From Isoetes taiwanensis (Eukaryota; Streptophyta; Lycopodiopsida; Isoetales; Isoetaceae), in contig JAJEKV010000017.1 of assembly GCA_021234155.1 (NCBI GenBank), positions 10,299,525 through 10,363,524 of the forward strand: a stretch of 64,000 nucleotides of DNA, in the 5' to 3' direction. This document shows positions 1 through 64,000 of this stretch, piece by piece. The position numbers were made by a program, and so were the translations under genes. Position 1 is the first letter of the stretch. Every line of letters begins with the position of its first letter. The notes under the pieces are model-generated. The model was not told the DNA's origin. It was given only the letters and a program-made list of their open reading frames with translations, and did not search any database.

Positions 1-17
1 ATGAGCAACAGAAGGTA

Positions 18-2096
18 TTGGCCCTAACCAGAGCATTTCAAGTTTCGTTTAAAGATCTTGCTATGTTAGTCAGAAGGACTACATCCACTCTGGATGAAGC
101 AATAGAAGCAATTAGGACAGAGCTTGAGCAGGAGGTTTTGGTGAAACCGATACCAGGGGAGACAGAAGAACACCCTATTACCTTGTATGCAGGAGAACCT
201 AGCAGAGAGAGAGGTCGAGGCCGCGGAAGAGGCAGAGGAAGGTGGAGAACAGAAATACAGTGCTATGGATGTGAGGAGTTTGGTCACATCAAGGCGGAAT
301 GTCCGAATCGAGAGAAATGGAATCGAGGACGTGGTCGTAGTTCATTTGGTCATGGAAGGGGACGGACTGTGGTGGCAGCAGTTGGAGAAACGTCTGAGAC
401 GAAAGCGCCGACCGTAGGAGTTCTTACAGAAGAAGAAGTAAGTACTCGCGAATCATTTTCCAAGAATGAGCATTGCATCTCAAAAATTAATGTTGAAAAG
501 AAAATTTTGGACAAAACTAATACCTTGACTGTAGATTCTGGAGCTGAAGTCTCCATAGTGAGCTCGCCTGACATGTTAAAATGCATTGAGCCAAGTGTGG
601 ATTGCAAGGCTGTTCAGATGGGCAATGGAGCAATGCAAAGGGTGCTTGGAAAAGGGAGCTTGCATATTCTAGTTAAAGGCAAGAATGTCTTAAGTTTCCC
701 AGATAGATTGTTTGTGCCAGGAATGTTATTTAATTTAATTTCAGTTGCCAATTTGGTTGATAATGGATATGATTTATTTTTTCACAAGTATGGGTGCAAA
801 TTCATTAGAGGGGGCATTAAATTGTTTGAAGCTCAAAGAAGAGGGAATCTATTTGAATTGGATGTGAATGACACCGTCAATAAGGTATGTCCCCTCGATA
901 GCATAAAGCTTTGGCATTTGAGATTAGGGCATGTTGGCTATAACAATATTAGAATAGCCAAAAGGCACAATCTTTTGGATGAGCTTGATTATGAGGATTG
1001 CAATATCGATGATGTGTGTGAAGCTTGCATGCTGGGAAAACAAAATAGAGTGCCATTTAGAAATAAAGGAAGAAGGGCACATAAATTACTTGAGTTAGTG
1101 CATTCGGATGTTTGCGGACCTATGCAGGTTGAGAGTAGAGGAGCGAAATCTTACTTCGCTACCTTTATTGACGATTACAGTAGACGCACTAAATGCTATT
1201 TTTTGAGGACCAAAGATCAAGTTTTCGATGCATTTAGATTATATATTGCGGAAGTTGAAAGGGAAACGTCACTGAAAATTAAATGTCTAAGGTCTGACCT
1301 TGGTGGAGAGTATACATCATCTGAATTTTGTAGGTACTGTCAAGTACGAGGGATACGGAGACAATATACATGCAGGTACACACCGCAGCAGAATGGAGTA
1401 GCAGAGCGCAAAAATTGCACCATCATGAATGCAGCTAGATCCATGCTTAAGCATGCGGGTTTGCCGAACAGTCTATGGGGAGAGGCTGTCGCAGCTGCCT
1501 GCTACATTCAGAATAGATTGCCAACAGTTGCAGTGAAAGGAGTGCCTGAAGAGTATTGGACAGGTAGAAAACAATCTGTGAAAAGATTTAAAGTCTATGG
1601 GTGTCTTGCCTATATGATGGTACCGGAAGAGTTAAGGAGAAAGCTGGATGATCGAAGTATGTGTACCTTCCTAGTGGGTTACGATGAGCAGACAAATGGT
1701 TACAGATTGTATGAACCAGTCACATGTAAAGTATATGTTAGCAGGGATGTTGTATTTAATGAGAATGTTCTATACAAGGACAGGAAAAGTCTAAGCCAGC
1801 ATGAAGCAGATGAGTGGGTACCAGCAGAATATTTGGAGACTGATCAAGTGGATAATGAGGAAGGAACAAAGGCCACAATTTTGAAGGACGATGAAATCAA
1901 TGTGGAGCCGGAGAGTGAAGAAGATACAGAGACTAGTATTGTAATTGAAGAGGCAGACGTAGAACCGGATGAGGTGTATGAGGTCGTCGAGTCCGATAGT
2001 GCACCTCATGAACCGGAAATCGAACCAGAGGAGGTGCATGAGGTTGTTGACACCAATAGTGCACCAAAACCTGGATCTCAGGTGGGGGGAAGGTAG
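18..2096 (+). CDS. Copia gag (C-terminal part), protease and integrase polyprotein
   Basis: Reading starts inside gag because the window cuts the gene. An Arg/Gly-rich stretch leads into a CCHC zinc knuckle (CYGCEEFGHIKAEC, near residues 82-95), which would bind element RNA. The protease active site is DSGAEVSIV (near residue 172). The GAG-pre-integrase zinc-binding part has LWHLRLGH and CEACMLGK. The integrase core shows its catalytic triad as D in HSDVCGPM, D in LRSDLGGEY and E in QNGVAERK. The tail is acidic, with a repeated Glu/Val-rich stretch (residues about 620-685). It stops soon after a run of six Gs, where a small indel has apparently shifted the frame; the other frame continues as RRIRRSDAERLK, the usual linker before copia RT. 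Confidence 0.93.
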   Translation: MALTRAFQVSFKDLAMLVRRTTSTLDEAIEAIRTELEQEVLVKPIPGETEEHPITLYAGEPSRERGRGRGRGRGRWRTEIQCYGCEEFGHIKAECPNREKWNRGRGRSSFGHGRGRTVVAAVGETSETKAPTVGVLTEEEVSTRESFSKNEHCISKINVEKKILDKTNTLTVDSGAEVSIVSSPDMLKCIEPSVDCKAVQMGNGAMQRVLGKGSLHILVKGKNVLSFPDRLFVPGMLFNLISVANLVDNGYDLFFHKYGCKFIRGGIKLFEAQRRGNLFELDVNDTVNKVCPLDSIKLWHLRLGHVGYNNIRIAKRHNLLDELDYEDCNIDDVCEACMLGKQNRVPFRNKGRRAHKLLELVHSDVCGPMQVESRGAKSYFATFIDDYSRRTKCYFLRTKDQVFDAFRLYIAEVERETSLKIKCLRSDLGGEYTSSEFCRYCQVRGIRRQYTCRYTPQQNGVAERKNCTIMNAARSMLKHAGLPNSLWGEAVAAACYIQNRLPTVAVKGVPEEYWTGRKQSVKRFKVYGCLAYMMVPEELRRKLDDRSMCTFLVGYDEQTNGYRLYEPVTCKVYVSRDVVFNENVLYKDRKSLSQHEADEWVPAEYLETDQVDNEEGTKATILKDDEINVEPESEEDTETSIVIEEADVEPDEVYEVVESDSAPHEPEIEPEEVHEVVDTNSAPKPGSQVGGR

Positions 2097-2211
2097 TAGG
2101 AGAATTCGACGTAGTGATGCAGAACGTCTAAAGGCCGAAGTTCCATTTGATACATGATTATACGGCAGGGAAGAAAGTGGAAAAACAACTAGACCAAGAA
2201 AACCTAGAGTA

Positions 2212-3774
2212 TTGTCTTGTATAGCAGAACCAAAAACGGTGGAACAAGCCTTGGAGAGAAAGGATGCAGATCGATGGAAAGAAGCCATGCAAAGTGAATT
2301 AGATTCATTTAAAAGGGCAGGCACCTATGAGCTCGTGTCACGACCGAAGGATAAGAATGTTGTGGGAAGCAAATGGATTTTCAAAATTAAAAGAAAAGCG
2401 GATGGATCGATAGAGCGGTATAAGGCAAGATTGGTTGCAAAGGGGTATACTCAGGAAGAAGGCGTGGATTATAAAGATACGTTCTCACCTATTATCAAAG
2501 TAACCAGTCTAAGGACACTCCTTGCAGTTGCAGTGCAGAATGACATGGAGATAAACCATATGGATGTTAAGACTGCATTTTTGAATGGAGATTTAGACGA
2601 AGAAATATACATGGAGCAGCCACAAGGCTATGAACAAGGTCAGAACATGGTGTGCAAGTTGAAAAAGGCAGTTTACGGGCTTAGGGAAGCGGCCAGGCAA
2701 TGGTATTTGTGCATGAACAGATTTCTGACTTCTGCGGGATTTATAAAGTTGAAAACCGAGGGTAATTTGTACATGAAAAGGAATGGGGACAAATGTCTGG
2801 TTATGGCTCTCTATGTGGATGATTGCATCATTGTAAGCAATGACAAAAGTCTATTGAGAAATTGCAAAACATTGTTGAATGGTCGATTCCAGATGACGGA
2901 AAAATTGCTAGGAATGGAAGTTCGAAGGGATAGAGAGCGGGGATTGCTCTACCATACGCAGGAGCAAAATATTAAAAGGGTATTGGCTAGATTCAGAATG
3001 CTTGAATGTAACCCAGCAAAAACACCTATGGCTTCGGGAGTGAAAATTTGTGGAGACATGTGTCCCAAGACACCAAAGGAGACTAGGGAAATGAAAGCCA
3101 GACCTTATAGATCATTGATTGGTTGTTTATTATACATTGCAAACTGTACTCGACCGGACATCACTTATGTGGTTAACTTGCTGAGCAGATTTTGCAATAA
3201 TCCTGGAATACGGCATTGGGTAGCGGCAAAAAGAGTACTCAGATATTTAAAAGGGACAGCGACACACGGAATTTGTTTTTCGAAAGGTACGGAAAACAAA
3301 TTGGTTGGTTATGCAGATGCAGATTGGGGAGGAGATATTGATGACAGAAAATCCACATCTGGTTATCTGTGCAAACTTGGGAATGCAGCAATATCATGGG
3401 CAAGTAAAAAGCAAGAGTGCGTTGCTAAATCCAGTGCAGAAGCGGAATATGTAGCAGTATCCATGGCAGCTTCAGAGATAATTTGGCTATGTAGAATGCT
3501 TGAGGAATTGGGGAATTCGTCAAGTGAAGCTACCGTGTTGTACTGCGATAATAAGAGCGGGGTGGCAATGACAAAGAATCCAGTCCAACACTCTCGAACC
3601 AAGCACATTGATATACATCATCATTTCATACGAGATAAAGTGGAAAAGGGGGAGATAAACGTAATGCATATTCCCACCCAACTTCAACAGGCAGATGTGC
3701 TAACAAAGGCTCTATCTGAGCCTAAACTGGTGGCTGCAAAGAACCTAGTGGGGGTCATAGATCATAAAGACTAA
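2212..3774 (+). CDS. Copia reverse transcriptase and RNase H
   Basis: The RT_2-type reverse transcriptase begins WKEAMQSELDSF and has KWIFKIKRKADGSIERYKAR, the catalytic D in MDVKTAFLNGDL and the YVDD box (ALYVDDCIIV). RNase H follows with YADADWGGD, SSAEAEYVA, CDNKSG and HIDIHHHFI, and the protein ends at ADVLTKAL plus a short tail, normal for the family. The region FQMTEKLLGMEV looks several residues short compared with usual copia RT (FxMxDLGxLxxxLGMEV), so a small in-frame deletion is likely. The start at 2212 is only where the frame opens after a TGA at 2155; the true protein would be part of the upstream polyprotein. Confidence 0.93.
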   Translation: MSCIAEPKTVEQALERKDADRWKEAMQSELDSFKRAGTYELVSRPKDKNVVGSKWIFKIKRKADGSIERYKARLVAKGYTQEEGVDYKDTFSPIIKVTSLRTLLAVAVQNDMEINHMDVKTAFLNGDLDEEIYMEQPQGYEQGQNMVCKLKKAVYGLREAARQWYLCMNRFLTSAGFIKLKTEGNLYMKRNGDKCLVMALYVDDCIIVSNDKSLLRNCKTLLNGRFQMTEKLLGMEVRRDRERGLLYHTQEQNIKRVLARFRMLECNPAKTPMASGVKICGDMCPKTPKETREMKARPYRSLIGCLLYIANCTRPDITYVVNLLSRFCNNPGIRHWVAAKRVLRYLKGTATHGICFSKGTENKLVGYADADWGGDIDDRKSTSGYLCKLGNAAISWASKKQECVAKSSAEAEYVAVSMAASEIIWLCRMLEELGNSSSEATVLYCDNKSGVAMTKNPVQHSRTKHIDIHHHFIRDKVEKGEINVMHIPTQLQQADVLTKALSEPKLVAAKNLVGVIDHKD

Positions 3775-3784
3775 AGGGGGAGTT
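3773..3784 (+). other. Polypurine tract of the copia element
   Basis: AAAGGGGGAGTT lies just after the RNase H stop codon and directly before TGTTGG, the start of the 3' LTR. A purine tract at this point primes plus-strand DNA synthesis. Confidence 0.85.
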
Positions 3785-5486
3785 TGTTGGATTTAGCCTT
3801 TATGATGAAAAAGGCATGGCATGGGCACGTGGTCTTATAATAGAATGCGGTAGAGATATCTGGGATAATAATAACAGGAAATAGTAACGGACGAATAAAA
3901 GCAGACGTTTTCTTTGAGGGAGTGAACAGACCTGCGTGGGATTGAGGCGCCTCGAATTAATGAACAGAGGGAGAACGGGCAGTATAAGAGGACAGGAGCA
4001 GATCGGCAGTGTGGTGAGAGAAGCAGCAGCAGGAGATAAATCAGTAGAAGGGCGATTGGGCTGTTGGGATAAGCGCACAGCAGGCAGGTGGGCTCTCATA
4101 CTCTGAGACTAACAAAGTGTGTATTGTGCATGAAGGTGTTATGCATGAGGAGACATTAGGGGTGGCCACATGCAATTTTTGCTGCCTCCACCTCCGTATC
4201 TCAATTTGATACGAGAGAGGATCCTAGAGAGGTGAAGAGCAGCAGAATAAAGGGGGAAGAGCTTCATAAGAGAGGGGGACCAGCAGATTCAATGAGTTTT
4301 TGTGGATGCTCCCTCCGCGAGAGTGGAAGATTGAAAACTGGCCTCCGACTTCAAGATGAAGGCACCCACCTCTGTTTTTGCATCAAAATCTGTCGTTGAA
4401 GGCAAAAAAATGGTCATGTGGTCACTCCTATTAGCACCCCTCTTTTCTACTGGTGGACGGAACCTACTTCCAAGTGAGACCTTGGCGTACAGATGTAGCT
4501 ATGGCGATTTGCTTGCAATGAGGCCTTGGCGATCTCTCCCAAATTCTTCCAGCATCCAAGGTTTTCATTTATGGCAGTTGAATTGTTTCTCTATTTGCTT
4601 TTAAATCGCTTCACTAATCTATGCAGGGGGTTCATTGAATGGCATAGAGCTGAAGAACAAAGGCCACACCCCCACTTTAATAATGCTCCAAGCTTCCTAT
4701 TCTTGATGATTTAATATGTAAAAACAGATGACCTTGTATGGAGGAGCATTCAGATAAGTAATATTCTTGATCCATGCTGTCATAGACAGTTTCCACTACC
4801 ATTACCATTGTTGAAAGCTAAAAACCTTATTATTTCTGACAAATGCATTATCTCAAAATCCCAAAATCGACCTCGATTTCTTCATTTTTTTTTAACCTAA
4901 AACACCTTTATGTCTTTTTTGCTCTATTGGGTTGCTTGAAGGGCGTACCCTTCGGAGGTGGGTTGATGGAATATGTTGTTTGATGTCGATGGATGTATCA
5001 TTCGAGGGCCCAGATTGAAAATCTCTGATGCGTTCTGTGGTGTTAGCGAGAGGCTCCTTTGCCATCGATTGATGCGAGACGGTGTTAGGGCGCCATCCGA
5101 CCGACCACGATGCCTCTCAATTAGCTTCTCGTTGGTACCATCAAATTCTTACTCCGTTGTGTTTTAGGTCCGACCAAGAAAACTGATAGGAATTTTCTGG
5201 GAAGGAGTACCACATGATAGTTCTTATTCTGTCAGGTCAAGGCCTTCATAGATGCAATAAAGACTTTTCTTTTTATGCAAATTATGAAGCTGCTTTTTTG
5301 CTTTTCTGGCGTCATTGATCCTTCCTTTCCAACTATTTGCTTGAGGCCAAATCGTCTTTATACTTCTTCAAATTGTTAGATTGATTATTAGGGAAAAATC
5401 TAAAACATGACTCAATATTTCATTTCCGAGAGCTGAAACTTATAAGAAGGCTTTATAGGGATGTTTAAGATATAAGGAAGACATAA
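3785..5486 (+). repeat. Start of copia 3' LTR, then sequence without a recognisable gene
   Basis: The LTR starts TGTTGG at 3785. Its end cannot be fixed because the 5' LTR is outside the window. A TATA-like AGTATAAGAGG near 3980 could be the LTR promoter. Only short ORFs without recognisable domains occur from about 4100 to 5486, and I see no gene there. Confidence 0.6.
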
Positions 5487-6132
5487 ATGGGCTCTATGGA
5501 AAAAGATCTAATCAGGCATATAAGAGATCAGTATTACTTTGTGGGATGGAGATATCCAGGAACCGCTGGAGATCTAGTTCCTATAAGGGAAGGAACCGCT
5601 GGAGATCTAGTTCCTATACGGGAGATTAGACAAGCGATTGCTTGTCTTTACAAAAAGGTATTGGTTGAGTTTTCTTTCCCCTTTTGCAGGTCAGGAGAAG
5701 TTGAACACGATAGGGGTGAAGCAAGGTTGTCCTTTCTCGCCCACCTACATTATTTGAGCTCTTTATTGACGAGTTAGAAAATTGGATGGAAAGACTTTGA
5801 GGTATGGTGCTCAGCTTGATAAGTATGTATTGCAAATTTTGTTATTTGTTTATGACATTGTGCTTATTTCAGAAAACTCATGTGAACTCCAAAGATATCT
5901 TGATGTCTTAAATGCATTTTGTTCACAAAAGGAGATGCAGGTTAATCCGAGCAAATCAAAAGTGATGGGTTTTGGAGGTAAAGATGACACAATATTTACT
6001 ATAGGGGGCATTGCTTTGGAAAAAGTAAGTACGTACAAATATTTGGGAATTGAAGTAAGCAATGACTATAGATGGATGATTGCAGCTCAGATCAGGGCGA
6101 TTCTATGCTTTTATAGTATGTTGCATTCGTGA
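5487..6132 (+). pseudogene. LINE (non-LTR) reverse transcriptase remnant
   Basis: Broken RT pieces lie in successive frames: GVKQGCPFSPT and then TLFELFIDELENW (about 5705-5795) form the RT block before the active site, followed by the ORF 5782-6132 with LQILLFVYDIVLISE, VNPSKSKVMGFGG and YKYLGIEV. In active elements the catalytic box reads F/Y-A-D-D; here it is VYDI, so the first Asp is lost. At least one frameshift and several stops interrupt it. It stops where the minus-strand chromovirus G1 begins, at about 6130. Confidence 0.85.
5558..5623 (+). repeat. 33-bp tandem duplication inside the LINE remnant
   Basis: AGGAACCGCTGGAGATCTAG and the following 13 bases occur twice head to tail (5558-5590 and 5591-5623) with one mismatch. 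Confidence 0.9.
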
Positions 6133-6221
6133 CTATAGGATTGTTATGCACGTCGTGGATAATGAGCTTGCGAACTCCTAATATTTCCGGCACACATAAT
6201 TTATTCTTACAAGAAAGAAGA

Positions 6222-7052
6222 TTACCTTCCTCTGCGTAAAGTTTCCCTCTCCTTATATGTTCTAGCTTCCTTAGATAGACTTTGCCATATCCCTTGAAAT
6301 TTTGGATCTAAAGGAAAAGCCTGCTCTATCTGCCTACTAAACTCACTGGTGAGAGTGAAAATGGCATTATAATGCGTCCGAGTGACCAATGGATGCCTGG
6401 AAAGAGCGTCGACAACAACATTATGCTTGCCTGGCTTATACACAGCTTCAAAATCATATTCCTCCAGGAATTCCATCCATTGTCGCCGCCTAAGGTTGAG
6501 GTGGGGTTGCGTGAAGATATACTAGAGACTTTCGTGATCTATACCCAGCTGGAATCGTCTCCCAAGTAAGTAATGCCTCCAAATACGCAAGGCACGCACA
6601 ACCGCAAGTAACTCCTGGTCATCCGTGGGATATCGTTGTTCAGCATCATTCATTTTTCTTGAATCGTACGCAATTATCATACCTTCTTGCATCAATACAC
6701 CGCCCGTAGCGATCTTATTGGCAGCAGCAGCAACCCGCTTATCCTTCTGAGAATCTAGCAAGGTAAGAACTGGAGCGGTTGTCAAAGAGTCCTTTAATGA
6801 TTACAACCCGGCATGGACTTTCTCTTTCCAATGCATCATTCAATCTTTAATCTTCTCATGTTTTGTAAGGTATGTAAGAGGCGCTGCAAGATTGGTGAAG
6901 TCCTTAACAAATTTTCGGTAATAGCCTGCCAAACTTAGAAAACTGCGGACCTCCGACACATTCGCTTGAATAGGCCAATCTTTTACTGCCTCAATCTTGG
7001 CTGGATCCGTTGATATGCCATCAGTAGAAACAATGTATCCTAAGTAATCCAC
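6222..7052 (-). pseudogene. Chromovirus RT connection and RNase H (G1)
   Basis: Three pieces remain. 7052-6840 has YLGYIVSTDGISTDPAKIEA and VRSFLSLAGYYRKFVKD. 6785-6522 has APVLTLLDSQKDKRVAA, YDSRKMNDAEQRYPTDDQEL and LRIWRHYLLGR. 6476-6222 has MEFLEEYDFEAVYKPGKHNV and VDALSRHP. The first RNase H Asp (usually TDAS) is replaced by AAAN. Remains of the next domain (VRKLIIHDVHNNPI in another frame) lie at about 6130-6190. Confidence 0.88.
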
Positions 7053-7070
7053 CTTGGTAGTTGCAAACTT

Positions 7071-7779
7071 TCATTTGGAAAACTTAGCATAAAGTTGATG
7101 GCGTCTCAATTTCTGTAGGGCCAACTGAAGATGATGCTCATGATCGTCCAAGGTTTTGCTGTAGATAAGGATATCATTGAAGAAAATGATGACAAAGTCA
7201 TCTAGGTATTCGCGGAAAACATCGTTCATCAACCTCATGAACGTACCTGGGGTGTTGGTTAGGCTAAAGGGCATAATGGTAAACTCATAGTGCCCATAGC
7301 ATGTCCAAAAGCGGACTTATGGATGTCATCCTCTTTAATGTTGATCTGGTGATATCCTGAACGAAGGTCAATCTTCGTAAAGTACTTTGCCCCTTGCAAT
7401 TGATCCATCAGATCATCAGCACGCTGTAAAGCATACCGATTCTTAATTGTTTGCTTATACAGTTGCCTGTAATCAATGCCAGTTGCCTGTAATCAATGCA
7501 CATGCGCAAGGTACTATCCTTTTTCTTCACAAACAAATTAGGGACACCAAAGGGTGATACACTTGGCCTAATGAATCCCAATTTAAGAAGGTCTTGTAGC
7601 TGCTTCTTAAGCTCTGCCAATTCGGGTGTGTTCATATGATATGGGGCCTTACTGGTAGGCTTAGTACCGGGTTCCAATGTGATTTCATATTCCACGCCTC
7701 TAAAAGGTGGTACTTTTTGAATATCGTCCGGAAAAAGATCGTGGAATTCCCGAAGTAAGGCAGGAGTTGCTTTGGGCAA
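7071..7779 (-). pseudogene. Chromovirus reverse transcriptase with altered active site (G1)
   Basis: The N-terminal piece (7779-7408) contains [30 protein letters not shown] and MCIDYRQL. The C-terminal piece (7274-7071) contains [20 protein letters not shown] and the active-site block [11 protein letters not shown]. The family has FFDDILIYSK; the codon at 7176-7178 (AAT on the minus strand) turns the first catalytic Asp into Asn. A 20-bp tandem duplication at 7461-7500 breaks the frame just after IDYR. Confidence 0.88.
7461..7500 (-). repeat. 20-bp tandem duplication in G1 RT
   Basis: AGTTGCCTGTAATCAATGCC (plus strand) occurs twice in a row, at 7461-7480 and 7481-7500 (last base differs). 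It interrupts the RT reading frame. Confidence 0.9.
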
Positions 7780-7945
7780 GCTTCCAATGATCTCTTCCTA
7801 TTGAGAAATGGCCTCCATTGATGCAAGTCTAACAATGCAAGCAACCTGATACTTTCTGACGGCTTTATCCAACTGACGCAATGAAATACACTGCAGAATT
7901 GGAATAACTGGTTTACCTGCTATAGACATAGTCACACGAGATCCA

Positions 7946-8158
7946 TTAGATGTGTTCCTGCTTTTCACAATCTACGTTTGCTTTTGCAGCAGCCAATAAC
8001 TCCATACCCAAAATGAGATCATACCGACCAATGTTCATAATCTCGGCTCCTAGAGCAATGGGTGCTCCTGGCAACTGAATGTTCAAATGAACACGTTGGC
8101 CTTGGGTATGACGAACTGCCCCACTAGCCATTGCTACTGGACGTGGCTTTAATCTCAA
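7946..8158 (-). pseudogene. Chromovirus protease C-terminal half (G1)
   Basis: This continues the protease after a stop near 8165. RLKPRPVAMASGAVRHTQG and IGRYDLILGMELL match the equivalent G3 region (38167-38598). The second aspartyl-protease lobe motif IGRYDLILGMELL is intact. Confidence 0.85.
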
Positions 8159-8167
8159 AGGAGTAAG

Positions 8168-8935
8168 CTATAAGACTTCTGTCATTCTAGGGGAAGCAAA
8201 ATTGTGCGTACTACCCGTATCTATAAGGATGACAAAAGGTTTATTGTCTACTTGGCCAACTGTGGATATGACGGAAGGTTGGCTATCAGCTTGACCTGTT
8301 TCAATAGCGGCATATATGTGGAACTCATCTTGTATATAGTCTGGAGGATCGTCGTCAGCAACGGTTGGAGAATCAAATGATAGCAACACATCATCCCAAT
8401 CCACTTGTGCGAGGGCGGCTTGTGTAGCTTGGATAACATATGGGCATTTCTGCATGCGATGTCCTGATCGGAAACACCGATAACAAGCTTTATCTTTTCG
8501 TAACAGTTCCTGAGCTTCCTTTGGAATTGCCTGCAGAATCTCTTGACATTGCTCCTGTGGCATTAGCGGACGTATCTAGTACATTGAAGGAGACGTTCTT
8601 GTCTTGCTTCTAGTACACATACTGCTGAGAAGATACTGGACTAGGAGAGCATCCCCGATAAGATGTATAGTTCCTTTCCACCATAAGGTGTATAGTTCCT
8701 TTCCACTAGGAGAGCGTGCGTATCCTTTCCAACAAACACGGGCTGATCTCGTAAGGTTGGTGGTAGCAACCTTGCCGATATCTTTTTCTATCATGCCATA
8801 TGATTTGTCGAAGTCATGCATTTCATCTAACCAAGATTCAACATCCACACCTGATCTAGTCTTACCCACAAATTGGGCCAATTTTCGGTTTTTCCAAATG
8901 CTTGTAAAAAACCTCGTTCTCCCAAAGCTTGACAT
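8168..8935 (-). pseudogene. Chromovirus gag C-terminal part, zinc knuckle and protease start (G1)
   Basis: The first piece (8935-8576) holds the gag core KLAQFVGKTRSGVDVESWL and SYGMIEKDIGKVATTNL. The second (8563-8168) holds a CCHC knuckle CYRCFRSGHRMQKC and the protease active site VILIDTGSTHNFASP. The first piece stops and re-opens with a small overlap, so at least one frame change separates them. Most of gag between the two pieces is missing compared with a full-length protein. Confidence 0.88.
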
Positions 8936-9113
8936 AACTTTACCCTAATAACTCAAACTTTAATCCCTAACTAGCTTACTTCTCTCATAACTAGGCCAAC
9001 ACTCATACTAGCTATGGAATTGGGATAGTTTAACTTAAATTAAAGTCTCCTACAACTAACCAATCTACGAGTTAGAATATGGCCAGTGCAATGATCTAAT
9101 CCACCAAAATCAT

Positions 9114-9385
9114 GCCCGGATACCACTGTGACGCTCCCATAATCTATAAGATGCTCCCATCATACAAATACGGGAAATTCCCCTTCCAGGGCGACTACAT
9201 CACCATAGAAAGGCCCTCATACATCGGAAACTACATACATGTTAGCATCTACGATCATACCATCATCATACAAATAACAATACAACGCCAATATAACATA
9301 AGAAATATACCATAAACAAGGGCTCTACCCTGGGCTCAGATTCCATAGGGTCGACTGACAGTCAAGGCCTCCGAATAACAATCCT
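9114..9385 (-). repeat. PBS and partial 5' LTR of G1
   Basis: The plus strand shows GCCCGGATACCAC followed by TGTGACGCTCCC at 9127, matching the G3 PBS/LTR junction (GCTCTGATACCAT, TGTGACGCC). ACATACATGTTAGCA and the block around 9320-9385 match the G2 LTR. Homology fades after about 9385, so the LTR is cut short. Confidence 0.7.
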
Positions 9386-9592
9386 ACCTCTTCTTGTGGT
9401 TGGGGTGGTATTTGCTGCTCCCCTCTGATCAATCTTATATTCACTTGTTCCATTGCTCCTGCGACTCCTTGCCCTTCCCCTAAAATGCCTTTTATGTGTA
9501 TTGCTTATGACCTTTTCATTTCTACCCCTTGTCCCTATATCGTTTCGTCCCTGACCCTCTTCAGAAGGTATACTTTCCCATTCCTCTCCAGC

Positions 9593-9960
9593 TTATAAGC
9601 CTACTTGGCTCAATTCCCTAGCCTTTGTGAATTCCTTGTGGAGCCCTTGGCGTTGCGTCACTGTCCATGCTTCCTGTACTTTGATCCCATTATTTAGTCT
9701 GGGACCCATGCATAGTACCCTTTTTGGAGTCGGATTGATATGTCTCGCTCTGCCCCTCCACTGACCTGCTTGCACTGCCTCCATATGCGTAAAGCTCTTA
9801 TGACGACTAGAAGTTCCTAATCATGGGTCGGATAACGTTCCTTGGCATCATTCATTTTCTTGGAGCGTATGCCACTATTTTTCCTTTTGTATGAGGAGTC
9901 CTCCAGTGGCAACCTACTTGCATGTGCATCCATTGTCACAAGCTTATCCTTGTTCGGGTC
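9593..9960 (-). pseudogene. Eroded RNase H end of G2
   Basis: KMNDAKERYPTHD, a stop, then ELLVVIRALRIWR can be read at about 9780-9870, followed by sequence too eroded to assign. It corresponds to NDAEQRYPTHD and RIWRHYLLG in G1 and G3. Confidence 0.65.
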
Positions 9961-9974
9961 TGGTAGGGTAAGCC

Positions 9975-10675
9975 CTAGTGTGTAGTCAAGTCTTCTTTGA
10001 GCTTCTCAAAAGAAGCTGGAACATTTTCTAGCCAATATGCAACCCAATCTTTTACCTTATTATGCTTAGTGAGATCAAGCAAAGGGGCTGTCCACTTAGC
10101 AATATCTTTTAAAAACTTTCTATAGTAGCCCATAAAGCCTAAGAAGCTTCTCACTTCGGAGATGTTCTTCAATGCTGGCCAGTCAATTATAGCTTCAATC
10201 TTTGCCGGGTCGGTGGAGATTCCCTCCACTGTGATTCGAGAGCTTACTCTTTTCAAATAGCCCACATGCTCTTCCATGGACTTGCTGTAGATTAGAATGT
10301 CATCGAAAAAAATGATGATAAATTCGTTCGAAAAGTGATCGGAGACTTCATTCATTAGTGGCATAAATGTTGCTGAAGTATTTGATAATCCAAAAGGCAT
10401 CACTATGAACTCATAGTGATCGTACCGCATTTTAAAAGTGGTCTTGTGGATGTCTCCCCCCTTTATCCTTGTTCGATGATACTCGGATCTTAGACCGATC
10501 TTGGAGAACATTTAACTCCTTGGAACTGGTTCATTGAATCATCCACCCTTGACAAACATACTTGTTCTTTGTCGTTGGCTTCTTGAGCTATCAATAGTCG
10601 ATCTATATTCTTTAGACTTCTATCTTTCTTCTTCATGAAGAGGACGTTTGACGAAATACATGGGCATTTTGGCAA
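9975..10675 (-). pseudogene. Chromovirus reverse transcriptase (G2)
   Basis: The N-terminal part (10675-10490) has VLFMKKKDRSLKNID in a frame that overlaps the next one. The main piece (10511-9975) has MFSKIGLRSEYHRTRIK, FIVMPFGLSNTSATFMPLMN and an intact catalytic block IIFFDDILIYSKSMEEH. About 35 residues normally present between the active site and EGISTDPAKIEAI (the [12 protein letters not shown] region) are replaced by a short scrambled stretch, so there is an internal deletion. GYYRKFLKDIAKW and ASFEKLKEDL end the piece. Confidence 0.88.
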
Positions 10676-10719
10676 ATACTCATGAATACAAGGGCATTTT
10701 TAAGAAATTCCCTTAAAGA

Positions 10720-10890
10720 TTTCATCGCGAGGTCATACCAGTCAATGCTCATAACTTCGGTGCTCTTGCCTATCTTTGCTCTGCTTAAGACGATGTCGAA
10801 GTTGACTATTGTTTCTTTAGTGTGGTGAAGCCCTACTTGCCATACACACTAGTCTGGGCTTAGGCTTAAGAGTCTTACTCTTAGAGATAT
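10720..10890 (-). pseudogene. Chromovirus protease fragment (G2)
   Basis: KTLKPKPRLVCMASRAS, then after a frame change NFDIVLSRAKIGKSTEVM, can be read. This corresponds to KVLKSKPRPVAMANGA and FDIDLSGAKWPMGAEVM in G3. The protease active-site DTGS region is not preserved. Confidence 0.7.
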
Positions 10891-12500
10891 CTGCCATCTA
10901 AAAGATACAAAGCTATGGGTTAATGAATTATTTACAATAATCCTATGGCCACAAGGTTTGTCATCATGACATTTCCGTTGGTGCACGGATTACACAGAGA
11001 ATATGATCACCGATGTGGCACAGGTGAATAGAGAGCGAATATTTATCTTACGAACAAAAAAATATTCTTCGGCCGATTCCCAATGCAATAGTTTCTTCAA
11101 ATAAGGAAGACCGAGTAAAGAATAGAGATTATTAGAATTAGTTAGATTAAAGATCTGTGAAACTTTGAGTCATTATGAGTTAGTTTACAGAAAGTAACAT
11201 TCCTGCGATCCCGAGCCTCACATTTTCTCGAATTCCTTTAATATTTCTTATAAAGTCCAAAATATAGATTATCTTAAAATTCATTTTATTCAATACTTGG
11301 CGGTATTAACAGCTCTTCATATTATCAGTATAGAATAAATCATCATATAATATTATTTCTATATTTCTACTAGTATTTGCAGTAAAACCTCCTGTTGATG
11401 AATGATATAAAGGAGACCTGACCTTGTAGGTTAGGTGGGAGAGGCAAGATTCAAACCACGTAGTGCTTCGGCGAAGCATCCGACTCATCTTGGAGGACGG
11501 GGAATGGAGCATGCCGGAAGAAAGGGTGGATCTCACAAAAGACCATGCAATTAAATAACTATTCTTGCTTTAAATTCAATCTACACTCTAGAAATGTTTC
11601 CTTTCTTAGTTATTACCATCTTGAAAATGGCCAACCTTTGAGTTGATGCCATCTAATAAGTTGGCCGAACTTGTTAGATTGCTTCTCTTTATTGAATCAT
11701 ATTATTCCTTATGTTGTGGAGGTGCTCGTCTTATTAATGGTCAACGATTATCCTAGTACTGAATCTTGCATATATTGGTGATCAAGCTCACCAAAAGAAT
11801 CCATTATGATGGATTCCTGCCAACAATTGTAAATAATTTTAGTTACTCTATATGTTTTCTTTCCAATCCTTGAAGCTTTGCTCAATTCTTGAGGTGTTCA
11901 TAGGTTCCCTAGCTTGCTAAAAGCCCGTCTACCCATTCGTCGTTGGAGTCGCAAGGTGATGTTATCCCAAGTTGTTGGAGGATCTCACCTCCTTGAAGTT
12001 ATTGCAAAATCATTCACATGCCTTGCTCTTTTTTTGAACGTCTTCTACTTGTGCCCCTCTCGATGTCGAGATTGACTTTCGTTATTAGGGTTATCCATGC
12101 TAATGAACTTCATTACGTGATTGACGACCTAAGGTCTCGATGTCTCGTTCCAAAAGCTTGAAAGTAATGTTCTCCACTCTATAGAGTCTTCCATGTCGAA
12201 TCATCCTGTCTCAGAAGTTAGAAAATTTGAAGACGATCCTTCTAACTTCTCGTTCGATATTGTTCTGTTGATATGTCAATCTCCTTCCTGTCGACTATTT
12301 GTCTTGGCAATCCCATGTTGCTGTTGTAAGATTTAGGATGATGTCGAGCGTTTTACCACTTCGAACTGTTCAACCTCTCCTTCTTTTTAAGAATTGAGTC
12401 TATTTGCATCCATATGCAGAATCTATAACTTTGCAATAATCATTTATTAGTACTGCTATTTGGTCCCCCATGGTGCCTCTTCTTGTTGCTGCTTGATCTT
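10891..12500 (-). other. Decayed gag-side interval of G2, no readable gene
   Basis: The position between the unrecognised ORF and protease fragments makes this the expected place of gag. No zinc knuckle or gag core can be read. A SINE-like fragment sits at about 11385-11525. Confidence 0.45.
11385..11525 (-). repeat. tRNA-derived SINE-like fragment
   Basis: The minus strand reads GATGAGTCGGATGCTTCGCC and, further on, GTGGTTTGAATCTTGCC. The second resembles a pol III B box (GGTTCGAATCC) and the first a loose A box at suitable spacing. No pol III terminator or 3' tail was identified. Confidence 0.35.
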
Positions 12501-13260
12501 CAATCTCTAAAGTAGAAGGTCAATATATACCTTTTCGCAAGGAGATGGTGCTCTCGAGGTTGATGTAGCTACTCTGGAGAATCGGGGTTGACAGGAAGAA
12601 GTTGACAGGTTGTGATCTGGTCGTAGTCCTCTTCTTGAATAATCTGGCCTCGATGGCTTGTAATTCATCTCTAGTCAAAGCATTTGTACTTGAAGTCTAG
12701 ATCTAATATTGTCATAGCCTACATGTCTGAGATGGTTGCCTTCCTAAGATGTATGGTTGGTCTCACCTCTTAGAAACTCATGATGTGAATAGTCGATGAA
12801 GTCGTCCACTTGTTGATGACGGAGCTGTGATGATAGCCTGTCAATGTGGAGCCCTTTCTCGAGACAATATAGCACTTGGAAAATATCTTTGGCTAGCAGA
12901 TGTTTCTCCCTTTTGATGATCAATGGCCTAAGTGCCTTGGTGCCCATTGGCTATTGAATAGCCTTCTTGGCACTCATATATTTGTCCTTGATGTCCCAAT
13001 CATCCTTTTTTGCAGTCTTTCCTTCATTATTTGTGTTCAGGTCCCTTGTTCACCATATTGTTCTTTGACCTATTAAAGATTCATGCATAAGATGTCCTTC
13101 CTTTCGAATTCCTCAATGTGGTTGAGAAGTTCCCGTATTGGAGGGTTCAAGGGTCTATACTAAAGGTTCACATGGTCTACTTGATTGACCTAAAGTGCAT
13201 GAAGCAGCTAATACTGCGATGCTCCCTGAACCTATACGATGTTCCCAGCGTAATAATACA
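12500..13260 (-). pseudogene. Unrecognised chromovirus ORF upstream of gag (G2 copy)
   Basis: The piece 12947-12744 (KDIFQVLYCLEKGLHIDRLS, DDFIDYSHHEFLRG) aligns with G3 (NDILNLSYCQEQGLRIDELL, DIIDYSYQEIPREL). Downstream LTRDELQAIEARLFKK aligns with IISEEEFQQIQSTLYKP. Upstream, at about 13060-13250, GTSYRFREHRSISCFMHFRS aligns with GTFHFEATLALFMHYKS. I do not recognise the family. Retention in two copies of different age suggests it is a normal part of this chromovirus. Stops and frame changes break it here. Confidence 0.7.
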
Positions 13261-13322
13261 AAAAATCCCTTTTCTCAGCAACACTAACATTAGGAAAGCC
13301 CCTCCGTCTGGCTCGGACCACT

Positions 13323-14818
13323 TGTGATGGCCAAGTATCCCAGAAAGGACACGGAAGTGTCATTCGTCCCATGCCTTTCTCAGATATCCTATATTGCAGA
13401 AACATACATACATGTTAGCACTAGCAATAACACATATAATAACATGACACACTATGGAGGGTAGCCCATACATCATCAATATCAGCATCAACATAACATC
13501 ACCATCGCATATACAGTGCATTGTAAATGAAGGTTCTACCTCCAACTTAGAATCAAAGGGGGTCGGCTGATGATCACAATCTTTGGACAACAATAGATAG
13601 AATCATGACAGTGGAGTTGGCTGGCATAGAACATTGGCCAAGGTAGTCCACCCCATCTGTCCCTCCTATGCACACTTTGCAGATAGGCTGAGACATGCTA
13701 TGGCATGATTGTGGCCTTCCGAAGACGTAATTCCATGGATTCACTCTATGGAACTACTCCAGGTTGCATCAACCCCGGTTTGATAAGGCAGGAATGGAAT
13801 AAGTCCCTTCCCGGAGCACAATGGTTCCATGGGTGGATAGAGGACCATGTCAACACAAGTCCATCCCCCAAAATCCATAGGTCGAGATCACATGCGCCTA
13901 TGACTCAGGGGTTGTTAGACCCATATCTAGCCCACACTTAGTGATCGACTATAGGCCTAGTACACTATAGGTGGCCCAGTAGGCACACTCAGCAAGGCCC
14001 CACCTCCACTTCACTATTGTGTCCGTTATCTGGTGCTCAATCACAACATAACATCTACAACTAGGTGGGCTCTTGTGTACAGGCTGCATTTATTAGGATT
14101 TATGGGATTCTAGATAGAAATATCTATAATCTTACTAGCTTTTAGGTCTCTACGCTCCCTTATCCTACAAGCACAAGAGATGCAGCAAAGAACTACCTTA
14201 AGTCCATCCGTAACTTCAAATTGAGCATGAATATAAGGCTCATCATCCATCTAATCACACAAGGGTTACTTCTTAACTAGAAACTCAAGTGATCTATTCA
14301 TACTAACCAGTATCTGGGCGAGACCCATTGTCTCTCAAGTTCTCCATAATCTTTCGGTTGAACAAGCTGCTCCTTCTCCTCCCAAGTTCCCCCAAATTGA
14401 TTTGAGGCAAATTTGGGGTGACACCTCAATTTGGGTCAACCCTTGATATTTAATGATTAATCAACATAGTTAATCACACATTGTTAACTAATTTAGCATA
14501 ATGGGCTTTTACATTAATATTTAATCATAACATAGCTAGGTTTCCTCCCTAGAATTAGGGCTTAGGGTTAATAGAATTGGGCACGCTATACATGGCAATT
14601 TCATCTTGGCCAGTCAGTTGGTGCCATATGGCACCTAGGTTCTTCATAGCTATGTTAATGAATATGCCTAAAGTTGATGTAATACACTACCCCATTGTAC
14701 TCCTTAATAGCGTATAATGTATTGAGACGTCTATGGTATGGTGATGTTCTTGTTACTTAACTGTGTATTATACGTTACTTGTATCTATACAAAGTGTATA
14801 ATGGACAGGAATGTCGCA
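13323..14818 (-). repeat. Chromovirus LTR (G2)
   Basis: It starts TGTGATGGCC (13323), preceded by a degraded PBS (GCTCGGACCACT), and ends GTCGCA (14818). Interior blocks match the G3 LTR, for example GGCTGGCATAGAACATTGGC and the CTTTGCAGATAGGCTGAGA region. It is directly followed by TTCTCCCCACCTTA and ATGTCGTCCTCAAC, which correspond to the PPT and internal end next to the G3 3' LTR (TTCTCCCCTTA, ATGTCGTCCCCCTCAA). Confidence 0.8.
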
Positions 14819-14832
14819 TTCTCCCCACCTTA
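14819..14832 (-). other. PPT-like sequence to the right of the G2 LTR
   Basis: On the minus strand TAAGGTGGGGAGAA precedes the LTR, matching TAAGGGGAGAA at the G3 PPT. It belongs to a second, otherwise lost, copy of the family. Confidence 0.65.
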
Positions 14833-15318
14833 AAAATGATGTCGTCCTCAACATGAAAACTACTCCACGGGATCACGGGTTGCTCTTGGGTAACACACAT
14901 CATGTTACAATGTAAAGTCCCCCCTCCTTAAAGAAGGCAAACATAGAACTGAAAGGTACGTTTTAGATTGGGAATCTAAGCAACTTGAAAGGATTTAGAA
15001 AATTGACAAATTGCTAAGAGGTCGCATAAGATTAAATGAAGAGAGATTACATGAACTAGAATACCAACTAGAAGATGGTCTAAATAGATGTAACTACATG
15101 ATATGGAATTCAACATAGCGACTCGTGGGAATGTTCTAATATGCAAGTTATATCTCGCATTGAGAAGAATAAGGGATGGGAATCACATTAAAACTCGTGA
15201 AGCCAATGGTCATAATGCATATATAGTTATAAAACTATCCAAGGTATCAACATTAATAATATTAAAATACTTTTAAGGTGCATGGATTGTGTAACAACCT
15301 TTTTAGATACAATAGAGT
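14833..15318. other. Interval without a recognisable gene
   Basis: The first about 30 bases resemble chromovirus internal sequence next to the 3' LTR. The rest is AT-rich with no readable domain, up to the left end of the YR retrotransposon. Confidence 0.6.
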
Positions 15319-15477
15319 ATCGCATCGATCCGAGCCATCGGATCGCCATTCTAGGAAGGGACGAGCTACTATATAAGGCCATTTCCCCTTTCAGACCGGT
15401 TATCGGCGTCTTCTCACAACAGCTCTTCTTCTATCGGCGTCTTCTCACAGCAGCTCTTCTTCTATTCTCGTTTCTTC
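15319..15477 (+). repeat. A1 terminal repeat of Y1 with hairpin and TATA box
   Basis: It matches A2 from ATCGCATCGATCCGAGCC to TTCTATTCTCGTT. A perfect inverted repeat CGATCCGA-GCCA-TCGGATCG lies at 15326-15345 and a TATA-like CTATATAAGG at 15369-15378. A 31-bp unit (TATCGGCGTCTTCTCACAAC and following) is duplicated in tandem at 15401-15431 and 15432-15462; A2 has a single unit. Confidence 0.88.
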
Positions 15478-15586
15478 AATGGCTCTTCGACCAATGGATT
15501 TCCTTTCAAGCTTCTCTTTCGGCTCCTGTCTCCACGTCCTCGCCATCGGCATCTTCCTCACGAGTTTTCTTATCCTTCTTTGGAAG

Positions 15587-18330
15587 GTACGCCTTCTTCT
15601 TTTCCTGTTCGTTATGTCTGGAATTTCTCACCATTAGTCTTGTAGATCTCTTTGTTCTATTGTTCCCTTGCTCGCATGGCTTGTTGATGTATTCGCATGT
15701 TGAATCCTTGGCATGGGTTGTTTGATCTTTGCAAGACGGTTTGCAGTTTTGATGTCATCATGGTTTAAGTTTTGAATTGGGTGTTTCGCATTGTTAGGAT
15801 ATGATGGTTTCGTTTTTCTGTTTGGCTTTATTGGTTGCTCTCTGTTGGGTATTACTGCACGGTTCTTGTTCAATCTTCTGATTTCGCCCTTGCTTATCTC
15901 CTTTGGTTCGGTTTCTCTCTCTCTAACCCATTTTCCGGCTTGAGCCTGTCAGCGGATCCCGCCATCAGTCCTTCTGGCTCTTAGTTTGCATCCTAGAGTT
16001 TACCCCATATGCTGCTTTGTGTTTCCTCAAGTCCTGCCGGGTTGGTTGCTCTCTGGCTTGATTGCGTTTTCCGCTCTCTTATCCAAGCTCTTCGCCCCTT
16101 AGCCTGCGCTCTCAAAGTTTTTCTTTTCACTTCTTCTATTGTCCTTTGCCCTGCCGGTCTCTGTTTTCTCTTGATTCCGGTTCCAGTTAAGCACAACCCC
16201 TGCCCGTCCCTGTCGCCTATTCCCTCCTTCTCGCCGATGTGCTCCCCCGTTGGCCGAACTGGTGTTTTCGGCACCTTCATGGGAAGGTGGGCGCTGTTTT
16301 CGGCTCCACCACCCATTGGCATGCAGGTGGCAGCCGACTTTTCTTTCCTTCTGCTGCTGGGCAGACACGATCCAATGGCTCCTGCTCTGTCTATGGTATG
16401 TTTTCCTTCAATTCCCACCAGTCTTCTGCTGTAATTTCGGCTCTTCTTCTTTAAGGCCCTCTATTTTTTATCGGATTTGGGCATCCCGTCCTTCTGTTGC
16501 ATGCTTTTCCCTTCACTCTGCTTGCATGTGTTTTCTGGCCATTCGTCCTCTCCTCTTGTTCCTACTCGCTGTTCTTTTAATCTGTTATGCCACAGTTCCT
16601 TTTCCACAGGGTTTGTTTTCCACTATCGCTTCATTTCCGTTTCCTTTGTTGGTTCTTTGCAGGCCCCGATGCCGTTCCCTTGCCCCCTTTGTTCCACCAA
16701 GATCTTCCCTGTTGGTTTTTTTTCCTCCTTTTGCACCTCCGGAGATTGCTATGACAACTCACCATCTTTATACATCTCATTTGGACGCATTGCATCCATC
16801 GGCTCGCAATGCCTTACAGGTTGAATGCATCCTTTTCTCCTTCTGTCCGTCGGGTATTTCGCTCCTATAAACTTCTCAACCCGGCTCATGCTTGTTTCTT
16901 GGGGGACGTCATTCTACTATGGGGGTTTTCATCCTTACGCCCCATTCTGTTGCGCGATTTTTTTCTCATCCCACAGTTTCTTCCCACTTAGCCGGCGATT
17001 TATTTGGGATTGATAGCGTGATTGTCCTTGCCTCTGGGCGGCGGTTTTGCTCTGTGCCTTGGCATCATCTAGATGTCGACACCCTCTGCTGAATAATATG
17101 GAATAAAGCATTTGTTTTATGTCTCTTTTCATGTTTTTGGATCCTAAACATTCTAATTATGAGGTTTTATTGCGGGTTCCTAGGCGTTTGCTTCTCTGTT
17201 TCTTTTTTCCATGAGGGGGTTGACTATTTATTTGTTGTTGTTATCATGTATGAGGCAACTAGGGGATTTTGTAATAGGAGGGTGGTTCTTGACTCGGATA
17301 TGTATATCTTTTCATGTGTTACTTTTTACATTTTTCGTTTTAGTTGACCATGTGGTTTCTCTATATGTGGCATTATCTTATGAATTTTATGCTTTCCCAT
17401 AGTTGTTTCAGATTTTTATCCTTTGCAATTGTGTTTTTATCTTGGATTTCGATGCACCACACTATTCAACGGTTGTATGCACTATTAGGGTTGCTTTTTC
17501 TTGTTTATGTTCTGGCCCGTATTTTGCTTCGATTTAATCTTGTGGCCTATGTTGTAATTTCCTTGGGATGTTGCCGTTGTTTTCATATTTTATACGTTGC
17601 ATTACCATGGTTTCATTTCCTTTTATTGCCTATATCGTGTTTTTGATTCTGCCACCTATGTAGCTTTGTGATTTATTGACAACCATATGCCAGGTTGCAC
17701 TTTGTCTTTTTTACATCTATGCATTTTACACATTACCATGGGTAGCTTTTTCCTCTTAATCGTATTGCCTCGGTTATTTATCATTCTTTATCATTATTCC
17801 TCATTAGTATTGATCACTTGGGGGATTGCATAGACGTGGGCCTCATTTTATTCACTCTATGCATTAACTCGGTTGTCTTTCTTCTCGTGTTCAAACGTTG
17901 TTTTTATTTTATTTTATGCATACGGGACATTCCCAGGGTTTCATTTTCCTTTTGTCATGTTGTTGTCTATGAGGTGTTTTTGTCCGCCATATGCACGATT
18001 GCATCCCTTTTTTTTTTTTTTTTTGCCGTGTATGCAGATTACACACTCCCCTAGGTGGAGTTTTCTTCTTTGTATTACTGTCTATGTATCGGGCTATTCA
18101 TCATTCTGTACTCCTTGGAGGATTGCATAGCTGTGGGCTATTGTATGCATTAACATGGTTTGTTTTTCTTCTCGTTGTTGTCGTTCTCGTTGGTATGCCG
18201 GGGATCTTCTTAGACTCGTCATCGTGGAGGGCTTGACTTGTTATTGTGGGGGCGACTTTTTTCTCCGGCTCGTGGCTGGCGTGCTTTTCTTTTCATTGTT
18301 TCTGTTCTCTAATGTACTTCCTTTTTTCAG
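15587..18330 (+). other. Putative leader intron or long 5' leader of Y1
   Basis: The stretch is strongly pyrimidine-rich and gives several long but low-complexity ORFs without recognisable domains. A possible donor GGAAG/GTACGC (GT at 15587) and a strong acceptor CTTTTTTCAG (ending 18330) frame it; gag begins within 15 bases of the acceptor. Y2 has the same arrangement. Splicing is inferred from the sites alone. Confidence 0.45.
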
Positions 18331-18342
18331 GCCACTGAGCTG

Positions 18343-19400
18343 ATGCCGTCCATAGCGAGCACTTCCAGCTCTTCTCCCTCGTCTTCGCTTTCTCCCCCAC
18401 GGCTCGCTCGCGCTGCTGGTTCTCGTCGTCAACGCGAAGCTTCCCTCTCGCTTGAACCGGACTCTTCGGACCCCAGTTCCCTTTCTCCCCCTGCCTCTCC
18501 TGCTTCCGCTTCGTCTATTTTCTCTTTTTGGTCCCCCTCAGCCTTTGTTGCTCCTTTCTCTTATCTCCCGGTGCCGCCGCTCCTTCTCCCACTCAGATGG
18601 CTCCTCTTTTCTCTTCTCTTCCGCACGCATCTTCCGCCTCGGCCTTGCCTGTTACTTTCGCTCCAGTTTCTCCTGAGTATACCCAATTACTGCATGAGCT
18701 TCAACAGCAGCGTGCCACACTCCAGGCACTCCAGACATCGATGACCCAGCAGTTGTCAGTTCAGACCCAACTTGAACATCTCCAACAGGACATTCGAGAA
18801 CAAGCCGCTCGCCCTACACCTTCTTTTGACCGTGACTCCATGCGGCATTACTACGAGTTTGTGTCTGCTATGGACACTCGGTTTTGATGGATTCATGGCC
18901 GTTTTGCTATGTTGGGGGTCGCCATTCCGGACGATGTGCTGCAGATGGTGGAAGAAGGTAAGCGTTTGGCAGATCAAGAGATGAAATTTGTCCTTATTGC
19001 TGATCAACATGGATACGACGTCGCTTTGCAATTTAGCGAGTCCCCTAGTTTGAACTTTTCTTCGGACGAATCCAAACGCCTGCATCAGGCTAAGAAATTC
19101 GCCCAAGAGAAGCGCCTATCTCGTGCTCGCACTTCACCGTACCCTTCATCTGCCATTTTTTCTTCTTCTGCTTCTTCCCCTGCCAATCCCTCCGCCCTTC
19201 ACTGTACTTTTTGTGGTCGTTTTCGACAGACTGCCGAAAATTGTTTTCATCGCCAGTTCTTCCATAACGCCGTTCCTCCTTTTCCTCCACCATTTTCTCA
19301 ATCTGTACCTCTCAACCCCACTCCTTTGCTGGCTTTTCCTCCGCAGCCACATCATCCGCCCCTTCCTCCACCTGCATTGCCTCAGCCTTGGTCTTCTTGA
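18343..19400 (+). pseudogene. Gag-like protein of Y1
   Basis: The first ATG (18343) follows the acceptor AG and opens a Ser/Pro-rich N-terminus. The frame must change at about 18530 to reach ELQQQRATLQALQTSMTQQL, a likely coiled coil, then FDRDSMRHYYEFVSAMDTRF. A TGA (18885-18887) interrupts the frame; the next part has VEEGKRLADQEMKFVLIADQ and HGYDVALQF. The C-terminus has CTFCGRFRQTAENCF, which resembles a CCHC knuckle with Q in place of H, and then a Pro-rich tail. The Y2 copy shows EEGK..MKFLLIAD..GYDIAL at the same place, so the assignment rests on conservation, the position before RT and the knuckle. Confidence 0.7.
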
Positions 19401-19487
19401 GCCGTTTTAGTTGTTCTTCACTATGTGTTGTATTTACTTTTGATCATTAATAAAGGATATTGTTTTTTGACGGGTCTCTTTTTGCAG

Positions 19488-20540
19488 ATTGCCAAGTTTT
19501 TACCTCTCCTTTACCCCATCTCCCCTTTGATCCTGTCGCTCTCGATTCCTACTATGCTACCTTATCTGTGCGTGGGCGTCTCTTTGCGTCTTTACCTTTT
19601 TGGATTCTTGGATCCAGTATGGTTATGCGCTTCCTTGGGTCCAGGAACCTCCACCTCAACCATTTCTTCGCCCAAACCTTTCCTCTCTGTCGTCGCATAT
19701 TCCTTTTGCTCGTTCTGCCATTCAAGACCTTTTGCGTTCTGGTGCTGTTATGCAGGTCCCATCTTGTCCCTTTTTCTGCTCACCCCTTGGCGTTGTGCCC
19801 AAAGGCGACCACAAGTTCCGCTTGATTCTAGACTTACGCTATCTTAACTCCTTTTTGTCTGTTCCTTCTTTTCGTTACGCGTCGCTTTCTGATGCTTTGG
19901 CTGTCCTTCAACCCCAGGATTTTCTCTTTACGTTGGATCTGAAATCCGTTACCATCCATCATGTTCCCATCTGGCCTCCTCATCACACTTTTTTGGGTTT
20001 TCAGTTTGACTACCACTTTTGTGTCTTCACTATGCTACCTTTTGGCCTGGCCTCTGCTCCTTTTGTCTTTACCAAATTGATGCGCCCGTTAGTCCGCCAT
20101 TGGCGAGCGGCCGGTATTCGTTGCACCCCTTATATGGATGATTTCCTTTTTAACACTCAGCATGACCCTAGTTCTCTTCAACGTCGCATCATTTCTGATT
20201 TGCAATCTGCTGGTTTTCTCATTGCTTGGCCTAAATGTCGTCTGCGTTTGTCACACCGTGCTATTTTCCTCGGGTCTCTCCTTGATGCTTCTGCTATGGT
20301 TATTTGCCTATCTTCCAAGAAATTAGCCAAGTTTTTTCACCTCTCCTCTTCGCGTCTTTTCTCTTCTCACCTTACATCACGTCACCTCGCCAAATTCTTG
20401 GGCTTTCTCCAGTCCCTTCGCATTGTTTTCGGTTCCCTTGTCTCCGCTTTAACCTTCTTTTCTTATCGCCTTATTCAACCTTGTCACTGGGATGCTCATA
20501 TTTCTTTATCCTCTTTATGTATTATGGGAATCCGTCGCCT
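19488..20540 (+). CDS. YR-retrotransposon reverse transcriptase (Y1)
   Basis: The main open stretch runs 19600-20721. Motifs are GAVMQVPSCPFFCSPLGVVP, FRLILDLRYLNSFL, FTLDLKS, FTMLPFGLASAPFVFTKLM and the catalytic YMDDFLF (YMDD at 20131-20142), the DIRS/Ngaro style of RT. The usual DLKSGYHH reads DLKSVTIHH, so the Gly-Tyr pair is disturbed. The N-terminal segment (about 19488-19605) is in another frame. It directly follows TTTTTGCAG (AG 19486-19487), a likely 3' splice site shared with Y2. Confidence 0.9.
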
Positions 20541-21404
20541 CTTCTTTGAGTTTTCGCCCTATTTCCCCACCCCGACGTCCTTCTGCCGTCCTTGGTTTCG
20601 ACGCCAGTTCATTTGGTTGGGGGGGAGTGGCTCCTTCTCCCGGGACAGAACCGCTTGGATTTTGTTGGCCTTTTTTCCGAGTTGGAACTTTCTCATTCTT
20701 CCACTTGGCGCGAACTCTTAGCTTTCTATCAAGTTTTGCGCTCGGCCTTGCCTTTTCTCCATGCTCGCCTGGTTACTGTTCGTGGGGATAATTTGAATGT
20801 TGCCACCATTCTCCAAAAAGGGGGTTCCTCTTCGCCCGATATTCATTTTCTCACCTTAGAGATCTTCCTACTTTGTTTTCACTTTTCCATCTCCTTGGAG
20901 CCTGTGTGGATTCCGCGCTCCCAAAATGAGTGGGCCGATTATCTTTCTCGCCTTCCTCAATCTGATGAGTTTGCCCTTGCCCCGTGGTGTTTTCGCTATA
21001 TTGATTCTTTGTGGGGCCCACATCATGTTGATCATTTTGCATCTCCCCTTAACAAGCTCCCCGTTTATAATACTCGGTTCGCATATCCACACCGCATTCC
21101 CGCTGATGCTTTTACTTATGATTGGCACCTCTTTAACAATTTTTGTTTTCCTCCGCCCTCCTTAGTTCCCTGCGTTTTACACCATGCGGCCGCATGTCAT
21201 GCTCATATTACACTGGTGGTTCTTCATTGGCCTTCTGCACCATGGTGGCCCTTGCTCTGGACGGGATCGGCGTGGGCGTCTTTTATTAAAGAATTTATGT
21301 TTTTTGATGCATTTTCGTTGGCTTTATTGCCCCATATATCGGCAACCTTTGCAGGGTGTCGGCGTCATGTAGCTCTTTATGTTTTTCTTTGTCAATTTGA
21401 ATAA
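20541..21404 (+). pseudogene. RNase H and C-terminal extension (Y1)
   Basis: RNase H begins VLGFDASSFGWGG in one frame and continues as STWRELLAFYQ, TVRGDNLNVATILQKGG and WIPRSQNEWADYLSR in another, with a frame change at about 20620-20650. Beyond RNase H comes WGPHHVDHFASPLNKLPVYN, FTYDWHLFNNFCFPPPSLVP and HWPSAPWWPLL, an extension typical of DIRS-group elements. It lies where DIRS elements carry a methyltransferase-like domain, but FPPP is not a clear NPPF/DPPF motif, so I do not assign that activity. Confidence 0.85.
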
Positions 21405-21436
21405 AGTTAACATGGTTTTTATGTTGTTTGTGGCAG

Positions 21437-22377
21437 CTACCTCTCGCTTGCTCACTCCCCAGGAGGTCCCCTTGTTCCTTTCGACTTTGCCTTTGGTCTT
21501 TTCCTCCCGTGCCCCATCTACTCTCACGGCTTACATCGCTATGTTTCGCCGCTTTGTTGTTTGGTGCCGTCTACATGTTGTTTCCTATCTCCCTGCTTCT
21601 CCCTTTGTCGTTGCGGCATTTTTCGCCTCTCTTCATCATCGTCATATATCGCCCTCGTCCATTACTTTGTCCTCGGCAGCCATATCCTTCTTTCATCAAA
21701 TTTTCAGCCTTCCCTCTCCCGCCATTTTACCTTTACCGTCTTTGGCTCGTCAGTCCACCTCTCATCGGGCCCGCCCCCCTCGTACCTTTCTTCCTCTCCT
21801 GCCTCAGCATGTACGCTCTATTGTTCTCCACTTCGCGCATCTCGCGGCTCCATTTCTCTCGTTGGCCCGCGCTGCTCTCGTCGTGCTTTCTTTTCCCACT
21901 TTTTTGCGCATCTCCGAGGCACTTGCCCTCAATTGTGATCTTTCTTTTTCATTGTCTCACGTTGATGTTCTTATTCGCCATTCTAGACGAGACTAACTTG
22001 CCCGCGGTTATACGATTTCCTTAGCTCGCTTGTCGTCGCTCGCATGCCCCGTCACTATACTTCAGCGCCTAATTTCCACCGGTTCTTATCATCTCCTCGA
22101 TCCTCCATCTGACGGCCCTCTTTTTCGCTCCTCTCCTTCCTCTCTACGTCCCTTATCCTATCCGACTGCCCGTGTGTGGTGAAGGGATTGTCTTCTCGCT
22201 ATCGGCTTGGATCCCTCCCAATATGGTACACATTATGCTCGTCGCGGCGGGGCCTCGGCGGTTCCACATGATGCTGCGCGCGCTCACGGTCGCTGACGCT
22301 CCTCTTCTTCTCACTCTCGCTACGTGCTTCGCGACCCAACTCAACACTTAGAGGTTTCGCGGCGACTGGGCTTATAG
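21437..22377 (+). pseudogene. Tyrosine recombinase of Y1, three in-frame stops
   Basis: It starts after GTGGCAG (AG 21435-21436). The N-terminal SAM-like part has APSTLTAYIAMFRRFVVWC. The catalytic domain has Arg I in TFLRISEALAL (CGC 21907-21909), the HxxR box as HYARRGGAS (His at 22231-22233), HGR followed by a stop where Trp is expected, and the nucleophile Tyr in HSRYV (22321-22323). The frame stays open to TAG 22375-22377 except for TAA 21994-21996, TGA 22180-22182 and TGA 22294-22296. Each is one transition from a plausible residue (CAA Gln, CGA Arg, TGG Trp). Confidence 0.9.
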
Positions 22378-22397
22378 TTGAGAAAATTCTCTGGTAG

Positions 22398-22438
22398 TCG
22401 GCCGGTTTTGTGTCTCTTGCGAGTCCCTTCCCAGAATC
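22398..22438 (+). repeat. B1 repeat of Y1
   Basis: The 41-bp TCGGCCGGTTTTGTGTCTCT... matches B2 (22612-22652) with two mismatches and ends in ATC at the junction with A2. Confidence 0.9.
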
Positions 22439-22562
22439 GCATCGATCCGAGCCATCGGATCTCCATTTTGGGAAGGGACGAGCTACTGTATAAGGCCATT
22501 TTCCCTTTCGGACCGGTTATCGGCGTCTTCTCACAGCAACTCTTCTTCTATTCTCGTTGCTT
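22436..22562 (+). repeat. A2 repeat of Y1
   Basis: Second copy of the left terminal repeat, including the hairpin (CGATCCGA/TCGGATC), GGGACGAGCTACT and the TATA-like CTGTATAAGG. 49 bp of other sequence separate it from B2. Confidence 0.9.
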
Positions 22563-22611
22563 CCCTCCCTTCCCGCCCTGCTACGTGGGGGCATGAGTCT
22601 TTTTCATTTAA

Positions 22612-22652
22612 TCGGCTGGTTTTGTGTCTCTTGCGAGTCCCTTCCCATAATC
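22612..22652 (+). repeat. B2 repeat and right end of Y1
   Basis: Matches B1 and ends CCCATAATC, after which unrelated flank (TAGGATTT) begins. Confidence 0.88.
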
Positions 22653-23990
22653 TAGGATTTTTAGAGTGAATGGACTAATTTGCACGGTTATATAATTAAA
22701 AGTGCTAGACAAATTGACGTGCTTAGTGTTTAAGATGTTTTAGCGTGCTTGAATGAAGTATGATGGCTAATTTAGCTCCCTATGGAACAACAATGGAAGT
22801 TCTACATCTACTCATAGGAAGATACTTCAACAAGCAGAAGCAGATATATTTGTGGATATAGGTGGTTGCCAGCATGTATGTTGTAGCCCAACATACCAAT
22901 GGTACGATTAACTTGATATACTTTTCTAGAAGATCAGGGTTGTGGAATATTTAATATCCCAATCAAGGATCTTGTATCTCGAGGAGTACTTCCTCATTTT
23001 TATATTTCGAATAGGACCAGTCAATCCAGAAGCATGAAGAAAGAAAAGGATAGATGATAGAGCCTTAGTTTTGAGCTCATATGAACATTATTACTAGGAA
23101 TCTGGGTTGGAGTCTCTCATTGTAGAAAGGGCGCACTAGGATATAGTGGACACTTTGAACTCGTAAACTCGGAGAAGTGTGCTATTGAAACAACAAGATA
23201 TCTATGGCGCAAGATCAATGACTCCTGAATTACATTTAAGTTGAATTTCTTGTGGATAACATCATCCACTAGAGTGAGGGAGGTGGATCATGATTAGAGG
23301 CCAAGACAAGACCATACATGGTACGACAACATATGGGTTGTAATTATGAACATAGTTATGTATCTATGTTAAGCAATCACGTGTGATTGTAGGTTTATGA
23401 ATGGCCCACACGTGTTATTATATGTCTTAATAACAAAGTATCGCTCGTGAATGTTGGAAAGTTTAAGTAGTATCAAATACTGCATTATGGTGATAGCAAA
23501 GATGTCGACTTCGATTTTCGGTTTGTGCTATGCATTAAGATATCCAGGATATTCATGCAAGATAACGTAATGTCAGCTGGTAAGGTTTAAAGAATGAGCA
23601 TAATGATATGGTTGTAAATGAAAACATTGACTTATATATAAAGGGCCAGAGATAAGCATTTAAGTTATCTCAATTGTTTGGAATTGATTAATTTTAGTAG
23701 TTGCAACTTATTAATAGAGGCATGAGAAAATTATAAGTTAGGGAAATAGCTGGAGTAACATGAGCATATCCGTTGATGTATATTTGAGAACATCCCTATG
23801 ATGGTTTGGGAAGAGTTGAAATAAAATACAATGAAAGCTCAACAATCCAAAGGATCGAATATGAAGCCGAGTTAAATCAGTGTAATAAGATGGGAAGGGA
23901 TCAATTGAGTCTGAGAATGGCTTGATGTATAAAATATCCCCTCCAATAATGGAAGAAGAGAATGATGATGACTTTTCTAATTATACCTTT
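22653..23990. other. Interval without a recognisable gene
   Basis: AT-rich sequence with only short ORFs; I see no domain or repeat in it. Confidence 0.6.
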
Positions 23991-24183
23991 AATCCTAGTA
24001 GTAATGATTGTACTAGCCCATTGTATGGGTCCCATGACCTATTGGTCTCCGTGGACGTTTAACCTTTCGAGGCAGGGGTTTTTTAATCCTAGTAGTAATG
24101 ATTGTACTAGCCCATTGTATGGGTCCCATGACCTATTGGTCTCCGTGGACGTTAAAAAATTTATTCTATTCTATTCTATTCTT
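23991..24183 (+). repeat. Duplicated 3' end of a non-LTR element with (TTCTA)n tail
   Basis: A 69-bp block is present twice without mismatch (23991-24059 and 24085-24153), each ending GGTCTCCGTGGACGTT, and the second is followed by AAAAAATTTA and a TTCTA/CTATT pentanucleotide run. A similar end (GTTGGGTTCCTGTGGACGT then ATCTT repeats) occurs on the minus strand at 50611-50683. Confidence 0.7.
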
Positions 24184-24361
24184 TAGATATAACTGATAAG
24201 AAGTTAATACATACAAAATATAAGTGCCACTAAGAAGCATTTATAAGCCATCAGTATCTTAATTTGGACTACAACAATAGCACTATGAATAGATGAATAA
24301 ATGCCTTGGAAAATGTGCAACATACGATGCTCCTAGATTGATCACAATAGCCAACTAGACC

Positions 24362-26480
24362 CTAGATGAAGTGCCTTCTGCCTAGTGGGGCCCACGCATC
24401 TGGGTAGGATGCCAAGAGAATAGATTGACTATCCAACGTCTTGTTGAATAGGCATTGTAGCCAAGAACATGCTGGTTGAACTTTTGGACAAGAAAAGAGG
24501 CAATGCTCAAGTGTTTTGATAGAAATGGACATATTGCAGAGATACAAAGATCATAACAAATGCGCAAGGCATTTACACACAAAAGCCTATGTAAAACTTG
24601 CCACCAAAGTACAGAAACTTTAGGATAGAGCAATTTATCCCAAGTGGTGCTAAGAGGAAACGATATATGGCGGCAAAATACTTATGAATATCCTCATGAC
24701 AACTCCACGGCATGACACCAACTTGCACCATAAGAGGCAAGTTCTCTGCTACCTTCTCGTGTATGGTTACATCCCAATGCAAGAGTAGGAACTTTGCTTG
24801 AAATGCAGGTCATGACAAAAGGCAACCACCTTTGTACTATGCTCGAATAGAGACGACACCTGCTAGAACCCATCTTCCTTGTGTAAGAGGATTAACTGAT
24901 GCAGTAAATAGAGGTGCTAAGGGGTCTGGTGGCAATGGTGCCCACCACCATAGAACATCTAAAGTTTATATAGAAGGACATGGCTAAAATAGATGTCTGA
25001 CTGCATCCTACACAGCCAATAATCCTCGCAGGAAGGAAGAAGCATTTGGAGAAGGCTCAAGAGGGTGAAATAAAGCCTAACAAAGAACTAGTTTGACTGG
25101 CTTCTTGCCTAGAGAAATATACTGACCAAGTGATTCTTTGAGAAGATGTAAACCAGTAGAGTCATCTTTGCCATTTAGAGGCCTCCAAATGAATTTTGAT
25201 ATGAGGGCCTTACTCTGCAGTAAGAAATCCATCATACCCATGCCATCAACCCACATGGAAGGATGCATTTCGACTAAGCCATCTTAACTACAACACCATC
25301 CTCACTGTCAACCCATATGAAATTCTAGACTATTGCAATGACCTCCTGTACTTTAATCTGTGGGGCTAGCAACAAGGAAGCCATTTAAACATGGGTATTG
25401 TTGAGAACTAATTTGGCCACTATAATATGACCATCGGAAGATAACTTTGCACTTGACCACCAAAATAGGCGTTTCTCTAAACCCTTAATAATTTCTTCTC
25501 ATGCCACCCTTGCACTAGCATGAATGCCAACTGAGATTCCAAGTAGCTTGGTGGCCTGTCATGAGCAAGAAGCTTTCATGGATGACTATGAACACATGCT
25601 GAAATTGGAGCGTCTAATGTCCATAAGGGCGTACACTTTTGCCAACCCACCAACACATCGGAAGCCAGTGAAAATGTATCTAAGATGGTTTGCAGCTTCA
25701 AGGTTCTCAAAATTAGCAATCAAGAATGGAACGTGTCATCTCCATCTTGCATCCTCCATAGTGAGACTTTGAAGGAGCCCCTCCATTGTCGCAATAGCAA
25801 ATAACTGCGTCAATGTCTCACAACAATTGTGAAGAGGAGTGGTGCTAAAAGGCATCCCTGACGAATACCACGGCCAAGTGGGAAAACCTCTAATGGCTCA
25901 CCATGAAAGAGAACAACATCCCAAGCAAAGACATGCAGCTTCATGACATCTGATGTGATTTATTGCATGAATCCAAATTTGAGCATATACAAGCGCATGA
26001 AACTCTCAACTAACATTGTCATATGCCTTCGCAAAATCAAATTATGATACACAATTGGATGATTCTACCAACATTCTCAATACATCCCCTCATATGGCAG
26101 CAACCACATTGTTAAGAATGCATCTTCTAAGAAGAAATCCTGATTGAGTTGTAGAAATAGGCTCAACCAAAGTATCTTTCATCCTCTCTGCAAATTCCTT
26201 GGCAAATATTTTATATAGTGATAATAGCAATATAATTGGTCGCCAATCTGAAATAGTCTGGAGGTCTTTGATCTTGAAGAATAGCAAGATGGCACTTGTA
26301 TTCAAAATTTTGTCTCAGGCAGTAGACAAGCAAAAGTAAAAAAAAAATGTCAAACACATCTAGCTCCAACCATTCCTAATATTCTTGAAAGAATGCAATT
26401 GGTATACCATCCAAGCCTAGGCGCTTTCCCTTTTTAACTTCAAAAAAACTGCCAGATCAGCAGCAGTTATAGCACCTCTA
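24362..26480 (-). pseudogene. LINE (L1-like) RT and zinc-binding C-terminus, decayed
   Basis: On the minus strand 26305-26090 reads DLQTISDWRPIILLLSLYKI and TTQSGFLLRRCILNNVVAAI, the plant LINE RT N-terminal block. At about 25840-25925 GRGIRQGCLLAPLLFT follows, the block before the active site. At 25268-25077 ALISKFIWRPLNGKDDS and at 24633-24382 KVSVLWWQVLHRLLCVNALR resemble the region and zf-RVT domain after LINE RT. Many stops and frame changes; no endonuclease was found. Confidence 0.82.
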
Positions 26481-26728
26481 CCAATAGATGTTGCTCTTCA
26501 AAAATGATAGGAGAAATTCTAGAGAGAAGCGTGTCTCGCATTTCTGATTGAAAGGACAAATGTCTTTCAGCAAAAAATGCCTGAAGTGATCGTGCAGATC
26601 TTGCTCGAGACCTTTTGGTTGTGAGAGTACTGAGCTATCTGATAGACAACTATTCTTGGAGAAGTGGATCTTTTTATATCCTCTTTTATAAGGTATTAAT
26701 GTCTTATAGAGCCATTGGATTGATTGGG

Positions 26729-26952
26729 AATCAAGTTCATATGCTCGCCAGATGGGCTTATAGGATCCATAAATTGATTAAAATCAATTCCCTGGCCAGT
26801 AGGACTTATAAGTTCATTGACCTTAATCAACACTTGGCCTTGTGGTTTTAGAGGGACGGAGATCTCATTGTTACTTCCAAAGACACATTGGTGGCTTCTA
26901 GAAAATCATTACCCTGGCCATATGGACTTGCAAGGCTTTTGGCCTGAGTCAA
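26729..26952 (+). repeat. Three imperfect copies of a roughly 50-bp unit
   Basis: AATCAAGTTCATATGCTCGC..., AATCAATTCCCTGGCCAGTA... and AAATCATTACCCTGGCCATA... begin at about 26729, 26783 and 26903. Each has a GCC-A-xxxGG(G/A)CTT(A/G) core and ends near TCAA or TTAA. Confidence 0.5.
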
Positions 26953-27608
26953 TTCGTTGCCATGTGTTACAGGTGCTTCCAGCGGTATGACTTATATTAA
27001 CGAACCCTTGATGGAATTCCATGAGCAGGGGTGTACCGGCGATGGGCTACTAGGGTGTAGTTGCTATATAGTAGACCGTAGGTCTATAGTCGGGCTACGG
27101 GGACCATTATTGGGGTTAGTCCAAGTTGTGCCTAGGGGCCAACTTCTAATGTTTATCTATTGTTTAAATTTAGTTTTGCCTGGCTATGGAAAATCTTTTA
27201 GGATTTTTTTTCTAAGGTAGCTTTCCTAAGATTTTAGAGATTTTAACTACAAAGTTTCCTGATTATCCAAAAATTGGGAAAGTTTTTTTTTTCCCCTTCC
27301 CTTTGGAATGATTTGGGGTTTGAGTTTTTGTGAATAGAAGTTTCTAAATGAGCAGTGCGAGATTTGGGCTTGAGAAACCCACGTCGGCATGCATGCCACG
27401 AGGAACAAAAAATTGAGGATTTTAGAATCGATTTATGAGAGATTTTGCATTACAACCCTAATCCCTGCTTTCTCATGCAAATTTGATTTTCCCATAATCT
27501 CTATTGTCACAATTATTGCTTTTTTTTTGCAGATATATTGGAGCATGGGTTTAGAGATTTGGCTATATATGGGTTCGAATTTGGCATCAGACTTGATCTA
27601 TTAAAAAA
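26953..27608. other. Interval without a recognisable gene
   Basis: Only short ORFs without recognisable domains. Confidence 0.55.
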
Positions 27609-28620
27609 GTGATTCTGCTGAGGTGCCTTCACAAGCAGCATCTCACAATGCTCAAACGCTGGAGCAGCATGCACGCAGACTCATTGATGTCCTCAGGGCT
27701 GCTGCAGAGAGGTGTTTTGGAAGAAGTCGCCCCCGGCAAACCTCGAGAGCTACGGCCTTTTCGTGTAACCAGTGGTTCAATGCCGAGTGCAAAGAACGCA
27801 AATGCTGGCTTCGCCAAGTCACAGACCCTGCTCTACGCTCGGATGCAGTCAAGAGCACTTTCCTTAAGGCTAGAAAGGCCAGGTACATTGCGACCCATCA
27901 ACAGAAAATATTCTTCCTCCTGGAACGTAATCCCAGGACTGTCTGATGAAGAGTGCTCAGGAGGACAGTGCCGCCCACAGGAAACATCACTCCAGACCAG
28001 TGGGGGCAATACCTATAGTAGCTCTACAACCCTGAGGGTGCACGGGCGCCATTACCCCTCTAGTAGGGCCCAGTACTGAAAATCACAAAGGCAGAGGTAG
28101 CACAGGGGCTGCAACGTCTAGCCAATGGAAAAGCACCAAACTTTGATGGCATGCAGGCAGTTACTCAAGTGGACAGGACCATCCATGGCATCGGTACTAA
28201 CCGACATATTCAACAAGGCATTGCAGGAAGGTTTTTCCCCGCAATGGACCACTAGCAGGGTTCTCCCAATCTACGGCAGGAGACCCGCATTGCCCGGCCA
28301 ATTACCAAACCATCATGATCAGCTCAGTGTTCGCAAAGCTCCTCGTCGGGATCCTCGAGCGGCAGTTGACAGGATGGGCAAAGGCAGCAGAAGTGCGAGC
28401 ACTCACACAGGCAGGATTCAAGCTGAGGCACTCAACCATAGATCATATCTTCACGCTGCAGACTCTGGTTGAGGACAACAGGAACCGTCAGCAAGATCTG
28501 TATTGCTGCTTCGTAGACTTCGCCAATGCTTTTGACACTGTGCCTCGGGAAAAGCTGTGGGCAAGATTGCAGCAGCTAGATGTCCATGCCGAACTGCAGA
28601 ATGTGGTGTACAACATCTGA
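27609..28620 (+). pseudogene. LINE (non-LTR) RT remnant, linker to RT domain
   Basis: 27623-27946 contains QWFNAECKERKCWLRQ and KARKARYIATHQQK, the linker between endonuclease and RT in several LINE clades. In other frames QRLANGKAPNFDGM and LQEGFSPQWTTSRVLPIY form the RT start. 28315-28620 reads FAKLLVGILERQLTGW, LTQAGFKLRHSTIDHIFTLQ and CCFVDFANAFDTVPREKLW, with RT catalytic Asp in FVDF. It ends before the YADD block. The style is close to the LINE remnant at 5487-6132, which holds the RT part missing here. Confidence 0.87.
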
Positions 28621-30253
28621 GCCTTTATGTCGCATTTACTAGAAAGATTTACCATTTTCCTTGCTCATTGGTGATGTCCTCTGCCTTTTCTAATTGACTG
28701 AATGTGATTACTAATAACCCAGTGTGGCTAGTGATTTTGAGAAACATTTTGCTTTGTTGACTATTCATTTTATGTATCAAACAGTAGCCTCTCATATGTT
28801 GAAAATGTGGATATCACAAGTAGGAAACAGACATGTACTTGCGCAAGCTCTTGCACATATAAATATTTATGTAGATGTCTGCCTTGCTTATATTACTTGT
28901 TATCTGGGTATCTTAAAAGTATATGGTTCGAATCTAACTAGAATTTAATAAGTAATAAGCCATTGTATTATGTAATGCCATGTATAGCTGCTGCTCTTGA
29001 ACAAATTATTTAGCACTTGATTGTTAGAAGCTAATAGGTTTCTTGGCTAACATTGCTACTCTTCTGATGATTGAATTGATATTGCAAAATTGTTAGGAGC
29101 TGCTACCTTTGGATCGTGGCTGATACTACTACTTTATTGGCTTAACATCAAACGAACAGTTACAAGAGTGCAGGGATGTACAGTTTCTAAAGTGTTTTCT
29201 TCAAAACCTCAGACCCATTAATAAGCTGCCCTTAATAAGTGCGCTCTTTGTAGGTCTTTCCCTATACATTATCAGAGGGCTCTAAGTACATATTCAATGC
29301 AAGTGAGCAAAGATGGCATGGTGGTGTATCTCACCCTGCTTCATATTAGGGGTCTAACTTAGAGAAGTTTCTAGAGTCAAAGAAAATTTCAGAGACCTTT
29401 CCTAAGCAGATATTGGTGGCATAGCATTTGACACAAGTGAATATTGATGCGAAGATTGGTGAAAATAGACACAACTATACAAGGGAAATTTACCTAATAC
29501 CCCGATTGTTTGCCTATTTTACCAAAATGACTTTTTGTTGATTATTTCCACTAACGCCCCCGGTCAACCGCCATATTATAGTGTATTTATCTAGATGTCC
29601 TCCAAATAGTTATGAATTTACCGAAATATCCCTCAAAGACATTAGTATTTAAATGGTCAGACCATTGACACTCATTCTTATTCTTCTTCTTCCTTCATGC
29701 TTGTTAGCAATTTTACATAGAGAAAGAAAATGGTACCACCACATCAAGATTTGTTTTCAATTTCTCTTCAAATATAGCATGTATTGTGATAATGTTTTAA
29801 GGTAGTGTTTCATGCTCCACTGTATTCCAATTACAATCATGGACTTGGGTTTATAAGCATTCACGATTATTACCCAAGTTTAGGATTTTAGTTAGAGTTT
29901 TGGATTTAGGATTTATTAAGGTTTACCAAGACCAATAATGCCTAGCATTGGTTTGGGGTTTTAGGATTAGAGTTCACGATCTATTATGATTTATCAAAAC
30001 CATTAATGCCTAGAATTAGTTTAAGTTTTAGAAGTACAACCAATGGAATTTTTAAGATTTATCAAAACCACTAGAGACTGGCATTAGTTTTTTACAGTTT
30101 ATGAACTTATGGATATCATGAAGTTTAAACAATAGAGAAAAGACATATGTCCCCGGGTACATCCCCTCCCTTACATACACTCAAATACAACCAATGGAAC
30201 ATTTGCGATTTCACATCAAAGGGTTTGGATTTATATGTTAAAGAACAAATAGA
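28621..30253. other. AT-rich interval without a recognisable gene
   Basis: No domain is readable. At about 29907-30102 three degenerate copies of a 50-60-bp unit occur (GATTTATxAAxxxxxACCA then AATGCCTAGxATT and similar). Confidence 0.55.
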
Positions 30254-30290
30254 CATTATAGGGAAAGCTCATTTGCAAAGCAACAACATC
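30254..30290 (-). repeat. B2 repeat of Y2
   Basis: 37 bp (plus strand CATTATAGGGAAAGCTCATT and on) matching B1 at 31244-31280 with three mismatches. Confidence 0.88.
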
Positions 30291-31029
30291 GAAGTGAAGT
30301 GGTGTTCCATTGAGCTGAATGAAATGAGTACAATGAACCATAGGAAAACACAAATGAACCCCAAATGAAATGAGTAACAACAATAAGATCATAAGGTCAT
30401 CCTCGGTAGCCCAGACAACTCGAGTTGAGCACCAACCATCTTATCTCAAAGCACACATAATGAAAAATCCGTAGATGGAGCCACAAGAGTAGCATCGTCC
30501 GTTGCGCCGCCAGCTCCCATCTTCGAACTCTCAAATCCTCAAACTCGACCCTCAAACTTGTGGTGACTGCTTAGGGACTGCTTCGGGCCCGCCACTCTTG
30601 GAGAACCACCAAAAAAGAGGATCATCCGGCAGCTGTAAACAAACAGACCTCATGGAAAGTTAAAGCAAGACAAGGAGTTAGAAGCCCTGACAGGCCAAGT
30701 ATCAAAATGCTAAGTAAATCAGAAAAAACAAGAACAAAACGAAGAATGGACTAGAGAGAAAATGACACCCAGAAAAATGAGAAAACTCGGAAGCACAGAG
30801 ATACACCGAGAGAGAGGAAGCATGATAGACTAGGCTCGACTGCAGGGGTCGTCCCGAGATGCCCTCCAGAAGCGACAAGTGCTACGCTGGGAAAATGCAG
30901 AGGCCACCAGCTACCAAAGAGACAGCAGAGAAGAGTTGATCCAGCCCTCACGAGGTGGAATGAAAAGAGACCAATCAGATGCCAAAGCGAACCAAACCAC
31001 GTGACTAGACTTAGAGGAGGGAGGAAGGG
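30291..31029. other. Extra sequence between A2 and B2 of Y2
   Basis: About 740 bp separate the A-type homology from B2, against 49 bp in Y1. No similarity to the A1-adjacent leader and no gene is visible. Confidence 0.6.
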
Positions 31030-31246
31030 AAACTCTTGGAACAAAGAGAATTCCGCTTAGAGGAAACACCGATGAGAATTGCTTGCAAGCAACAGGGACA
31101 TATAGCAGGCAGAGCTAAAGAAAACCTGTGCTAAAGAAAGCACGGGCTATAGATGGATTCTACGTCCAAAATAGCATTACGCCAAAATAGACGTCCCTTT
31201 TCCCAGAATGATGGTTCTCTTCTATATAAGAAGAGAACCATAGCAT
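31030..31246 (-). repeat. A2 repeat of Y2 with terminal hairpin
   Basis: Matches 51166-51380. At 31211-31241 it has a perfect hairpin ATGGTTCTCTTCT-ATATA-AGAAGAGAACCAT whose loop carries the TATA-like core. CATTCTGGGAAAAGGGACG on the minus strand resembles CATTCTAGGAAGGGACG in Y1. Confidence 0.88.
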
Positions 31247-31280
31247 TCTAGGGAAAGGTCCTTTGCAAAGCAACAACATC
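31244..31280 (-). repeat. B1 repeat of Y2
   Basis: 37-bp partner of B2; it directly adjoins A2 and includes the end of the recombinase reading frame. Confidence 0.88.
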
Positions 31281-32236
31281 CGACACAAAGAGGAACCAAC
31301 CTCCTCCAATCACAGGCTCCTCGTTAGTAGGCAAAATGTAGCGAGTATGAGATGAAGCAGAACGCCAACGACCATGGGAGCGCACCATCTCAGCAGAGAC
31401 TCCAGCTGCAGAAGCCGTCGTGGCGCCCTCACGAGGCCCCGCATGAGTGCCAAAAAGATGGGGAACCAGACCAATGTGGCGCAAGCACTCGAACCACCAA
31501 GAACGCGCTATGGAATAGGACAAGGCATGCCAAGAGGATAAAGAGGATCGAAATAAGGGCCCACTCTCAGGAGGATCAATGACATGGAATGAGCAAGTGA
31601 GGTGGACATGGCAAAGCACCAAACTTGTACGGGCAATTAAGACCTCCTGGCCAGCCGCAATCTAGTCAGATTTAGACTTCCGGATTGCCACACAGACATA
31701 ATCCGAAAAAAGGTTAGATCCTGCCAACTCAATTGGAGGGCCTCCAAAACACGGAGAAAACCAGCAAAACATTAGGTGACTAGTGAGGCTTTCATCAAAT
31801 CCTGCTACCCTGTATGGGTCGGGGCAAAAGACAAAATAACTAGACAGACGTGAGCATCAGTGAGGGACAACTGAGGCTGAGGTGCTGGCCAATGCCGAGG
31901 AGCAGGCTGACGGAGCAAAGAGGGCAAAGTACCTAAGCAGGGAGAAGGGGGATTAATCAAGTTGTGAAAAAATGAGATGCCAGCAGAAGCACCACCCACC
32001 GAGGATAGACGGTGGCAGGAAGATACGAAAGAGGCGAAGAAGGCCGCGACATGGATGGACGAAGCAGGAACAAAAGGGACACTTTCTGACATGCACCAAG
32101 ACCGAAACCGTTGCCAGACAAAGGCATACATAAGCAAGGTAGAAACAATACAGGATTGAAGGACGAACGTGAGGATAGGAGCCACAAAAACAGGGGAGAT
32201 GGAAGAATAATGTCGTAAAACATCTAAGTCACACAA
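31248..32236 (-). pseudogene. Tyrosine recombinase of Y2
   Basis: The N-terminal piece (32236-31805) has FVWQRFRSWCMSESVPFVPA and ISFFHNLINPPSP, aligning with FRRFVVWC..SYLPASP and ISFFHQIFSLPSP of Y1. A frame change leads to GFLRVLEALQLSWQDLTF with Arg I (about 31740). The C-terminal piece (31622-31248) has THAGPREGATTASAAG, SHGRWRSASSHTRYI with the nucleophile Tyr at 31338-31340. The HxxR box reads HAGP, so the second catalytic Arg is Pro, although the next residue is Arg. It follows TTATTCAG (AG on the minus strand at 32238-32237). Confidence 0.88.
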
Positions 32237-32329
32237 CTGAATAACAGAAGCAGAACCGAATCATATCACCAACCTTCATTCAAATACACAGTGTAGAGCA
32301 AATAAAGACACATGTCACTTTTCACCAGC

Positions 32330-32763
32330 GAGTCGTGAGATCGATGGGAGCAAAGCCCGAGAAAACTCATGAAAAAATAATGCATCTACAACAAATAGTT
32401 GCCAGGAGTTCATGTCAGAAGTGACCAATGACCACCAAGGGGTAGAAGGCCATGAAAAGATGACCAACGTCAGACGAGCATGGCATAAGCGAGCATGGTG
32501 CAATACAGTAGGGACCAAGGAGGCGGGAGGGACGCAAAAATTGTTGAACAAGCGCCAATTGTAGGAAAAAGCACCGGGGGAAATCCGAAAAGGGTAAGCA
32601 TCCTTGGTATTGAACACGGGAAGTAAAGCATTAGACGGGCTAGCAAAGCGGTCGACATGGTGAGGGCCCCATTGAGACTCAATGAGGCTAAAAGCCTTAG
32701 AGAAAAGGGAGAACTCATCGAACTTGCAAATATTAGATAAATAGTCAGTCCACTTATTTTCCA
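32330..32763 (-). pseudogene. RNase H C-terminal part and extension (Y2, distal to G3)
   Basis: ENKWTDYLSNICKFDEFSLF and SQWGPHHVDRFASPSNALLP, FSYNWRLFNNFCVPPASLVP and FSWPSTPWWSL correspond to the Y1 region 20920-21400. Its N-terminal continuation lies 13.2 kb away at 45956, across G3. Confidence 0.9.
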
Positions 32764-32768
32764 AACGG
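32764..32768. repeat. Target-site duplication of G3, left copy
   Basis: AACGG directly precedes the LTR start TGTGACG; the same five bases follow the right LTR at 45951-45955. Confidence 0.93.
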
Positions 32769-34403
32769 TGTGACGCTCCCTGCTAAACATACGGCGCCCG
32801 GCCGTACACTCGGCAGGAAATCCCCCATCCGGCTCAACAACCGCATGGGCCCTTCGTCTACCCCGCACTCTGAGGTGACTCTTAGTGCGGGAAGGGAACA
32901 CGAAGGTGTCTTGCGCGCCCTTCCCCTATGGGCTCCTATAACAGCGGAAGCGATAACACGTCAGAACTAGCATCAACATATACAAATACTACCCTGAAGG
33001 GTAGTGCATCACACATAAACCAAGGCAAAGATGATAATCACGAACCATAAAACATGAGAGCTCCTACCCCGCTCGCACTCGTGGGAGGATGACCGACCTA
33101 CCGGGCCTCAAGATAGAGCGTAACCGAGTCATGGCAATGGCGAGGGCTGGCATAGAACAATGGCTAGGGTTGACCACTCCATCCGCCCCCCACATATGCA
33201 TACTTTGCGTGATGGGCTAGATCAGGCTCGACAGACTCTAGCCTTCCTGATACGCAAATCCCATGGCATCACCCATCGGGACTACCCGTGTTGCATCTCC
33301 CCGTCCGATGAGGCGTGAAGGGTTGCATCTCCCCTTCCTGTGGTCTAGAGGTGCCGTGCGGCTAGAGAATCGTGGCGACACACGATTCGCACCCCACCGA
33401 ACCCCCAAAACGAGAGCCAAGCCAAGACTTGCAGCTCTCGAGGAGGCGTGGCAACACCATTGCCCCCAGAGGTGTCGGACCCATGCTCGGCCCACACGGT
33501 GACCCCACCATAAGCCTAACCCACTATGGGATCCCCCGAAGCCCCCACTCCGGCAGGGATCCTCCCTCCACTTTCCCTCTAGCCCCAAGTTATCCGGTGC
33601 CGAGTCATGTCATAGCCTCAATAGCCCGGTGGGCTCCTATGCACAAAGCCGCAACTAATAGGAACTAAGGGGTCTACTCTAGGAACATACTACATATGGC
33701 CCTAGGTCTCTACCCCCTTCCCAATACAAGAGGAGCAAACATGATCAACCAACATCACATAATCATCACATCATGAGAATAATCATAAGAAGAACATCTT
33801 AACCTAATCATACAACTAACTAATAGTTAGGGTTCCTTGATTAGGGTTCAAGATGTTGAATATGGGTTCTAGGATGGCTCTACTCTAGATACAAAATACT
33901 AGCACATCTGGAATGCTAATCCCAGATGAGCTATCACAACTACTATCCTACATACCTGCTCCTGATGCTCTCCCTCCGGATCCGGCCCTCCATGGTCTTC
34001 ACTCACAAGTCAGCTGTTCCTACCCAAGAGCGAGCCCACCCTGCCGGGGCTGCACCAGCCTATGCCATTAACGAACGATGTTCAAACGGGTTTTCGAACG
34101 GTAGGTGAGTCTCCGGGTGCTAGGGCTGGAAAGAGGTCTAGGGTTAGGGTTTATGCCTATATAAGTTAGGTCCACCTAGGATGCCACGCGGCACCAATCG
34201 GGTGAGTCCCGTGGTGGCGGTGCCCCAATAGGTTAAGGCCACGTGGATAATGGCTTAACCTATGGTTGGCTAAGTTATGAGAATAACTTAGCCATGCCCC
34301 CTAGTGCCACAATCTATGGTATACAAGGCTATGAAGATAGATTTGTATGGTGACGGATCCGTGAATATACGTGTTTATGGCGTATATTCCCCGGACCGTC
34401 ACA
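32769..34403 (-). repeat. 3' LTR of G3
   Basis: Starts TGTGACG and ends CCGTCACA (plus strand), forming TG...CA ends. Long blocks of several hundred bases appear identical to the right LTR, separated by short clusters of indels and substitutions. Confidence 0.95.
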
Positions 34404-34414
34404 TTCTCCCCTTA
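34404..34414 (-). other. Polypurine tract of G3
   Basis: The minus strand reads TAAGGGGAGAA immediately before the 3' LTR. Confidence 0.85.
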
Positions 34415-35268
34415 GGACAATGTCGTCCCCCTCAAGATTGCGCTTAAGGTGACGAACCTACCTTATGCCCAAAAAAACAACAACATGTCATAACCTTTTT
34501 GGTTTAGCTTTAGCAATCAAGTTTTATTAGTTCAAGTCAAAATTTTAGGCTATATTTGTACTTATACAAAATTATATAGCCTTAACACCGTTATTTCTTA
34601 TAATAATTCAAACTACTATTATAAGAGTTATTAGGGTTCATAATCTAATTATGGCTCCCCCTATCTTCTCGTAACGCGCTCCTCGTTGAAGTCCTCCTTC
34701 TACTTGCCTGCAAAAGGAGCACATTACGTTAGTTTAGTTAATAATTTGTGGTTTTAGGGGACCAACCCCCTTACCTCCTTGAGCCGAACTACTGGCTCAA
34801 GGTTGTCCTACTACCTTGCCCAAGATCATGGCCCTTTCGGTTTGAGCTTAGGGATCATTTAAGATGCTCCCATCATTGCCCATGATCGAAAGTGCTACCT
34901 TGTACACGATCCCCCGGATCGAGTACACCCCAAAGGCATCATGCCCCGAGGGTTTCAGCTAGGGAACGCCTCACGATCCCATCATCGCCATGATCACTTA
35001 AGCCTCACCATGACCCTCCTACGCCCGGTGTGTGCATTCCCCGCATCGTGGCATAGAGATCATCCGATCGATGTCCCATCATCGCCCACCATGCCTCATT
35101 CCTCACTGACATGACCCTAATGGTCATGCGCACCTCTTGGTGCGTGTGGCCTAGAGAATGCCCTAAAGGCGTGTCCCATCATCGCACACACGATCCAAGG
35201 TTCTGGCACATGCACCCTACTAACTAGAATGCATGCGCCAGGCTCAAAGCTAACTAACAACATACTAG
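34415..35268 (-). other. Untranslated 3' part of G3
   Basis: Sequence between the PPT and the integrase stop. It holds C-rich blocks with recurrent CCCATCATCGCCC-like and CATGATCxxx words, but no ORF with a domain. Confidence 0.55.
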
Positions 35269-36396
35269 CTAACCACCTGGCAAGTCGGGGTCGACCAAGT
35301 CGGAGACGACTCGCCCATCAAACTCCTTCATAAACTCTGGGTATTGCTTCTCCAAGTCTTGCTTCAATACCCATGTCGCATCTTCCACGGGTAAGTGCTT
35401 CCACTTAACCAAGTATTGGAGGAACTGGGACCTCCTAGTCTTCTTGAATGACTTATCAAGAAGCAATTCAGGCACTATTTCTACTTGCTCCTCCGTCATT
35501 TCCAACAAGGTTGGAGTATCTAAAACCTCCTCAGGGTTAGGATTGTGCCTTTTTAATAAACTTACGTGGAAGACCTTGTGGACCTTAAGATGGGCTGGAA
35601 GATCCAACTTGTAGGCTTGAGAGCCCACTCTCTCCAAAATCTTGAACGGCCCAGCCCACCTAGGGGCAAGCTTCTTGCAGCTCCCAATCCGCAGCTTGGC
35701 TTGCTTCACCTTGATCTTCAACCAAACGGTATCGCCCACCTTAAACTCCCTTACGGTCCTGTGCTTGTCGGCTACACTCTTCTGCCGACTTCTTGCTGCC
35801 AATAAATAACCCCTTACTTCCTCTACTAGCTGCTGCATATCCCCTAACATCTGCTGGGATACTTCTACCTTGGACACAGGATTGTGCCAGGTATCCGGGG
35901 TTAAGCACTGGTACCCGTAATTCACCATGAAAGGAGACATCTGAGATGACTCCTGCTTGGCACTGTTGTAGGCGAATTCCACCAAGTGGATGTACTCATC
36001 CCACTTGGATTGCTTATTCCACACATAGCTCCGAAGCATGTCTTCAATGATCCGATTCGTCCTTTCCGTCTGGCCATCTGTTTGGGGGTGATATGCCGTA
36101 CTCATGGAGAGCTTCGTCTGAATGGTGCTAAAGAGATCCTGCCAAAAGGCACTCATAAACTTAGAATCTCTATCAGATATTATCTCCCGAGGCATGCCAT
36201 GGAGTCTAAAAATCTCCCTTACAAATAACTTGGCAGTATCTAATGCGGTGTCCGTAGTCTTGCAAGGCACAAAATGTGCCATCTTAGATAACTTATCTAC
36301 GACCACCATCAATGCATCCTTGCCTCGAAGAGTTCTAGGGAGACCTGTGATGAAATCCATGCTTATGACCTCCCACTTTGCATTTGGCACCCCCAA
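35269..36396 (-). CDS. Integrase and chromodomain (G3)
   Basis: The integrase core carries D in ISMDFITGLP, D in IISDRDSKFMS and E in HPQTDGQTERTNR, all three catalytic residues. SAKQESSQMSPFMVNYGYQC and the GPFKILERVGSQAYKLDLP domain follow. The C-terminus is a chromodomain: PELLLDKSFKKTRRSQFLQY, LVKWKHLPVEDATWVLKQDL. Chromodomains of such elements bind modified histone H3 and steer integration into heterochromatin. The 375-residue frame is the longest undamaged one in G3. Its zinc-binding N-terminus lies in another frame at 36335-36610. Confidence 0.95.
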   Translation of the reverse strand: MGVPNAKWEVISMDFITGLPRTLRGKDALMVVVDKLSKMAHFVPCKTTDTALDTAKLFVREIFRLHGMPREIISDRDSKFMSAFWQDLFSTIQTKLSMSTAYHPQTDGQTERTNRIIEDMLRSYVWNKQSKWDEYIHLVEFAYNSAKQESSQMSPFMVNYGYQCLTPDTWHNPVSKVEVSQQMLGDMQQLVEEVRGYLLAARSRQKSVADKHRTVREFKVGDTVWLKIKVKQAKLRIGSCKKLAPRWAGPFKILERVGSQAYKLDLPAHLKVHKVFHVSLLKRHNPNPEEVLDTPTLLEMTEEQVEIVPELLLDKSFKKTRRSQFLQYLVKWKHLPVEDATWVLKQDLEKQYPEFMKEFDGRVVSDLVDPDLPGG

Positions 36397-36610
36397 TGGC
36401 TCTAAAGCACTGAAATCGAAGTTGTTCGCTTTGGTCTGGCCGACATAACCGGCAATCCCGAATATATGCAGCTATCCGCCTCTTCATTCCCCGCCGGTAG
36501 CTACTTGAATCTTGAAATAGGTCTTCATGAAGCCAGCATGCCCTCGCTATTGGGCTGTTATGTGTGTCATGAAGAATTAGCTTCCTTACCCCCGATGATC
36601 CCGCACACAC
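36335..36610 (-). pseudogene. Integrase N-terminal H2C2 zinc-binding domain (G3)
   Basis: VRKLILHDTHNSPIARACWL, a His in LHEDLF and the CRLC pair form the zinc-binding module before the integrase core, shifted by one frame relative to it. The same motif starts in G1 near 6190. Confidence 0.85.
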
Positions 36611-36791
36611 AACTTATGCTTGTGATACAACAAAGTTGCCTTCCTTCTTATAATGCTTGAAGGCTTCCCGCTCCTTATCCGTTTCTCGCTTCCTTGGAAA
36701 GGCTTTCCCATACCTCCTTGAAGTCTACATCTGTTGGCAAGGTCTCCTCAATCTTCTTGCCAAACTCACTTTCGAAAGAGTGGAAATCGCA

Positions 36792-38100
36792 TTACAATGC
36801 GCCCTTGTCCGAAAATGGTCTCCGGAGAGGGCATCTCGCTACAACATTAAGCTTACCAGGCTTATATATAATATCAAAATCATACTCCTCAAGGAATTCC
36901 ATCCACCTCCTTTGCCTTAAGTTGAGGAGTGGCTGGGTGAAAAGATACTGAAGGCTCTGGTGATCAGTATCCAACTGAAACTTCCTTCCCAGCAGATAAT
37001 GCCTCCATATCCTCAATGCCCTGACAATGGCTAGCAGCTCCCCCGATCATGGGTTGGGTAGCGTTGCTCGGCGTCGTTCATCTTCTTCGAGTCGTAGGCG
37101 ACTACCCTTCCTTCTTGCATCAAGACTGCCCCTGTTGCTATCTTGCTTGCATCTGTTGCTACCAACTTATCCTTACTCGGATCCGGGAGAACAAGCACTG
37201 GTGCTGTTGTTAAGGCCTCTTTAAGCTTCTCAAAAGAAGCTTGGACTTTCTCTAACCAATGGCTAGCCCAATCCTTAATCTTCTTGGCCTTAGTGAGGTC
37301 CGACAGAGGGGACGCCCACTTAGCAAAGTCCTTCACGAACTTTCTGTAGTATCCCGCCAACCCGAAAAGCTTCTTACTTACACCACATTCCTTGAGCTGG
37401 CCAATCAACTATTGCCTCAATCTTAGATGGATCTCGTGGAGATTCCCTTGATGTTACTACATGCCCCAAGTACTCCACTCGGCCGCTGCAAAGTGGCACT
37501 TAGAGAGCTTCCCATACAACCGATGACGCCTCAACTTCTCCAACACTTTCCCCGAGATGCCGACAATGCTCTTCAAGGGACTTGTCAGATTAGGATGTCG
37601 TCGAAGAAGACAATAACAAACTCATCCAAGAAGTCTCAAAGATGTCGCTCATGAGGCGCATAAACGTTCTTTGGAGCATTCGATAGTCCAAAGGGCATTA
37701 TCAGAACTCAAAGTGACCATACCGCGTTCTGAAAGCGGTCTTATGGATATCCTCTTCTTTAATTCTTATCTGATGGTATCCTGACCTCAAATCAATTTTA
37801 GAGAATACCTTTGCTCCTTGTAACTGGTCCATTAGGTCGTCCGCCCTTGGCAATGCATACTTATTCTTTATCGTCCGCTTATTAAGTCAAGATAGTCTAT
37901 GCACATTCTTAAAGCTCCCATCTTTCTTCCCCGACAAAGAGTATAGGTGTTCAAAGGAGACACACTTGCTCTTATAAATCCAAGCTCGAGCAATTCCTCG
38001 CAAATTTCTTCTTGAGCTCACCAATTCGGGATGCTCATTCTATATGGCGCCTTACTGGTAGGCTTCGCATCCGGAGCCAATGTGATCTCACATTCCACAC
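36792..38100 (-). pseudogene. Reverse transcriptase and RNase H (G3)
   Basis: RT is in pieces: [19 protein letters not shown] at about 37740-37800 and the intact active site VFFDDILI near 37590-37615. 37408-37031 has LAGYYRKFVKDFAKWASPLS, VATDASKIATGAVLMQEG and MNDAEQRYPTHD, with the RNase H Asp in TDAS. 37016-36792 has RIWRHYLLGRKFQLDTDHQS and DFDIIYKPGKLNVV. Key residues are present; short indels, many in C/G runs, shift the frame between pieces. Confidence 0.88.
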
Positions 38101-38166
38101 CCCTATAAGGTGGCAGCTGCCGGATTTCATCCGGGAATACATCCTTGAACTCTGAGATAAGCCTTG

Positions 38167-38680
38167 CTATCCGGCCTCGGCAACATTCCCCTTTGTGTCA
38201 CTTCCATCCTGCTTGCCTGGCTCAACTGATTCCATCCTCAAGATGTAATCCACCTTATTCCTTTCTATACTCTTCCTTAGCTGCTTCAAAGAAATACACT
38301 GCATAGGAGAATCTAGCTTCTTACCTTTCACTACCAACTTGTCGCCGCCCTGTGCCGCCATGGTGACTTCATTCCGGTCGCAATCAATCATGGCTTTGGC
38401 TGGCTTCAAAAATTCCATCCCCACTATCAAATCATATCTTCCGATGTCCATGACTTCTGCTCCCATCGGCCACTTAGCCCCACTAAGGTCTATGTCAAAG
38501 GTGATCCTCCTCCCCTTAGTGTGCCGAATGGCGCCGTTTGCCATAGCTACTGGCCTTGGCTTAGACTTCAATACCTTATTCTTCATTAGAGTAGCCAATC
38601 TAGGAGATGCAAAATTATGAGAGCTACCTGTATCTATGAGGACTACATAAGGATTACTATCTATGATCCCATCAGCCGCT
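38167..38680 (-). pseudogene. Aspartic protease (G3)
   Basis: The active site VLIDTGSSHNFASP lies at about 38605-38650. The ORF 38598-38167 continues RPVAMANGAIRHTKGRR, IGRYDLIVGMEFLKP and a hydrophilic linker to RT. It is nearly continuous with gag upstream, apart from small frame changes. Confidence 0.9.
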
Positions 38681-38849
38681 GGCGACAGACAGTTGGATTG
38701 ACGATTCTCTATATCATCCGACTCAACGTTTGCACATATGTGACACTCACCATCTATGAAGTCCTGGGCCTCCTGGCCGGGTCATCGCCCTCGTCCCGCT
38801 TCGTTGGGGAGTCCCAATCCAAGAGTTCTACGCCAAGGCCGACATGACC

Positions 38850-40024
38850 GAATGGACAATCATGTGTCCGTGCCACCGGCTGGAAGCACCGAAGCATAAC
38901 TTCTTCTCAATGCATTCCTGTCTCTTTTTCCTTCTGGAGACCGTCTAGGAGACGGCTTAAGAGCGCCGCCCCCGATGCGTTCGTGGGCTTACGGTCCCCA
39001 AAAGCTTTGCTCGACCCTTACCTTGCTGGGCCGACTCCCCGATGGTGTAGCCGCTGATTGCTTACCCCGATATTGTCCCCGATCGCCCTCAACTCTTACC
39101 CCCGAAGGTTGATCGCTTCTCTGGCTGGAGTTGCCGGTGCCTCCTCCAAACTTATAGCTTTATCTTCGGCTCATGCTGGACCGACCGGGTTGATTGCTCT
39201 AACAAGCCTCTTGATATTGCTGTTCAACCCCTCAATGTAAGTATCCACGGCTTGCCTCTCGAGACTCGGGAACATTCAGCCCGAGCCTCATAAATTCTTC
39301 GGATACTTAGCCACCGATAAGCTACCCTGATTCAACCTCAGAAACCTCTGGATCTGCCTACTAGTATGAGACCTTGGCACATAGTGCTTTATGGAAAGCC
39401 TTGTCAAGGTCTTAAACCTGCGGTTGTTCCTCTTCAAATTGTTGGATTTAGCATATCCCTTCCACCGATCCTTGCCGTCCAATAAGGTTAGCTGTAGCAA
39501 CTTTCCCTATGTCCTTGTCTTTCATACCATATGAGTTGCCAAACTCTTCCATTTCATCAAGCCATGCTTCACCTCCATGCCGATCTTGTCTTTTCCCCGA
39601 GAACCGGCCGAAGCTTCCTTGTCTTCCATACATTGCTCATAGCACTATCCACCTTTTTCTCGATAATCACCGTCTTTCTTGCTCTTTTCCTTGCTTTTAG
39701 GTGTGTCGACCGACCGCTCGAGCTAGAGCTGTCCTCACTGGAAGAGCTGTCTGATGAGCTGGAGCTAGATGATGATGGGCTCCTGGTTCTCCTCTTCCTT
39801 CTTCTATCCCTGACGTTCCCCTGGTTGCCCTCCCCTTCCTGCTGAGGGACTTCGTCACCACCCGGAAAACAAGGTGGAGGTGGGTGACCATCTTCCTGTG
39901 CATTCATGAGAGGTGTCGCCCAGTTGATGAGGTGTTGCATCCGATTCCTCATCTGCACCAACCTTGCGTTGATCGCCTCTCGTGACATATCCCGCTCAAC
40001 ATCTTCTTGTTCCCCGCCAAACAA
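38850..40024 (-). pseudogene. Gag with Ser-rich region and zinc knuckle (G3)
   Basis: 40024-39569 is the N-terminal half: EAINARLVQMRNRMQHLI, an acidic/Pro region, then a long Arg/Ser-rich tract (about 39700-39790). The capsid-like core follows in the next frame as EAWLDEMEEFGNSYGMKDKD and IGKVATANL, matching G1. A degraded CCHC knuckle is visible near 38850-38900. The open frame extends upstream of the first usable start at 40024. Confidence 0.85.
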
Positions 40025-40309
40025 ATTCCTTGGTACCCAATTATGCGGGTCGGTGGCTGATCTTGGGATCCCGTGACTTGAGTTCCTTGCTGCAAGGATT
40101 GATCATCAATACATTTTATTTGGGTTAGATGTTGATCAATTTTTCTTGCAAATTGAATTATCTTTAGTTATAAGAAATCATACAAAGCCTTACATTGACA
40201 AACCAGTTAATAGTCATTAATACATAAGGATTACATGATAAAGTAGATATATCTTAGCACAATGGGTACAAGAAACATTTAGCACAAACTTAAGAAATTT
40301 TACAACTAT

Positions 40310-41760
40310 TCAGTGGCCTCCCGAAAGCCTGAAGAAGTTCTTGACATCCCTGAATCGGAGGCCTTTGCCGAGGTTGCGCAAGATGTTCCTCGTTGATCTT
40401 CCTTCAAGTGCTCGGGCCATCTCTGGTTCCGGGAGTTCTGGTGTTGTTGCTGTTGCTGCTACCACTGAAAGTGTTGCATCCCTCAGGTGCCCTCTCGCAA
40501 AGTCGAGGCAATGGAGCGACTGCCCTGTTGAAAAGAATGATGTGATCGGGCATGGGCGATATCTTCGAAAGTGCTGCCCGAAGCCCGAAAGCGCTATGAG
40601 AAGTGCCACGGATTCTTCCCCCCTTGGGCTGAACTCCTTGTGGAAGACTATCATTTGCCCCTGGCTGAGGGCTGGAAGATAGTAGCGGCGTCTTGCGCCC
40701 CCTTCCTACGCCTCGCGATCCAGTGCCCTTCCTTTGAGCTGCTTCGCCGTAGGCATCCACCGCCATAAGGTCTTCATGATCCCTCCACATGCTGGTTGCG
40801 TTGTCCAAGTTAATGCTGCTGGACCCTTCCCTCATGCTCCTGGCTCGAACTGGTCGGCTTGAGCTTGGGCCCTTCCCTGGTTTGTAGAGTGTGCTCTGTA
40901 TCTGCTGGAACTCCTCCTCTGAGATGATAGGCTCCTGCTGTCGATAGATCTCCCTTATCTGGCCGATAGGGGCTATATCCGACATTGTCTCCCCAGCATA
41001 AGAGTGTCTCTCCGCCAGCTCCCTTGGGATCTCCTGGTATGAGTAGTCGATGATGTCTGTGCTCTTCCCGTGTGCTATCATACCCAAGAGCTCGTCGATT
41101 CGAAGACCCTGTTCCTGACAGTAGGACAAATTGAGGATGTCATTTGCAAAATGTACTCCTCCCCGCCGATGACTATCGACAAGGCCGTGGATGCCGACCG
41201 GTGGATCGGTAGTCGTTCTCACGTCGCCGTCATGCCTCGATGCATATCTCCGCATTCTTGTTGCCTCCCCGCTCTCCCATTCGGGTTCTCGCCCCCCTAG
41301 CGCCAGTAGTCTTCATGGATCTCAGAGATGGTGCGCCCGACGCCGCGTCGCAATATTCGTGAGGCGGAGGACTCTATATTCGTGGATTTGATCCCGGGCC
41401 CTACGGCATCAAGTGGCGCTAAGTCTAAGGGGGTGAACAGAGGGTTCCCTACTTTGTTGATTGACTTATAATGCATGAAGAGGGCAAGGGTCGCCTCGAA
41501 ATGAAAGGTACCTATGCCTATTATGTCTACAGTCATGTAATCGGGCATGGTCCTAGTCCTATCCCATAGTCGCTTCTTGCCTCGATCCCCGCCACTCTCG
41601 ACCTAAGGCTTGGGTAAGTGTCTCAAGGGAAACCCAATTCCCTCCCCTAGGAGGCGCCTAACTTCCCAAGGCAGGGACCTCGGCTGGTCATATTGGCACA
41701 TAATGTCCGTAGTAGGGTGTTCTAGTCAAAGTTGCGTGAAGATCAAACAAGTGATCAAAC
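40310..41760 (-). pseudogene. Unrecognised ORF between H3-like region and gag (G3)
   Basis: Pieces: 41548-41297 (DIIGIGTFHFEATLALFMHY, RGVGRTISEIHEDYW), 41255-40404 (the longest, with LSYCQEQGLRIDELLGMIAH, DIIDYSYQEIPREL, IGQIREIYRQQEPIISEEEF), and a C-terminus in another frame ending at 40310 (LRNLGKGLRFRDVKNFFRLS). The same motifs survive in G2 (12500-13260). I recognise no family. It is mostly hydrophilic, with a helical middle and a Ser/Arg/Gly-rich linker. It could be an N-terminal extension of gag or a separate accessory protein. Confidence 0.7.
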
Positions 41761-42639
41761 ACGAGAAGGCTTGATCTACCGGAAGCACATGGATATGGCT
41801 GGCAAAGATTGTACCATCTCTCAAAGTTGCCGGCCATTGAGCGTGAAAGGGTGTGGAAAATGGCTTGCAAAGATCGCTGGAGGGTCGAAAATCGCCTAAG
41901 GGGCTGGGAGCCATTCTGGGAAGAAAAATGGCAAATGAGACCTATTTTTATAGACTATGGGTGACCCTGGGTTTGTGCAAAAAGGTGCTTACCTAAGACG
42001 ACCTTGGTTCCATGGCTCGGTGTCCAAAATGAACTACCATGAAGTGCAAACTTAAGCAAAACAAAGCAAGAAACACTACATGGCAATTTGTTGGATCAAA
42101 TTTGGCTAATTTGGGCCAAAGATGGCCCGACCGGTGAATCACATGATGGCCTCCGCCGTCATGGACGCTGAGACGCTGCTTTTACTTGGGTCTCACCCGG
42201 TTGGCCTCTTTTGGGCCAATTTTTGGTCATTTTAGGGAATTTGAAGATGCTAATATGGCTAATTGGGCCAATTCTAACCTAACTAGCAACTTATTTTGAG
42301 CAAAACTGACATCTAAAAGCAAGATTTTGGGGGTAGGCGGGTGAATCCAAGGCTGAACGCCAGCGTCGCCGGGGACGCAGAGGCCATTGGCGCTCTCTCA
42401 CCCGACCGCCCAATTTTTTTGCATTTTTGATGATTTTTTTGCCAAAATTTTGTTGTAGTCATGATTTCGGGGTGTTTCTAGACATGCTATGAAGAATTCT
42501 ACCACAATTGGGTTCTACTTTCTACATTTCAAGCATAGAACATTTTTCTAATTTTACAGAGGGAAATTAACTTTTATATTAATGAGAAACATAATTACAT
42601 GAAAATTTTAGTTCTTCTACAAAATTTACAAAATTTGAG
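41761..42639 (-). other. Interval between unrecognised ORF and H3-like region (G3)
   Basis: Mostly AT-rich, with short ORFs only. Splicing across it cannot be excluded, but I see no clear gene. Confidence 0.5.
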
Positions 42640-42916
42640 GCCTAGGGCCTCTCCTCCCAAGATTCTCCTGCTAAGTGGATGTCCTTCGGCATGAGGGTTA
42701 CCCGCTTAGCATGGATAGCGAGAGGTTTCCCTCCTCAAGAGCTGCACCAGCTCGCCTTCTGAGGCCTCTTTGCGGGGCCCGGTCATTAGAGGGGTTACCC
42801 CGTAATCCGGCCCCGAATCGCCGCAAAACCTCCCTAAGGAGGCGGCTCGAAGGGCCTTCCTTATCGGAGATTCGTGCACATCGGAAGTGCCGAATCTCCC
42901 TAAACCCCGGGCGGTA
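42640..42916 (-). pseudogene. Histone H3-like (possibly CENH3-like) domain inside chromovirus G3
   Basis: In three adjoining frames, in H3 order: TYRPG then FREIRHFR (alpha-N), SPIRK, [13 protein letters not shown] (alpha-1), [12 protein letters not shown] (alpha-2), EEGNL, and [18 protein letters not shown] (alpha-3; 42722-42669) followed, after one missing base, by RRIL. Ordinary plant H3 has YRPGTVALREIRKYQ, LIRKLPFQRLVREI, QEAAEAYLVGLFEDTNL and [26 protein letters not shown] and VTLM are CENH3-type choices. Differences from H3: three residues lost after RPG and a divergent loop 1. The frame changes are single-base indels like those elsewhere in G3. It lies between PBS and gag, in the coding direction of the element. 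Confidence 0.85.
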
Positions 42917-43660
42917 TGTGCTGTTGACCCGTGGTGAACCCTCTTTGGTTTTCGGCCCTCGGTGGGGTGGCTTGGGCTGGTTCTTCTTTTGGCCTGCCGC
43001 CCCACCCGCAGCAGCTCCACCTCCTGCTGGCAATACCACTCATTGTACCCTGGTCCAGCGGCGAAGGTACTCCTTGTATGCCATCATCTTCCTTTTGAAC
43101 TCAGGTCTGCCAACTGCCGTATGGTACCCGCTCCCCTACCTTTTGTTTCTTCACCACCTTGGGTGGTTCCGGCCACTTAGGGTAGGGTGGCCTCGCGTCG
43201 GGATCCTGCTGCCCCTCCTCCTCCTCTTCCTCTTCCACCTGCGGCTCCTCTTCTGGCCGGGGCTCTTGAATAACGACGGTCCCGCGGACCGTCGTTCCTT
43301 CTCTTCGTCCGCCTCTCCTCCTCCCTCAGCTCCCTCTCCCGCTCCCGCTTCTTCCTGGCGGCCCTCTCCTCCGGCCACTCTGCTACTTTTTCCTTTCCCT
43401 TCTTCTTGGGCACTGAAGGCCCCGCTTCCTCCACTTCTTTGCTTTGCCTGCTCCTCCCCTTCTTCTTCCACCTCGGTGTCCGAGGGCCCGAAATGGCGAG
43501 TCTCGCCGGTCCTCTGAGTGCCTGCCGATGGAGAACTGCTGCTGGGACTCTCCTCGGCGTCATGGTATGAGGCTTCGCTGCTGCTGCTGCTGCTGCTGGT
43601 GGGGGGAAGCTCCTCTTCCCCTTTCTTGGGTCGGAGGTGCTCCGGGATCTTCTTGACATG
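42917..43660 (-). pseudogene. Basic N-terminal tail preceding the H3-like domain (G3)
   Basis: 43659-43177 is open for 160 codons: MSRRSRSTSDPRKGKRSF, an Ala run, MTPRRVPAAVLHRQALRG, then a long Lys/Arg/Glu-rich stretch (KKKGKEKVAEW, REEERRTKRRNDG). Between 43176 and 42917 the frame changes and FKRKMMAYKEYLRRW and a Gly/Ala linker can be read before NSTYRPG. Histone tails, CENH3 tails in particular, are basic and poorly conserved, so this may be the tail of the H3-like protein. The 160-residue part has no specific H3 tail motif such as ARTKQTARK. Confidence 0.6.
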
Positions 43661-44307
43661 TCAGCCTCAGCTCGCTATGCGCCATAGAGAGAGGGCCGGT
43701 CTTGTTCCAGCTTCCCAGTAAGTTTGTTTGGTGCGAGCCATATCTTATGGTTCAGAAAATGGGTGACGAAGGGCTGGGCAAGAGAAGGTTGGAGGTGAAG
43801 GGTTGGAGAGAGAAAATGAGGTGTCAGATATTTAAAAAGGAGGGTCCCTGGGAATATTCTCCTACCATAATTACCCCTATTTATTAGCCCCCCCTTATTA
43901 ATTACAAGATATTTAATTAATTATTTAACTATTAATGTATATATTAACCTATATTAATTGATATTATCTTTAAATTTTCGAATTTTCCTAATGGTTCGAA
44001 GTGCAATTTATGAATTTGCGCCATTTTTCACCTGGGCCTCCGATTGGCATGATTCTTCGACCCATTTTAGGTGAAATTTGATGCAGATGCATAATTTTCA
44101 CTCCAAATTTACTAGAAGGTTCGTTTGACTCCCTCAAATCTTAGTCTAACACTTAGCCTAATTCCTGACCCACTACCTAGGAGAAATTTTTTTTTTTCCC
44201 CCATTTTCGCGGTTCGATGGTGGAAATGTTTATTCCACACTCCTATAGGCCTGTTAGACTACTTCATGGTTATGGTCAGTGCTAGTTCTTGGTCAACCAA
44301 GAACATC
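43661..44307 (-). other. Leader between PBS and first ORF (G3)
   Basis: AT-rich noncoding sequence with one open stretch on the other strand; no recognisable domain. Confidence 0.55.
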
Positions 44308-44319
44308 GCTCTGATACCA
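44308..44319 (-). other. Primer-binding site of G3 (tRNA-iMet)
   Basis: The minus strand reads TGGTATCAGAGC one base after the LTR end, complementary to the 3' end of plant initiator methionine tRNA. Confidence 0.93.
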
Positions 44320-44320
44320 T

Positions 44321-45950
44321 TGTGACGCCCCCTAAACAACATCGCCCGCCGTACACTCGGCAGGAAATCCCCCATCCGGCTCAACAACCGCATGGGCCCT
44401 TCGTCTACCCCGCACTCTGAGGTGACTCTTAGTGCGGGAAGGGAACACGAAGGTGTCTTGCGCGCCCTTCCCCTATGGGCTCCTATAACAGCGGAAGCGA
44501 TAACACGTCAGAACTAGCATCAACATATACAAATACTACCCTGAAGGGTAGTGCATCACACATAAACCAAGGCAAAGATGATAATCACGAACCATAAAAC
44601 ATGAGAGCTCCTACCCCGCTCGGACTGTGTGGAGGATGACTAACCGGCCGGGCCTCAAGATAGAGCGGAACCGAGTCATGGCAATGGCGGGGCTGGCATA
44701 GAACAATGGCTAGGGTTGACCACTCCATCCGCCCTCCCTCGCGGCATACTTTGCAGATGGGCTAGATCAGGCTCGACAGACTCTAGCCTTCCTGGATCAC
44801 GCAATCCCATGGCATCACCCATCGGGACTACTCCGTGTTGCATCTCCCCGGTCCGATGAGGCGTGAAGGGTTGCATCTCCCCTTCCTGTGGTCTAGAGGT
44901 GCCGTGGGCGGCTAGAGAATCGTGGCGACACACGATTGCACCCGGATCAACCCCCAAAATGAGAGCCAAGCCAGCACTTGCGGCTCTCGAGAGGCGGTGG
45001 CAACACCATTGCCCCGGGAGGTGTCCACCCATGCTCGCCCACACGTGGTGACCGACCATAAGCCTAACCCACTATGGGATCCCCCGGCCCCCCACTGGCA
45101 GGATCCTCCCTCCACTTTCCCTCTAGCCCCGTTATCCGGTGTTTGAGTCATGTCATAGCCTCAATAGCCCGGGTGGGCTCCTATGCACAAAGCCGCAACT
45201 AATAGGAACTAAGGGGTCTACTCTAGGAACATACTACATATGGCCCTAGGTCTCTACCCCCTTCCCAATACAAGAGGAGCAAACATGATCAACCAACATC
45301 ACATAATCATCACATCATGAGAATAATCATAAGAAGAACATCTTAACCTAATCATACAACTAACTAATAGTTAGGGTTCCTTGATTAGGGTTCAAGATGT
45401 TGAATATGGGTTCTAGGATGGCTCTACTCTAGATACAAAATACTAGCACATCTGGAATGCTAATCCCAGATGAGCTATCACAACTACTATCCTACATACC
45501 GCTCCCCGATGCTCTCCCTCCGGATCCCAGCCTCCATGGTCTTCGACTCACAAGTCTGCTGTTCCTACTCCAAGAGCGAGTCTACCTGCCAAGGGCTGCT
45601 GCACCGCCTATGCCACAACGAACGATGTTCAAACGGGTTTCAACGCAGTAGGTGAGTCTCTGGGTGCTAGGGCTGGAAAGAGGTCTAGGGTTAGGGTTTA
45701 TGCCTATATAAGTTAGGTCCACCTAGGATGCCACGTGGCACCAATCGGGTGAGTCCTGTGTGGCGGTGCCCCAATAGGTTAAGGCCACGTGGATAATGGC
45801 TTAACCTATGGTTGGCTAAGTTATGAGAATAACTTAGCCATGCCCCCTAGTGCCACAATCTATGGTATACAAGGCTATGAAGATAGACTTGTATGGTGAC
45901 GGATCCAGGAATATACGTATTTATGGCGTATATTCCCCTGGACCGTCACA
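44321..45950 (-). repeat. 5' LTR of G3
   Basis: TGTGACG to CCGTCACA, 1630 bp, partner of 32769-34403. CTATATAAG at 45704-45712 (CTTATATAG on the minus strand) is a candidate TATA box. Confidence 0.95.
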
Positions 45951-45955
45951 AACGG
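45951..45955. repeat. Target-site duplication of G3, right copy
   Basis: AACGG follows the LTR end CGTCACA and matches 32764-32768. Confidence 0.93.
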
Positions 45956-46431
45956 GGAACCCACAATGGCTCGAGCCGAATTTTATGGTGATAACAAAAA
46001 ATGAAGAGCAAAAGCAAATGGATAACTGGAGACGGGGAACCACCTTTTTGCAACAAGAATGCGACATTCTGGTTATCGCCACGAGCAAACACAACAATGT
46101 TAAAGAGAAGGCTAGCAAAGTGTTGCAACAATTGGAGCAGGGCAAATAACTCGCGCTATGTAGAGGACTGAAGACGTTCGGGTGTGGTAAAAAAGCCATG
46201 AAAGGAGAAAACGGGCATACCAAGAATAGACAACCAACCACCCCAACCCTCATTGCTAGCATCAAAATCGAGGGTGACTTTTGTGAGGAGAGGGGGCCAA
46301 AGAGGACAACGGTCAAAATTGAGCACAATAGTCTGCCAAAGAGATAGCTCGTGATGTGGCAGGGAGGAAAGCTGGAAAGGAGTATCCCAACGTTCGGAGC
46401 AGCGGAGATCAAAGTGAAGACTTGAAGTCAA
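45956..46431 (-). pseudogene. RNase H N-terminal part (Y2, proximal to G3)
   Basis: TLDFDASNEGWGGWL (46431-46156 frame) aligns with GFDASSFGWGG of Y1; in other frames FARGDNQNVAFLLQKGGSPS and LEPLWVPR align with TVRGDNLNVATILQKGGSSS and LEPVWIPR. The next residues (ENKWTDYL) are at 32763, beyond G3. Confidence 0.88.
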
Positions 46432-46467
46432 GACAACACAAAGGTGGCCAAATACTAGATGCAGGGA

Positions 46468-47384
46468 CTAAATGAAACCGAGAAAGCGGGCAACCAAGTG
46501 GGCGGAGACTACAGGAGCAGCAAGCAAGCCAGAACATAGAGATAAAGCGCGGGACTTTTTAGAGGCTGAGATGCGGAACAAACCATCGTGGAAATCGACT
46601 ATGAAACCTAAGAAGACAGTGCGATGAGAAATGCGAAAACGACACTTTTTACAAGTGAGAAGAAAACCGGCTTGCTGTAAGTCAAAAAATAACCTGGACA
46701 TGAAGGGACTCGGGCGAGGAGTGACACAAAAATAGGATATCATCAACATACGGGAAGCAACGGATACCCTGAGCATGCCAACGATGAACCAATTGCCGAA
46801 TGAGTTTGGTAAACACAAACGGAGCAGAGGCGAGTCCAAAGGGAAGAACATTGAAGATAAAAAATTGGCCATCAAGATGGAGACATGATGATAACCAGAT
46901 TTCAAGTCTATAGTAAAAAGGAAATTCTCGGGTTTGTAAAGATGAGAGAGCAGGTCCAATGATTCATAGCGAAACGGAAGGACAGATAAAAAGGAGTTCA
47001 AGATACGCAAATCTAAAATAAGACGCCACTTTCCTTGACCTTTAGGGACCACCCCCCATGAGGAACAGAAGAACGGGCAAGAAGGCACAAGGGAGGCGAT
47101 ACCGGTATGAAGGAGTTCAGAGATGTCAGAACGAGCAACATCAAGTTGGATGAACAAGGACGAATGATTTTTTGCAAGAAAGGGGTTGATAGGGGGATGA
47201 GTAAGCCAAGGCAAACGACAACCAAATTAGATCCAGCTGAGCACTTGCTTGGAGGAACAGAATGACCGCCAAAAAGGCAAAGCAGACAGGAGGCGATTGA
47301 GGACGTAGGTAGATGAAGCAATCGAGCCAACTAAGATGGGATCAATGCTTAGATCAGGAATGCAAGAGGAAAACGGAGTGTAAT
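46468..47384 (-). pseudogene. YR-retrotransposon reverse transcriptase (Y2)
   Basis: The ORF 47214-46468 has VPSCPFFCSSWGVVPKGQGK, WRLILDLRILNSFLSVLPFR and FTIDLKSGYHHVSI. Between about 46890 and 46690 the correct frame is different: there NVLPFGLASAPFVFTKLIRQ and the active site FPYVDDILFLC are found, so two compensating indels flank the catalytic core. Later CRFRISHRTVFLGFIVD returns to the first frame. It starts after GTTGTTTCAG (AG on minus at 47386-47385), as in Y1. Confidence 0.9.
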
Positions 47385-47386
47385 CT

Positions 47387-48367
47387 GAAACAACAACAAA
47401 TCATATAAGAAAACAAGACACCAATTAGACCCATAAAAGGAACAACTCTGAAACCAACCCCATGATACCCATACATGTGTATTAAAAATGGGAAGAATGC
47501 CTTGTCTAAAAACAATGTCTTGTGCTTTAAACTACAAAGGGAGATGCACATATGGGGAGTACGTAATGAAGAATGCACAATCCAAACATGACAAATTCGA
47601 CTGCGTCCAACCAATGCAATCATGGTTAAGAAAAAAAATTGCACGCGAATTGTGCCAGAAAGAGGAATGCAGAGGAATGCCTATTTATAATAGCCAAACA
47701 ATTAATTTGTAATCAACAATTTTTGCTTCCACGCAAATAGCTACAACAAGAAAAAAGACTCCAGAGTTACAACAGTCTGGATAGAAAGATATGCAAGAGA
47801 GATTTGTCCTTGAACCGGATGACCCGAGAAAGCTTTGCCAAAAAATAGAACTGAAAATTCAACCCTACATCTTTAAGCAACCAACAAACTACCTTTGCAA
47901 AATAAAAAGGGGATATGCACATGCGAGAGTACAGGGCAAGAAATACATAACTTAATATGACAATCCTAATATGCCAGAGCAATGCAAACATGGTCGAGGA
48001 GACAAAGCAAAAGAGTTGCAGGGGAATGCCTTTTCATGATAACGAAAAAATGATCTGGTAATCAAGGAACTTTTATTTCCAATTATCTAGCTATCATAAA
48101 GAAAGGCCCTAGAGTAGTCATAGTTCAAAAATACCAGAGAAATCTACCAACCGAATGTCCCGAGAATGCCTTCCTATAATCCCATGCCATATGCAACCAA
48201 GCCTATATAGGCAAGCCTCTAGATCCAAAAAATGCAACAAGAACTCGAGATCCAAATGAAATGCACTGCAACAAAGACAATCACAACTCCAAAAGAATAA
48301 AAAACATGGCCAAACCTAGAAAATTTGTATATATATCATGATCCGCAAAAAATAATAAACATCACGG
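47387..48367 (-). other. Y2 spacer between gag and RT
   Basis: T-rich on the minus strand, no domain. In Y1 the same spacer is under 100 bp. It ends in a good 3' splice-site-like sequence, so it may be an intron with an insertion. Confidence 0.5.
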
Positions 48368-49379
48368 TCATAGCCTCTCGTTATGACCCAGCCAGAGAGT
48401 CTCTACCAAAGTACTCACATCTGAGGATGAGGGAAATATTGAGGGATGATAGGAAACTGGGGCACTGGTGGGAGAGAAGGAGCAGGAGGGAGTGCCAAGG
48501 AAATGTTTGAAAATGCCACACGAGCAAAAGGGTTTCGACCCTATGGCTGTTACAGCTGCGGAACGTGCAAAACAAGCAAGGGGTACCATGGGAAAGAGAA
48601 ACAGATGGGGCACCAGGAACAGCTTGAAAAGAAGAAAAAGAGATGCTCGAAGCTCTTGTGGCAGAACTAGGGCGACGATCAAGGCGGCCTTGGCAGACTT
48701 ATTTTAAGCGACGGGAATCATCAGCGGATAATGATAAGTCTGAATGATCAGTAATGCAATATCGTACCCTTCATGATCTGCAATCAAAAGAAATTTCATA
48801 CGTTGCTGAATTGCCATCTTACCCTCTTCAATGAGCTTTAAGACTGAGTGGGATACGACAGGAAAGAGAGAAAACAGACGAGCATACAACTTCCAAAATC
48901 GGTCCACAGTAGCAGACAAAAATTTATACTGGTGCCTCGAGGAGTCTCGTTTGAAAGTGGGCAGGGTCCTTGCCGCCCGCTCCCATACTTCCTCCTTGGG
49001 GTAGGTGGTGGGAGACGAAAAACAATGGAGGAGGCGCCGCATTTGAAGTTGCAAAAGGGGGAACAACAGTGGCGGAGGAGGAGCGGAGTAGCAAAGGGGC
49101 ATAGCGAAAGAGGGAACTGGACGTGTGGGAGTACCCGAAAGGGGTGTGGAGAAAAAAGCTGATGGTATAAAAGAAACTCCAAAAGGATTCGAGGAGGAAA
49201 AGGGGCCCAAGTTGCCCAAATTTTCCAACGGAGAGGCTGCATTTGGAAGAATAGGTGAAGGAGCCGTGGGGAAAGAACGAGCACGCCCGACGCCAGCGGG
49301 TGCGTGCAGCCGCAACCCCTCAAGTGCACATGAGGGTGTTTGAACTAGGGTGCAACCTAGATTGATTGGCATCTGCCAT
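48368..49379 (-). pseudogene. Gag-like protein of Y2
   Basis: The first ATG (49379-49377) follows GGTTTCAG/G, opening MADANQS-like sequence. The long ORF 49444-48704 has FKRDSSRHQYKFLSATVDRF and LIEEGKMAIQQRMKFLLIAD, HEGYDIALLI, matching Y1 gag (FDRDSMRHYYEFVSAMDTRF, VEEGKRLADQEMKFVLIAD, HGYDVAL). In another frame CLFCTFRSC at about 48570 is a possible relic of the knuckle. It lacks the TGA found in Y1 after DTRF. Confidence 0.7.
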
Positions 49380-49380
49380 C

Positions 49381-51141
49381 CTGAAACCAAAAAACCCCTT
49401 AGAACCAACAAGAAACAAGAAAAACTAGAAACCCAAGAATACAAACGGATAAAATTTGCATATAATTAATTTTCCAAAAAACCACAATGGCACCAAGACT
49501 CATTGCAAAGAATGTCAAATGTACGGCCAAAACATGGCTAGACGGAGTTTCTCTATGCGGGTATCAAGGTGCCATCACATCCGGCCCTGAACCCGAGACA
49601 AGAGTGCAAGAGGGGTCGGTGAAGAAATGCCAAGGAAAGATAGGATACAATGTAGAAAATGGAGCAAAATGGGGCAACTCGGACCTCCAATTCCGGGTAT
49701 AGGAGAAACGCAAGATGCAATCTCGAAGAACAGCTGCGAACTGGAACCTAAACAACACATGGCCACTACGGCCCCACCAATGCAAAGCAGCCACCATATA
49801 CCCTAGATGAAAATACACCATATTAGGGACCTCCAGCTCAAAGGTCAGTTTCGAGCTGATGGGGTCTTGGTTAAAATCAACGCCCAAATCCGCCCTGTCG
49901 ATGGCATCATCTAGGTAAGAGCAGAACCATAGGCAATCTGACACAAACGTCAAAGAAGATGAAGAAGTAGGGGGCAAACGGTAAAGGGACCAAAACAAAT
50001 GTTTGAGATTGAAAGCGATGCAAAGGTTCAGATCATGGCCCTCGAACGGAAAAAGTAAGAAAACTGCTGGGTTAGATGGAATAGGGATAGTTGGCGGAAG
50101 GCTTCGGGTAGAGGAGGTGGGGCAAGTTCATGATCAGCGGTACGAGGATAAAACTCTGAAGAGTAGATTGAGCGCACATTGTCCACTGAAAGAAAAAAGG
50201 GAGTGAGAAACAACCTGAACAAAAATCGTAAAAATACAAGAAAAGAGCACACAAATGAATTACAATATCAACGGAATTAATAAAAAAGCAACGGCCCATG
50301 TCCACGCACCATCCAACAAAACCAAGACGTGCAAAAGACAATCTAAAAAAGGAACCCAGCTTCGCAACAACCCGGAAAACACCCATTAATAATGACCTAT
50401 CTAGGCAAAGCACACCACAGACCCACCACAATCCCCCAAACTAACCCACAAACGAAACAGAAACAAAATAATAAGAACGAGGCTGAGCAAAATGGCAACA
50501 TCAAACTGAAAAAAAAAAAAAAACGACAAGATTCCTACAGACCAAACAAGATGTTTAAGACCAAGCCACACAAACCTATAACCCCAGAAAAGCACCTTAA
50601 CAGCATCTAAAACAATAAAGATAAGATAAGATAAGATGAATTTTTACGTCCACAGGAACCCAACGGGTTATGGACTAACATCTCAAATTAAACACCTAGC
50701 TAAATAAATCACTAAAAAAAGGGGCGACGGGGATACCGGCCCCCGGGAACCCTGGACCATCCGACCTTGTCGGGATACCCAGACTCGGTAACCCCCGACA
50801 AAAACACAGGTCGGGACTGCGCGCAATTCCGGCGGCCGACCTGAAGTCAGACCGCCCCATTGCCGATTCCAACTTGATGCTGCTTCGAATCCGGCTGCAG
50901 AGGGATGCTAGGGGGAAAAAACAAGGGAAGGATCCAATCTGAAGGCCGAGAAGATGATCAACCCAGCTTGAAACTGAAAAAACAAACAAGAACAAGCACG
51001 AAAAAACTGTAGAGGGAACAAGCCAAGGGAAGAACAGCAAACTCCACTTGGTTTTCAGGGATCCGGTTGTCAAGAGCACCATGATCCCTAATGAATGGTA
51101 TCTCCGAGCCCAATCCATATGAAGAAACCAGAGAATAGTAC
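49381..51141 (-). other. Putative leader intron of Y2
   Basis: On the minus strand a possible donor CATTCAG/GTACTA (GT at 51141-51140) and an acceptor TTTTTTGGTTTCAG (AG 49382-49381) frame a T-rich stretch of about 1.76 kb, equivalent to 15587-18330 in Y1. Confidence 0.42.
50611..50683 (-). repeat. 3' end of a SINE/LINE-like insertion in the Y2 leader
   Basis: On the minus strand AGTCCATAACCCGTTGGGTT, CCTGTGGACGTAAAAATTCA and a run of ATCTT repeats. It resembles the end at 23991-24183. A loose B-box-like GGATTCGAAGC lies upstream, near 50895. Confidence 0.55.
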
Positions 51142-51165
51142 CTGAATGAGAGAATAAGCAGTAGA

Positions 51166-51380
51166 AAACTCTTGGAACAAAGAGAATTCAGCTCAGAGGA
51201 AACCCTGATGAGAATTGCTTGCAAGCAATGGATATATAGCAGACAGAGTTAAAGAAAACATGTACTAAAGAAAGCGCAGGCTATATATGGATCCTACGTC
51301 CAAAATAGCATGACGCCAAAATAGACGTCCCGTTTCCCAGAATGATGGTTCTCTTCTATATAAGAAGAGAACCATGGCAT
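51166..51380 (-). repeat. A1 terminal repeat of Y2
   Basis: Partner of A2 at 31030-31246, with the same 31-nt perfect hairpin (51345-51375). The right end of Y2 is at 51380, followed by unrelated flank. Confidence 0.88.
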
Positions 51381-51894
51381 CAATGAGCCACATCAAGTTT
51401 CTGGTGCATAAGTTTTTGCCATTTAGGATAATACACTCCATTATCTACTCATTCTACCTTGCCCATGACTAAAACCCAGCCTCCCTAAACAATTCACTAC
51501 TCCATCGCATTTACAGTTACTTTTACAGCTCTTTATTTCATCTACAAATCTATTACATCTTTTCATTCCACGTGTTCACGACTCATGCCTGGCACTGCCA
51601 AGCACATTTTTAATGTAATTTTAGATAGATGGATAATAGTATTATCTAATCTCTCACTTTGTTTATGATTTACAATTTGTTTGTATACAATAAATTTTTT
51701 TTTGAAGAACGTCAGACTTTATTAATCACTCTCAAACAATACATGATGCGTAGATAGAAATTAAAACCCAATGGATAAAAGACCCAACTAAGCAAAGTCA
51801 CATGTCTAAGCATGATAACATAATGGAGGAAAAACTACTTTCTTCTCACAATAGAGAAAAGAATGATACATATATATCTTCAGCACAAATAAAC
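51381..51894. other. Flank without a recognisable gene
   Basis: AT-rich, no domain; it borders Y2. Confidence 0.55.
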
Positions 51895-52349
51895 TTAACC
51901 AGGACAAAGTTCCGCATCCATAGAATCATTAAGAGCAAGTGCACTTGTCTTCTGATGTCTGAATGCCACTGGATCATATAGAGGGACATCCACAATAATA
52001 ATAGTAGTAGATACTGGAGCTGAACTATTCTTGTGGCGTGCAGCCTTCTTTATACGTGGGGAAGAGCATCCTTCTTCCAGAAGTTTCTGTTTGCGAGCAA
52101 TATCTTGAAGTCGAGAATGTTGCTCCTTACTAAGAGGACTCGATGACGTAGTCTGAGAGGCAGACACACCAGAAGGAAGTGGTGGTGCAAAAGCAGCTTG
52201 AGGAGAAGATACAAGAGACGGTAATACTGGTGAATTAACTGGTATAGAAGGAGACACGTCAGAAGATGACACAACAGGACATGCCGTTGAAGAAGATGCT
52301 ATCTGACATGGTGTAGAAGCAAATGGGAAGGCAGATACAGGAGTCTGTC
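51895..52349 (-). CDS. Ser/Pro-rich ORF fragment, function unknown
   Basis: The open frame (187 codons with its LTR-derived start at 52458) reads through Ser/Pro/Val-rich sequence and then KEQHSRLQDIARKQKLLEE and SSPRIKKAARHKNSSAP. The first about 36 residues come from the LTR beginning at 52350, so only 52349-51895 is specific. It might be a piece of a gene or of an element cut by the LTR insertion. I do not recognise it. Confidence 0.3.
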
Positions 52350-53024
52350 TGATACGAATATGGTAGCTCGGGGGAGTGGTCTTGGATGTTAGTCTTGGTG
52401 GACTAGCATGGGTGTCTAAGTTTGGCAAATTATTAGCAAGGCAAGGCAATAAAGGCAACCTATGGTCTATACTTAATTATGGTGCTAAAAAAGGCTTGCT
52501 AAATAAAAAAGGGCTAAACTCGCATCTACTCATTCGCCCTTGAATCTGATTCTAAGAAAGCCGTTACTTTTTTCCATGAGCTTCTATTGTTCTTGTTCAA
52601 TAACCTAATACTAACCTGGAGCCTAATTCTTGGTGTTTTATATTGAGGACTGCTAGCTCATGGGAGGAGCTACTAGTGGAAGTTGATTGTCAGGTCTTGC
52701 TATAATTCTGCCAGTTCTTAGCACTGAACGACTCAGTTGGGCAGTGAACTACCATAGATTGGTTATTGTATCTGGATCTAGCGCTGGTTTCGGTGAACTA
52801 GAGCTTGGCTAATCTGAGTTGTTGGTGTAACTGGTATTCAGTATTTATTTCAAATAGAGAACTTTTTGTCATTGCTAACAGTTTGATTGTGAGTTATGTA
52901 GCAATTATGGATGAATTACAGATTGAGAGACCATGAATTGTCTGAGAAGTATTGAACGAGGGTTCAGGGATATAAAAGGTATGGTTCGTTGGTGTGATCC
53001 ATAACAATTGGTATCAGAGCCTGG

Positions 53025-53170
53025 CTATTCTTGACGTTTGCAAGTTATTTGGTTGATGCTGGAGATTGCAAATTGGAATAGAGATTCTTATTTTGACTAT
53101 TCTTTGATGTTTGTAAGTCATCTAGTTGGTGCTGATGATTGCAAACTGGAATAGAAATTCTTATCCTGAG
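53025..53170 (+). repeat. 73-bp tandem duplication next to the PBS
   Basis: CTATTCTTGACGTTTGCAAG... (53025-53097) is repeated with several changes at 53098-53170. Confidence 0.8.
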
Positions 53171-53695
53171 AACCCAAATGATTTCTCTCCATGGATTTAA
53201 TTCATTACCAATCTGATCTCTTAAAAGCAAGAGAACTTTCTCGAGTAGCCCTTGAATATTTGTATCGCAACTTCCTTTTTATTGCAGGAAATATATGAAT
53301 TTATTAGGTATAGGTGATTTGGAATAATACAACTGCAGAAATGGAATACTTTTTGTAGTCCAGAAAACGTACTCAAATCTCAAATGCACAATGTGCATAT
53401 GGAGGAAATAGATGCAGGAACTTTTGAAGCTGAGAAGAAAAAGACTAAGAAGAAATCATCACAAAGAGGTGGAGAGGGGCAAATTGCAAATCAGTTACCT
53501 CTTGTCTAATTGTTGTCTAGAATTATGAGCAGTAGTTAGTGTTACTGGGTTGAGGTTGGTGCTTCAATGGAAAATTTTGAGCACAGTAGTAGAAATTTAA
53601 AAAAAGATTGTATACAAACTTAAACCTTAACCACAACGACTGTGATCGTCATAAATGGTTGGTGCTGTTTATGAGATCATGATTCTTTGGAAAGA

Positions 53696-53859
53696 GTTGG
53701 TGCTCTTGTCCAATTGAAGGAAAAGAGTTGTTGCTCATATCCAAGTAAATGGAATGGGTTGTTGCTCATATCCAAGTGAATGGAATGGGTTGTTGCTCAT
53801 GTCCAAGTGAATGGAATGGGTTGTTGCTCCAAGTAAATGGATGGGTTGTTGCTCATGCC
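53696..53859 (+). repeat. 31-bp minisatellite
   Basis: Units GTTGTTGCTCATATCCAAGT... start at 53727, 53758, 53789 and 53820 with a 31-bp period, bordered by more degenerate units. Confidence 0.88.
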
Positions 53860-54140
53860 TAAAAGAAAAAAAAGGGGGTTGGTACTCACCTATACAATTG
53901 AGTTGGTGCTCAACTTGTAGTTGACGGGTACAACTGAGGTCAGTTGCTTTCCAGAAAGGGAGGAATTGATACGAATATGGTAGCTCCAGGAAGAGGACTT
54001 AGATGTTAGTCTTGGTGGACTAGCATGGGTGTCTAAATTTGACAAATTATTGGCAAGGCAAGGCAATAAAGGCAACCTCTGGTATATATATATATTTAGT
54101 TATGGTGCTAAGAAGGCTTGCTAAATAAAAAAGGGCTAAA

Positions 54141-54324
54141 GTCGTAGAAGAGACCTATAAATAGAAGCTGAATTTCAGTTACACATATCTCTGCAACCAG
54201 AGCTCCAATTGAGATGATTGTTACTTTTTGGAACTGGCTTGGAGTCTAAGTTCTAAATTAGAGTGGCACATCCCGTGGTTCATCCTAGAGATATGGCCGA
54301 AAGAGTGATAGGGGGTCAAAGAAG
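54141..54324. other. Short interval between the two LTR elements
   Basis: Contains a TATA-like CCTATAAATAG near 54153 and a purine run AGGGGGTCAAAGAAG just before 54325. No gene. Confidence 0.4.
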
Positions 54325-55300
54325 TGCTGCCACATTTTGTGGCAGCAAGAGGAAATTGTACAACACAAGAAGAAGACAAGCTGCCAATGCTGATTTTAAG
54401 CTGATTACACTCTTGAAGGATTATTTTGTTTCAGATCATTGAAGAATTTTTTTGATGAAGACTAAGGAAGGACATTCATGGAAGCTATTTCATTAGATCA
54501 AATTAAATGGTCACAAGGAGCAAGAAAAAAGTCAAGTCATCATATTTGAGCAAACAAGAGAGCAAAGGACACAAACATTTACTTTGAAGACATAAGAAGG
54601 TTTTGAAGACCCCCAAGAGTTCCATGGTATGTGCAAAATAACTCTAGATCAAGTTCATATTGAGGCAAATTCCTATACCATTATTTCACCCCATACCACC
54701 TTCTTTCCTTGATTTCCAAGTTGGTACATCCTCAATCAACCTTGTTTTCCAATTGACAACATTTTTGTCTAGCCAAAAAAGCTTCACTCTCATCTCTTCC
54801 ATAACTCCATACATTCATTTCCATGATAAGCTTCCAAAAAGAAAAATGGTCAAGAAATTTGCAAAGTTATGCATAAAGGTGGCATTGTGCCACGTATAAC
54901 CTTTGAAGCCACCTCACATCTCCATCATTCCTCATCATCACTTACATCATACTCCCTCCATCCCCAAGTTCAAAAATTAAAAATTGGCTAAAGGGCTTCC
55001 ATTTTTCAAGTTGATTATGATTCTATGTAATATTGCCACTTGGGAGTGCCATGTCATTTGCACACCATCCTCCTCATCATCATATATGCCATACACGTGT
55101 CATCCACATCCATAAGTTGAAAAAGTTTTTGGCTAGACAAAAATTGAGTCAAGATACATTGCCATGTCATTTGCCTAGTCATCACCATTGCCATGTCATA
55201 TGCCATCACAATTGCCTAGTCATCTTTTTTTGCCATATTTCACATCCTATGGTTAAGCTATGCAAAAAATTATTCCTAGCAAAAGATTCCAATTGAGATG
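54325..55300 (+). repeat. Left long repeat (probable 5' LTR) of G4
   Basis: Matches 63025-64000 with only scattered small differences. It starts with a palindrome TGCTGCCACA-TTT-TGTGGCAGCA. The real right edge is further on, because the partner copy is cut by the window end; a degraded PBS-like TTGTCGCTGTCGGTATTG near 56370 might mark it. Confidence 0.75.
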
Positions 55301-56536
55301 GGAGAATATGCTAATATCCTTTATCTTGGCCTTTGATTATTGCCTTGAGATTCGTGGCTTTTCTATAAAAAAAAAAAAAAAAATTTTCCTATTCTACCCC
55401 ACCTAGCATTTTCTACCTCCCCCCCATCCATCCACCAATCCACACCCTCCACGTGGCACCATGGGGCATGGGGGCACACGGCCGTTCCCCTTCATAATGG
55501 CACGCTTATTCTAAGAAATTGCGGTAAAACTCCTTTTATACACTAGTCCGCTTTTTCTAAACATGCCCGTGGATATTTGGACTATTTTTCAAGAACCCTA
55601 ATTTTCGATGAAGGCCAAGATCCGAAAATTGGTTGGAATTACCTCGCTTAATCATAGCTCGCACTCCTCCATTCACCTACACGCATCCATACCGACTCAT
55701 AAACAAACAAAAATTTGAATTTCAAACAGAATTTGCCAAGATTTGAACCAAACAGGCCGCTTAAGATGGATTGAGATCTTGCATTGTTTTCCCGGGGGTT
55801 GTATGCGTGAAGAACGCCGACTTGAAGCTTTTCCCTGAGCCGGATTGATCGATTCCTAGTCAGCATTTGCTCCTCTAGCCTCCAAATTCGGAAGAATTGA
55901 CGGCTATTGAGATTATCGACCACTTTTGAGATTATTGACAATTTGATCTGCTTGATTGTTTTTCCCGAGACCATTAGATTCGTGGAAATTGATGTTGATC
56001 TTTTGAATAGCTTCTTGAATGAAAATCGACCTTAGAAAAAAAAATTCGTGTGGTGATTGTTCTTGAGTTTAATCCTTGATTTTCTAAAACTAAAAAATAA
56101 TTTAGTTTTGAAATTTTTATGCACTATAACTAGAGGGTATTTCCGAACCGATACACTTGAAAAACACAAAAAGCCAATTAGATTTCATATTAGGTAAAGT
56201 TGCTCTCGGGTTCTTGCAATGATGACCGATAGGAGATTTTAATCAAATTCTACCCTTTAGGTTGTTAATTGCCCGCAATTTTTAAGTTGCCTTCAATCTA
56301 GACACCAGTCGAGATATCTCAAATTTCCAAAACTAAAAAACTTGTTCCATCTTCAATCTGCAAAAAAATAGCTTCTTGTCGCTGTCGGTATTGACCAATT
56401 TTTGACCCAAATGGGAAGTGTGATTTTGAGAACCTTGCTTATCTCAAATCTATCTAGACTTTTGAACACCGATTCCCACATCTGTTAAGAAGATCTCTAT
56501 CAAAAAAATCAATTGATTTGCTTGATTTGATTTTAA
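55301..56536 (+). other. Probable rest of G4 LTR and leader, no gene
   Basis: AT-rich with poly-A stretches; a 108-codon antisense ORF here has no recognisable domain. Confidence 0.45.
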
Positions 56537-56739
56537 ATGGCACAAGTTTATGGTCGACCATTTTTTTTCAGGAAGCAAATCGATCTTGAAATTTCAAAGG
56601 ACTTTTCCAGTGTTTTGGTGATTCAGAGTGGTTGCCTTAAGCAACCCGGAGGTTCTAAACCATTAGGTTGGAGGTTTTGCCAAAAAAAGCCTTCAACATT
56701 TTGGAGGTTCTACCGAGATTACTATACTTTGAAGAAGAA

Positions 56740-57790
56740 TTAATGGCACCAAGAAGGGGAAATGATCATACCGAAAGCAGCCAGAGGCACAAGAAAACCC
56801 CGAGTTCTGGCAGGCCCCAAGGAATCAATGTATTGGGGAACACTTGTCTCCATCAATCTTATGAGCTTAGTGTGCCGCCTCGCACCAACTTTTGATCCTA
56901 GCATAAATGCTAATTATTTTTGAAGGTTTTGAGGAATATTACCGTGATTATGGACACAAGAAAGGTCGCAAGCTCTCGAATTCAAGAAATGTTTCAAGAA
57001 TGAGGAGGTAAGAGCATGGTTGGATTATGTGACCGCTTTAGGTACTAGAACATGGGAAGATATTGTGCCTAAGTTTCTAACCAGATTTGGGAAATTGGTT
57101 AAGCCAAGAGAATTAGCTCGAGCTACACTCATTCCACATCAAGCATGGTGAGACTATTCATCAATATACGTAAAGGTTTAATGCATATTTGTTAAAATGC
57201 CAAACCGAGCATGTCCTCCATCATACTTTGGATTTAGTAGCAGCTTTTATAAATGGATTAAGTGACGACCTAGGGTGCACAAGAAGATGACCGTGATACG
57301 GATTCTCAAGGATTTGACACCATACATAAGGCCTTTACTAAAGCTACGTAATTAGCGCGATGTTTATTTCTGCTCAACCGAACCTATGATGCGATTTACT
57401 AATGATCCTTTTTCACCAGAATTTGAACAGAATACACAACATCGCTGCCAATCTATGCCGTAAGCGTAAGAGAAGAGAACTACCAAGGTCGAGGAGGCAA
57501 TTATCCCTACCGCAGATTCAAAATCTGAAGTTGCTCAAGATGGTCGAGGCATTGGCTGAAGTGACTAAACAACTTCAAGAGTTGAAGGCATCCAAACCTG
57601 AGAAAAGGGTCTTTCCCCCATGCATTCATTGTCTAAGGGATAGTCATTCTTCCTCAAGTTTGTTATTATAGGCCTTGCCTTAAGTGTGTGGTAGGAGAGG
57701 GCATTATGGTAAAGAATGTCCCGCTTTGTACTTTTTGTAAGGGCATAGGTCATCTTGAAGATAAGTGTAGTGTCAAAGAGTATTTTGCTA
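56740..57790 (+). pseudogene. Gag and zinc knuckles of G4
   Basis: A possible start is MAPRRGNDHTESSQ at about 56742. Pieces of the gag core follow in several frames: DYVTALGTRTWEDIVPKFL, TRFGKLVKPRELARATLIPH, FNAYLLKCQTEHV and LDLVAAFINGLSDDLG (56990-57270). At about 57690-57775 two knuckles are visible, GRRGHYGKECP and CTFCKGIGHLEDKC, the second a perfect CCHC. Confidence 0.75.
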
Positions 57791-58309
57791 GACAAGAGTT
57801 AGCCAAAGCAACGTAAACAAGTGCATCTATCGATTTGTGCAAAAATGGAGGATCAAGAAGAGATTTTGGTCAGCATTACACACTCGAGGAATGCCGGAAT
57901 CCAAAGGCAAAGAAGCGTAATTTGTAACCAAAGAAGGGAATGCAAGAAAAGGTAAAGATTTTGAAGGCAATCAGGTATTATCTCATCCCCTTGCTCAAAA
58001 AAGTTGTTCATCAAGATAAGGAGAGGAAAGATGAAATTATTCAGTAGTACCACCTCCTCCAGCCCAAAAAATTTGCAAGAAAAGATAAAGAAGGAGAAGA
58101 TTTGGAGATTTTGCTAAAAAAAATTCTAAGATAAGCATAGACTTACTAACCTTGCTAAGGATTGCTCCCTCTTACGTAAAAAAAAGTTGTTGAGTTTAAA
58201 TGAGGAAAAAGAGGATATGTTTACTAATCATGTTGGTGAGCTTGTATTATCCCGTGATGATGCTGATCCAGTGGCCTTTTACTTGTGTTGCAAACATTGG
58301 TAAAAAGGT

Positions 58310-58740
58310 TCTAACCAAAGTATTATTAGATGGTGGTTCCCTTTGAATGTGATGCCACATCACATAATGAAATCTTGTGGTTTGGAATGTGATAGACGAG
58401 CACCTATGGTTTTGAAATCATTCTCTAACACAAAAATTCATCCTATAGGGATAATTAGTAGTGTTTTAGTTGACATTGAGGGTATTATTGTGGCTGCTAG
58501 TTTTGTGGTGGTAGCTTTTGAAGGGGTTGATGAGAATACTGATATTTATGATCTACTTTTTGGGCAGGAAATGGTTGTCTACCGTGGATGCAAGGCCGCT
58601 GTGGTCCAAGGGAGAATGTATTATTTCAGATGGGAAAAAGAAAGTGACTCTCTACAAATGGGGTTGGAGAACCGGAGGCCTTAAATTTCTTAGAGATAGA
58701 CATGCTATCCCAAAATCCTTGTGGAGAATATGAGATTTCT
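58310..58740 (+). pseudogene. Aspartic protease of G4
   Basis: TKVLLDGGSL ends at a stop, and the next frame continues NVMPHHIMKSCGLECDR, IHPIGIISSVLVDIEGIIVA and YDLLFGQEMV. Tat/Athila-type proteases have D-G-G-S at the active site, as here. Confidence 0.82.
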
Positions 58741-59499
58741 GTTCCTACAATTGCAACATGTTCAATAGAAGAGGGTAAGCTAAAAAAAATCTGGTGAACA
58801 TGCATACATGTGGTTTGATGGAGGTATATCAAAAAATTGAATGTTGCCGCTTCTTCCGCAATTATCGAGATAACTCTAACAAGCTTTTGGCTAAAGTTGG
58901 CAGAATTTACTCAGGGATAACATCAAATGTGGCAGAATACGAGAGCTTCTATTAGCAGTGCTTACAAGAAGCCAAACATTTGGGAATTAATGAGTGGTTA
59001 TATTTGGAGATTCTCAAATTGTTTTGCAAAACGTATTGGGAGAATATCACCAAAGAATCTGATATGATTTTCTTAAGGGATGAAGTTTTGGGAGAATTAT
59101 TGATTTCAAAAGATGGGAGATACATCATATACCAAGGGGTTTTAATTCAGAGGGCTGATGCACTTTGCGTATGTTCTATTAGAGCATCTAGTCAAGGTGC
59201 CATCAATGAGGAAGAATTGGAGAGGAAAGAATTACAGCAGCTTGTATCCCATATTAGTGATTAATGCTAGTGAGGAAAAAAAAGGCCGTGGAGTCAAGAT
59301 AAAAAAAAGAATAATCGAAAGGACTCTTTATGTAGGGGATTTATTTCGTGAAGAGGATGAGAGTAGGGTAAGAGATTTTTTGAAGAATGGAGTGATGTAT
59401 TTGCTTGGGATTATGATGAGTCGAAAGGGGTTGACAAGAAGATTTGTGAATTTGAGATAAAACAAAGGAAGGAGTTAAGCCAAGAATACAAAAACCGAG

Positions 59500-60240
59500 G
59501 AGGATAAATGGATCATTGATGACCTTGATTAGGGAAGAATTGAATAGGATGAAGGATGCCGGGTAATAGCAGTAAATTATGAATCCGTAATGGTTATCTT
59601 GTATAGTACCCTTGAGAAAAAGAATAAGACAATTAGGATATGCATTGATTATAGGGAGCTCAACAAAGCCACAATTAAGGACCAAGTATCCTCTACCTTT
59701 TTAGAGGAAGTGCTATATGCAAGAGCGTGTAAGGAAATGTTTTCATTCTTGGATGGTTTTTCGTGTTTCAATCAAATCAAAGATAAAGGAGGAGGATCAA
59801 CCAAAGACTGCTTTCATTACACCTTGGGGTAATTTTGCAATGAAAAAAATGCCTTTTGGACTAATGAATGCTCCTGCCACTTTTCAGAGAGCTATGGACA
59901 CTATTTTCAAGGAGATGCCTGTCAATTACTTCGTGGTGTTTCGATGATTTGTGTTTAGGCACATTTATCAGAGATCATTTCAGTTTGCTAACAAAAATAT
60001 GTTCATTATGCAGGGGAAGTGGAGTGAGCCTAAATCCTAAGAAATGTGTTTTCTTCTGTTCTAAAGGGGATCTTCTTGGACATGAGATATCAACTCAAGG
60101 GATCCGTGTGGTCTGCAAGGAAATTGAAGCCTTGAAGAAGTTGACACCACCGTAAACCCCTCAAAAAGGTTAAAGGTTTTATGGGGATGACAAGTTTTCT
60201 TAGGATATATGTGCCTCACTTATCACACATTATTTGTCCT
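59500..60240 (+). pseudogene. Reverse transcriptase of G4
   Basis: Pieces: RICIDYRELNKATIKD and EMFSFLDGFSCFNQI (59590-59832), KTAFITPWGNFAMKKMPFGL and MNAPATFQRAMDTIF (59717-59947), then after a frame change the active site CFDDLCL and GVSLNPKKCVFFCSKGDLLG (59868-60155). Both catalytic Asp of the FDD box are kept. Confidence 0.9.
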
Positions 60241-60369
60241 ATAGCCAAAGTTGACCAGTGGTTGGTAAATACCCAAGGAAGAGAGTAAGTATATTTTTAT
60301 AAAATGGGATGATGTTTGCCGTGAGAGCTTTTGAGGAAATTATAGAAACCCTTTGCAATCCTACTATTT

Positions 60370-60834
60370 TAAAACCTCCCCGATCTTACAAAAACTTTCA
60401 CTGCATATATAAGTGTGACCAAGAGAGCCATAGGTATAGCCCTGCTACAGGAACATGGAATTATAGCCTTTTCAAGCAAAATCTGGTCTGACACAGAACT
60501 TAGATATCAAAGATTAGAAAAAAGTGTCACTGCACTAATGTTCTTATTGGAAAAGCATGGACACTTATCGCTTAACAAATCATACCCGGTTTTCATGAAG
60601 CAAAACCCATTGACATTATTGTTTGCAAAAAATTTACCAAAGGCAAAGTTATGCAGATGGGCTTGTAAGGTACAAAATTATGATATTGACATTAAAGTAA
60701 TTAAAGTTCTTGAAGATCCTAGTGCTTATTTGCCTAATATGATGTTTAAGTATGAAGATCAAGAAGGTTTGAATGAGGAAAATACAACTAACATAGTAGC
60801 TTTTGGCAAAGAGATGATTGATTGGCAAAGTTGA
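60370..60834 (+). pseudogene. RNase H of G4
   Basis: AIGIALLQEHGIIAFSSKIW, ELRYQRLEKSVTALMFLLEK and AKLCRWACKVQNYDIDIKV. The first catalytic Asp (normally CDAS) reads YKCDQES in a neighbouring frame. The Tat/Athila-type tail SAYLPNMMF follows. Confidence 0.85.
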
Positions 60835-60846
60835 CATTAAGAATTT

Positions 60847-62096
60847 TTGGAGCATGCCGAGATACCAAAAGATCCGAATAGCAGCCACCGAGGAGGTTCA
60901 AGGAAAAGTGTAAAACTTTTAGGCTCATTGAAGGTGTGCTATGCAAGGTGGATAAAGAAGGGTGCCGCCGTGTGTGTTGACAAGGGTGAGGCTGAATTAA
61001 TCATAGAGGCATGCCATGAAGGCATTTGTGGAGGCCATTATGCCGTAGATACTACAAAGAAAGAAGATCATGAGGTCGGGTATTTTTGGCCAACCTTGTT
61101 TAAAGATTGTTATAATAAAATTAAAAGTTGTCATAAGTGCCGATTTTTGAAAAGAATATTGCAGCCAAAGACCACTTACCGCCATTGTATCACCCGGACC
61201 ATTCCAAGTTTGGGGTTTGGATTTTATAGGACCCTTAGATCCCCCTTCATCTGCTCAACATCAATATATCTTGGTTGCAACAGATTACTTCACTAAATGG
61301 GCGTAAGTCGTACTTCTTAGGGAAGCAAATGCTTTTACAACGCTAGGTTCCTCGCATGAAAATATTTGCAAAGCAGTTTTGGGATACCTTTTAAAATTAT
61401 ATCCCATGAGGAACTCAGCTTTGTAAATCAAGTTATTGCTACACTCCTAGAGATCCTTAAGGTTAAGCATGTAAAGAGTTCAGCCTACTATCCACAGGGA
61501 AATGGCCAAGCAGAATCAACAAACAAGGTTCTTAAGTCCATATTGCAAAAAACTGTTAGTTTGTCAAAAAGAGATTGGCATGAAAAACTTTATGATGCAT
61601 TGTGGGCTTATAGAACTACAGTAAAAAATTCTACCAATCATACTCCATTTAGCTTGGTTTATGGTGTGGAATCTGTGGTTCCTATAGAGCTCGAAAGTTA
61701 CCTTCATTAAGGTTGGCTCATAGAATCAATCTGAAATGGAAGAAGCCGTGAGGGAAAGGTGTGTAAGGCTGATGCAATTGGATGAGCATGATATGAAGCG
61801 TAAAATGCCGTTATGATTAAAAGGCCAAGGATGTTGCAGCTTTTAAAGCTGCTCACAAGCTCCAAGGAATATTCAAGGAAGGGGAATTGGTTTTGAAATG
61901 GAATAAAGCAAGGGAGAAGGTTGCAAGCAAATTTGAGAATTTATGGGAGGGTCCTTTTGAAGTTATAGGTGTAGCAGGACGAGATTCATACTGGTTAAGA
62001 TCTGTGGAAGATAACTATAAGCTGCCAAATCCTATCAACATTCTACATTTGAAGAGGTATTGGCAACAACATGTTGCCCTATGTTTGTTTGCATAA
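60847..62096 (+). pseudogene. Integrase of G4
   Basis: The zinc-binding domain has ACHEGICGGHYAVDTT and CHKCRFLKR (60847-61296). Core part one, in another frame at about 61196-61300, is VWGLDFIGPLDPP with the first Asp. Part two (61366-61710) has IISHEELSFVNQVIATLLEI, where family members have ISDNGTQF, so the second catalytic Asp is His; the Glu is kept in GNGQAESTNK. The C-terminal domain (61887-62096) has FENLWEGPFEVIGVAG and ends ILHLKRYWQQ without a chromodomain. Confidence 0.88.
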
Positions 62097-62329
62097 TCAA
62101 GATGCATCCTTAACTTAAATTAGGATTTAAGTGTGTTTAGACATAAATTCAACTTTGAGAAAAAATTATAAAAAGATAAAAACATCAAAAACATCAAAAA
62201 CATTTTGTTCTCATGATGTTGTGATTGATTAAGTATTATTCGACTTTGTTAATGCTTAAAATGTCATGTGTAGCTTTTAACAGGGTTTAGCAAAATCCAG
62301 GGATGTTGTCTTCAAGAGGTTGAATATTT

Positions 62330-62960
62330 TCCATGCAGTTCACCACCGACCATCATTCATCCGTGCATTAGTGATCCCGCCCAAAGATCCCGAGCCTTAT
62401 TCCTTACCTTCACTTCATGATCATGTCCTTCTAGCAAGCTCTCGCCAAATCAACATCCCACACAAGCAGGCTTGCAAATGCTAATCATCTTTATTTGTCA
62501 TGCAGTGCATCAGCCGCCATTATTCATCCGCATTTTGTGGTCCTACCTAGCATCAAGCCTTATCATATACTCTTCTTTTCATATTCCTATTCCTTTAGCA
62601 AGCACCGCCAAATCAACATCCCACCAAGCGTGCTTGCAAATGCTAATCATCTTTATTTGTCATACAAAAGTGCACCAGTTGGCCATCATTCATCCGCACA
62701 TTTGTGGTCTTACCTAGCATCAAGCCTTATCATATACTCTTCTTTTCATATTCCTATCCCTTTAGCAAGCACCGCCAAATCAACATCCCACCAAGCGTGC
62801 TTGCAAATGCCGAACATTTTATTTCCATGCAGTGCACCATTTGTCATACTTCCATCCGCTCACTTGTTGGCCTATTTATTCCATATGACTTCACCCTTGC
62901 CACATTCATTTCCCTCGGCGTGCCTAGTTCAACTTCCCATCAAGGCAAACTTCTCAACAT
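62330..62960 (+). repeat. Tandem repeat of about 165-bp units
   Basis: CTTGCAAATG marks each unit at 62471, 62633 and 62800 (periods 162 and 167 bp). The two central units are nearly identical (CTAGCATCAAGCCTTATCAT, ACCGCCAAATCAACATCCCA); outer units on both sides are more diverged. Confidence 0.85.
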
Positions 62961-63024
62961 GCCAAGCCGTGAGGTTGAAGTATGGGAGCCGGCGCACCAG
63001 CCTTCCTTTTTCTTTTTAGCATGA

Positions 63025-64000
63025 TGTCGCCACATTTTGTGGCAGCAAAGAGAAAATTGTACAACACAAGAAGAAGACAAGCCGCCAATGCTGATTTTAA
63101 GCCGATTACACTCTTGAAGGATTATTTTTTGTTTCGGATCATTGAAGAATTTTTTTGATGAAGACTAAGGAAGGACATTCATGGAAGCTATTTCATTAGA
63201 TCAAATTAAATGGTCACAAGGAGCAAGAAAAAAAGTCAAGTCATCATATTTGAGCAAACAAGAGAGCAAAGGACACAAACATTTACTTTGAAGACATAAG
63301 AAGGTTTTGAAGACCCCCAAGAGTTCCATGGTATGTGCAAAATAACTCTAGATCAAGTTCATATTGAGGCAAATTCCTATACCATTATTTCACCCCATAC
63401 CACCTTCTTTCCTTGATTTCCAAGTTGGTACATCCTCAATCAACCTTGTTTTCCAATTGACAACATTTTTTGTCTAGCCAAAAAAGCTTCACTCTCATCT
63501 CTTCCATAACTCCATACATTCATTTCCATGATAAGCTTCCAAAAAGAAAAATGGTCAAGAAATTTGCAAAAGTTATGCATAAAGGTGGCATTGTGCCACG
63601 TATAACCTTGGAAGCCACCTCACATCTCCATCATTCCTCATCATCACTTACATCATACTCCCTCCATCCCCAAGTTCAAAAATTAAAAATTGGCTAAAGG
63701 GCTTCCATTTTTCAAGTTGATTATGATTCTATGTAATATTGCCACTTGGGAGTGCCATGTCATTTGCACACCATCCTCCTCATCATCATATATGCCATAC
63801 ACGTGTCATCCACATCCATAAGTTGAAAAAGTTTTTTGGCTAGACAAAAAATTGAGTCAAGATACATTGCCATGTCATTTGCCTAGTCATCACCATTGCC
63901 ATGTCATATGCCATCACAATTGCCTAGTCATCTTTTTGCCATATTTCACATCCTATGGTTAAGCTATGCAAAAAATTATTCCTAGCAAAAGATTCCAATT
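63025..64000 (+). repeat. Right long repeat (probable 3' LTR) of G4, cut by window end
   Basis: Partner of 54325-55300. It begins TGTCGCCACATTTTGTGGCA. The sequence just before it is pyrimidine-rich (CCTTCCTTTTTC), not a PPT, so the LTR reading is probable and not certain. Confidence 0.72.

Follow-up and report, generated by a model that had tools for sequence, protein, structure and literature searches.

The closest described system is a hAT DNA transposon of Pyrenophora tritici-repentis that carries a histone H3-like (H3L) gene; the reference genome contains 26 copies of it, all very similar (PMC3538342). ESTs were reported for the fungal element, an extra ORF of unknown function lies alongside H3L, and its authors asked whether altered chromatin had aided the amplification of transposable elements (PMC3538342). 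Retrotransposons with captured domains are known as well (PMC9289625, PMC7264820, PMC6338049), among them orchid Gypsy elements carrying an AlkB-type m6A demethylase; the same study describes a screen of angiosperm elements that returned 15 unusual domains, and its two mentions of "histone" do not concern an encoded histone (PMC9289625). Core histones borne by viruses include CpBV-H4, a bracovirus H4 with its own N-terminal tail that is reported to join host nucleosomes and alter expression (PMC5423620), and the histones encoded by giant DNA viruses (PMC9145170, PMC11222145). Our search of the open-access literature, preprints excluded and judged from titles and the beginnings of abstracts, returned no retroelement encoding a histone. 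Within these sources, a transposon-borne H3 has a precedent in the fungal hAT element (PMC3538342), and a retroelement-borne histone is without one that we found. Here we describe a very abundant retrotransposon family that carries its own histone H3 gene with a long N-terminal extension.

One copy of this family, G3, lies in a 64-kb stretch of Isoetes taiwanensis DNA analysed at its full length of 64,000 nucleotides (the window), where it occupies 45950-32769 of the minus strand, the strand of all the G3 features given below. G3 is a complete, aged chromovirus insertion. Its 5' LTR (44321-45950; TGTGACG...CGTCACA) is 94% identical to its 3' LTR (32769-34403), and the two are adjoined by CCGTT target-site duplications at 45951-45955 and 32764-32768, respectively. 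The primer binding site (TGGTATCAGAGC, 44308-44319) is of what we take to be the initiator tRNA-Met type, and a polypurine tract (AAGGGGAGAA, 34404-34413) precedes the 3' LTR. The gag gene (39288-40024) is broken; its portion at 39288-39500 matches Retrotrans_gag in Pfam slightly below the curated cut-off (1.6e-4), and the gag-pol of a related element described below (L033) aligns with pieces of G3 39658-38221. The pol region comprises an aspartyl protease part (38167-38598; RVP_2, 4.9e-4), a broken reverse transcriptase and RNase H (36840-38170; RT_RNaseH_2, 1.3e-21 at 37031-37408), a region that the L033 pol also matches, and an integrase with a C-terminal chromodomain (35269-36396, chromodomain at about 35317-35472; rve 3.2e-10, SH3_Tf2-1 3e-23, Chromo 3e-11 in Pfam). 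LTRs, primer binding site, polypurine tract, short target-site duplication, the pol order protease-reverse transcriptase-RNase H-integrase and the C-terminal chromodomain are together those of a chromovirus.

Inside the element, between the primer binding site and gag, lies ORF-A (about 42640-43741), a broken gene whose product would be a histone H3 protein with an N-terminal extension, laid out as an H3 N-terminus, a long intervening stretch and an H3 core. The histone fold occupies 42646-42916 and is split over three frames; about 800 bases upstream of it stands an exact MARTKQT (43721-43741), the histone H3 N-terminus with 100% identity over 7 residues. The original prediction had proposed a CENH3-flavoured H3-like gene at this very place in a chromovirus, and both the match and the element parts around it confirm the location; all eight of its H3 motifs were found across three minus-strand frames, and the MARTKQT was absent from it. 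A typed plant H3 matched the window in two collinear pieces (tblastn, 43012-42648, E 8.6e-8), and a frameshift-aware alignment of the H3 core scored 158 over 42916-42646, compared with a mean of 28.9 (SD 4.4) and a maximum of 43 in 40 dinucleotide shuffles and a maximum of 40 among 59 random other segments of the window. A chance match of the fold was rejected on the comparison with the shuffles. Against Pfam Histone, the open piece 42719-42651 alone reached 1.3e-5 (25.9 bits, curated cut-off 26.4), two longer open pieces, each searched alone, had zero matches, and the pieces joined in order exceeded the cut-off (3.6e-8, 34.1 bits), giving the joined frames the significant histone-fold match on which the original prediction hung; the joined pieces also matched the H3 chains of solved structures at 6e-14. 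ORF-A is interrupted at several places in G3 and, since its fold is split across frames, the G3 copy is dead. We note that a 280-residue open frame antisense to ORF-A (42675-43517, plus strand) is probably mechanical.

Searching the 1.66-Gb genome with H3 gave 9022 loose first-look candidates, and the 150 that were scored all matched, 135 of them being element-like (71-86% identity) and 15 host-H3-like (96-98%); open frames of at least 400 residues hold 51 of the 135 element-like matches listed. An H4 control query gave only 69 candidates, all scored, with 43 matches, and a general amplification of histone genes was rejected on this difference. Used as a query, the ORF-A segment of G3 found 1319 candidates, of which 40 were scored and all matched (79-100%), 37 of them, G3 included, spanning all 1102 bases (36 of 39 without G3). 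As the candidate numbers are loose counts, copies in the thousands are what we infer from them. The possibility that G3 represents a single chance capture of H3 was rejected in view of the many genomic matches to both queries, the ORF-A segment itself being present in 39 further scored places. Seven of these were read (L047-L053): L047, L048 and L052 have an uninterrupted frame from MARTKQT through to the stop codon (369, 362 and 369 residues, respectively). The H3-like ORF is thus carried by the family. The other four (L049, L050, L051 and L053) are broken to varying degrees. The N-terminus reads MARTKQT in six of the seven copies and MARTQT in L053, and L047 matches Pfam Histone at 4.4e-28. 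Open copies were found on many contigs.

In a second lineage of elements the H3 core, which has 85-89% identity with host H3, follows an unrelated N-domain. Twenty of the 135 element-like places were sampled, mostly for their long open frames, so that their openness is not a frequency; in all 20 the H3 fold ends an open frame of 260-567 residues, and in the 17 with an assigned start codon the protein has 409-453 residues. The 12 aligned proteins start with a conserved N-domain of about 200 residues, followed by a charged linker and then KPHRFRPGTVALREI...ARRIRGE; ARTKQT is present in none of them, and the lineage is without the K4, K9 and K27 tail sites. The core histone family of Pfam was matched above the curated cut-off in L022 (1.2e-41), L037 (2e-43) and L040 (3.3e-42). 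In L033, gag, protease, reverse transcriptase and RNase H follow the H3 gene in one frame. LTR pairs were found in four of the six loci for which downstream DNA was fetched (92.8, 95.3, 95.4 and about 93% identity; none within the fetched stretch in the other two), with clear target-site duplications in three of the four (L021, L022 and L029), and the LTR of G3 was matched in 18 of the 20 loci. The H3 parts of the two lineages are 65% identical over 88 residues and their N-terminal parts have no significant similarity, which makes the H3 core the constant part. The second-lineage N-domain matched no Pfam family above cut-off, no PHROG and no confident solved structure, a structural match at E 0.89 being taken as chance; its comparison with ORF-B (see below) gave no similarity of use, and that with viral contigs and prokaryote genome contigs no useful match.

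Three pairs of open G3-type copies differ in the fold by 0, 1 and 1 amino-acid-changing substitutions versus 14, 12 and 12 silent ones, with pN/pS values of 0.05-0.11 in the tail, in a comparison confined to three open copies found by DNA similarity. The per-part analysis of the second lineage used 22 rows for residues and 12 for selection, and in the latter the median dN/dS was 0.034 for the fold, 0.24 for the linker and 0.09 for the N-domain (31, 31 and 15 usable of 66 pairs, respectively). Across second-lineage element pairs the fold had a median dN/dS of 0.026 and a maximum of 0.13 (152 usable of 253 pairs), in a sample whose choice by H3 similarity and long frames lowers fold dN. By these ratios the H3 core of the elements is under strong purifying selection, which answers in the affirmative a question raised with the original prediction, and natural selection appears to have kept the gene working. 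Silent sites between host and elements were saturated in 230 of 230 pairs, a comparison that took in 23 element rows and 10 of the 15 host-type loci; L017 and L018 are absent from it, and L020 and L021 are the same place. Such saturation suggests an old lineage, codon bias being able to add to it and, with this caveat, makes a recent capture of the second-lineage gene from host H3 unlikely.

Between the H3 gene and gag usually sits another frame, ORF-B, of about 467 residues where whole and open over at least 300 residues in 10 of the 20 second-lineage loci; none was seen in L037, where gag-pol directly follows H3. As a genome query ORF-B gave 7546 candidates, of which 91 were scored and all matched. 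For at least 30 of these 91, an H3 match from the list of 135 lies 194-250 nt upstream on the same strand, a lower bound because only the top H3 matches were listed. ORF-B matched no Pfam family above cut-off, no PHROG and no confident solved structure, and viral contigs searched with pol, the window ORF at 40404-41255 and ORF-B gave no useful match. G3 holds the remains of a second upstream gene (40310-41914, open piece 40404-41255) that is probably the ORF-B of the family: the two are collinear, but the match is weak (hhalign E 0.0073, probability 5%), and the family ORF-B had zero tblastn matches in the window at 1e-3. A fragment related to this second gene lies in another element of the window (12768-12893, minus strand; 45% over 42 aa, E 5.7e-8). 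Between H3 and ORF-B in L029 (4350-4530), a polyadenylation-like stretch precedes a pyrimidine tract whose terminal TAG comes directly before the ORF-B ATG; the region could act as an internal promoter or as a splice acceptor. Several loci have a third small frame between ORF-B and gag, conserved and open over about 165 residues (L029: 6129-6623).

The window holds other repeats. Two further chromovirus pol stretches at 6133-10511 (minus strand) are about 67-71% identical to G3 pol, one of them adjoining an LTR fragment (13600-13797) and the ORF-B-like fragment at 12768-12893; near this one, tblastn of the window with a typed plant H3 gave no match. The flanks of G3 (31805-32764 and 45921-47214) contain open frames that match stretches of 20013-21257 at 72-73% on the DNA level; the insertion target of G3 would seem to be a different but related retroelement, perhaps of the tyrosine-recombinase type. 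A direct repeat pair with 98.5% identity (54329-55294 and 63029-64000) may represent two young LTRs, the pair being truncated where the window ends, and two long open frames at 18-3774 resemble a copia-type polyprotein, the type being judged by eye.

Silencing of retrotransposons by their hosts works through chromatin, and chiefly through marks carried on the H3 tail. On balance, we favour a reading in which the H3 of the G3 family pairs with host H4, is deposited in nucleosomes and, through its N-terminal part, favours the element. The dead G3 would be one copy of a Ty3/gypsy chromovirus family whose first gene supplies a core H3 with an element-specific tail. Since H4 is not amplified, the protein would need host H4 to pair with; host chaperones would then deposit it in nucleosomes, and the N-terminal part thereby brought into chromatin would recruit a putative activity to the advantage of the element, most likely weaker silencing or an influence on where new copies are expressed or inserted. 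Underneath this proposal lie the gene, its position, abundance and open copies, purifying selection and the retained contact residues as observations; expression, H4 pairing, nucleosome entry and benefit we infer. The canonical tail (residues 1-36) is not kept, the G3 type retaining ARTKQT..RK only. As the G3 subfamily keeps this motif and the second lineage does not, a benefit common to the two cannot lie in losing the K9 site; the feature common to both lineages is, on the aligned proteins, the added N-terminal part rather than the loss of one mark. That many family copies are broken counts against the favoured reading, and strong selection on the fold could also reflect binding to chaperones, or to DNA outside nucleosomes. 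With somewhat less assurance, and tentatively, we extend the proposal to a retrotransposon that makes a nucleosome component, its subfamilies fitting different effector domains to a near-frozen H3 core and so perhaps writing their own chromatin state, with very many of the genome's elements built in this way.

Alternatively, the H3 part may serve to bind host H4 or H3-H4 chaperones, so that the element's cDNA or pre-integration complex would reach the nucleus or be brought to replicating chromatin, with no lasting entry into nucleosomes. Near-fixed changes of the second lineage include T107A and I124L (22 of 22 rows each), V89I (21 of 22) and S87F (20 of 22), the last two falling within residues 86-89, presumably the stretch that sets chaperone choice and, like the chromatin-targeting chromodomain already present in the element, they would suit such a tether. 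R49, R63, R69, R72, R83, C110, H113, K115, T118, K122, D123, L126 and I130, which we assign to DNA contact, the H3-H3 interface or the core, are nevertheless kept in all six copies checked from both lineages. DNA-contact and H3-H3 interface residues are not needed for tethering, and we consider this alternative unlikely.

The position of the gene upstream of gag and the charged linker would fit an H3 fusion that condenses the element's nucleic acid in the particle in the fashion of giant viruses, whose histones are described as essential for viral genome packaging (PMC11222145). With H4 not amplified, the partner for a complete viral nucleosome would not be element-made, and such a packaging role seems improbable to us.

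We give no more credence to a derivation of the G3-subfamily H3 from host CENH3 that would target it to centromeric chromatin. The G3 subfamily does have REIRHF, TNLLI and VTLM, and REIRHFQ, TNLLI and VTLM match plant CENH3. The fold of L047 (K56 to M, K79 to R) is identical to host H3 at 58 of 88 positions, ungapped over residues 48-135, and five second-lineage copies share 84-88 of 99 residues with host H3. Loop 1 of L047 has 24 residues from R72 to A95, the same as host H3, whereas the equivalent stretch of plant CENH3 has about 26. In the trees the second lineage forms a single clade that is separate from both host H3 and CENH3 (97/89 and 92/89), and the best tree places the G3-type copies among H3 on a long branch; neither a grouping of these copies with CENH3 (p-AU 0.167) nor a single element clade (p-AU 0.095) was rejected. 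The tree is compatible with either label; CENH3 as the default was set aside on loop-1 length. Of the original prediction, an H3-like gene in a chromovirus, carried by the family and under purifying selection, has stood; its "CENH3-flavoured" character is not supported, the loop being of H3 length and the second lineage plainly H3-like.

The many broken copies, G3 included, and the H3-like gene of the fungal DNA transposon, which shows that H3 capture is possible (PMC3538342), would agree with a captured H3 copied along as a functionless passenger, as could hold for the hAT element itself; strong purifying selection and the keeping of the fold in two lineages with unrelated N-terminal parts make this very improbable. 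The frame breaks in G3 might point to a chance match or an assembly artefact, an explanation that a score far above the shuffles and open copies on many contigs reduce to practically nothing.

Preferring, as above, an element H3 deposited in host nucleosomes, we return to the known systems cited at the outset. Like plant chromoviruses, the G3 family has LTRs, a primer binding site, gag, protease, reverse transcriptase, RNase H, integrase, chromodomain, polypurine tract and target-site duplications; unlike them, it has additional genes before gag, namely an ORF-A with H3 at its end, usually also an ORF-B, and a small frame that is open. Like CENH3, its H3 is divergent and extended by a long N-terminal part, and the G3 subfamily has REIRHF and VTLM; the canonical loop-1 length sets it apart from CENH3. 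In orchid Gypsy elements, too, a regulatory domain of host origin has become fixed in a lineage of LTR retrotransposons, there an RNA demethylase rather than a histone. CpBV-H4 is, like the element protein, a parasite core histone with its own N-terminal tail; it is an H4 of a wasp polydnavirus, whereas the G3 family has an H3 with a much longer N-terminal part in a retrotransposon. Giant viruses also encode core histone folds, in fused sets of several histones, in contrast to the one H3 fold of the G3 family (one matched histone stretch per protein in the four scanned); a search with the read-through protein of G3, a broken query against a database that may leave out the window's own genome, had a single match, P0001, a giant-virus-type multi-histone protein, at 45% identity. 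If our reading is true, a retroelement-supplied H3 with its tail exchanged and its core under selection would be a direct counter-move to silencing at the level of the nucleosome, and the family a natural library of H3 fusions. The fungal hAT element shares with the G3 family the carrying and multiplying of an H3-like gene by a transposable element; it is a DNA element with inverted repeats whose H3L aligns with ordinary H3, whereas the G3 family consists of old, diverse LTR retrotransposons with reverse transcriptase and integrase; by a loose count these number in the thousands, their H3 is fused to long N-terminal parts, and purifying selection on it was measured. Whether a mobile element can change the chromatin make-up of its host, a question also raised for the fungal transposon (PMC3538342), becomes testable with the G3 family.
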